Virus record (IMG/VR): IMGVR_UViG_3300050015_000205
Location: 1 to 34,062 of that record
From: a virus
DNA length: 34,062 nucleotides
Strand: one strand, 5' to 3'
Positions 1 through 34,062 of this stretch are shown piece by piece; the stretch's first letter is position 1, and each line of letters opens with the position of its first letter. The translations under genes were made by a program, and so were the position numbers. The notes beneath the pieces are model-generated. The model searched no databases. It worked only from the letters and a program-made list of their open reading frames with translations, and was not told the origin of the DNA.

Positions 1-127
1 AATGACCAGTAGTTTTGGATAGCTTGGGTTTGATCGGCTTTGACGCGGACACCAGGATATAACCCTGTAGTGTAGTCTCCAACTGCGGTTGCTGTGAATG
101 TTGGAGAGTCGGTAGCGGAAGCAAAAG
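1..127. repeat. Terminal direct repeat, left copy (circular-contig overlap)
   Basis: Bases 1-127 are identical to 33936-34062. The overlap joins one gene in frame across the ends, so it is best read as the assembly overlap of a circular (or circularly permuted) genome of 33,935 bp. A genuine 127-bp terminal repeat is the alternative; the length 127, a common assembler k-mer, favours the overlap reading. Confidence 0.93.
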
Positions 128-602
128 TTAAAGTTGGAGAAACTACCCAAGCCGAAGATACTCCGGCCATTTTTGCGGAGGTTACCGAACCATCAGCTAG
201 AGCAGAGGTTCCAACCACACCCGCCTTAACTGTCCCATCTTGATTCAGTGAGGTGAGGACCCCATCAATTAAAGAGTTTTGTTGCGATGCTGATGCTGGT
301 AAAAATACTTGAGTCGTTGAACCTGCGGCATAAACCTGATCTGAACCGGCTACTGGGGTGGCTACAATTGCAAACGAAGTACCTGACGAAACGGTGGCTG
401 ACCACTCCGTATAAGTCCCAGCTACTAGGTTCCCTGAGGTATTTACTTGCCGAATTGCAATTATAATCCCTGTATCAGAGGGAAAGTTGGTAGTGGAACC
501 GACGTTAATCGAAGTTGCCCCCATTGCTTTCCCTGGAGACGAAAGAGTCGTTACCGTGTTGACTCCTACATGTTTGAATTTATCCGACGTTGATGCTGCC
601 AT
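1..602 (-). CDS. LamG-domain tail fibre / receptor-binding protein, N-terminal part (gene continues at 33935)
   Basis: Start ATG at 602-600, preceded by AAAGGA eleven bases upstream. Across the circle junction the frame runs 602 to 1 and then 33935 to 32756, giving 594 codons and a 593-aa protein; 602 + 1180 nt is exactly divisible by three, which supports circularity. This N-terminal third (about 200 residues) is Ser/Thr/Ala/Gly-rich and beta-strand-like, as expected for a virion-attachment region or fibre shaft. It has no recognised domain; the LamG-like part begins just past the junction. It follows the tail hub gene by only 14 bases, so it is probably co-transcribed with the tail genes. 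Role as a fibre is inferred from domain and position. Confidence 0.82.
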   Translation of the reverse strand, partial: MAASTSDKFKHVGVNTVTTLSSPGKAMGATSINVGSTTNFPSDTGIIIAIRQVNTSGNLVAGTYTEWSATVSSGTSFAIVATPVAGSDQVYAAGSTTQVFLPASASQQNSLIDGVLTSLNQDGTVKAGVVGTSALADGSVTSAKMAGVSSAWVVSPTLTFASATDSPTFTATAVGDYTTGLYPGVRVKADQTQAIQNYWS

Positions 603-616
603 TTTAGTCCTTTCTT

Positions 617-2656
617 TTAACTACCGAAGTACGAATTCGGCACTTCCACTCCCGTGGTCAAAACCGAGCTTAAATAATAATCACATCCGACTGTATCTGT
701 TTTAATCTCCCATTCTAACTGATTTAAGGTTTCGTCTATTTCATTCGTAACTACATTAACTGCCTTAGAGGTGAAGTTTATAACCCCAACATCACCTGAC
801 CATACAGACGGACTTGAACCATCGGAGAAGGTTATTTGCCCCCAACCGGTCGGAGAAGCGGTTTGAGTGAAAGTGGTGGAAGCTAGGGTTTGGACTGCAC
901 CGTCCTCGTCGAGTCCCGATGACATTATATTTATCGTCCCCGAAGGTTGTAAGAGTTTGAATAATTGGTTCTGGATTGAAGCCATCGTCATCCCATTATC
1001 AGCCCAAGTAAGACCACCTGATGCGACACGAGTCTTAAAGGCCACCCCGTTGTCTTGGGTCATTACTGATCGGGAGAACTTTAGGATGTTCGTACCATCG
1101 TAAACACAGTGCGAAATTTCACCAGTAGTGTTATCTTCCGAAAGCCACATAAATTTAGCGGAAATAGTCCAAGGCATAATCCAAACGCCGTTACGATTTA
1201 AGTCTTTAACCCAAATCTGATTATTTGAGGTCGCTCCGACAGGCAGTGCCCAGTATAAGACGTTCTGATAAACAAGCCCGCAAGCACCCGACATTGCCGA
1301 TAGGTTTAACTTTTTGACATCGGGCATAATATTCGCTGAAACCGAGGTAGTCGAGAGAATATTCTGAATATTTATCGCTGTTCCGGTAGATTTAAAATCT
1401 TGTCCGGTCGGATACCACAGAGAGTTATTTGCTTGTAAGACTGCTCTTGAGGAAACTGTCCCTGCCTGTCCGTTAGCTTCGATTACGTTAGGAATTGGGA
1501 TAGTTTCGCCTCCTAAAGTAGCAGTTGAGAAAGAAACTTGGTGCATCTTCCCGACTCCGGCTACGCCACGAGACAAAACTGTAACCACGGAATCGCCTTT
1601 TCCTGTTCTAAAGGTTCTGACTGCGACAGGAACGGTGTCACCACCTGAGTTTATCCCGACATTACCACCACCATTGAAAGGTGAGAAATCCCCTACATCC
1701 GAAGAACCAGCATCGTACCATAAGTAGTCAGGGTTGTTTATATCTCCTACTCCGTATAATTGCCCTGCGTTGTTCCACATACTCGTGAGTATTGGGCCAG
1801 CAGTCGAGTTCCCAGCCGGAGCGAGTTTAAATGAATTCTGAATTAAGCTACCATCATCTTTAAAGGTTAAGGTGTTGCTTGAGACTGAGGCGATATAGTT
1901 CTCGCTTCCCGATACATCCCCGATATAAATGTTATAAGAAGTAGCGTTAGAAACCGCACTCCAAGAAATCGTAAGATACATTGAAGCCGGAACCCATTGG
2001 TCTCTTACAGTCGAGACTTGTTGAGTAGTTTGAATCGAGGCGATAGATTCACCCACATTGTTGTTAGCAGAAATTCTAACGTAGTAGGTAAAGTTAGTCC
2101 CTGTAAGACCTGTAGGAACCACTGTAGGAGCTGAGGGAGTCGATAAGGTAACATAGGTCACCGCCGCACCTAAATTTATATCGTAGTAACTCATTGCGTC
2201 TGAGGCGTTTGAAATAAAGACCCTATTACCAGATTGGCAGAAGTTTACGGTTGCGGTTTGGGAGTATGAGTTAGTCCCTGTTGCGGCGACCCAAGTACCA
2301 CCGTCTTTTCTAACGTGAATTTTCCCTACTCCACCAATAACCTGCATGGAAATATCCCACTTCTCAGGTTTACCGGCTACTATTTTAATGAAAGTGTCTA
2401 CCCCTAAGACTGTACCTAGAGGTTGACCACCAAAAAGGACTAAAGAAGGTCTAGGGCGAGGTAGGTTATCTTGGTCTAAAGTCACGTTAGTCATGTCTGA
2501 GAGTGCGTCAATCGGCATCCTTGAATCCATCACATAGCTAAAGTATCCAGCCTTAAAACCACCCTCAGAAGGTGTCCCTTGTGCGAGACTGATAGATTTT
2601 CTTTGTCGTGGTGATGGTTTTGGCTGAAACATTTTAACTTTGTGCGTCCCAAACAT
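617..2656 (-). CDS. Tail hub / nozzle-like structural protein (679 aa) with a fibronectin-III-like segment
   Basis: Large beta-rich protein. The N-terminal region (about residues 40-75, with PIDALSDMTNVTLDQDNLPR) has the look of podovirus tail-tube/stabilisation proteins that read as repeated beta blades. Residues about 175-275 resemble a fibronectin type III module (PSAPT start, YYVRISANN, TSYNIYIGD). It lies directly after the adaptor-like gene and before the fibre gene, the usual place for a tail hub. Start is uncertain: ATG 2656 has AGGA seven bases upstream and overlaps the preceding gene by 23 bases, while ATG 2632 sits one base after that gene's TAA stop. No enzyme motif is visible. 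Tail function is inferred from order and general architecture rather than from a diagnostic motif. Confidence 0.7.
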   Translation of the reverse strand: MFGTHKVKMFQPKPSPRQRKSISLAQGTPSEGGFKAGYFSYVMDSRMPIDALSDMTNVTLDQDNLPRPRPSLVLFGGQPLGTVLGVDTFIKIVAGKPEKWDISMQVIGGVGKIHVRKDGGTWVAATGTNSYSQTATVNFCQSGNRVFISNASDAMSYYDINLGAAVTYVTLSTPSAPTVVPTGLTGTNFTYYVRISANNNVGESIASIQTTQQVSTVRDQWVPASMYLTISWSAVSNATSYNIYIGDVSGSENYIASVSSNTLTFKDDGSLIQNSFKLAPAGNSTAGPILTSMWNNAGQLYGVGDINNPDYLWYDAGSSDVGDFSPFNGGGNVGINSGGDTVPVAVRTFRTGKGDSVVTVLSRGVAGVGKMHQVSFSTATLGGETIPIPNVIEANGQAGTVSSRAVLQANNSLWYPTGQDFKSTGTAINIQNILSTTSVSANIMPDVKKLNLSAMSGACGLVYQNVLYWALPVGATSNNQIWVKDLNRNGVWIMPWTISAKFMWLSEDNTTGEISHCVYDGTNILKFSRSVMTQDNGVAFKTRVASGGLTWADNGMTMASIQNQLFKLLQPSGTINIMSSGLDEDGAVQTLASTTFTQTASPTGWGQITFSDGSSPSVWSGDVGVINFTSKAVNVVTNEIDETLNQLEWEIKTDTVGCDYYLSSVLTTGVEVPNSYFGS

Positions 2657-3323
2657 CGTCCATTCCTGGGCTTATTTGGGGGATGTTAGTTGGTACGGTC
2701 ATTTGTTGTGGACTCCCTAAAGCGATGTTTGCGTCAATCATCTTTCCATATAGGTCGTTTGCCATTCCTAGTAGATTAGCAAACTGATCTTCTTTAGCTG
2801 GATCGTTTCGTGAAAGTTCGGCAGCTACTGCGTAAACCAGCCAGTTAGGATCATCTACGGAAACTACATCAGTCGACTGGGACATATCTGCTGGCATATA
2901 ATAACCAGGGGCATTTATGGTGCCACCTTGATATGTAGGATCAATCGTCGTTCCACCAAAAGCTACTATCTTCGGGTTATTTCCGTAAATATACATACTG
3001 CCTTGATCTCGTGACTGTGGGTTTGTCAGAGGGACTTCTAATACAGTTCCGGTTGTTAGTGTGACAATCATCGAATCGGATGGAGTGACAAAGTTCGTTG
3101 GCAAGTTATAAGTGAATAATGAAGTGCTAATAGTCGGAGTTAAGGTTTGAATCCCGAATAACGAGTTCCAAGTTTGATTTGAGTCTTTTGCCCATTCGGA
3201 CTGTTTTTGGTTTGCTATATCAAGGGCGACCAGTGATTTGGCATCACCCCATACAGGAGTTTTATCGGCAGTTTTCCCTCGATACGCTCGATAGGCTCTG
3301 TTTATTAATGCGTTAATTGTCAT
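2634..3323 (-). CDS. Head-tail adaptor / tail tubular protein A-like (229 aa)
   Basis: Begins MTINALINRAYRAYRGKTAD and continues with a helical segment containing ALDIANQKQSEWAKDSNQTW. This resembles the adaptor proteins of short-tailed phages (P22 gp4 or T7 gp11 type), which bind below the portal and nucleate the tail. The centre is beta-rich and the C-terminal part is helical again (VYAVAAELSRNDPAKEDQFANLLGMANDLYGKM), also typical of adaptors. Start ATG overlaps the stop of the 1575-aa gene as ATGA, implying translational coupling. Position between an ejection-type protein and the tail hub fits. No single diagnostic motif was seen, so the assignment rests on length, fold pattern and gene order. 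Confidence 0.66.
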   Translation of the reverse strand: MTINALINRAYRAYRGKTADKTPVWGDAKSLVALDIANQKQSEWAKDSNQTWNSLFGIQTLTPTISTSLFTYNLPTNFVTPSDSMIVTLTTGTVLEVPLTNPQSRDQGSMYIYGNNPKIVAFGGTTIDPTYQGGTINAPGYYMPADMSQSTDVVSVDDPNWLVYAVAAELSRNDPAKEDQFANLLGMANDLYGKMIDANIALGSPQQMTVPTNIPQISPGMDDVWDAQS

Positions 3324-6300
3324 ACTTTCGCTCCGATCAGTTTACTTAATGTTGATTTAACGGGCATCTTCTTTAATGATACCTTAGATGTCTTAGGTTT
3401 TTTAGTCCCACCTAGCAATGAACTTAACTTACTATAAGTAGAGTTAGTGGCTGAGTTGGCCTTGTCCATCACAGTCTTATATCCTGATGCACCAGAACTC
3501 CCATAACCTGAGTAGAAGTTTCCATCACTATTGGAAAGTCCTTGCATCCACCCAGCAGGGACTATTGAATACGACCCATCGGGATTCTGGTAGATGTCCT
3601 GAGCGACACTTGAAATAGCTTTGTTCTCTTTTGAGGTCGAGTCGGGGTTTCCGACTAACTGGCTAGCAGCTCCCTCATGACCGATGTTATAAAGGTCGGT
3701 TGAGTCGAAGTAGGCGATCATATTTTGGTAACTTTGTGGGTCAGAATTTCTAATAGACTTTCTGGTAGCCTTATCAGCATTCAAGTAACTATCCGTGAAA
3801 GATTGCATCTGTGGAGTCGCTTTAGGGTAGTCCTTATAGGGCGTTTCGCCTCTAGCGGTCAAAAGATCGTTAGCATACTTAGTCTGAGCATCAAACTGAG
3901 TTTGAAGTTCAGGATGTGAGTTCAAAAAGTTAAACTTCTGTGTTGGGTCGGTCATCGAGTAGTACTGGTTTTGTAGACTTTGTACTTGTGGCGTTGGGTT
4001 CGGGTACTCAACTGGTTGTTGAGGTTTGTTTGGGTCCGCAGGTGGGAGAGAATCAAAATATTTAGACCTAGAGTCTGCTAAAGGTTGGTACCATGATTTA
4101 TTGTCAGCGTACCACTGTTTATGCTGTATCCCATTAGGATCGACACTCATAGCTTGATACTGAAGTACTTTAGTTATTTGGTCTTTTGACTGAGACCACA
4201 GAGGATCAACCGTCAACCCGTGGGACTTTTGCTCTTGGTTCATAGCAATAATAGCATCCAGGACTGAGGGGTGAGAAAGAATCGTACTTGACTTAGCGAT
4301 AGTGTCCCAAGCACTTGGTTGAACAATGTAGTTCCCTTGGTTATCTTTTGTTTGAGGATAAATAGAGTTGAAGGCTGCTTGGTTGTTAGAGTCAAGTTTG
4401 TTGTAAGCGTTATTTCTAGACTGGTAATAGTAAGCTGTTCCTAACTGTTTATCGGTTGGGTACTTAACTGTTGATCCTGCTTCTTGAGTCAGGTTTTGAT
4501 ACCAAGGTTGATCTTTAATGTGAAGAACCGATTCAATCTCTGACGGTAGTTTTCCTGACATTAGATTAGACGCTACCTGTGCTGATGCTGGTTCCATCTG
4601 ACTAAGGGTGTATCCTACTGCTTTTAGGTACTTTGTAGCAGTTGAATCATTCCCTTGGTATATCGGGTCTCCCCAAAAGTCTTGGTTAGAACCAACTTGA
4701 GCGGCAATCTGAATTGGTCGTGATGCAAGACCAGCCATTTGACTACCAAAACCAGCAATATCACCATTAGCTAGGTCAAGGGCAGAGTTAAGGATAATAG
4801 TCGGAACCGTAGCGAGGGTAGGGAGAAGTGGGACTGCCACATTCTTTCCACCAGGCAGTTTGAATATCGCCTTGTTCTGATACCCCGATGGGTTTTCCCA
4901 CATATTATGGCCCGTATTTTTCTTGTTCGCCTCATTATACAGATACGCTGTTAATGCGATAGTACCAAGTGCGATTAGGTTCTTGGTGTTACCTGGGGAA
5001 CGTGTACCTGTAAATGTAGATTTAGCGGCCTTTATGGGAGAACCCAATACCTTGCCCCACCAATCTACCATTGTGGGTCGGTACTCTGGACTAAAAAACA
5101 ATGCTCTTTTGCCACTAGAGGTAAGTTGTGACTCTGAAGATTTTTTAACGAGTGATCCAGTACTCCAGGCCGTTTTAACTGCTTGAGCAGCCTTAGCTTG
5201 GGCTTCTTCAACGCTATCACCTTGTTTTATAGCCAAACCATACTCTCCTTCGGCTATCTGGACCTGCATTATCGGGAACACACGCTTGAAAGTAGGTTCG
5301 TAAGTTAGTTTTCCCCACGCCTCAGATACGCTATTCCCAAAAATGTTCTTTATTATCCCCCGATCTACTACGTGGTTTATGTCCATTGGCGTACTAACAG
5401 GCACATCGTGAGTCTGAAGATACTTTACGGTATCTAAGTGAGTTCCACCCTGACCATCGCTTCCTTGCAACCACTTAATAGTTGCTTGATCTCCAGCAGA
5501 CCCTATGCCGAGTGCTTTTATGGTTTTAATAGGCATTCCTTGGAGTATGCCCTTTTGTCCCACAGCGGCAAGACCAAAAGCGTTGATAGGTGTTCCTGGT
5601 ATTCCAGTAGCTGAGAACAGAATATGTTGTAATCCTGTAGCGGATTTGCCGGCACCATATACTAACTTCTTGGGAATAGTGTCCATTGTCCCATAACCCT
5701 TAGGGGATAAAATCTTATCAACCTTGTCTACGAAGTCAGATGGACCATAATAGTTGCCAATTACTTGCTTACCTTCACCAATCACTGCGACTGACTTTGG
5801 GAAACCAGGGACATTGTATGACTTAAATCCTGGTACTTTTGAACCTATCGAAGCAGGAACTGCTAGGTTGTTCTTTTTAACAAAGTTATCAAAGAAGTTC
5901 TTATTGGATAGTGCCGTTTCCACTCTTTTAGCATACTGACCCTGTAGTGAATTGGCGTTTTTCTCAGCTGGTGTTAGGCCCAACTCCATTCCAGTGTCAT
6001 AGTCTGGTATCCGCTTTCCGTTCATCATAGGAACTCTTTGACCCATCCCAGCTTTAACTATCCTAGCGTTTATATCCGTTGGGTTATTTTTCCACATGCC
6101 TAGAGCATAGTTTTGGATGTGCTTTACTTCAGTCTTTGAGAGTCCAGACTCGTTTAACTTTACAAGTAACTTATCATAGTTGCTTCTTTGTTCGGGTATA
6201 TATTTGGCGGCGTCAGGGTTAATGTCCGTTTTCCCTTGTAGTCCTCTAATAACGTCCCAATTTAACTTGTTCGGGACTTTGGTAGTTCCTTTAACAAACT

Positions 6301-8047
6301 GGGCGGCGGTTATTTCAGCGTTTTTCTTTGAACCAATCCAGTCTGCCAATCCTTTGTTAATCTCTGACTTGTTTTCAGCCGAGTAATTAGCCATATCTAT
6401 TATCTTCTGTTCTTTTTCTTTCGTAGGGACATAACCATTTTCTCTTGCTAAAGGTGATATAATAGAACCAGATGGAGACTTTTGCAAAAATTCTGGTGTG
6501 GGTGTTTCTGCTGGCTGTATTTGGGACGGTTTTACTTGTCCCGTGGCTGGCGTTACAGGGTTTTTTGGTTGCAAAACAGAAGGAACTTGTTCTTGACCAG
6601 AAGGAGTTGCTTTCCCTAATTGGTTGGTCGTTGCTGGTTGGAATTTTACTGGCGTTGTGCTTTTTAGCGGGACCGTGGATGAGGTAGCATCTACCTTCCC
6701 TACTGATGGGGTAACTGAATTTATCGCACTAGCTCCAATAGTAGGAACAATCCCCTCCTTAGCGTTTTCGGCAGCGTTTTGAGCTCCTTGGGCAATATCA
6801 GCACCAATCTTAGCTATATCACCACCACCCTTAGTACTATTTAGATAGCCAGAAATAGGAGTTCCCTGTTCTCCCTCGATTACAGAAGTCGGGTTGTTAA
6901 AAGAAATTTTCGGCGTAGTCGGTTCGCCCTGACCCAATAGTCTCTGTAGCGGTGTGCTTCCCTCTCCTGATATGGTGACTCCACCCTCAGGGATGTGTAT
7001 CCCACTACCATGGATCGCATCTACCAGGTCGTTGATGTTCATTTTATCTAAAAGAGCATCTAGTGTCGGCACTCCCGTCGAGCCATGTGTCTGAAGGTCG
7101 GATATGTTCTCTGGGGTTAAGTGGAAAGTGCCACCATTTTGGTTAGTAATGCTGATAGGTGTCGGGGTGGTAAGATATTGAGCACCACCAACAAGGCCAC
7201 CCACTCCAGTTCCGTAAAGTCCACTTAAAGCACCTGTTTTAATATAATCCATAGCGGTGGCGGGTTGTCCAGTATTGATTTCGTGTTGTTTAACAGCCAA
7301 GAGACCACTAGGAATAGATGTTACACCAGTCGCCAGTGCCTTTGTTGCCCATCCAGCTAGACTGTTAACTGGCATACCAAGAGCAGTCATTTGAGCAACA
7401 GTAGAAGCTCCTTGACCGATGTCTACGGTTGGTTCCTTGGTAGGGGTAAAGACGTTCCAGTTGTTTTGGTTATTCGGGTTGTTGACTACCTTGTTAGTAT
7501 TGCTTTGAAGTGTTTTTACGTTAGTAGTTGATGGAGCATAAGCAACCTGTGGTGCCACAAACGGTCTGACAACCTTTAATGGATAGGTTAACAGGTTAGT
7601 AACAGCCTTATCTGCTTCTGGACCCATACCCTCAGAATAGTGAGGGGTGAGTTGGTTCTGCGGAGCGTTGTACTTGGCCATAAACGGTTTTACAACATCG
7701 TTTTGAACGAAGTTCGAGACAGGCTTAACGATATTGTTCTGAACTGCGTTTTTAATTGGTTTAATATTAGGTTGAGTCAAAGCACTCCCGATGTTTTGCA
7801 AGCTCGGAGTTTTTAACTGAGGAACTTGTGGCATTTGCGGAAGTTGTATTGGTTTCGGCATCGAGTTCTGAATCACTTGTGGTGCACTCTGAATCGCTTG
7901 TGTAACTGGCTTGACGATGGGTTGGGCGGCAGCACTAAGCTGAGCAGGAAGCTGGGTAACATCTTTGACTGCGGTGTTCGCAAAACCGCCGACTGCTTGT
8001 TCGGCTTGTTGTGCTTTTTGTTTTAGAAATTGTCCAAGGTCAAACAT
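3320..8047 (-). CDS. Giant internal virion / DNA-ejection-type protein (1575 aa)
   Basis: At 4.7 kb this is the largest gene, about one seventh of the genome. Residues 1-150 are Gln/Pro/Val-rich with repeated QNxVVKPV-like phrases; about 380-540 is low-complexity Ser/Thr/Pro. A middle helical region contains YDTGMELGLTPAEKNANSLQ. Around residues 1000-1200 lies a block (ALFFSPEYRPTMVDWWGKVL, hydrophobic stretches, NQDFWGDPIYQGN) of a type found in very large phage structural or polyvalent proteins. The C-terminus is Tyr/Ser/Gly-rich then basic. No transglycosylase or protease motif is recognised. Start ATG has AAGGAG ten bases upstream. Between another ejection-like gene and the adaptor, it most likely travels in the virion and enters with the DNA; this is inference. 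Confidence 0.62.
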   Translation of the reverse strand: MFDLGQFLKQKAQQAEQAVGGFANTAVKDVTQLPAQLSAAAQPIVKPVTQAIQSAPQVIQNSMPKPIQLPQMPQVPQLKTPSLQNIGSALTQPNIKPIKNAVQNNIVKPVSNFVQNDVVKPFMAKYNAPQNQLTPHYSEGMGPEADKAVTNLLTYPLKVVRPFVAPQVAYAPSTTNVKTLQSNTNKVVNNPNNQNNWNVFTPTKEPTVDIGQGASTVAQMTALGMPVNSLAGWATKALATGVTSIPSGLLAVKQHEINTGQPATAMDYIKTGALSGLYGTGVGGLVGGAQYLTTPTPISITNQNGGTFHLTPENISDLQTHGSTGVPTLDALLDKMNINDLVDAIHGSGIHIPEGGVTISGEGSTPLQRLLGQGEPTTPKISFNNPTSVIEGEQGTPISGYLNSTKGGGDIAKIGADIAQGAQNAAENAKEGIVPTIGASAINSVTPSVGKVDATSSTVPLKSTTPVKFQPATTNQLGKATPSGQEQVPSVLQPKNPVTPATGQVKPSQIQPAETPTPEFLQKSPSGSIISPLARENGYVPTKEKEQKIIDMANYSAENKSEINKGLADWIGSKKNAEITAAQFVKGTTKVPNKLNWDVIRGLQGKTDINPDAAKYIPEQRSNYDKLLVKLNESGLSKTEVKHIQNYALGMWKNNPTDINARIVKAGMGQRVPMMNGKRIPDYDTGMELGLTPAEKNANSLQGQYAKRVETALSNKNFFDNFVKKNNLAVPASIGSKVPGFKSYNVPGFPKSVAVIGEGKQVIGNYYGPSDFVDKVDKILSPKGYGTMDTIPKKLVYGAGKSATGLQHILFSATGIPGTPINAFGLAAVGQKGILQGMPIKTIKALGIGSAGDQATIKWLQGSDGQGGTHLDTVKYLQTHDVPVSTPMDINHVVDRGIIKNIFGNSVSEAWGKLTYEPTFKRVFPIMQVQIAEGEYGLAIKQGDSVEEAQAKAAQAVKTAWSTGSLVKKSSESQLTSSGKRALFFSPEYRPTMVDWWGKVLGSPIKAAKSTFTGTRSPGNTKNLIALGTIALTAYLYNEANKKNTGHNMWENPSGYQNKAIFKLPGGKNVAVPLLPTLATVPTIILNSALDLANGDIAGFGSQMAGLASRPIQIAAQVGSNQDFWGDPIYQGNDSTATKYLKAVGYTLSQMEPASAQVASNLMSGKLPSEIESVLHIKDQPWYQNLTQEAGSTVKYPTDKQLGTAYYYQSRNNAYNKLDSNNQAAFNSIYPQTKDNQGNYIVQPSAWDTIAKSSTILSHPSVLDAIIAMNQEQKSHGLTVDPLWSQSKDQITKVLQYQAMSVDPNGIQHKQWYADNKSWYQPLADSRSKYFDSLPPADPNKPQQPVEYPNPTPQVQSLQNQYYSMTDPTQKFNFLNSHPELQTQFDAQTKYANDLLTARGETPYKDYPKATPQMQSFTDSYLNADKATRKSIRNSDPQSYQNMIAYFDSTDLYNIGHEGAASQLVGNPDSTSKENKAISSVAQDIYQNPDGSYSIVPAGWMQGLSNSDGNFYSGYGSSGASGYKTVMDKANSATNSTYSKLSSLLGGTKKPKTSKVSLKKMPVKSTLSKLIGAKV

Positions 8048-8071
8048 CGGGTTAGTCTCCTTCCTTTATTT

Positions 8072-9127
8072 TTAGACTACCCCTACTGTTCCTTGGTTTC
8101 CTTGTAAGTTCTTTTTATTAAGGAGTTGTGATAAATAGAGGGAAGATTCGGCAGGAAGTCCTTGATTTTGAGAGTTTACCTGAGCATTGTCTACTTGATA
8201 GGTTGAAAGAGCAGGAGTTGGAGCAGTTGGGGTATATTGTCCAAGCAGAGAGTTGATTTGGTTAGTAGTGGCTTGTTGTGAGGCACGAGTTCCAGCAGCG
8301 GCAGCGGAAGCAGCCTGATAACCCGAACCATTCGCGACTTGTTTAGCGACTTGAGCGGCACTTAACTGTCCTTGTAGTCCTTGTTCTTGTTCAAGCAATT
8401 GAGCTAAGAAACTCTTTTTGTTGTTTTCAAAAGAAGCAGTAGCGTTATTTTGAGCATCTTCGATCGACTTTTGGTTTGCTCCAGCAGTATCAACGACTCC
8501 GGCTCGTTGCTGACCGGCGACCTTTGAGATCAAGTAAGGAGCAAGTTCACGTCCTACGCTTGAGTTTCCAGCGTTCGCACCCTGAAGAAGTCTTTGGATT
8601 GAATTATAGGAAGAATTAGCCCCTTGGTTTACCGTATCAATGCCCGACTGTCTACTTTTATCGTTTGCGGTCTTCTGATCGGCGTAACCTCGCATCGCGG
8701 TATCTTCTTGGTTTTGGAGATTAGCAATCCCGTTGGTTTGTTGGTTCGCAACTGTTCCTAAAAGTTGGTTTAGAGTGTTGATTTGGTCGTCATAAGCGGC
8801 TTGTTCGCCAGCGACGTTGGTAGAAGAACCGGAACCTGTAACGGTTGGAGTTGGAGTTACATTGGCTTTAGTATTATTAGCAGATTTAGCCGCATTCTCG
8901 ATTGCTCCAACATTGTTTGAACCCTGGTTCCCTGTTATTGTGGCGTACTGTTCTCTATTAATAGGAATCCCAGCGAAAAAGTAATTTACTCCGCCGGAAC
9001 CATTGGCAGAATAACTTGGGGCATATTGTGTTAATACTGGTTGACCATTTAAGACATTGGCTAGAACTTCTTGTGCCGCGTTTTGGTCATTATAAACCGC
9101 GTCACCGCCATTTGATTGTGTTGCCAT
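8072..9127 (-). CDS. Probable ejection / internal virion protein, Gln/Ala/Asn-rich coiled coil (351 aa)
   Basis: Composition is dominated by Gln, Asn, Ala, Ser and Thr. A long helical region (about residues 105-285) is rich in Gln and Ala with patches such as QQTNGIANLQNQEDTAMRGY and AQLLEQEQGLQGQL; the tail is Pro/Thr-rich. No transmembrane segment or catalytic motif is seen. AAAGGA lies upstream of ATG 9127. It precedes the giant ejection-type gene by 25 bases, and small Ala/Gln-rich helical proteins beside a large one are the usual arrangement of podovirus ejection proteins. Alternative: a general tail or scaffold-like structural protein. Confidence 0.6.
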   Translation of the reverse strand: MATQSNGGDAVYNDQNAAQEVLANVLNGQPVLTQYAPSYSANGSGGVNYFFAGIPINREQYATITGNQGSNNVGAIENAAKSANNTKANVTPTPTVTGSGSSTNVAGEQAAYDDQINTLNQLLGTVANQQTNGIANLQNQEDTAMRGYADQKTANDKSRQSGIDTVNQGANSSYNSIQRLLQGANAGNSSVGRELAPYLISKVAGQQRAGVVDTAGANQKSIEDAQNNATASFENNKKSFLAQLLEQEQGLQGQLSAAQVAKQVANGSGYQAASAAAAGTRASQQATTNQINSLLGQYTPTAPTPALSTYQVDNAQVNSQNQGLPAESSLYLSQLLNKKNLQGNQGTVGVV

Positions 9128-9152
9128 CTTTCGTCCTTTCTTAACTTTGCTA

Positions 9153-9181
9153 TTGACTTTTTTTATCGGTTGTGCTAAACC
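9153..9181 (+). promoter_or_regulatory. Promoter of the CAP-domain gene
   Basis: TTGACT (9153-9158), a 17-bp spacer, then TAAACC (9176-9181) preceded by TG at the extended -10 position. The ATG at 9188 would lie at about +1, so the transcript may be leaderless; no Shine-Dalgarno is visible before it. Confidence 0.5.
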
Positions 9182-9187
9182 TTAATT

Positions 9188-9670
9188 ATGTTCAAAAAAC
9201 TTCTTATTGTAATCGTCTGTATCGCTATATTTACTTCCGGTGTACTTATGTATACTTCTCAAAAGAAACCCATTAAACCAACTGTAAACGCCCCACAGTC
9301 GAAACCGTTAGACTGTTCGTTTTCTAAGGACGGAATGATTCAGGATATTAACTCGGTCAGGACTAATAAGGTTCAAGAAGACTCTTTTTTAGATACTACC
9401 GCTCAGAACCGAGCTAACTCTTTAACCATGGAACTTGACGATCACGCTGGATTTGCTAAGTTGGTTAATAGTTACTACTTTTCCCAGTCGTACTCCTATG
9501 TAGGAGAGATACTTGCTTCAAGTCGTTGTGCCTCTACTGAGGATATTTTCTTACAGTGGAAAATGTCGCCGGAACATTGGGAAGCCATTGAAAATGAACA
9601 ATTCAACGAGATGGGTGTCGGTTTTAATCCTCAAGGTACAGCGGTCGTCATCTTTGGCCAAACTCGCTAA
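9188..9670 (+). CDS. CAP-superfamily (SCP/PR-1-like) secreted or membrane-anchored protein (160 aa)
   Basis: Residues 4-22 form an uncleaved signal or membrane anchor after a Lys pair. The rest matches a CAP domain: IxxINxVRTN near 51-60, A-x-x-RANSL near 72-79, H86, VGEILA 105-110 with E107, W124, SPEHWEAI 127-134 with H130, and FNEMGVGF 139-146. H86, E107 and H130 correspond to the conserved CAP pocket residues. C43 and C114 could pair. It is the only plus-strand gene in the structural region, stands between ejection and fibre genes, and has its own promoter, so it looks like a moron (independently acquired cargo). Bacterial CAP proteins are extracellular; the role here is unknown (surface modification or host interaction are possible). 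Confidence 0.8.
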   Translation: MFKKLLIVIVCIAIFTSGVLMYTSQKKPIKPTVNAPQSKPLDCSFSKDGMIQDINSVRTNKVQEDSFLDTTAQNRANSLTMELDDHAGFAKLVNSYYFSQSYSYVGEILASSRCASTEDIFLQWKMSPEHWEAIENEQFNEMGVGFNPQGTAVVIFGQTR

Positions 9671-9671
9671 C

Positions 9672-9714
9672 AAAAAAAGAGGCACAAAACGGAATTAACC
9701 GATCTTAGTGCCTC
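9672..9714 (-). terminator. Rho-independent terminator for leftward transcription
   Basis: Stem GAGGCAC (9679-9685) pairs with GTGCCTC (9708-9714). Read on the minus strand the hairpin is followed by seven U (A-run 9672-9678). It stops leftward RNA just before it would run antisense through the CAP gene. On the plus strand it lacks a U-run. Confidence 0.75.
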
Positions 9715-9769
9715 CTATTATTATAGGTGAGCCGGACATCCCTGCAATGAGGGTAATCTTTCTGATCTA
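9672..9769 (-). ncRNA. Candidate small RNA (about 98 nt)
   Basis: A minus-strand promoter (9776-9804) starts transcription near 9769 and the U-tailed terminator ends it at 9672. The interval has no credible open reading frame. It contains a CCCT/AGGG mini-hairpin (9730-9743) and an AGGAGG motif whose GAGG forms the terminator stem base. The unit is convergent with the CAP gene. Alternatively it is only the leader of the leftward tail-gene mRNA with strong attenuation. Confidence 0.5.
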
Positions 9770-9775
9770 GTCGCT

Positions 9776-9804
9776 ATTATACTACTTTTTGTCAAAAAAC
9801 ACAA
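9776..9804 (-). promoter_or_regulatory. Leftward promoter upstream of the 9672-9769 RNA
   Basis: On the minus strand TTGTGT (9804-9799), a 17-bp spacer and a consensus TATAAT (9781-9776). It lies in the 191-bp gap between the CAP gene and the DNRLRE gene. Confidence 0.6.
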
Positions 9805-9861
9805 CTTGACTTCCATTACCTTCCTATTGCTACCCATCTTAAATCTCTATCATTGGTTTAT

Positions 9862-10563
9862 CTATGCCAGCCCATTCCAACTACCAACTGATGCTATCGC
9901 TAACCCGTTTACTGTTCCTACTGATGACTCAGCAAGACCGTTAATTGTCGCTATGTTGGCGGGACCAGAAGCAGTAGTGTAAGTTACAGCCAATTTAGGC
10001 CTCTTAGTAGTATCGGTAGTATAGTCAGAAGTCCAAAAAACGATAGATGATGAGCCATCACCAATAATTCTCCATCCATAGTTAGGGTTAGAACCATTAA
10101 CCCAATTTTGAACATCAGACACAATTCCAGACGCAGACCACGTTTCCCACGTTCCAGATGTTCCAGTTTTACTACCAGTATCAGAGTTACTTGATGCCCT
10201 ATCTGTACCCGAACCAGCAGCACCAGCAGATGACCAAGATGTTCCGTTATATGACTGATATGTCCAGGTGGATTCCCCTGTAGTAGCAGTTACGTTATTA
10301 TGGATACCCTCAGTCCAACTCTTTAACATTCTTTGAATGGCGACGTTTTGTGTAAAACCAGTTGCTGCATTGTTTAAGGATAACGTAGCACTTGTAATAG
10401 TCGCACTACTTGGGATAGAAGATAGGTCAAACTGGATTAGACCCGCCCTAAAAGAACTAACGTTTATTTGCGTAGCAACGCCATAGTTGTTGTTTGCAGC
10501 TGTACTCCTCAGTTCTGTATCTAAGCCAGCAGTTGGGTCTGGTTGTAAGTTAAGAGTAGACAT
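9862..10563 (-). CDS. DNRLRE-domain fibre / adhesin-like protein (233 aa)
   Basis: Residues about 10-195 match the pattern of DNRLRE (disaggregatase-related) beta-sandwich domains: D-T-E-L-R-S near 15-20, ANNNYG, RAGLIQFDLSSIPSSATI, SATLSL, a W-T-E-G motif, NYGWRIIGDG and RPKLAVTY near the end. These domains are found in surface and carbohydrate-binding proteins. The C-terminal 35 residues contain three NGLA phrases (TINGLAESS, TVNGLAIAS, SWNGLA), a short repeat that could be an oligomerisation or attachment tag. GAGGA precedes ATG 10563. Directly downstream of another fibre-like gene, it is probably a virion adhesin or decoration; the carbohydrate ligand is unknown. Confidence 0.72.
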   Translation of the reverse strand: MSTLNLQPDPTAGLDTELRSTAANNNYGVATQINVSSFRAGLIQFDLSSIPSSATITSATLSLNNAATGFTQNVAIQRMLKSWTEGIHNNVTATTGESTWTYQSYNGTSWSSAGAAGSGTDRASSNSDTGSKTGTSGTWETWSASGIVSDVQNWVNGSNPNYGWRIIGDGSSSIVFWTSDYTTDTTKRPKLAVTYTTASGPANIATINGLAESSVGTVNGLAIASVGSWNGLA

Positions 10564-10578
10564 AGTTAAAAGTCCTCA

Positions 10579-11808
10579 TTAAACGTGGGTGATGTAAGTT
10601 AATACTGGATTGAACATTATTACATCGGCAGCAATAGCAACTCCGACTACTTGAATAACGTTACCGCTCGTAGCAGGTTGAGTTTGTGTAGTCGCTCCAC
10701 CAGTAGACATATAACACATCCCACCTACTGTTAGAACTGTCCCACCAGTCCACTTGGTTGAATCTTTATAGGTTCCCATAAGTAGAACATTATTCGCACC
10801 AGATGCAGCGGTAGCGAGAGCTAGTCCCATACAAGGGAGTTTAGCGGTAGCGATAGAGGTAGCATCTGCTTTATAAACTTTCCCATCTGACTTGAAGTAT
10901 AAAAGGTCGCCTAGTGTGATTGATTCACCGTAAGTCATTGAAACTATCACACCCTGAGCTGTTTGCGTAGTAGGTGCAGCAGAGATAGGTAAGGTTGTCT
11001 GGTCACCAGTATTCGCACCAGATACAGAAGACGCTCCTGCTCCTAGGGTAAGAGCCGAGGTGTTAGCAACATTACCAGTGAGTGTAACCGTCCCTGTATT
11101 TACTGTTAAGGCAGTGGTAAGAGTAGCATTGGTGACTGTCCCTGCATTACCTGTTACAGAGGTCGGTGCAGCCATCATAGCGTGCTTATGGTCTCGGCGA
11201 GCAGCGGTAGTAGCAGCCCCGACAGCAGCCGCATCTCCGAAAGCTTGAGTCGAAGGAGAAGTTGCGTCAAAAGTTAATGGGGTAATCGCAATATCACCAC
11301 TTCCGAGTAAAGTAGTTGAGTTTATAGTCTTTATATTGGTAGCTGAAACGAGAGCATCTTGTTTAGATGCAGCTAGACCAGAATACTGAGAGTTTGTGGC
11401 GTTATCGCCAGAGTTAGTCCCAGAGGTATTCCCGATAACGGTCTTTTGGGCATCCGTACAGTATCTCTTATCGGCTGAGTCAGCTATATTTGAAGTATCT
11501 AAAGTAACTGCGGCTTGGGATATACCATTAACAGACTGGACAACTCCAGCAGCACCAGCGGACCCAGTTGAACCTGTTGCACCCGTGGCCCCAGTAGAGC
11601 CTGTGGCCCCTTTATTGGCTACTACTTGCCACTTGGAGGTATCAGTCGGTAGGTTTCCAGTCGTTGAAGTAGTTGCGACATAAGATGAGCCATTATACGA
11701 AACATTGTCGCCTTTTACGTAGGCAGTTCCATTATTGTAAGCACCGAGCGGATTTAATCCACCCGTGACGATTGCTTGAGGATTTACATTATATACTTTT
11801 GTAAGCAT
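10579..11808 (-). CDS. Fibre protein with chitin-binding-like module and collagen-like repeat (409 aa)
   Basis: Residues about 24-65 (AYNNGTAYVKGDNVSYNGSS, then SKWQVVA) resemble the small CBM5/12 carbohydrate-binding module. Residues about 68-92 are a collagen-like Gly-X-X run (GATGSTGATGATGSTG). Further on come motifs typical of trimeric phage fibres: GTNSGDNATNSQY, GDAAAVGAATTAARRDHKHA and GANTGDQTTLP. The last 120 residues are a compact beta domain (ITLGDLLYFKSDGKVYKAD, then VIQVVGVAI). GGAG lies before ATG 11808. Its place downstream of the capsid genes suggests a head fibre or tail-associated adhesin. Which particle component it decorates is not determinable here. Confidence 0.72.
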   Translation of the reverse strand: MLTKVYNVNPQAIVTGGLNPLGAYNNGTAYVKGDNVSYNGSSYVATTSTTGNLPTDTSKWQVVANKGATGSTGATGATGSTGSAGAAGVVQSVNGISQAAVTLDTSNIADSADKRYCTDAQKTVIGNTSGTNSGDNATNSQYSGLAASKQDALVSATNIKTINSTTLLGSGDIAITPLTFDATSPSTQAFGDAAAVGAATTAARRDHKHAMMAAPTSVTGNAGTVTNATLTTALTVNTGTVTLTGNVANTSALTLGAGASSVSGANTGDQTTLPISAAPTTQTAQGVIVSMTYGESITLGDLLYFKSDGKVYKADATSIATAKLPCMGLALATAASGANNVLLMGTYKDSTKWTGGTVLTVGGMCYMSTGGATTQTQPATSGNVIQVVGVAIAADVIMFNPVLTYITHV

Positions 11809-11809
11809 C

Positions 11810-12730
11810 TTAACTCCAAACTTCCGTTATAGTTGTTCCACTAATAGTCGTGGTTAATGTTTTCACTCCATCCGTTTCAATTATTACCCCAGGAGTTGAG
11901 AGGTCGGTGGTTATATTAGAATTGACATCAAATCCTACTGTTTTAGCAAGAGTGGCTTCGGTAGCGATACCTTCACCGACAATACTCATTGGGACTTTAC
12001 CACCTACGAGTTCCACCGTCTTGGCTATACCTGCCGAATCAACATAAGATACGACCCCACCACCTCCACCGCCACCACCAAATCTCTTTTCGGCAATAAT
12101 TCCAAGCTGTTTATTGGATTCGTCTAGCTTTTTCTCAACACTTTTCAGGTCAGTCTTAGGAATTTCAGGGAATGGAGGAATTTCAACTGGTTTTTGCTTG
12201 TTTATCGCCTTCAACAGGTCGAGCATTATGCTTTGAAGTGGTCCTAGATCAGTTTTTTCGGTATTTATGATCGGAGCATCGACATTTACCGCCAACTTTA
12301 ACGCTTTAATTGCTCTTTCGACTGCTGAAGTATCAAGTCTTATCTCATCGAGATTCGATATCTGAACTGTATCTTTTGGTGATTCGGGGACAGGCATCTT
12401 ATCTGGGATTAGTGTAAATTCCTGTTTAAGGTCATTTAGAGCGTCTATAACGGGTTTTAAATCCGTTTTGCTACCAATGACACTCTGGTCTATTTTATCA
12501 AGCTTAGGGAGCAATTTAAGAACATCCGGCGTTCCGATTTCTTTTAACTGATTCACAACTTCGGTCTTCGATATTCTTCCACCCAAAAACAAGATTAACT
12601 TATTAAAGGTCTCGACTTGGAGGTCACTTATCTCAGAAAGAAGGGCAGATTGTTCAGAAAGTAGGCCAGTAGATTTCTCCTGATTGGCCTTGTCGACAAA
12701 CACTTTCCTTAAATCTGCCCTATTTTTCAT
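11810..12730 (-). CDS. Structural protein, coiled coil plus Gly-rich hinge and beta C-terminus (306 aa)
   Basis: Residues 1-215 are largely helical and charged with heptad-like spacing (LLSEQSALLSEISDLQVETF, KPVIDALNDLKQEFTLI). A run of eight glycines near residue 218 forms a flexible hinge, and the last 80 residues are beta-rich (VVSYVDSAGIAKTVELVGGK). No family is recognised. The start overlaps the last base of the preceding gene, and the next gene starts one base after its stop. Position between head and fibre genes suggests a virion fibre base or connector. Function not assigned. Confidence 0.62.
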   Translation of the reverse strand: MKNRADLRKVFVDKANQEKSTGLLSEQSALLSEISDLQVETFNKLILFLGGRISKTEVVNQLKEIGTPDVLKLLPKLDKIDQSVIGSKTDLKPVIDALNDLKQEFTLIPDKMPVPESPKDTVQISNLDEIRLDTSAVERAIKALKLAVNVDAPIINTEKTDLGPLQSIMLDLLKAINKQKPVEIPPFPEIPKTDLKSVEKKLDESNKQLGIIAEKRFGGGGGGGGVVSYVDSAGIAKTVELVGGKVPMSIVGEGIATEATLAKTVGFDVNSNITTDLSTPGVIIETDGVKTLTTTISGTTITEVWS

Positions 12731-12969
12731 TATTTACCCATCATTTGACCGTGGACTGCGTTTTTTCCCGACATCTTGGTAGAAGAATGACCGTGAAAAT
12801 TAGGCTGACCTGGGGCGGTTCCTGCTTTTCTAGCCAGTTTACCGATAATCCCACCGATTTCGGCTTGTGGTAAGCCTTTTTTCTCTAACGCACTCTCGAC
12901 TTGAGCACTTCGTCCACCAAACCCTAACTTATTAGATTTTCCGTCAAAGGAACCTGACTTCTTTAACAT
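12730..12969 (-). CDS. Small basic Gly/Lys-rich protein (79 aa), unknown
   Basis: Strong AAGGAG four bases before ATG 12969. The sequence is rich in Gly, Lys and Ser with a predicted short helix pair (SAQVESALEKKGLPQAEIGG, IIGKLARKAG) and a His/Met-containing C-terminus. It ends at the start of the 306-aa structural gene, so translation is coupled. Small basic proteins in head operons may bind DNA or stabilise capsids, but nothing here proves it. Confidence 0.6.
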   Translation of the reverse strand: MLKKSGSFDGKSNKLGFGGRSAQVESALEKKGLPQAEIGGIIGKLARKAGTAPGQPNFHGHSSTKMSGKNAVHGQMMGK

Positions 12970-12977
12970 CTTACTCC

Positions 12978-13436
12978 TTACAATGCTATGACTTCCGCAC
13001 CCTCAGTTAGAGGAACGAAGTCACAAGCATAGTTAATTTTACCGGCTGTTATTGCGGCAGTTGCATCTGTTACATTGATTGTATCGCCATCGAAGTAGGC
13101 TTTTAGTGGAGTTTTGTTAAGGGCTGTCCCTCGTGCTACAAACCCAGTTGAGTCAATCCCACCGCCAGCGGTTAAGTTGGTACAGGTTAGGATCGTAATC
13201 AGGTCGTTAGTTGCTCCCGCCTTACCATGAATAACCGTGGCATTTGTTCCGGCAAGAGTCGTCTCGACATATCCTCTCAAAGACACAAGACAGTTTCCCT
13301 GTACCTTGAAAAGTGGAATCACATCATTTAATGCACCAGATCCGGTAATATTCGAGAATGTGAACGTCTTTAATGCGGCCATCGGACGTAGCCCGGCAGT
13401 AATTTCTGCTATTTGACCTCTAGTTAAGTTTCTCAT
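12978..13436 (-). CDS. Beta-rich head or decoration-type protein (152 aa)
   Basis: After a short helical start (MRNLTRGQIAEITAGLRPM) the protein is beta-rich and hydrophobic-alternating (SGALNDVIPLFKVQGNCLVS, LKAYFDGDTINVTDATAAIT), as in small capsid decoration or tail-completion proteins. I prefer ATG 13436, preceded by a GAGAAAG purine tract; an upstream ATG at 13475 in the same frame would add 13 residues but has a poor ribosome site and lies inside a predicted hairpin. The gene follows a long structured gap after the 143-aa decoration-like gene. No catalytic motif. Family not identified. Confidence 0.6.
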   Translation of the reverse strand: MRNLTRGQIAEITAGLRPMAALKTFTFSNITGSGALNDVIPLFKVQGNCLVSLRGYVETTLAGTNATVIHGKAGATNDLITILTCTNLTAGGGIDSTGFVARGTALNKTPLKAYFDGDTINVTDATAAITAGKINYACDFVPLTEGAEVIAL

Positions 13437-13642
13437 ATTTTCTTTCTCAATCTCCACGCACTCAGGCATAAACATTCAACTCAGAGTGTCGAGATTGGTT
13501 TAATTTATTTGATGCGTGGGGTCTCTGCCAAGTTCTGGTCAGTTTAGTGACTACTTGGTCATAGAGACCCCCTACATCTATATCAATTTATAGTGCTCGG
13601 CAAAGTTTTGATGTTAGTCCGAGACTATAAGAATTGAACTAA
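13437..13642 (-). other. Structured intergenic leader with three hairpins
   Basis: This 206-bp gap in the head operon contains inverted repeats CAATCTC/GAGATTG (13448-13454 with 13491-13497) plus CACTC/GAGTG inside it, the long hairpin at 13518-13571, and CTCGG/CCGAG (13596-13600 with 13619-13623). The first would partly occlude the ribosome site of the 152-aa gene. No U-run follows any of them, so they are not classical terminators. Confidence 0.55.
13518..13571. repeat. Three-tier inverted repeat (18 paired bases)
   Basis: GGGGTCTCT (13518-13526) pairs with AGAGACCCC (13563-13571); inside it CCAAG (13528-13532) pairs with CTTGG (13554-13558); inside that GTCA (13538-13541) pairs with TGAC (13548-13551), leaving a 6-nt loop. 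The tiers are separated by small asymmetric bulges. Confidence 0.8.
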
Positions 13643-14074
13643 TTAGGCCTGTCTAGCCCAGGTTCCTTTGACTTCTTGAGCATTCCAAGCAGCAGCGGTA
13701 TTAGCACCAGAAGCTACGAGGACGATCTTGTCACCAACTTTAGCGGTAGCCTTAGTATTTACGGCTCCCTTGTTAATAGCGGCTGTGAATCCTGCACCAG
13801 TAATACCATCACCAGAAGCCATTGCAATCGTGATTCCTGCAGAAGCATCGTCACCAGATCCAGTTGTTCCACCAGTCTTTGCTACGCCATTGTTCTCTAC
13901 GACTACAGTGAATCCAGCACCAATAGATGCGGAAGCTGGAAGCGTAAGAGTAATGCCATCAGCAGCGACCATCTGAACTACTCCAGAGTCAGCAGCGGCA
14001 AGAGTCTTGTTGGTATCTATTCTCAACTTAGCACGATTGTATCGGTCGAGAGATGTACTTGTATCGTTTGCCAT
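13643..14074 (-). CDS. Capsid decoration-like protein (143 aa)
   Basis: Gly/Ala/Thr/Val-rich beta protein with the phrase GITLTLPASASIGAGFTVVV, a pattern common in small head-decoration or coat-associated proteins, and a second glycine-rich strand region (IAMASGDGITGAGFTAAINK). The N-terminus (SLDRYNRAKLRIDTNKTLAA) is short and charged. AAAGGA precedes ATG 14074 by nine bases. The gene lies downstream of the major capsid gene with one small gene between. Decoration function is inferred from composition and context. Confidence 0.6.
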   Translation of the reverse strand: MANDTSTSLDRYNRAKLRIDTNKTLAAADSGVVQMVAADGITLTLPASASIGAGFTVVVENNGVAKTGGTTGSGDDASAGITIAMASGDGITGAGFTAAINKGAVNTKATAKVGDKIVLVASGANTAAAWNAQEVKGTWARQA

Positions 14075-14075
14075 G

Positions 14076-14282
14076 TTATTTTTCCTTTGTCTTAGTTACT
14101 ACTTCTTCGTCTGGAGTACCAAGTGGTCTTACATATTCATAACCGACCTGTTTGTAGGCATCGATCAAGGGCGTCCCAATGCCTGGGTTTACGTCCAGTT
14201 CTACTTCTACCCCTGTTTCTTTGTGTCGGTAGACTCCTGGTTTATTTAGGGGTCTTCCTTCACCGTTTATTTCATTTGCCAT
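14076..14282 (-). CDS. Small conserved-type phage head protein (68 aa), unknown
   Basis: Sequence contains a core GVYRHKETGVEVELDV followed by GTPLIDAYKQVGYEYVRP and a Lys/Glu tail, a style seen in short proteins beside capsid genes. GGAG lies upstream of ATG 14282. It is 33 bases downstream of the capsid gene's stop and ends one base before the next gene, so it belongs to the head operon. No recognised domain. Confidence 0.62.
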   Translation of the reverse strand: MANEINGEGRPLNKPGVYRHKETGVEVELDVNPGIGTPLIDAYKQVGYEYVRPLGTPDEEVVTKTKEK

Positions 14283-14315
14283 CTGTCTCCATTTCTCGCT
14301 TCTTAAGCGGTCTTA

Positions 14316-15155
14316 TTAAGCCTTAGTGTAGACTCGGATTCCAGTACCCTTCTGACCTAGTACGAAGCAATCCATGTAACGTCGTCCTTCAACTACCCAT
14401 CCGTCAATGCCTTGAACCTGGTCAAGAGTTCGAACCGAGTCAAACTTGTTGACTTGGACCAAAGAACCTTTACAGGTAATCATGAACTCCAATTTGCTGG
14501 TAAGCATCGAAGAAGGTACTTTAACAACGGTCAAACCATCAACTTGTCCGACAATGCCTTTTTGCATATTAGCAACTGAGGTGTCGCAAGCAAGGTTCCA
14601 CTCAGGGTCACGTTTCAACAGATTGTAGTTTGTTGGGTTGATCCAAAGGGTTCGGTCGTTTTCAGGGTACTTAAGTTCTGAAAGAGCGGCTTGCTGTGCC
14701 AAGATAAGCGAGTGGATCGTGTTGTAAGCAACAGCGGTTCCACTAACAACACCTTGGGTGTTAGTAATACCGTAAGCAGCGGCAACACCTAAGTTATAAG
14801 TGTCGATAGCTGGTACTGCAACTTCACGAATTTGTCGTTTAATAGATTCAGCGGCTTCAGTAACCATTTGGGAATCTTCGTAGTTACCACGGTCAATGGT
14901 GTAAGTGAACGCTTTATCTTGCGAAAGGGTCAGAGTCTGTGTTCCGGTTCCAAGTTCAACTAACGCACCAAAACGGTTTGCACCAGATCGGGTGTAGTCA
15001 ACTTCAGAAACGGTATTGATATTGTAGATAGTAACGGAATTCTTACCGTTGAAATCTAGGCGAATGTCGTTGGCGAACTGTCCGGCTGTTTTCGATTCAA
15101 GAGTTACTCTTTCATCGATGACTTTCAGATAGGCTGAGCCATAATTCTGTGCCAT
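14316..15155 (-). CDS. Major capsid protein (279 aa)
   Basis: Located immediately after a scaffold-like gene, with AAGGAA before ATG 15155. The segment KAFTYTIDRGNYEDSQMVTE followed by a long helix (AAESIKRQIREVAVPAID) resembles the E-loop/spine region of HK97-fold coat proteins. The C-terminal half (NDRTLWINPTNYNLLKRDPE, VDGLTVVKVPSSML, then FDSVRTLDQVQGIDGWVVEG) matches the A- and P-domain pattern of coat proteins from phages of Gram-positive-type hosts. Length 279 is normal for this group without a fused scaffold. Forms the icosahedral shell. Confidence 0.87.
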   Translation of the reverse strand: MAQNYGSAYLKVIDERVTLESKTAGQFANDIRLDFNGKNSVTIYNINTVSEVDYTRSGANRFGALVELGTGTQTLTLSQDKAFTYTIDRGNYEDSQMVTEAAESIKRQIREVAVPAIDTYNLGVAAAYGITNTQGVVSGTAVAYNTIHSLILAQQAALSELKYPENDRTLWINPTNYNLLKRDPEWNLACDTSVANMQKGIVGQVDGLTVVKVPSSMLTSKLEFMITCKGSLVQVNKFDSVRTLDQVQGIDGWVVEGRRYMDCFVLGQKGTGIRVYTKA

Positions 15156-15167
15156 ATTGTTTCCTTT

Positions 15168-15956
15168 TTAGCGAGACTTCAGAATCTCCATGATTGGGTC
15201 TTTTTCGGTTTCTTTCGGTGTGGCGGCTGGCTTTGCGTCAGCATTTGTTTTCATTTTACGACCATCTCTCACCTGTTTAATTTGGCCGGATTTGACCGCA
15301 CCTTGGAGTAAATCCGCAGTCTCTTTTAAGTGTTGATACAATGAACCTTTGACTTCGATTAAGTTTCCGTAATCGTCGAATACTTCATAACCATTTACAA
15401 ACTCCTTAAAGGCTTTGTCAGTGGCTTTTTTGTTGAAGTTTTCGCTATCTTCATCGAACATCTCAAGTTCGGGGTCAGTTTTAATTCTCTCAAACTCTGA
15501 AACAACTTTATTCACGTTGTTTTCGACTTTTCTTGAGAACTCGGCAGCTTCTATCGCTCTTATACGTCGTTCAGCATCGGTGACTTCCACCTCTTGACCA
15601 GTTTGATCGATTGAGGGAGCATTTACATACTCCTGGACTCTTTGGTCAACGCTTGCTTTACGCTCGGCAATAGCGGCTTGCCTTTCTTCGTACCTTCTTC
15701 GAGCATTTTCTGCTGGATCGATGGACTCCTCGTCAGCTTTCTCATCGTTTTTAGTTTGCTCACCTTCGGTCTTGGTCTCCTCATCAGATACTTCGTTGTC
15801 AGTTTCATCGGCTTTATCTTCGTCTTTCGATTCAGATTCGTCTTTCGACTCGCCCTCTGTATCAGTCAACACTTCAAGTATTGGGTCTGACTTGGGATCG
15901 ACCTCATCAGTTTTAGTTTCTTCAACTTCTGGGGTCTCAGTTGATTTCTCAGCCAT
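15168..15956 (-). CDS. Scaffolding protein (262 aa)
   Basis: Very acidic and charged: the first 90 residues are almost entirely Glu, Asp, Lys, Ser and Thr, followed by a long helical region (residues about 80-230) with ENARRRYEERQAAIAERKAS and a basic C-terminal tail ending DPIMEILKSR. Charged helical proteins of this size immediately upstream of the coat gene are the classical capsid-assembly scaffolds; the basic C-terminus usually contacts the coat. AAAAGGAG precedes ATG 15956. No protease motif, so scaffold removal by the phage's own protease is not indicated. Confidence 0.82.
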   Translation of the reverse strand: MAEKSTETPEVEETKTDEVDPKSDPILEVLTDTEGESKDESESKDEDKADETDNEVSDEETKTEGEQTKNDEKADEESIDPAENARRRYEERQAAIAERKASVDQRVQEYVNAPSIDQTGQEVEVTDAERRIRAIEAAEFSRKVENNVNKVVSEFERIKTDPELEMFDEDSENFNKKATDKAFKEFVNGYEVFDDYGNLIEVKGSLYQHLKETADLLQGAVKSGQIKQVRDGRKMKTNADAKPAATPKETEKDPIMEILKSR

Positions 15957-16041
15957 AATTGCTCCTTTTCTTCTGCTATTAGTTGCGAACTCTATCCGTA
16001 AAGTGGACGAGACTGGAGATAAGGGGAACTCCTTTGAAGGC

Positions 16042-16275
16042 TTATACCTTCTGAGCAGTTACTCTTATGTTTTCTAAAATGTACTGACCATCAACTTTGT
16101 TTAGAATCTTACCTTGGGGAATGTGTTGTCTGAACTTTGTGCCTGTGTTTGTAGTTCCGACTAGGTAATTTCCCTCTTGGTGCATATCTTGTATACTAGA
16201 CGCTTTTGGTACTTGGTCTAAGTCTATGTCAAAACCTACTTCTTCTTTTTCTTCTTGCAAGCCATCTTCCCTCAT
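16042..16275 (-). CDS. Small acidic protein (77 aa), unknown
   Basis: Starts inside the stop of the 113-aa gene (ATGA overlap), so it is translationally coupled. The N-terminus is acidic (REDGLQEEKEEVGFDIDLDQ). The rest is beta-like with GNYLVGTTNTGTKFRQHIPQ. No domain recognised. Its place between portal and scaffold suggests a head-assembly accessory. Confidence 0.6.
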   Translation of the reverse strand: MREDGLQEEKEEVGFDIDLDQVPKASSIQDMHQEGNYLVGTTNTGTKFRQHIPQGKILNKVDGQYILENIRVTAQKV

Positions 16276-16613
16276 TTCTTTTTCGCCTCACTTAACGCAA
16301 TAACGAATTTAGTTTTTAAGTCTCCTAAATAACTAACATACTCTTTGACTGCAAGCATTCTGACTTTTAACTCTTCGGGAGCGACCACAGTTAGATCGCC
16401 CAACTCCGAAATGCTATTCACTCTTTGTGTCTCATTATCAATAATGTCTACGATTCCTTGAATTTTAGGAGTGATTTCAGCAATTACCCTATCTTGTTCA
16501 CGAATCTTCTCTTGGGTGTCATCGTCTTTGATTTCATTGCCGAAAACACCATTCGGTTCCTGGTCAACGCCGGTATACATCGAGGAATCGTCTACATTAG
16601 GCAACTTGTCCAT
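16272..16613 (-). CDS. Helical protein next to the portal gene (113 aa), unknown
   Basis: Begins 17 bases before the end of the portal gene and overlaps the next start by four bases. Acidic N-terminal 35 residues, then two long helices (QEKIREQDRVIAEITPKIQG, ELKVRMLAVKEYVSYLGDLK) ending in a basic AEAKKK-like tail. It could be a portal-associated or assembly chaperone protein. No family recognised. Confidence 0.6.
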   Translation of the reverse strand: MDKLPNVDDSSMYTGVDQEPNGVFGNEIKDDDTQEKIREQDRVIAEITPKIQGIVDIIDNETQRVNSISELGDLTVVAPEELKVRMLAVKEYVSYLGDLKTKFVIALSEAKKK

Positions 16614-18741
16614 TTTGGCCTCCGTTTCCGTTTAACCAATCTAGTATCTGTTGCTCACTATAGCCTGCTTGAGCGGATGAAAGCATCAGATTTGCAGTGT
16701 TTTCGTCTACGCCATAGTGATCCATCGCCTGTTTAACCGTCTCAGGGCTGAATTGCTGAGTTTGTGCGTTTGTAGGTTGACCATTTGCATCTACTGCCGC
16801 TGGGGCCACCTGTTGAGATGGAGTGAACCCGTCAGCCGCTTCCATCTGTCTCTTAATGTCATCGGGTGCGTCTTTATAGTTTACTGACGCTTTGACTGGC
16901 AAACTTGTCGAAGCGGGCGTGGCTGGTGTCGGAGGTGTTTGAGTTGGAGCGGGTTGTCCAGCGGCATCAACTTGTGTGGCAGCCTGTGTAGATTGAGTAC
17001 CTTGATCGGAACTAACCTTAACTAAAACCTTGTCTAAATCTCCTATACCCGATGAAGTGATAACATGCTTTAAGGCTTCGCCTAAGTCAAAGTTCCAACC
17101 TTCGGCTTGTAAGGCAGGCAGTAAGTTAGGGTTCGAGGAGATAATATCAATCAGTTCAAGCCAACGGTTCTTTTCGTCTTCGTCTGACTCTGGTCGTGGG
17201 TCGTATTCAAAGTTAAACGTATCCTTTAGGTCATCGTATTGGATTGGTATTTCGTTCATCTTTGGTTCTTCGGTTTGTGGGTTATCGTCGAAATAACCAG
17301 CATCTAAAAGTCTAGTGGCATCGTCTTCAGCAACAGTTAGAATGTCCGCCCCTTGCATTTGGGCCATATGAACATTCATCATCTTGGTGGCCATTTTAGC
17401 CGAAGCACTGTCGGCTTTGTTTCTTAAATAGTTATCTTGAGAATTTGTTTGGGCTTGTTGGGCTTGAACGCCTTGTGCAGTCTTTGAAACGCCTGGAGAA
17501 CCAGATTCAGCCGAAATGAAAGTAGTGGCATCGGTTCTACCTTGTAGGGCTTGTAACTGACTCTTATAAAGCCCAAAGTTAGCAGGGAATTGCGTATAGA
17601 CCGCTGAGGTAGGCTGTACGACATCGATTTGAGAACCACCGAGCATCCAGAGGGCATCAGGAGCGTTCACAATCGAACCTAAGTTAGCGGTATCAATCGG
17701 ACCCGATAGTTTCTTAGGTGGTTGTAGTCCTAATTGAGTAGCAAGAACGTGAGCTTGGGTCATGTAATCCAAAACATTCTGAGTTGGGCCAGCAAGCTCT
17801 ACGCGTCCTTTTCCATAAGGACTTTCTAAATCTTCAAAGCAGTATTGCATCGTTATCGGAAGGTCGCCGGTAGGATCAGGGTTAGTCCATTCTCTTAAAA
17901 GGTCAGTCGGTTCGAGGTTCTTCGAGAACATATAAAACGGAGCACCAACTCCACGCTGGAAACAAACAGTCGTCTTTATCCCCGATGAGTAAACTGATTT
18001 ATCACGTTCATTGATGTTTTGTTCTTCGATTTCTTTAGAGGTCAAAGCCATATCGACTAACTCTTGTAAAGAGTTAAGGTTCCAGCCGCCCTCAGTAACG
18101 ACTTGTTGGAGCTTAGGATTGCGGTTTTGCTTTTTAGCTAGTTTAGTTTCAGCTTTATTGGCTTTTGCGATTGATTTGGCCGAGTCACCACCCTTTTGAG
18201 CATCAATAAGTTTTCTTAATTGTAACTTCGTAAAGTAAATATCGAGGAATAGATAGTCTGAATCTTCGACCGAGTATTTGCCTGGCTCAAGCTTGACATT
18301 CTTGATATAAGGAAGTGACCAATCCGATCCGGTGTAGTTCTCGTTAGACACAAAGAAGTTGTATCGAGGTTGAGCACCATACTTTAAAGCCCGGTACAAA
18401 GCGATTTGTTCTTTATCAAAAAAAGACGCTTGAGTGTTGGCGTTCGGAACAATCTTTTGTTTCCAAATGATGTTCGCAATCTCGCCAATCCAAGCGTTCT
18501 TGTTAGTCAGCGAACTGAATTTTCCTGTCTGCATCGACGGAAGGACGTTCATTGGAGTTTCAATCAAAGAAGCAGCCAAAGAACCGTCATTAACCTTCGG
18601 CATGTTCTTTCCTAGAGATTTGGAAAGTTTGTTACCGGCTAGTCTTTCATACTCATTAAAAGGTTTCTGCCAATCTTTCGTCCACTTTTCGGCATCATAG
18701 TATGAGTCTTTTAGGTCTGTTGCTTCTAGATATACAGCCAA
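16597..18741 (-). CDS. Portal protein (714 aa)
   Basis: Large protein directly between the terminase and scaffold genes. Features match podovirus-type portals: an early segment on the capsid side (LIETPMNVLPSMQTGKFSSL), a central stem/wing region with DYLFLDIYFTKLQLRKLIDA, a later part (GRTDATTFISAESGSPGVSK followed by a Gln-rich helix TAQGVQAQQAQTN), then a Pro/Gln/Thr-rich barrel-like C-terminus. Start chosen as TTG 18741, which has AAAGGA at the right distance and yields MAVYLEATDL; the frame is open to 18807 but that stretch overlaps the -10 of the promoter at 18796-18825. It forms the dodecameric DNA channel and binds terminase during packaging. Confidence 0.82.
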   Translation of the reverse strand: MAVYLEATDLKDSYYDAEKWTKDWQKPFNEYERLAGNKLSKSLGKNMPKVNDGSLAASLIETPMNVLPSMQTGKFSSLTNKNAWIGEIANIIWKQKIVPNANTQASFFDKEQIALYRALKYGAQPRYNFFVSNENYTGSDWSLPYIKNVKLEPGKYSVEDSDYLFLDIYFTKLQLRKLIDAQKGGDSAKSIAKANKAETKLAKKQNRNPKLQQVVTEGGWNLNSLQELVDMALTSKEIEEQNINERDKSVYSSGIKTTVCFQRGVGAPFYMFSKNLEPTDLLREWTNPDPTGDLPITMQYCFEDLESPYGKGRVELAGPTQNVLDYMTQAHVLATQLGLQPPKKLSGPIDTANLGSIVNAPDALWMLGGSQIDVVQPTSAVYTQFPANFGLYKSQLQALQGRTDATTFISAESGSPGVSKTAQGVQAQQAQTNSQDNYLRNKADSASAKMATKMMNVHMAQMQGADILTVAEDDATRLLDAGYFDDNPQTEEPKMNEIPIQYDDLKDTFNFEYDPRPESDEDEKNRWLELIDIISSNPNLLPALQAEGWNFDLGEALKHVITSSGIGDLDKVLVKVSSDQGTQSTQAATQVDAAGQPAPTQTPPTPATPASTSLPVKASVNYKDAPDDIKRQMEAADGFTPSQQVAPAAVDANGQPTNAQTQQFSPETVKQAMDHYGVDENTANLMLSSAQAGYSEQQILDWLNGNGGQNGQVA

Positions 18742-18795
18742 GGTTATCCTTTCGATAATCCACCCCTGAGCGGCATATCCCTTATTATTGTCCTG

Positions 18796-18825
18796 ATTAT
18801 AACACAAATACTAGGTAAAGTACAA
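18796..18825 (-). promoter_or_regulatory. Strong leftward promoter of the portal/head genes
   Basis: On the minus strand TTGTAC (18825-18820), an 18-bp spacer, and perfect TATAAT (18801-18796) with TG one base upstream (extended -10). It lies in the 89-bp gap before the portal gene and would give the head and tail genes a promoter separate from the terminase genes. Confidence 0.7.
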
Positions 18826-18830
18826 TCGCT

Positions 18831-19103
18831 TTACGACTCCACAAACTCCTTGTAAATCTTCTTTATTTCGCCATTGCTACCCTCAATCCTCAAAACAAGA
18901 TCGTTGCATCGCTTCGATGTGATTAACTCTAAAGCCTTTAGTATCTCAGCTAAGACTTGCGATTTATCATTGACCTTGACCGAGATGCTGTACCCAGTCT
19001 TGGTAGTCTTTAAAACACCATCAAAGAATGATTCTAAAGTCTGCCTTTCATCTCCGTTGGGCATTTGAACGATTGTGGTTCGTTTGCCGTATGCGATTTC
19101 CAT
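18831..19103 (-). CDS. Unknown small protein between terminase and portal (90 aa)
   Basis: Start ATG overlaps the TerL stop as TAATG. The protein is mixed alpha/beta (AYGKRTTIVQMPNGDERQTL, SISVKVNDKSQVLAEILKAL, DLVLRIEGSNGEIKKIYKEF). No known domain. Because it ends just upstream of the portal promoter it is the last gene of the packaging transcript. It could assist the terminase, which is a guess from position only. Confidence 0.62.
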   Translation of the reverse strand: MEIAYGKRTTIVQMPNGDERQTLESFFDGVLKTTKTGYSISVKVNDKSQVLAEILKALELITSKRCNDLVLRIEGSNGEIKKIYKEFVES

Positions 19104-20590
19104 TAAGACACCATGAAATTCGGGACGCTAGTTGGTACTTTACGCTTATTCTCGTTCGGTCTAACTGCTATCTGAGTTTGGTAGGCTAAAGAGTCCGAGG
19201 AATCGTCGTTGATAGCCTTCGGGAATAAAGCAAGTTCTTCTTCTAAATCCAAGCATTGGTTCGCTCCACCGATTGTTAAGTGATAGATTCCGTTTCTTTC
19301 ATACCTAGGTACTAGAGCCTCAATCCTCAGCTCCTTTTGAACGCCCCCGTGCTTTATAAGTTCAATGTACGGGAACACTCCTCTGACTCTCGACTGTTCT
19401 TCCCAGCTTATCTTTAGACCTTGCGTGAACTGGTTATCCTCAATCCCTACCTTGTGTAGGTTGTACTTCTGCCACCAGTTAAAAATTAAGTCTATTAGCT
19501 GAGTTGAGCTTAACTTCATTCGGTAGCTTAAAATGTTCCAGTTTCCTTCTCGGTCCACGAAGTTGACAGTTATCCCGATGTAGTCACTGCCTCGCTTAAT
19601 GTCATCCGCCCCTCTAGGGTCAATCGTCATTACATTATAGGTTTGCTTGTCTCTGACTTCTTCTAGGGTTCGATACTGAAACCACTCTTGCTTAAACTTT
19701 CTGTTCTCGTTGTCTGTCGGGGTTTGTTGGTACAGTGCCGAGAACTCGTACGATCCCATCTCTGATTTCTTTTTTAGCAGTTTCTCAAGCGAGAACTTAT
19801 CAGGCCACAACGCTTCACCTTCTTTCCTATGGTCTGAATCTCTGTCAGCGATTGCCTTGTATTCAATCACATCCCACTCATCATAGGCTTCACCATTGGC
19901 CTTAGCCTCCCGTGAGTCTCTCAAAACCCTACCGGCTAGGTCGTCATCGTGCCAACGAGTAAGGATAAACACTATCATTGAGTTGCCTTCTTCACGAGTC
20001 GAAAAGGTAGACTGATACCATTTGTATCTTGATTCTCTGACTGTGGGGGAGTCGGCTTCTTCTCTGTTCTTAAATGGGTCATCAATAATACCTATCTTAA
20101 ACCCTCTGCCTGTTAAAGCTCCACCCACCCCGACTGCGGTATACCCTCCGTTGCCTTGAGTCATCCACCTACCACGAGCTTTAGCGTCAGCTCTTAGGCG
20201 GGATTCAAACATCACCTGATAAACAGGCGATTGCATTATATCTCGAGTCTTTTGTCCAAAGTCTGTTGCGAGTTCATCTGAGTAGGAGGCAACCATCACT
20301 TGAGTCTTAGGGTCTTTGCCTAATACCCAGGATGGGAACTTCTGCGTTGCCATATCTGATTTTCCGTGTCTCGGAGGCATGAAGATCATCATTCTTACAT
20401 CTTTACCTGCTTTGAGTCTTTGATACCCTGATTCTAGCTTTCGGGCTATCTCGTTATGAAACCACTCCAGTTGGTAGGAGGAGTCAACGGCGATGCAGTA
20501 TTCGGCAAAAGTTCCGTTAGTCGCTATCTCTTTGAATATCGCTACGTTCTGTTCTTGCTCGGAGTAGTTGCTCGGCTTGTCTTGGGTCAA
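19103..20590 (-). CDS. terL: Terminase large subunit (495 aa)
   Basis: ATPase and nuclease that pumps DNA through the portal. Walker A is MPPRHGKSD at 71-79; Walker B with the acidic residue is IGIIDDPF at 166-173; TRWHDDD at 211-217 fits the coupling motif. The RNase-H-like nuclease shows TIDPRGAD at 322-329 (D324), GIEDNQ at 382-387, and NDDSSDSLAY at 461-470, supplying the acidic triad. Length is typical. The start is TTG 20590, 74 bases inside the end of the TerS gene, with a GGGGGA tract upstream; no ATG is available before the Walker A motif. The following 90-aa gene is coupled by TAATG. Confidence 0.95.
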   Translation of the reverse strand: MTQDKPSNYSEQEQNVAIFKEIATNGTFAEYCIAVDSSYQLEWFHNEIARKLESGYQRLKAGKDVRMMIFMPPRHGKSDMATQKFPSWVLGKDPKTQVMVASYSDELATDFGQKTRDIMQSPVYQVMFESRLRADAKARGRWMTQGNGGYTAVGVGGALTGRGFKIGIIDDPFKNREEADSPTVRESRYKWYQSTFSTREEGNSMIVFILTRWHDDDLAGRVLRDSREAKANGEAYDEWDVIEYKAIADRDSDHRKEGEALWPDKFSLEKLLKKKSEMGSYEFSALYQQTPTDNENRKFKQEWFQYRTLEEVRDKQTYNVMTIDPRGADDIKRGSDYIGITVNFVDREGNWNILSYRMKLSSTQLIDLIFNWWQKYNLHKVGIEDNQFTQGLKISWEEQSRVRGVFPYIELIKHGGVQKELRIEALVPRYERNGIYHLTIGGANQCLDLEEELALFPKAINDDSSDSLAYQTQIAVRPNENKRKVPTSVPNFMVS

Positions 20591-21071
20591 GTGATTCCCC
20601 CAGTCTTAGGTTAGTATCTACTTCTGTTTTATCCTGCCAGTTATAATTGTTTTTAAGGTTGAAGATGATTCCCGTCACATTACCACCGAATAGGAACTGC
20701 TCATTAAAATGCTCACACCGAATCTTACTTTCCTTTATAGTGTCAAAAAATGCTTCTTTCTTCTCGTAGTTAACCAACGTTTGTCTGCTTGTCCCTAGAG
20801 CTAAGGCAAGGCCAGTAATAGTGTAGGGAATTTGCTTAGTCTTTACCTTATGAGTCACCTCTACTAAATAGTTCTGACCGTTCTCGTCTTTCTTTAAAGT
20901 ACCATCAATGCTTCTAGCTTCCACCCACTCGGTCACATCTTCGACATGAGGATCGCAATTATCGAAATAGGCATTTATTGTCTTCTTGAGTTCTTCTTCG
21001 GATTGGAACTTTAACTTCCGGCCAGAAGTCGTGCTACCTTTCCCGAATTGATTTCCTTTTGGTGCTGCCAT
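20517..21071 (-). CDS. terS: Terminase small subunit (184 aa)
   Basis: DNA-recognition partner of TerL, encoded directly upstream and overlapping it by 74 bases. The centre (IPYTITGLALALGTSRQTLV with NYEKKEAFFDTI) is a helix-turn-helix-like DNA-binding segment, followed by ESKIRCEHFNEQ and the family-typical GGNVTGIIFNLKNNYNWQDK motif. The N-terminus is basic (APKGNQFGKGSTTSGRKLKF), as in this group, and the C-terminus is charged. AAGGAA precedes ATG 21071. A plus-strand RNA unit begins exactly at its start codon on the opposite strand. Confidence 0.88.
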   Translation of the reverse strand: MAAPKGNQFGKGSTTSGRKLKFQSEEELKKTINAYFDNCDPHVEDVTEWVEARSIDGTLKKDENGQNYLVEVTHKVKTKQIPYTITGLALALGTSRQTLVNYEKKEAFFDTIKESKIRCEHFNEQFLFGGNVTGIIFNLKNNYNWQDKTEVDTNLRLGESLDPRQAEQLLRARTERSDIQRDSD

Positions 21072-21099
21072 TGTATTTCCTTGCTTAATACTGTATAAT
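21071..21099 (+). promoter_or_regulatory. Rightward promoter of a candidate small RNA
   Basis: TTGTAT (21071-21076), a 17-bp spacer and consensus TATAAT (21094-21099), running opposite to the surrounding packaging genes. Confidence 0.55.
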
Positions 21100-21105
21100 G
21101 TGGTC

Positions 21106-21161
21106 TAACCGATGTATCAGCGGTAATTGATACAAGCACTGGTGGCCGCCGGTGCTTTTTT
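21106..21161 (+). ncRNA. Candidate small RNA (about 56 nt), opposite to the packaging operon
   Basis: Starts about seven bases after TATAAT and ends in a U6 terminator. It folds as two hairpins: TGTATCA/TGATACA (21113-21119 with 21128-21134) and the terminator. It is complementary to the leader of the TerS mRNA region between the 111-aa gene and TerS, so it could act as a cis-antisense RNA. No reading frame fits inside it. Confidence 0.52.
21134..21161 (+). terminator. Rho-independent terminator (plus strand)
   Basis: AAGCACTGG (21134-21142) pairs with CCGGTGCTT (21049+100: 21149-21157) with one G-U pair and a 6-nt loop, and T21156-21161 gives the U-run. Read on the minus strand no U-run follows, so it acts rightward. 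Confidence 0.75.
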
Positions 21162-21495
21162 ACTGGACTCTTTTATCTACTTCTTTTTCGGGGATGTTTC
21201 CTTCCGCGTATTCTTTTAGGGTCTGTCTTTTCGCTTTTCCGAATATTGTTTTTTTGCCGGTTACTACCAACTCATCCTCTCGGTAAGTCACTACCCTTTT
21301 AGCCATCACCTTATCATCAGTTATCTTGGTGATTTTTAATTCAATGCGGTCATTATCCTTGTTGAAAATGAGAATCTGGCCTACTTTTAGCTTTTTTATG
21401 CCCTTTTTGGTGAAAATATCCGTGATATTCTCTATTTTAGATAGTTTTCGTCTGGTATCTTCTAGTGATGGGGTGATAAATTCTGGTTTTTTCAT
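21160..21495 (-). CDS. Unknown protein of the leftward leader operon (111 aa)
   Basis: Basic, mixed alpha/beta protein: a helical N-terminus (PSLEDTRRKLSKIENITDIF), then a beta segment LKVGQILIFNKDNDRIELKI that looks like a small beta-barrel, and a Lys-rich C-terminus. Start overlaps the stop of the 55-aa gene as ATGA. No domain recognised. Third gene after the leftward control promoter, ahead of the terminase genes. Confidence 0.58.
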   Translation of the reverse strand: MKKPEFITPSLEDTRRKLSKIENITDIFTKKGIKKLKVGQILIFNKDNDRIELKITKITDDKVMAKRVVTYREDELVVTGKKTIFGKAKRQTLKEYAEGNIPEKEVDKRVQ

Positions 21496-21659
21496 TCAAA
21501 GTTCCGACCTAGTAAACAGTTAATCGCTGCAAGGCAAGTTATCTTCTTCGCCTGCCGATCCGTTAGCTTATTAAAATCTACCGAGCTTATAACTTCATCT
21601 AATCCTTTTTGGACTAGAGAGACTTCGGTGAGGATGCGGTTGTATTCTTTCGAAAGCAT
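21492..21659 (-). CDS. Small helical protein (55 aa), unknown
   Basis: Short gene tightly packed between neighbours: its ATG overlaps the previous TAA as TAATG and its TGA overlaps the next ATG as ATGA. It begins MLSKEYNRILTEVSLVQKGL and ends CLAAINCLLGRNFE, predicting two or three helices with two cysteines. The coupling on both sides is the main evidence that it is real. Confidence 0.6.
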   Translation of the reverse strand: MLSKEYNRILTEVSLVQKGLDEVISSVDFNKLTDRQAKKITCLAAINCLLGRNFE

Positions 21660-21847
21660 TAGATCTCCCTGCCTTGAGAATATTTGATTATCGAAAATCT
21701 TTTACTCATCGGATCGTCAATCACTAACCAACCAAGTCCTTCGATTTCACGTTCCAAAATATACGCACCGGCTTTAAGGAAAACGACTGGCTTCTTGTAG
21801 TGATTGTCGTTTAGTCGAGCGATTCTGTCGTGGTAGAGCTTGATCAT
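21659..21847 (-). CDS. First gene of the leftward operon (62 aa), unknown
   Basis: Preceded by a strong AAGGAGGAG and by the leftward promoter at 21869-21897. The protein is beta-like (KPVVFLKAGAYILEREIEGL, GWLVIDDPMSKRFSIIKY). No family recognised. Being promoter-proximal beside a palindromic operator it could be regulatory, but no DNA-binding motif is visible. Confidence 0.62.
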   Translation of the reverse strand: MIKLYHDRIARLNDNHYKKPVVFLKAGAYILEREIEGLGWLVIDDPMSKRFSIIKYSQGREI

Positions 21848-21868
21848 CGTCTCCTCCTTGTTGTAAAC

Positions 21869-21897
21869 ATTATCTCACTTTTAGGCTCTAAAATCAA
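21869..21897 (-). promoter_or_regulatory. Main leftward promoter
   Basis: Minus strand: TTGATT (21897-21892), 17-bp spacer, GATAAT (21874-21869) with TG one base upstream. It drives the 62-aa gene and the packaging genes. Confidence 0.62.
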
Positions 21898-21905
21898 TAA
21901 GAAAG

Positions 21906-21923
21906 TTTGCAAGGTCTTGCAAA
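21906..21923. promoter_or_regulatory. Palindromic operator between divergent promoters
   Basis: TTTGCAAGGTCTTGCAAA has 8-bp arms that are perfect inverted repeats with a GT centre. It lies 8 bp from the leftward -35 and 4 bp from the rightward -35, so one dimeric regulator could control both. A third half-site, TTTGCA, overlaps the rightward -35 (21927-21932). Confidence 0.68.
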
Positions 21924-21927
21924 GTAT

Positions 21928-21956
21928 TTGCATTGTGGAAAACTATATGCTATAAT
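21928..21956 (+). promoter_or_regulatory. Main rightward (early) promoter
   Basis: TTGCAT (21928-21933), 17-bp spacer, perfect TATAAT (21951-21956) with TG one base upstream. The start site would be near 21963, giving a 113-nt leader before the initiator gene. Confidence 0.75.
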
Positions 21957-21962
21957 TTCCTT

Positions 21963-22075
21963 GTGAGTCAGAGAAGTGCCATTTTTTTATAGGCTAATTA
22001 GCGAACAACCCCCCGTAGCAATCAATGGCAACATTGGCTCACACTGCGGGGGTTTGTATATATCAGGGAGAAATA
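21963..22075 (+). promoter_or_regulatory. Attenuator-like leader of the replication initiator mRNA
   Basis: The leader contains the 10-bp palindrome GCTAATTAGC (21993-22002) and a hairpin of CCCCCGTAG (22010-22018) with CTGCGGGGG (22044-22052), followed by TTTGTATAT. Nested inside is CAATG-GCAA-CATTG (22023-22036), a GNRA-type tetraloop hairpin. A stable stem plus U-rich tail before the ribosome site suggests transcription attenuation or an RNA switch. GTAGCAA at 22015-22021 resembles half an origin iteron. Confidence 0.55.
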
Positions 22076-22777
22076 GTGGCTAATCCTCAAAAAGAGAATG
22101 GACACCTAGACCTAGCAAATGAAATTGTCGATCAACTTTGCCATTACAGAATTAGTGGCGAAGAATACCAGGTGCTTTGGGTTATATTAAGGAAAACATA
22201 CGGCTGGAATAAAAAAGAAGATCGCATTTCAATTAGTCAGTTCTACAGTATGACCGGAATGAAGAAACCCTCTATTGTAAGAGCATTAAAGAAGCTTCAC
22301 AACAAAAATATCGTTAGCAAAAAAGCTACTGGGTTGGGCAATGTTTGGTCTTTAAACAAGGATTATCACACTTGGACAATCGTTAGCAAAAAAGCTACCC
22401 CAGTAGCAAAAGAGCTAACAGGTAGTAGCAAAAAAGCTAATACAGCGTTAGCAAAAAAGCTACATACAAAAGACACTATTACAAAAGACACTATACAAAA
22501 GACAGTAGCACCTACCAAACAATTCTTTGAGTCGGTTATTAAAAGAGATTCCAAGTATGAGGGAATAATACAATTCCTTATAAGTAGGAAAGTTCCCGAA
22601 AAGTTAGCTCGTCTCGAAATAGATAAGTTTACCTCATACTGGACTGAGCCGAATCAGTCCGGTACGAAAGAACATTGGCAATTAGAAAAAACGTTTGAGG
22701 TTAGAAGAAGGTTATTAAACTGGCTGAGCCGAGTAAAGTTTCAGCCAAAAGAAAGGGTTGGTAAAAGCTATGACTAA
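22076..22777 (+). CDS. Replication initiator, phage lambda O-like (233 aa)
   Basis: The N-terminal 95 residues match the replication protein O N-terminal domain: ANPQKENGHLDLANEIVDQL, then EEYQVLWVILRKTYGWNKKE and a winged-helix recognition part (DRISISQFYSMTGMKKPSIV, RALKKL). The middle encodes the iterons (VSKKATG, VSKKATP, SSKKAN, LAKKLH) and the C-terminal half is a separate helical domain, probably for helicase or loader contact. Start chosen as GTG 22076 with AGGGAG six bases upstream, since conserved sequence begins there; an ATG at 22025 in the same frame lies inside the leader hairpin. Binds the origin in its own gene and recruits the host replisome. The next gene starts within its last codons. 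Confidence 0.86.
   Translation: MANPQKENGHLDLANEIVDQLCHYRISGEEYQVLWVILRKTYGWNKKEDRISISQFYSMTGMKKPSIVRALKKLHNKNIVSKKATGLGNVWSLNKDYHTWTIVSKKATPVAKELTGSSKKANTALAKKLHTKDTITKDTIQKTVAPTKQFFESVIKRDSKYEGIIQFLISRKVPEKLARLEIDKFTSYWTEPNQSGTKEHWQLEKTFEVRRRLLNWLSRVKFQPKERVGKSYD
22313..22463. repeat. Iterons: probable origin of replication inside the initiator gene
   Basis: Five copies of a partly palindromic motif, consensus GTTAGCAAAAAAGCTAC: 22313-22329, 22382-22398, 22403-22419, 22425-22440 and 22447-22463. Copies two to five start 21, 22 and 22 bp apart, two helical turns each, so initiators would bind on one face. Location between the two domain-coding halves matches lambda ori in gene O. Confidence 0.78.
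22466..22508. repeat. Three AT-rich tandem repeats next to the iterons
   Basis: ACAAAAGACACTAT at 22466-22479 and 22481-22494, and ACAAAAGACAGTAG at 22495-22508. They directly follow the last iteron, where the AT-rich unwinding element of an origin is expected. They encode the TKDTI repeats of the initiator. Confidence 0.6.
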
Positions 22778-23147
22778 CGAACTAGCAAAAGAGCAAATGT
22801 GTATTCTGATGAGAAACGGAATTGAAATCTGGATCGATAAAGAAAAGGCGTTAAGGTTCGGTGAAGATTGGGTTGGTGGATTAAAAGCGGCAGTCTTAAT
22901 TGATGGCCGATACTTAAACTCGGTTGATATTACTGGAGTCTTTACGCCACAGGATTTAGAAGATTTGAAACGGGCCAAGCAAGGACAATGGAAATGCGAC
23001 AAGGGCCACTGGCACGGTAAGGGTGAAGATTGCCGGTGCGGATGGGAGTCTACCAGAAACAATGATACGGTTTACCCAGAAAGAGAATACCACGGCTCAA
23101 TCTTTGGTGACAAGGTTAAAGAAATGGCTAAAAAGAAGAAGATGTAA
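22770..23147 (+). CDS. Early protein with zinc-binding-like cluster (125 aa), unknown
   Basis: ATG 22770 overlaps the end of the initiator gene (stop 22775-22777); a TTG at 22758 in frame has no spacing to a ribosome site. The N-terminal 55 residues are mixed alpha/beta (QMCILMRNGIEIWIDKEKAL). The middle carries CDKGHWHGKGEDCRCGW, a Cys/His cluster that could bind one zinc, and the C-terminus is Lys-rich (KEMAKKKKM), suggesting nucleic acid contact. Coupled with the following zinc-ribbon gene by TAATG. Function not recognised. Confidence 0.62.
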   Translation: MTNELAKEQMCILMRNGIEIWIDKEKALRFGEDWVGGLKAAVLIDGRYLNSVDITGVFTPQDLEDLKRAKQGQWKCDKGHWHGKGEDCRCGWESTRNNDTVYPEREYHGSIFGDKVKEMAKKKKM

Positions 23148-23371
23148 TGAATTGTAGAGAATGTGGCAGTGAAGACTTAAAGTATTCTAAACATATGGGT
23201 TATGGTCCGGTTATGGGGAATGTTTACGAGTATCGGGTTAATTGCGGAAAGTGCCACGCCAGTTATACTGTCAAAAGGACTCAAGAAGTCTACGAAAAGG
23301 TAAAAGATCAAGACTGGGTCAAATCTAAAAACGCTAGGAAACAAGACTTTCCTATTGACAAGCTTCTCTAA
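23147..23371 (+). CDS. Zinc-ribbon protein (74 aa)
   Basis: CRECG near residues 3-7 and CGKCH near 33-37 form a C-x2-C / C-x2-C zinc ribbon with intervening beta strands (GNVYEYRVNCGKCHASYTVK). The C-terminal third is basic and helical (YEKVKDQDWVKSKNARKQDF). The start overlaps the previous stop as TAATGA. Zinc ribbons of this size in early operons often bind nucleic acid or act as adaptors; the partner is unknown. A terminator and two promoters follow. Confidence 0.68.
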   Translation: MNCRECGSEDLKYSKHMGYGPVMGNVYEYRVNCGKCHASYTVKRTQEVYEKVKDQDWVKSKNARKQDFPIDKLL

Positions 23372-23389
23372 ATAGTTTTACAATCAAAT

Positions 23390-23411
23390 TGCGACTATCC
23401 CCCTGGTCGCA
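23390..23411. repeat. Intergenic hairpin
   Basis: TGCGAC (23390-23395) pairs with GTCGCA (23406-23411) around a C-rich 10-nt loop. No U-run follows. It lies after the zinc-ribbon gene and may protect the mRNA 3' end. Confidence 0.45.
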
Positions 23412-23440
23412 GATAGAAACTACAAATTAGTATTCCGCTT

Positions 23441-23462
23441 AAGAGAGGCTTCGGCCTCTTTT
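23441..23462 (+). terminator. UUCG-tetraloop terminator after the first early operon
   Basis: AGAGGC (23444-23449), TTCG loop, GCCTCT (23454-23459), with flanking AAG/TTT pairs extending the stem into a short U-run. Confidence 0.7.
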
Positions 23463-23489
23463 GCGTTTCCAGCAGTTATTTGGTATAAT
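23461..23489 (+). promoter_or_regulatory. Promoter of the anti-SD small RNA
   Basis: TTGCGT (23461-23466), 17-bp spacer, perfect TATAAT (23484-23489) with TG one base upstream. It starts right behind the preceding terminator. Confidence 0.72.
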
Positions 23490-23495
23490 CGGTTA

Positions 23496-23547
23496 AAAGA
23501 TCGGCAAACAAACTTCACCTCCAGTTTAGTTCTAAGCCGGTCTTTTT
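23496..23547 (+). ncRNA. Candidate small RNA with anti-Shine-Dalgarno loop (about 52 nt)
   Basis: Predicted to begin near 23496 and end in U5. The stem is GATCGGC (23499-23505) with GCCGGTC (23536-23542), one G-U pair, extended by A/U pairs. The 30-nt loop carries ACCTCCAGTTT (23517-23527), the perfect complement of AAACTGGAGGT (23632-23642), which spans the ribosome site of the next gene. It also has six-base complementarity to GGAGGT at 24064-24069 and TGGAGG at 24202-24207. It could act in trans, or in cis if RNA reads through. Confidence 0.6.
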
Positions 23548-23587
23548 GGTTGTGCATAAGTCGTTATTTGTGCCTGAAACAAAAGTA

Positions 23588-23616
23588 TTGCATCGGTTGT
23601 GGCGGTATGATACAAT
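23588..23616 (+). promoter_or_regulatory. Promoter of the second early operon
   Basis: TTGCAT (23588-23593), 17-bp spacer, TACAAT (23611-23616) with TG one base upstream. RNA would start near 23623, so an in-frame ATG at 23617 is excluded and ATG 23647 is used. Confidence 0.68.
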
Positions 23617-23646
23617 ATGTCTAGCATTAAGAAACTGGAGGTCGAA

Positions 23647-23853
23647 ATGTTAGCAAAAAATGTCCCCACAAGACTACAACCGAAAGAGACTGACGGATAT
23701 AAAGCCGTGATAGCTCTCCTTTGTCTTGTCGTCTTGGCGATGATGGCTCTAGCAGTTTGGTTGTCGGTAGGTCGATTGAATGAATACAATAAAAATGTTT
23801 GTGCTACTTATGGCAAACAAGAGGACTGCAAAACTCCACTGGATCTAAAATGA
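23647..23853 (+). CDS. Small single-pass membrane protein (68 aa)
   Basis: GGAGG lies six bases before ATG 23647. Residues about 19-41 (YKAVIALLCLVVLAMMALAV) form one transmembrane helix, with a short basic N-terminal side and a C-terminal segment containing two cysteines (NVCATYGKQEDC) that could form a disulfide outside the cell. Its ribosome site is the perfect target of the adjacent small RNA, so it is probably tightly controlled. The stop overlaps the next ATG. Early phage membrane peptides can act on host physiology or superinfection; nothing specific can be claimed. Confidence 0.66.
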   Translation: MLAKNVPTRLQPKETDGYKAVIALLCLVVLAMMALAVWLSVGRLNEYNKNVCATYGKQEDCKTPLDLK

Positions 23854-24077
23854 CTGAGATAGATGATGCCGGTAAAGAACTCTACACCGACCAAGAAATT
23901 GAAGCTTACGAGGAATATGTCGAGGACTTCAACGAAATGATGAACGACCACGATTGCCACAATTCCGAAGATGACGGTTGTGTCTGTACCACAATGAAAC
24001 TAAAAACCATAGACGAATGGTACGACGATAAATTAGCCGAAGTATTAGACGAAGTAGCGGATCGGAGGTCTGAATGA
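23850..24077 (+). CDS. Acidic early protein with Cys/His cluster (75 aa), unknown
   Basis: ATG 23850 overlaps the preceding TGA (ATGA). Strongly acidic (EIEAYEEYVEDFNEMMNDHD) with HDCHNSEDDGCVC in the centre, a possible metal site. The end overlaps the next start by ATGA. Very acidic small early proteins can be DNA mimics, but the Cys/His cluster argues for a structural metal instead. Confidence 0.6.
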   Translation: MTEIDDAGKELYTDQEIEAYEEYVEDFNEMMNDHDCHNSEDDGCVCTTMKLKTIDEWYDDKLAEVLDEVADRRSE

Positions 24078-24238
24078 AAAAGTCAGAAGCAGAGAAAGAA
24101 TATTACAGAGCATTGGTGGCGTGGGAAGCCGCAGTTGATCGAATGGTTTTCCACATAGAAGAACAGTTGATGGAACTAAGAGCAAAAAAAGATGGTATTT
24201 TTGGAGGACTAGATGACAGAACAAAAAATGACAATTAG
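24074..24238 (+). CDS. Small helical protein (54 aa), unknown
   Basis: GGAGGT lies five bases before ATG 24074, which overlaps the preceding stop. It begins MKKSEAEKEYYRALVAWEAA and is predicted helical through residue 40. It ends at TAG 24236-24238, 26 bases inside the next gene. The ribosome site has a six-base match to the anti-SD loop RNA. Confidence 0.6.
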   Translation: MKKSEAEKEYYRALVAWEAAVDRMVFHIEEQLMELRAKKDGIFGGLDDRTKNDN

Positions 24239-24617
24239 CCGAAGCTACTCACGCAAGGTAAACCTTGGAAATTACACTTCAGAGGACTATTTCTGCTCCC
24301 GCAACATCGAGCTACCAGCTGACATCTCGATAGCCGAAGCCCAAGAGTTCTCCGAACAATTATTCGCCTTGGCGATGACCGATGTCGAGCGAGACATGCG
24401 TAAGGTTGCCTCTATGAGAGACGAGGAAGGCCATATAAGCTCCGAAAGACTGAAACAGCTACTTGAGGATACCTTGAAGGGTAAATCAATGATGCTGGAC
24501 GAATATGAGCTTTTAACAGTAGGGCAGAAGATGGCGATCAACGAGAAGAAAAAAGAGTATAAAAGATCAGATGAATACAAAGCAACACTAAAACCTAATA
24601 CGAGGGCAAAAGAATGA
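24213..24617 (+). CDS. Early phage protein (134 aa), conserved-type, unknown
   Basis: TGGAGG precedes ATG 24213. The N-terminal phrase ISRSYSRKVNLGNYTSEDYF has the look of a phage early-protein family whose members begin with a similar beta hairpin. The rest is helical and charged, with a Lys-rich C-terminus. No enzymatic motif. It overlaps both neighbours (26 and 4 bases), so it belongs to one coupled operon with the SSB-like gene further down; a role in DNA metabolism is plausible by context only. Confidence 0.62.
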   Translation: MTEQKMTISRSYSRKVNLGNYTSEDYFCSRNIELPADISIAEAQEFSEQLFALAMTDVERDMRKVASMRDEEGHISSERLKQLLEDTLKGKSMMLDEYELLTVGQKMAINEKKKEYKRSDEYKATLKPNTRAKE

Positions 24618-24757
24618 ACGAGATTGAAGGATACAAATCGGAAATGATGGGTTATGTCAAACGAGAAAACAGAGCGATAGCAGAGATAACTCTTAACATA
24701 ATTATCACAATGGCTGAAAGAGACCAGATCAGAAAGAGCCTAGAGGAGATAAAGTAA
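24614..24757 (+). CDS. Small helical protein upstream of SSB (47 aa), unknown
   Basis: ATG 24614 overlaps the previous TGA (ATGA) and its TAA overlaps the next ATG (TAATG). It begins MNEIEGYKSEMMGYVKRENR and ends MAERDQIRKSLEEIK. Predicted to be one long helix. The double translational coupling supports that it is expressed. Confidence 0.58.
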   Translation: MNEIEGYKSEMMGYVKRENRAIAEITLNIIITMAERDQIRKSLEEIK

Positions 24758-25143
24758 TGGATTACACATCACTAGGAAAACTTGTCGGTTCTACCTTTAG
24801 TGTCCAAAAGGTAGGTGGTATAAAGTTTCAGAAGTGGGATGATGTTTCAGAGAAGTATATGACCTCGGACAAACCCCAGCAAGGCTATTCTAAAAAGTAT
24901 GAGATCGAGACTGATAAAGGGAAATTAGATTTAGGCATTGGACAGGTAGGGTCGCTTTTGGAAGCTGTCTTTAAAGATGGAGTCGCTGACTTAAATGGTA
25001 AGACATTCCTTGTAAAGTCTAATGGTAAAACTGGTAAAGACATCAGATATTATTACGATGTTACCGAGACTGGGCCACTAGCAGATGTAGAATTAAATGG
25101 AGGTGGGGATTATGATGGTGAGTTCGACCAAATCCCTTTTTGA
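24757..25143 (+). CDS. Single-stranded DNA-binding-like protein (128 aa)
   Basis: Residues 1-105 are beta-rich with aromatic residues spread along strands (GGIKFQKWDDVSEKYMTSDK, KYEIETDKGKLDLGIGQVGS, KDIRYYYDVTETG), consistent with an OB-type fold. The C-terminus is acidic and ends DYDGEFDQIPF, the hallmark SSB tip that binds replication and repair partners. GAGGAG precedes ATG 24757. It would coat ssDNA made during phage replication and recruit host proteins, in keeping with the absence of phage replisome genes. The tip is directly visible; the OB fold is inferred. Confidence 0.72.
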   Translation: MDYTSLGKLVGSTFSVQKVGGIKFQKWDDVSEKYMTSDKPQQGYSKKYEIETDKGKLDLGIGQVGSLLEAVFKDGVADLNGKTFLVKSNGKTGKDIRYYYDVTETGPLADVELNGGGDYDGEFDQIPF

Positions 25144-25151
25144 GGAGCATT

Positions 25152-25526
25152 ATGAGAGATTCTAAAGTCCTAATAGTCCCCGCAGTTATAAAGTCGCCTA
25201 AAGTCAAAGTAGACAACACGATTAGCTTTGTGGTGGATGTCCAAGAGCTAGGGGCAGAAGAAATGACCGTTTTGTTTCAACTCTCGCAAAAGGCGGGTTG
25301 GTTTCTATTCTCGGAGAGCGTTGAGGCGTTGGCGGATGTGAAAGTCCCCGATGAGCCAGTAAAAGACAAAGAGGCTAAGTCACTAAGTGAACAGTTAAGA
25401 AACATCAAGTACGTTCGGTTTGAGAAAGAGGGCGGTAAACCAGCGAAGTTTAATGCGTGGTATGATTTGTGGCGATCCACCGAGATTGAAAAAGAGCGTG
25501 AGCGTCTTAGAGAGTTGGAGGACTAG
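25152..25526 (+). CDS. Unknown early protein beside SSB (124 aa)
   Basis: Start ATG 25152 follows GAGGAG, eight bases after the SSB-like stop. Beta-rich first half (DSKVLIVPAVIKSPKVKVDN, TISFVVDVQELGAEEMTVLF), then a charged helical C-terminus. The last part contains AKFNAWYDLWRSTEIEKERE. No recognised domain. Its stop TAG abuts the next ATG (TAGATG). Possibly a recombination or replication accessory by position. Confidence 0.6.
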   Translation: MRDSKVLIVPAVIKSPKVKVDNTISFVVDVQELGAEEMTVLFQLSQKAGWFLFSESVEALADVKVPDEPVKDKEAKSLSEQLRNIKYVRFEKEGGKPAKFNAWYDLWRSTEIEKERERLRELED

Positions 25527-25670
25527 ATGGAAATAATACCGCCACCAATCCAGGTGACCTATGCGATGTCCAATAACTGCAATACCGTAACCTACAAAAT
25601 CATCCGTAAGCCTAAAGGTATCTGGGAAGTCTTGAAGCCCTACAAGAAACGGTGGCAGTGGTGGAAGTAA
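25527..25670 (+). CDS. Small Trp-rich basic protein (47 aa), unknown
   Basis: TAGATG junction with the previous gene and TGGAGG six bases upstream of the ATG. It begins MEIIPPPIQVTYAMSNNCNT and ends KPYKKRWQWWK, an unusual Trp/Lys/Arg-rich tail that could bind nucleic acid or membrane. It overlaps the following gene by 19 bases. Confidence 0.55.
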   Translation: MEIIPPPIQVTYAMSNNCNTVTYKIIRKPKGIWEVLKPYKKRWQWWK

Positions 25671-25945
25671 TCTGCTGTTGCGGTTTCGCCGGTACAAAAG
25701 CCGAAGTCAAAAAACATCAATTAAAATGCCCACAAGCGAGATATTACGAAAGGATGAGTATGGGAGTAGACCTACGAATAAAAACTGGTAATCAGAACTA
25801 TTACAAAGAGTTAGGCAAACGTGGTTCCGACAAGTCAGACCGTAAAAAAGGTATGGCCACTAAAAAACGATGGTATGGCGAAAGTTATGCCTCAGTAATA
25901 GGCAAGAGAGGAGCGAAGAAGAAAAATGAGATTAGCAAGGGTTGA
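25652..25945 (+). CDS. Zinc-finger-like basic protein with KGG-type repeats (97 aa)
   Basis: GTG start at 25652 (GTG 25658 and 25661 are alternatives; none has a clear ribosome site). N-terminal ICCCGFAGTKAEVKKHQLKC looks like a C2-H-C zinc finger. The rest is strongly basic with Lys-Arg-Gly phrases (YYKELGKRGSDKSDRKKGMA, KKRWYGESYASVIGKRGAKK), reminiscent of small phage KGG-type proteins. Probably nucleic-acid binding. It overlaps both neighbours. Confidence 0.58.
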   Translation: MAVVEVICCCGFAGTKAEVKKHQLKCPQARYYERMSMGVDLRIKTGNQNYYKELGKRGSDKSDRKKGMATKKRWYGESYASVIGKRGAKKKNEISKG

Positions 25946-26279
25946 GATTAAAGCTCCACGCTGGGAGGGGAACGCCAAGGAAAGAGTAGTTGGTATAGCG
26001 GAATACCGGATGACGGAACCTAACCTCCAAATAGATTTGACATATACCCGAAAAGACGGAACCCGAACCTACCCAGATCCGTTCTTCATCAAAACTGCGA
26101 AGGCGTTAAAATATCCTACTCAGGTCGTAGGTGGGAACGTAGTGTTAAGACTGATCCCGATGAAAGACCTAGCTACGAGTATCGGCGGGATCGACGAAGA
26201 AGCGAACTTGGAGATGTTGGATGAGGCTTTTAAGGTCGAGCCGGAGAAGAAGATTAAACAAGAAAGGTTGGCGTTATGA
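25926..26279 (+). CDS. Unknown early protein (117 aa)
   Basis: Mixed beta protein: ARVEIKAPRWEGNAKERVVG, IAEYRMTEPNLQIDLTYTRK, and DPFFIKTAKALKYPTQVVGG suggest a compact domain that may bind nucleic acid or a small ligand. The C-terminus is charged and helical. GAGGAG lies 12 bases before ATG 25926, inside the previous gene. The stop overlaps the next small gene. No family recognised. Confidence 0.58.
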   Translation: MRLARVEIKAPRWEGNAKERVVGIAEYRMTEPNLQIDLTYTRKDGTRTYPDPFFIKTAKALKYPTQVVGGNVVLRLIPMKDLATSIGGIDEEANLEMLDEAFKVEPEKKIKQERLAL

Positions 26280-26371
26280 GTAAAGCATCTTATAGAATAG
26301 AAGCAGAGAAAAAAGGTAAGGCTAAATCAACCGAGTCGGGCTTAGAAATTAAAAAAGGAGGACTACGATGA
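26276..26371 (+). CDS. 31-aa reading frame, probable severed N-terminus of the 154-aa gene
   Basis: ATG 26276 overlaps the preceding stop (ATGA) and its TGA overlaps the next ATG. The sequence starts MSKASYRIEAEKKGKAKS and continues TESGL, which is also the N-terminus of the gene at 27201. The shared 18 bases are in the same frame in both genes, so this looks like the left half of a gene split by the Cys-repeat gene. It may still be translated as a short coupled peptide. Confidence 0.5.
   Translation: MSKASYRIEAEKKGKAKSTESGLEIKKGGLR
26329..26346 (+). repeat. 18-bp direct repeat, left copy, flanking the Cys-repeat gene
   Basis: AACCGAGTCGGGCTTAGA at 26329-26346 recurs exactly at 27206-27223. 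The copies are 877 bp apart and bracket the Cys-repeat gene. Confidence 0.9.
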
Positions 26372-27204
26372 GTGACAACAATAAAAACTTAACAAACTGC
26401 AATTCCTGCAGTTACTGCGATTCCTGCGATTCCTGCGATTCCTGCAATTCCTGCTATTACTGCGATTACTGCAATTCCTGCAATTCCTGCAATTCCTGCC
26501 ATTCCTGCGATTCCTGCTATTCCTGCGATTACTGCGATTCCTGCGATTCCTGCAATTCCTGCTATTACTGCGATTACTGCAATTCCTGCTATTCCTGCGA
26601 TTACTGCGATTCCTGCGATTCCTGCAATTCCTGCTATTACTGCGATTACTGCAATTCCTGCAATTCCTGCAATTCCTGCCATTCCTGCGATTCCTGCTAT
26701 TCCTGCGATTACTGCAATTCCTGCAATTCCTGCAATTCCTGCAATTACTGCTATTCCTGCAAAGGTCTCCGTATGAGTGAGAATATGCTATTTTGTCTTG
26801 GTGATGGGAAATACGAGCCTAAAGGTGAGGGCTACCAAAAGAACAATCGCATATTCAATGTTGATTGCACAAAATATGAAGTTCAGAAAGCCAAAAGTTC
26901 TTTGCCTTCGTTTAACCTCGGTATCACAAAATGGGTAGAAAAAGACGATATGACCGCTAAGGAGAAAAAAGATGTTAGCGGTTGGGAAACTATGGGCGGA
27001 TATCTAAAAATATATTCTTACGAAGAAGCGTGGGCAAATGTCTGGGCAGACCTTTCAAAGAGTGATAAGCAGAAGTTCCTTGGCCTACCGCATTTCAACA
27101 AAGACATCTTCAAATTCATAACTGGTATAGATGTGGAAGTCGCAACTAACCCAACTGAGATTGTGATTGATGGGGCAACTTATGTGCTGAAAGGAGTGAA
27201 ATGA
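26368..27204 (+). CDS. Cysteine tripeptide-array protein (278 aa)
   Basis: After MSDNNKNLTNC come forty consecutive tripeptides (residues 12-131) of the form (N/D/Y/H)(S/Y)C; only the second, SYC, departs. Every third residue is Cys, 40 in a row. Residues 132-278 are a normal globular domain (LRMSENMLFCLGDGKYEPKG, GWETMGGYLKIYSYEEAWAN, HFNKDIFKFITGIDV). Strong AAAGGAGG precedes ATG 26368. Regular Cys spacing suggests a metal-loaded or disulfide-bonded rod or beta-solenoid, possibly host-interacting; its function is not recognised. The gene is bracketed by 18-bp direct repeats and appears inserted into another gene. Confidence 0.82.
   Translation: MSDNNKNLTNCNSCSYCDSCDSCDSCNSCYYCDYCNSCNSCNSCHSCDSCYSCDYCDSCDSCNSCYYCDYCNSCYSCDYCDSCDSCNSCYYCDYCNSCNSCNSCHSCDSCYSCDYCNSCNSCNSCNYCYSCKGLRMSENMLFCLGDGKYEPKGEGYQKNNRIFNVDCTKYEVQKAKSSLPSFNLGITKWVEKDDMTAKEKKDVSGWETMGGYLKIYSYEEAWANVWADLSKSDKQKFLGLPHFNKDIFKFITGIDVEVATNPTEIVIDGATYVLKGVK
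26401..26760 (+). repeat. 40-unit tandem 9-bp array in the Cys-repeat gene
   Basis: Units follow NAT-TMC-TGC: the first codon uses all four bases at its first position, the second is TCC or TAC, the third is always TGC. Higher-order blocks are visible: 26428-26535 and 26608-26715 encode the same twelve-triplet series, and 26536-26607 is an eight-triplet version lacking four internal triplets. Confidence 0.92.
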
Positions 27205-27665
27205 AAACCGAGTCGGGCTTAGATAAAGAGATAAGTATAGCAACAAGAAATATGACAGAAGCAGTAGTTTCTGGAAAGTGGTTCGTATTATCTGAAAAGA
27301 AAGTTTTGATGCCAGATGGTAGTTGGAGTTGCGACATAAGAGAAAGAGATTTACAGAACCTTTGCGTAGAAGCAGTCACAGAAATCCTAGCCCAAGCAGT
27401 TCAGGAAGCTCTAGCGAGGCAAGATAAGGAGTATCCCAGAATAACGGATGTAGCCGCCTACACTAACAGAATTATTAAGGATACCAAGTTAATAGAACGA
27501 GCACGATGGGAAGAGGAGTTGGTGGAGAAGATAGATAAGATACCGACCTTCTACCCAACAACTGGAACCGTGCTAACTGACAGTTTCAAGAAAAAATATC
27601 TCAAGAAACTGATACCCATAGATGATGTCTTAGAGATACTAACCAATGACATAAAGGAGAAATAA
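27201..27665 (+). CDS. Unknown early protein (154 aa), possible C-terminal part of a split gene
   Basis: AAAGGAG precedes ATG 27201, which overlaps the Cys-repeat gene's stop. It begins MKTESGLDKEISIATRNMTE; residues 3-8 are encoded by the right copy of the 18-bp repeat. The remainder is helical and charged (LQNLCVEAVTEILAQAVQEA, LIERARWEEELVEKIDKIPT) without a recognised domain. Joining the 31-aa frame at the repeat would give one continuous protein of about 170 residues. Coupled to the nuclease gene by TAATG. Confidence 0.62.
   Translation: MKTESGLDKEISIATRNMTEAVVSGKWFVLSEKKVLMPDGSWSCDIRERDLQNLCVEAVTEILAQAVQEALARQDKEYPRITDVAAYTNRIIKDTKLIERARWEEELVEKIDKIPTFYPTTGTVLTDSFKKKYLKKLIPIDDVLEILTNDIKEK
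27206..27223 (+). repeat. 18-bp direct repeat, right copy
   Basis: Exact copy of 26329-26346, at codons 2-8 of the 154-aa gene, in the same reading frame as the left copy. Confidence 0.9.
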
Positions 27666-28075
27666 TGGGCTGGAATAGTATAAAGCCCCGTCCGGCAGAC
27701 ACCGCTTGGAGCAAGTATGTAAGAACCGAAGCTCGTAAGTGCGAGATCGGCGTTAGATGTACCCCCCAAGAACGCCACAAGGAGGATGGTTCACTTGATA
27801 TTTCATATATGGATTGCGTTCATATAAAAGGACGCAGGAAAGAATCTACCCGTTTTGATAGGAAAAATACTCTGGCAGGATGCAAATCTTGTCATAAAAT
27901 GTTCCACGATGAAGGCAATAAGTTTGTTGAAGAATGGTATATAGGGAAGTTCGGGCAAAAAGCGTGGGACTTACTAACCATTCAAGCTAACACCCCCATA
28001 ATAGGTAAAGACGATGCCTCTGTTATTCTATTCTGCAAATCAGCGATGAAAAATAACCGGCCAGAAAAGTCTTAA
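27665..28075 (+). CDS. HNH / NinG-like nuclease (136 aa)
   Basis: Cys and His residues are arranged as in NinG-type recombination nucleases: MDCVHIKGRRKESTRFDRKN, then LAGCKSCHKMFHDEGNKFVE. C-V-H followed by TRFD-x-x-N, C-x2-C-H and F-H-D give a zinc-supported beta-beta-alpha HNH-like core. WYIGKFGQKAWDLLTIQAN completes the family-like C-terminal part. AAGGAG precedes ATG 27665. Last gene of the rightward arm. It may process recombination or packaging DNA intermediates; the exact substrate is inferred only. Confidence 0.7.
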   Translation: MGWNSIKPRPADTAWSKYVRTEARKCEIGVRCTPQERHKEDGSLDISYMDCVHIKGRRKESTRFDRKNTLAGCKSCHKMFHDEGNKFVEEWYIGKFGQKAWDLLTIQANTPIIGKDDASVILFCKSAMKNNRPEKS

Positions 28076-28087
28076 CGAGCAAAACCA

Positions 28088-28120
28088 TATTAGGTAGATG
28101 ATTATAGTTCTCACCTAATA
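28088..28120. terminator. Hairpin between converging arms
   Basis: TATTAGGT (28088-28095) pairs with ACCTAATA (28113-28120). It sits between the end of the nuclease gene and the last codon of the opposing lytic gene, as expected for a bidirectional end, but lacks a clear U-run. Confidence 0.42.
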
Positions 28121-28663
28121 CCAACCACAGTTATAAGAGTGTTCGACGGCGTTCGCCCAACTTCCGTACCGTGCCATAACGTAACCCTGCATCCAGCGTA
28201 ATTGAGTTACAGGATTAGTGACCCAGTCATCACCGGCTGAGGCCATTTTGCTTCCAGGCAACGATTGCGGGATGCCATAAGCCCCGCTAGGGTTCGAGGC
28301 GTTCCAGCGACAACCCGACTCTCTGTTTATGAGAATTATCGCATTAGAAGGATCAGAGATACCCGCTTGGGACATCCACGTTGCACAGTCCCCTGAAGGC
28401 ACTACAACGGCCCCTGGTGGCGTTTTTATGTTGTAGGTGGGAGTTTGTACTATAACGGGGTCCGGTGGTGCTGTGGGGCTTCCTAGAGGGAATTTTAATT
28501 GTTCTTTTTTCTCTACAATTATAAGAGAATTGATTGATTTTAGAACTTTAGGATTTGGGTCTTTGTCGGAACTTGCGAGTCTCGGCCAGAATAACAGGAG
28601 GATTAGCAGTAAAAGGATGAAAATCAGCCACTTGATGTACTTAATCTTATCTTTCTTTTTAAG
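28115..28663 (-). CDS. Rpf/SLT-type peptidoglycan lytic enzyme with membrane anchor; irregular 5' end
   Basis: The C-terminal 95 residues match the small transglycosylase domain of APF/Rpf-like proteins: INRESGCRWNASNPSGAYGI with the likely catalytic Glu, SLPGSKMASAGDDWVTNPVT, QLRWMQGYVMARYGSW, ending NCGWY. The same frame continues upstream without a stop to 28663 and encodes a Lys-rich start, a hydrophobic anchor (WLIFILLLILLLFWP) and a Pro-rich linker. No ATG, GTG or TTG starts this longer frame; the only standard start is GTG 28402, which would drop the anchor. ATG 28702 is in frame but separated by TAG 28664-28666. Possible readings: ATT start (28645), amber readthrough, or a damaged gene. 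Confidence 0.68.
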   Translation of the reverse strand, partial: LKKKDKIKYIKWLIFILLLLILLLFWPRLASSDKDPNPKVLKSINSLIIVEKKEQLKFPLGSPTAPPDPVIVQTPTYNIKTPPGAVVVPSGDCATWMSQAGISDPSNAIILINRESGCRWNASNPSGAYGIPQSLPGSKMASAGDDWVTNPVTQLRWMQGYVMARYGSWANAVEHSYNCGWY

Positions 28664-28708
28664 CTATGCGGAGATCGTTAGTTTTGCTTCTAGCGGTCTC
28701 ATTTCGGC

Positions 28709-29125
28709 CTAAAAGGATACCTTCCTGATTTCACTATGGTGCTTCTTACAAAGCCACCTGACATCTAATGGTTTTAAGTAATCATCGTGATGGGCTTCTA
28801 CATTGAGGTTACCACATACTTCGCACGGCATCTTTGTCAGTTTACCACTACCTAGCCCAAGTCGCACTGTGTTGTAAGCGTGTATCCTACCAGGGTTTTT
28901 AATGCGATCTTTTTTCTGCCACTGTTTGTAATAAGTACGCCACTTTGGATTGTTACATCTACCCTTAATCGCCTCCCTTCCCTTCTCTGATTTACTATAC
29001 TTAGCACTACTCTTTCTCACACACTCCTTGCAAGAGCTGAAGTGTTTATCTGCTGTCTCTGGGTGTAGGTAGAAACCTGACAATGGTTTCTTATTAAGGC
29101 ATTTTGTGCATATCTTACTTTCCAT
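28709..29125 (-). CDS. HNH-type endonuclease with zinc fingers (138 aa)
   Basis: N-terminal C-x2-C pairs (ICTKCLNKKPLSGFYLHPET, SSCKECVRKSS) form a zinc finger. The C-terminal core MPCEVCGNLNVEAHHDDYLK followed by PLDVRWLCKKHH has the paired Cys, the HH-D catalytic centre and the final C-x2-H-H of phage HNH nucleases. ATG 29125 lacks an obvious ribosome site. It ends seven bases before an ATG in frame with the damaged-looking lytic gene. Likely a free-standing homing or group-I-like endonuclease. Confidence 0.78.
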   Translation of the reverse strand: MESKICTKCLNKKPLSGFYLHPETADKHFSSCKECVRKSSAKYSKSEKGREAIKGRCNNPKWRTYYKQWQKKDRIKNPGRIHAYNTVRLGLGSGKLTKMPCEVCGNLNVEAHHDDYLKPLDVRWLCKKHHSEIRKVSF

Positions 29126-29173
29126 AAAATCATTTTAGGCGGGTCTAGCATACGAGTCAATAAGAAAATAGTT

Positions 29174-29202
29174 GGGAGCGGCTGGGATCACCAACCGCCC
29201 CC
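29174..29202 (-). terminator. Hairpin terminator after the Cys-rich genes
   Basis: 12-bp stem of 29174-29185 with 29191-29202, two wobble pairs, 5-nt loop. On the minus strand it is followed by a moderately U-rich tract (ACTATTTTCTTATT). Confidence 0.55.
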
Positions 29203-29225
29203 TATCTCAAGCCGAGGTCTTCGAC

Positions 29226-29498
29226 TCAAGGTTCTGAAGGTCGCCGTGCCTTGATCGCCTCGGCTGACTCGGCAGCAGCCTTGTTAACGGCGATGGCGGC
29301 CTTTCCCGCCAGGAGAGCCATCCACATTCGAAACTTCGGACAGGTTCCCCCACACGTACGATCCTTGTTGCAGTGATGACACGGATGCTCTTCCATCGTC
29401 TCCCCCTCGTAGCCGAATAGTGCCTTGCAGTAGCCGGGACAGTTCTTGTACCGCTCGTTGCGGAGTTTCCAGCACATCTGACACATCGGGTGGTTCAT
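29226..29498 (-). CDS. Cys-rich small protein (90 aa), unknown
   Basis: ATG 29498 overlaps the previous TGA (TGATG), so it is coupled. It begins NHPMCQMCWKLRNERYKNCP and has further C-x2-C and C-x4-C sites (CHHCNKDRTCGGTCPKF), nine cysteines in the first 55 residues, then an Ala-rich helix. Likely zinc-binding. Base composition here is visibly more GC-rich than in the structural genes, suggesting recent acquisition with the neighbouring nucleases. Confidence 0.62.
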   Translation of the reverse strand: MNHPMCQMCWKLRNERYKNCPGYCKALFGYEGETMEEHPCHHCNKDRTCGGTCPKFRMWMALLAGKAAIAVNKAAAESAEAIKARRPSEP

Positions 29499-29779
29499 CA
29501 GAACAACCTTCTCCCGTACTCGACCTCCGACTTGTGATAGCAGCAGATGCTCGCAAAGAGGCAGATGCTGTAGTGGCACTCACGGTTATGAGCGTTCTTG
29601 CGACAGTTGCGGTCAAAGTGAGTGTTGTACCTGCGGTGCAACTCCCCTGAAATCCAGAGGATGATGTTCTCACCCTCAGAGTAGAGCTTCCGAGGATGAA
29701 AAAAGTGGTGTTTGCTACTCCGCTTTTGCGACATCTGTGGCTTGGGTTGACGATACCGCTTCTTATTCCCTTTTCGCAA
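29498..29779 (-). CDS. Small HNH-like / Cys-His protein (93 aa)
   Basis: TTG start 29779 with GGGGAG eight bases upstream. It begins with a basic stretch, then KHHFFHPRKLYSEGENIILW and SGELHRRYNTHF, reminiscent of the His-rich core of small phage HNH-like proteins, followed by a cysteine group (CRKNAHNRECHYSICLFASI). Coupled to the next gene by TGATG. Whether it is an active nuclease cannot be told. Confidence 0.55.
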   Translation of the reverse strand: MRKGNKKRYRQPKPQMSQKRSSKHHFFHPRKLYSEGENIILWISGELHRRYNTHFDRNCRKNAHNRECHYSICLFASICCYHKSEVEYGRRLF

Positions 29780-29806
29780 AGGAACGCACTCCCCTCAATG
29801 ACGAGA

Positions 29807-30271
29807 TTACACATCGTTGAGTCTTGCAAACTCCCCGAAAAGCTCTTTTGCCTTACTGTTATAGACTTTAGCGGCATCTACCTCAGAGGAGAACCTGCCA
29901 AGGGAGAGTTTCTTGTCTCTGCACCGAATGTCTGCTTTCCACTTCCCCTTAGACTTATCCCAGCTTACACCCTTGTAAACCGAGGTGAGTCCTATGCGAG
30001 GAGACATATTGGCGGCGTTCTCACTACTGTCGCAGATCCTTAGGTTCTCACGACGGTTGTCTAGACTATCTCCGTTGATATGGTCTACCATCTTTCCTTC
30101 GGGAGGGTTCATTAAGAACCTGTGCATCGAGACAGACCGTTGCTTACCATTGACCCGACGGGAACAATGGGCATATCTTCCAAACTGCCACTTTCCGAAC
30201 GATGAGACCGCCTCGTAGTCGCAGTCAGAAACCTTAGTTACTTTCCCTTGCGTTAGTACGATTTCCTTCAT
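29807..30271 (-). CDS. HNH homing endonuclease with AP2 DNA-binding domain (154 aa)
   Basis: ATG 30271 has AAAGGAG four bases upstream. VDHINGDSLDNRRENLRI (about residues 62-79) is the HNH core with D63-H64, N72 and N76. MHRFLMNPPEG precedes it. The C-terminal 55 residues (TSVYKGVSWDKSKGKWKADI, LGRFSSEVDAAKVYNSKAKE) are an AP2 domain, the usual DNA-recognition partner of this family. These genes spread by cutting intron-less or insert-less alleles. It lies in a block with two more HNH-like genes. Confidence 0.88.
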   Translation of the reverse strand: MKEIVLTQGKVTKVSDCDYEAVSSFGKWQFGRYAHCSRRVNGKQRSVSMHRFLMNPPEGKMVDHINGDSLDNRRENLRICDSSENAANMSPRIGLTSVYKGVSWDKSKGKWKADIRCRDKKLSLGRFSSEVDAAKVYNSKAKELFGEFARLNDV

Positions 30272-30321
30272 ACACTCCTTTCGAGTAGTATTACTCATTT
30301 ATTAGAAATATCTTTGTAACT

Positions 30322-30327
30322 ATTATA
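30322..30327 (-). promoter_or_regulatory. -10 element upstream of the HNH-AP2 gene
   Basis: Consensus TATAAT on the minus strand about 50 bases before the start codon. No convincing -35 is present at 16-18 bp, so this is a weak call. Confidence 0.35.
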
Positions 30328-30351
30328 CCCTTTGACGAGTGTAACCGCCAC

Positions 30352-30681
30352 CTAGATGTCGTATAGGCCAGGGACGATGTAGCTCGGACTTTGAAAGTCC
30401 AGTTCAAGGTCAAGTGCTTCCATCGCCTCGTCGATAGCCTCGAAAGAATCGAGTATACCGCCGTGAACTCCGCCCTCAATCTCGCAGTTAGGGTCTTCGT
30501 CACAGTTGCTCACCTTAATAGTGACTGTAACCCCAACGAGAATAACGGAGTAAGCCCTCATTACTGGGATATAGGTCGATGGATGTTCCTCGATGTACTT
30601 CTTTAGGTGCAAGAGGACCTTCGTTATGTGGGCGAGATAATCAGACTCAACGGACAGGTCGGGGACTTTTTGAATCGCCAT
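30352..30681 (-). CDS. Unknown protein downstream of holin (109 aa)
   Basis: ATG 30681 is chosen because AAGGAGG lies five bases upstream; the frame extends to a GTG at 30726 without a ribosome site. The protein starts MAIQKVPDLSVESDYLAHIT, has a hydrophobic beta or short membrane-like stretch (YSVILVGVTVTIKVSNC) and an acidic C-terminal half (IEGGVHGGILDSFEAIDEAM). No domain recognised. Confidence 0.6.
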   Translation of the reverse strand: MAIQKVPDLSVESDYLAHITKVLLHLKKYIEEHPSTYIPVMRAYSVILVGVTVTIKVSNCDEDPNCEIEGGVHGGILDSFEAIDEAMEALDLELDFQSPSYIVPGLYDI

Positions 30682-30720
30682 CTCGGCCTCCTTAAAGGAA
30701 CGTGGTTTTACCCAAATCTC

Positions 30721-30765
30721 TGACACATAAAATAGTTGAATGTTACAACTGACACCTATGTGTCA
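30721..30765 (-). promoter_or_regulatory. Nested palindromic element
   Basis: TGACACATA (30721-30729) and TATGTGTCA (30757-30765) form a 9-bp inverted repeat enclosing AGTTG/CAACT. TGACAC-CTAT-GTGTCA (30750-30765) is a second palindrome sharing the right arm. A TTGACA box overlaps it on the minus strand. It may be an operator or a structured leader between holin and the 109-aa gene. Confidence 0.5.
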
Positions 30766-30773
30766 AAGTCTGC

Positions 30774-31058
30774 TTAAAACTTGTTTAAGAGGTTCTTAAC
30801 GGTTTCGTAGAGTCCAACAGCGGTGGTGTAGATAAGACCCGCTTGGACTGCGAGAGCGACAGCGTGGGAGGCATCGAAGCTCTTTGTATAAAGAGCATAA
30901 CCAACTACCAAAACCGCTGAGACTCCAGCTACAAACCATTTAGCGTTCTTGGAAGTGACGGGAACTGCCTCGATGTCCTTGGCGAACTTGGTCAGAAACA
31001 TCACAAAGACAGGAACCAAGAGGATTGCGGAATTAGCTAGGGTAGTAACATTTTCCAT
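30774..31058 (-). CDS. Holin (94 aa)
   Basis: Three hydrophobic segments are visible: about 10-24 (SAILLVPVFVMFLTK), 41-57 (WFVAGVSAVLVVGYALY) and 65-84 (HAVALAVQAGLIYTTAVGLY), separated by short charged loops, with a Lys-containing C-terminus. Size, topology and place beside the endolysin match a class I-type holin that times lysis by perforating the membrane. GGAG precedes ATG 31058. The neighbouring 23-aa membrane peptide may modulate it. Confidence 0.8.
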   Translation of the reverse strand: MENVTTLANSAILLVPVFVMFLTKFAKDIEAVPVTSKNAKWFVAGVSAVLVVGYALYTKSFDASHAVALAVQAGLIYTTAVGLYETVKNLLNKF

Positions 31059-31069
31059 ATAACTCCTTT

Positions 31070-31141
31070 CTAAAGTTTTTTAAGCAATACTACTACAAGG
31101 ATAAGGATTACTAGACCGACAAAGATTGTTTCGATACTCAT
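31070..31141 (-). CDS. 23-aa membrane peptide of the lysis cassette
   Basis: AAGGAG lies seven bases before ATG 31141. The peptide is almost entirely one transmembrane helix (IFVGLVILILVVVLL) with a KKL end and one acidic residue near the start. It sits between endolysin and holin genes with good spacing. It could be an antiholin, pinholin-like or holin partner; the function is inferred from position. Confidence 0.6.
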   Translation of the reverse strand: MSIETIFVGLVILILVVVLLKKL

Positions 31142-31143
31142 TT

Positions 31144-32055
31144 TTACTCCTTTTTATATGACTTTAAGAACTCAACTACGGCATTAAACACTGAGACCAG
31201 CCAGTCCCAAAGACTCGTTGTGGACGCACTGGAAGCATCCTGAGCGGCTTTTTCTGCGTCTGCCTTGTCCTGTGCTATCTTGGCATCTGCGGCCTCTTGC
31301 TGGGCCTTTAAATCGGCAGCAGCCTTGGCGTCTGCGGCGGCTTTAGCGGCGGCATCAGCTTGGGCTTGGGCAGCAGCAGCATCGGCAGCAGCTTTAGCAG
31401 CCGCAGCTTGTGCAGCAGCATTATCTTGCTTTCCGTAAGCCTTAAAGTTGTCCGCATTTCCAAGGAATACATCTAGGTCAACCCGTCCTGGGATGGCTGA
31501 CAGTGATCCTTGGTTGGAGTACTGGTGAATCGCTGCACCATTAGGCCAAGGATTCGTGTAGTCATAAACTCCGTTGTCTGAGTAGGTCCACTGAGCGATC
31601 CAAAGACCATAATTTCCCTGAATAACAGACGACCAATCACCGACCTTAGTTCGTGAGGCAGACATATAGATTAGAGGCTTGAATCCTAGCTTTCCTGATA
31701 GATCATCTAGGAACTGCTTAACCCAAGATGATGCGTTTCCGTTGTAGGGTTCTTCCCAGTCAAGACAGACCATCTCACCTGGTTGGATATCTGATAGAAC
31801 ACGAGCGACATAATCGGCCTCGGCAGTTGGCGAGTTATATTCAGGGTATGCATAATGATAGAATCCGTGCAGAATCCCTACCCTTCTTGCTTCGTCTCGG
31901 TTTCGAGTAAAGTATGGGTCTAAGTAAGCTGAATCAGCTTGGCCAGGGTCAGGACACCCCCCGGTACATTTAATAACCGCAAAATCGGTTTGCTTTTTAA
32001 GCAAGTCCCAGTTTATCGAACCTTGATATTGTGCAACATCAACTCCGTGTAGCAT
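31144..32055 (-). CDS. Endolysin: GH25 lysozyme with Ala-rich coil and C-terminal amphipathic helix (303 aa)
   Basis: Hydrolyses the glycan backbone of peptidoglycan. GH25 residues: HGVDVAQYQG with D6, AVIKCTGG, GFYHYAY at 64-70, LDWEEP at 98-103 with D99 and E101 as catalytic acids, and IHQYSNQGSLSAIPGRVDLD near the end of the catalytic domain (about residue 200). Residues about 210-275 are an Ala/Lys/Asp/Gln coiled coil instead of a cell-wall-binding repeat domain, and the last 23 residues (SLWDWLVSVFNAVVEFLKSY) form an amphipathic helix. There is no signal peptide, so release depends on the holin. Confidence 0.9.
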   Translation of the reverse strand: MLHGVDVAQYQGSINWDLLKKQTDFAVIKCTGGCPDPGQADSAYLDPYFTRNRDEARRVGILHGFYHYAYPEYNSPTAEADYVARVLSDIQPGEMVCLDWEEPYNGNASSWVKQFLDDLSGKLGFKPLIYMSASRTKVGDWSSVIQGNYGLWIAQWTYSDNGVYDYTNPWPNGAAIHQYSNQGSLSAIPGRVDLDVFLGNADNFKAYGKQDNAAAQAAAAKAAADAAAAQAQADAAAKAAADAKAAADLKAQQEAADAKIAQDKADAEKAAQDASSASTTSLWDWLVSVFNAVVEFLKSYKKE

Positions 32056-32070
32056 AGTGCCTTCTTTCTT

Positions 32071-32556
32071 TTATTTAACCTGAACTCCGCCCGTGCTTGA
32101 ATCTCCGTAAGCACCTTCGGGTACTCTTGAGACGTGAAACCAATTAGAATAATGCGTGACTGAGATATTTCTAATCGGATTAACAAAGTAGGTAACGGTG
32201 TTTCTCAACTGATACTTTCCTGGCGGTAGTGAGTCTGGAATAGTCATCGGGACTTGTTGCTCACGACAACCGAGGGTCAGAATTGCTTGAGGGCTGTCTA
32301 CTGTGAACACGAGCCCATCTACGAAGTCTTTGACGATTTCTGCCCTGGCAGTGGTGTACTTACAATATTTAACCAGATAATAGGTCTTCTCACCTTGGAC
32401 ATATTGGGTTTTTCCTGTGACGTAGTCACCCTTAAACTCGATTGTCTTGTAGGGATAGAGTAGCCAAAAGGAAACCACAAGCATCGTAATAAACATAACT
32501 AAGAGCGTTCCGTAGCCGAAGATGGCGTATAGGAGATGTCTTGTTGGTGTGCTCAT
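32071..32556 (-). CDS. Membrane-anchored protein of the lysis region (161 aa)
   Basis: Residues about 10-34 form one transmembrane helix (LLYAIFGYGTLLVMFITMLV), followed by an extracytoplasmic-looking beta domain: FKGDYVTGKTQYVQGEKTYY, LVKYCKY and TLGCREQQVPMTIPDSLPPG, with the two cysteines likely paired, and FVNPIRNISVTHYSNWFHVS near the end. The style is that of a widespread phage protein of unknown role found near lysis or tail genes. Start overlaps the stop of the small XhlA-like gene (ATGA). May be a spanin-like or superinfection factor; unproven. Confidence 0.65.
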   Translation of the reverse strand: MSTPTRHLLYAIFGYGTLLVMFITMLVVSFWLLYPYKTIEFKGDYVTGKTQYVQGEKTYYLVKYCKYTTARAEIVKDFVDGLVFTVDSPQAILTLGCREQQVPMTIPDSLPPGKYQLRNTVTYFVNPIRNISVTHYSNWFHVSRVPEGAYGDSSTGGVQVK

Positions 32557-32735
32557 CGGTGCACCACCACGAGGTAAATGAGAGATAGGGCGATTGCGGT
32601 CAGTGCGAGTCCCACGAATCCAAAAACGATCTTTTCTACCAATTTAATGGCGTATAGTTGGTCGTTGGTTTTTCTCTGCTCATCAACCATACATTTCAGG
32701 TCTAGTTCGGATTGTAGTTGTTGTTTGCTTTTCAT
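32553..32735 (-). CDS. XhlA-like holin accessory (60 aa)
   Basis: N-terminal charged helix (KSKQQLQSELDLKCMVDEQR) followed by a single C-terminal transmembrane helix (IVFGFVGLALTAIALSLIYL) and a short basic end, the layout of XhlA-type haemolysin/holin partners. AAAGATATG-like purine tract precedes ATG 32735. It begins the lysis cassette, 20 bases after the tail-fibre gene's stop, and is coupled with the next gene. Confidence 0.6.
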   Translation of the reverse strand: MKSKQQLQSELDLKCMVDEQRKTNDQLYAIKLVEKIVFGFVGLALTAIALSLIYLVVVHR

Positions 32736-32755
32736 ATCTTTCCTATAATCCCCTC

Positions 32756-34062
32756 TTATAATAGGGTAGAGGTAGCTCGGATTATTGTATATCCAGACAA
32801 CCCTAAGTTTGTTGTTCCACCCTGAGATGTTTGAGCTATTACTTGATAGGTTGTCTTGCTTTTAATGTCTTTCATTGTGCTAAAACTAATTGCAGATATT
32901 ATCAATGTTCCGTTAATGGCTGCCTGATGATTAAGTCTAGTGTCACTCAATCCATTGGTTAGGGCTGATAAGCCTATCGAAACATCAGATGTTCCCGCAT
33001 TAGTTGCATATCCATCACCTTGAAACTCAAGATTCCACTTTCCAATAGGAACCGATAAACTTGCACCTATCTCTGTATAATACCAGGTCGCTGCTGTTGG
33101 GTTTGTCTTTGCATTAGTTCCACTTGAAGAAAACTCAACCTTCCACTTATCAGGATTCAACGGAAACCCATAAGGTGCTTTCTGCGTTGAGTAGTAAGCA
33201 TTTGAGATAGTAGCGTTAGCAAGGGTGTGGTCTGTTCCACCATATAGAGTAACGGTAGTGTTTGGAGCAGAGTAAGATGAGGCGGTGCAGAGGAAGTATT
33301 TAGTCAGAGTAAGGTCGCCTGTACCTTGTGCGGTAGCAGCAGCGTATTTAGCAGCGATAGTTTGTTCGTCAAGGGCATAGGCAGCGATGAATAGGTCGTC
33401 AATTTGACCTGTAAACCAAGTTGAAGCAACCGAAGTCCCAGCCACGTTCCTAACACCGATTCTGACGTAGTTAGTTGCATTGTAGGTTGGAGTTGTTGAG
33501 TACCCTGAAACTTCGAGCTTTCCATCTACATATATTTGTGCGTAGTTGTTTCTGACGGAGAGCACGACATAGTGTTGAGCACCGTCACAGACATTTGTAG
33601 TCCCTGACAGAGTCGTCGTGTCGTCAGCCGAACCCGAACCAACCCGATAAGTCATTACACCAGTCGTCACAACCGTTCCGAAGATTATTCCTTGAGCGTT
33701 CGTGTTGTCGGAATATGACTGGAAGATTGTATTTGCATTGGTAGCGTTAGTCGGCTTTATCCAACACCCTATTGTAAAGTTATCAGTCGGCTTCAAAGCG
33801 GCTGCATCTGTAATTGAGAGTGCTTGGTTAGAACCGTTTAGAGTAAGAGCGTTAGAGAATTTACCTGCGGTATAGGTAGGAGTTCCGATGTCGGCCATCG
33901 TCGCTCCACCTTTAGAGTCGGCAGAGTTAGTATCAAATGACCAGTAGTTTTGGATAGCTTGGGTTTGATCGGCTTTGACGCGGACACCAGGATATAACCC
34001 TGTAGTGTAGTCTCCAACTGCGGTTGCTGTGAATGTTGGAGAGTCGGTAGCGGAAGCAAAAG
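32756..34062 (-). CDS. LamG-domain tail fibre, C-terminal part (continues from 602)
   Basis: Right-edge portion of the 593-aa fibre (the window end cuts a codon; bases 33936-34062 duplicate 1-127). Residues about 205-375 of the whole protein are a LamG/concanavalin-like jelly roll: YWSFDTNSADSKGG, FSNALTLNGSNQALSITDA, FTIGCWIKPTNATN, AQIYVDGKLEVSGY and TGQIDDLFIAAYALDEQTIA. These domains bind sugars or proteins, so this is the best receptor-binding candidate. The remaining 215 residues are beta-rich (WNLEFQGDGYATNAGTSDVS, TYQVIAQTSQGGTTNLGLSG), probably a second distal domain or trimerisation tip. The lysis cassette follows after 20 bases. Confidence 0.82.
   Translation of the reverse strand, partial: FASATDSPTFTATAVGDYTTGLYPGVRVKADQTQAIQNYWSFDTNSADSKGGATMADIGTPTYTAGKFSNALTLNGSNQALSITDAAALKPTDNFTIGCWIKPTNATNANTIFQSYSDNTNAQGIIFGTVVTTGVMTYRVGSGSADDTTTLSGTTNVCDGAQHYVVLSVRNNYAQIYVDGKLEVSGYSTTPTYNATNYVRIGVRNVAGTSVASTWFTGQIDDLFIAAYALDEQTIAAKYAAATAQGTGDLTLTKYFLCTASSYSAPNTTVTLYGGTDHTLANATISNAYYSTQKAPYGFPLNPDKWKVEFSSSGTNAKTNPTAATWYYTEIGASLSVPIGKWNLEFQGDGYATNAGTSDVSIGLSALTNGLSDTRLNHQAAINGTLIISAISFSTMKDIKSKTTYQVIAQTSQGGTTNLGLSGYTIIRATSTLL
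33936..34062. repeat. Terminal direct repeat, right copy
   Basis: Identical to 1-127; shows that the window is a circle opened inside the fibre gene. Confidence 0.93.

Follow-up and report, generated by a model that had tools for sequence, protein, structure and literature searches.

The window, by which we mean the whole 34,062-base stretch of DNA analysed here, is the virus record of a tailed phage, with leftward late genes that include a large terminase gene (19103-20590; PHROG terminase match) and rightward early genes that start with a replication-initiator-like gene at 22025 (PHROG comparison). A DNA similarity search of the window against phage records gave no match. A GH25 lysin is encoded, with its nearest phage matches mostly from Gram-positive hosts, which hints at a Gram-positive-type wall of the host and does not settle the host itself. 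Three repeats of GTTAGCAAAAAAGCTAC lie within the replication-initiator gene (22313-22335, 22382-22404 and 22447-22469), where they are possibly origin repeats, and a partial copy is present at 23649-23671 in the start of a membrane-protein gene. Further into the window, at 26368-27204, a 278-aa protein is encoded in which 9-nt repeats make up the first half and yield Cys-rich units (NSC, YC, DSC).

Two predicted small RNAs and a membrane-protein gene

Direct reading found all of the sequence elements named in a preliminary description of this DNA where that description had placed them. On the + strand, the promoter of a predicted hairpin RNA, here called RNA2, occupies 23461-23489, with TTGCGT at 23461-23466, a 17-nt spacer, and TATAAT at 23484-23489 extended by a preceding TGG. 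It had been called a consensus promoter, and this holds for the -10 element, which is perfect and extended, but not for the -35, where TTGCGT matches TTGACA at only 3/6 positions; the site was absent from the list of a stricter generic promoter scan. Five bases past TATAAT, at the expected transcription start, begins the 5' arm of a stem in which AAAAGATCGGC (23495-23505) pairs with GCCGGTCTTTT (23536-23546) around a 30-nt loop, with a T5 tail at 23543-23547. Folding bore out the U-tailed terminator hairpin reported earlier (-16.4 kcal/mol; shuffles averaged -6.0, z -5.0, and none was as stable) and, with a scan for promoters closely followed by terminators, predicts a ~53-nt + strand RNA (23495-23547) that would end in an intrinsic terminator. 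For a terminator its loop is unusually long, and its tail holds only five T.

The 30-nt loop was correct in span but had been taken as open, and in the fold it is partly closed by an inner helix (23507-23514 with 23523-23531) that leaves an 8-nt apical loop, UCACCUCC (23515-23522, + strand; unpaired probability 0.72-1.0). The letters of this apical loop are those of the anti-Shine-Dalgarno part of the 16S rRNA tail. Reading of the RNA2 loop on the minus strand gives KLEVKF.

Directly upstream lies another such unit (23355-23462, + strand), overlooked in the preliminary description. Its promoter (23355-23384; TTGACA-18-TACAAT, 11/12) is the best promoter-like site of 20500-34062, and the fold and promoter-terminator scan predict an RNA of ~73 nt, RNA1 (23390-23462), with an 8-bp hairpin (23390-23397/23404-23411) bearing the hexaloop UCCCCC (23398-23403) and a UUCG terminator at 23441-23462 (fold -27.5 kcal/mol, z -4.1). 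Scanning both strands of 1.01 Mb of phage DNA for a promoter with a close terminator hairpin returned three units, two of which were the adjacent RNA1 and RNA2; the thresholds were set after the window had been seen, so that this count is supportive and carries no p-value.

Downstream of RNA2, the promoter described earlier as lying between the RNA and its target was found at 23588-23616 (+ strand), with TTGCAT at 23588-23593, 17 nt and an extended TGA-TACAAT ending in the -10 box at 23611-23616; it is not in the strict promoter list. The mRNA would be expected to start near 23622 and to carry, at 23632-23642, the segment AAACTGGAGGT, which includes the Shine-Dalgarno sequence GGAGG (23637-23641), ahead of an ATG at 23647 that opens a + strand gene (23647-23853) for a 68-aa protein with one predicted transmembrane helix. 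No stable fold was predicted for this leader (z 0.18). Comparison of the protein gave no PHROG family and two Pfam hits, both below threshold, the downstream genes tested were likewise without family, and no relatives of it were found in the viral contigs or phage records searched. With its strong Shine-Dalgarno sequence, and with small membrane proteins heading the early genes of two related phages, the gene looks real.

Predicted pairing of the RNA2 loop with the neighbouring ribosome site

As first described, the RNA2 segment ACCTCCAGTTT (23517-23527) is an exact complement of the Shine-Dalgarno region at 23632-23642 over 11 nt, the two segments lying on the same strand with 104 nt between them. 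Within the window, AAACTGGAGG is present only at these two places (0.11 expected). Shuffled RNA2 loops reached an 11-nt complement in 0.03% of cases (3e-4), and in 0.25% (2.5e-3) when ACCTCC was held in place. Of 836 ribosome sites of other contigs, 2 had an 11-nt complement somewhere within the 375 nt before them, a yardstick from which, scaled to a 30-nt loop, we infer a frequency of about 1e-4. AAACTGGAGGT can also be read as the common codons K-L-E-V, and because of this two copies in opposite orientation are less surprising than they would otherwise be.

Loop pairing was evaluated with correction for accessibility, including the cost of opening both RNAs, across 40 gene starts that were tested in the window. 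The RNA2 loop and the neighbouring ribosome site gave -12.8 kcal/mol (duplex -17.4, opening of RNA2 +2.3, opening of the mRNA +2.4), which ranked first of the 40, with the terminase start next at -7.7, 5 kcal/mol worse. The duplex would cover -15 to -5, counted from the start codon, a stretch that the 30S subunit has to occupy, and at -17.4 kcal/mol is stronger than that of the 16S tail with the same mRNA (-13.0). Opening of RNA2 costs only 2.3 kcal/mol because the inner helix is weak; the 5' side of that helix (AAACU) matches the target letter for letter, so that the target could replace it strand for strand. Cofolding of whole RNAs had placed other gene starts ahead of the neighbour. This ranking was set aside in favour of the accessibility-corrected pairing, since cofolding has to disrupt the outer stem and does not allow contacts by the loop.

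Outside the window, 4/231 strong ribosome sites of other phage contigs bound RNA2 as well as the neighbour did, three of the four through GGAGGTG, and computation predicts binding of the loop to strong GGAGGTGA sites elsewhere. In these models the RNA2 loop thus fits its neighbour well and is also a generic Shine-Dalgarno binder, the latter because UCACCUCC equals the 16S tail, and an effect on host genes is conceivable. The further targets proposed at 24064 and 24202 share just the common 6-nt Shine-Dalgarno core and do not count as evidence, and the idea of broad targeting within the phage is weak given the 5 kcal/mol drop to the next site.

For RNA1, the best partner among the 40 gene starts was the GGGGGA site of the terminase before TTG 20590 (-6.5 kcal/mol, accessibility-corrected), and computed pairing with RNA2 or with the membrane-protein mRNA was negligible. 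On this modelling RNA1 is without a convincing target in the window. A speculative and rather improbable idea is that RNA1 and RNA2 make up a tandem regulatory cassette of anti-Shine-Dalgarno copies, each with a C-rich loop (UCCCCC in RNA1, UCACCUCC in RNA2) fitted to a particular ribosome site. RNA2 would be aimed at the early membrane protein and RNA1 perhaps at the terminase start, and loop sequence would set the timing of phage genes.

Relatives and known antisense systems

No relative of RNA2 was found in the viral contigs searched; four exact matches there to the 18-mer AAACTTCACCTCCAGTTT were unrelated and apparently lie in coding sequence. Two contigs, L053 and L040, are distant relatives that share downstream genes with the window, and in both a small one-helix membrane protein with an ML(S/T)K start heads the early genes, with weak similarity to the window protein (15-27% identity). 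An RNA2-like unit was not seen in the readable upstream DNA of L053, the sole syntenic relative with such DNA, nor beside the small membrane gene of the downstream-gene relatives L039 and L040. Relatives found through the terminase were set aside as short contigs or contigs with different neighbours, and searching of genome contigs by terminase or by the protein at 24757 gave no relatives. In L040, repeated CCTTGC ... GCAAGG or GCGAGG elements, some of them inverted repeats, lie between successive small early genes (120-1080). A ribosome site nearly identical to the target, AAACTGGAGGCGAAATG, was found in another contig (L013, 5745-5763) inside the end of the upstream coding sequence, and precedes a small Cys-rich gene adjoining a replication gene; no complementary RNA for it was seen in that locus.

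RNA2 was compared with known antisense RNAs. The c4 RNA lies upstream of its target, shares its strand, and is complementary to it over two short, separate segments. In the c4 antisense RNA of P1 and P7 (RF01695), the pairing segments are thought to lie in loops and to target the ribosome-binding region, blocking translation (PMC12197685). RNA2 likewise is complementary to the ribosome-binding region of a same-strand downstream gene, but its best pairing is one continuous 11-nt segment, it has a promoter and terminator of its own, and its predicted target, a small membrane protein, may differ in kind from the antirepressor on which c4 acts. Rfam gave no match at the gathering score, and none at E up to 10 in 23340-23900; the c4 model RF01695 was not matched. 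The sar RNA is encoded on the strand opposite to its target and is fully complementary to it, unlike RNA2, which lies on the strand of its target with complementarity of 11 nt only. Sar of P22, a small phage RNA, acts by pairing with the mRNA of its target and hindering the initiation of translation (PMC12197685).

The type I pairs tisB/istR-1, timP/timR and shoB/ohsC each join a small membrane protein to an adjacent RNA with limited complementarity to the 5' region of the mRNA (PMC7667032, PMC8309996), and these pairs are divergently transcribed (PMC7667032). RNA2 resembles these in its neighbour, a small hydrophobic protein of 68 aa with one helix, and in its predicted antisense pairing with a small-protein mRNA, and differs in that RNA2 and the target gene are both on the + strand. 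In UCCC-motif RNAs of low-GC Gram-positives (LhrC, RNAIII, RsaE), a C-rich motif contacts the Shine-Dalgarno sequence and helix opening then extends the pairing (PMC4132741). By analogy RNA2 may start contact in the same way, although its apical loop UCACCUCC has CCUCC and no UCCC; the UCCCCC loop of RNA1 does have UCCC. Taken by analogy, RNA2 most likely works like c4, sar or a type I antitoxin while being, on the tests run, a member of none, and it is not counted as a member because it differs from each known system in at least one tested feature.

Possible modes of action

The reading that we lean towards, with moderate confidence, is that RNA2 is a stand-alone antisense RNA, adjacent to the membrane-protein gene and on its strand, that prevents translation of the protein. 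RNA2 would be transcribed from a promoter of its own and terminated by its hairpin, and its UCACCUCC loop would first touch the Shine-Dalgarno sequence of the neighbouring 68-aa membrane-protein mRNA. The weak inner helix would then open, allowing 11 base pairs over AAACUGGAGGU that would keep the 30S subunit off. As the mRNA would start at the intervening promoter, without the RNA2 segment, the position of that promoter between RNA2 and the gene points to action in trans; the same segment might act in cis on transcripts reading through the RNA2 terminator. The likely purpose would be to keep synthesis of the membrane protein low until there is more of its mRNA than of RNA2. The analysis establishes the letters of the DNA, the computed fold, and the complementarity with its rank; promoter use, the existence of RNA2, repression and its purpose or benefit are what we infer. 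Of the two forms of compact riboregulator suggested in the preliminary description, trans inhibition is the better supported, its pairing being strong, accessible, centred on the Shine-Dalgarno sequence and ranked first, while the cis switch, confined to readthrough transcripts, gained no independent support.

The hairpin could instead be only a terminator for upstream transcripts, with a complement that arose by chance, helped by the Shine-Dalgarno core and the K-L-E-V codons. We consider this unlikely, while granting it a real chance: an 11-nt complement within 375 nt upstream occurs for some 0.2% of ribosome sites, so that one per 34-kb window is not very rare, and the chance 18-mer matches elsewhere lie in sequence apparently coding KLEVKF. 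Against it stand the extended -10 promoter 5 bases ahead of the stem, the full terminator already present at 23441-23462, and the position of the match, in the loop and on the Shine-Dalgarno sequence of the nearest gene (3e-4).

A more general role, in which RNA2, and RNA1 with its UCCCCC, would mimic the 16S tail and dampen many host or phage genes with strong Shine-Dalgarno sequences, appears improbable. The identity of the UCACCUCC letters with the 16S anti-Shine-Dalgarno, the 4/231 outside ribosome sites bound equally well and the preference of RNA1 for the GGGGGA site of the terminase (-6.5) are consistent with it; the 5 kcal/mol lead of the neighbour within the window, and the extra AGUUU that gives specificity beyond the Shine-Dalgarno sequence, argue the other way. 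More doubtful still is a cis leader that would act only on readthrough from upstream promoters by masking the Shine-Dalgarno sequence, leaving the membrane protein to be made only from its own promoter. The segments do lie 104 nt apart on one strand and the short T tract suggests leaky termination, but RNA2's own promoter would then be needless, and the pairing does not appear in the fold of the joined transcript, computed with a program that cannot form a loop-to-Shine-Dalgarno pseudoknot.

If RNA2 is real, the phage would have a very small and autonomous antisense regulator, a single hairpin next to its target on the same strand that would act at once as terminator, as carrier and as anti-ribosome-site. 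The logic of c4 would thereby reach an uncultured phage that lies outside the known families, and RNA2 would provide a minimal natural example of a riboregulator that starts at a loop and proceeds by helix opening.
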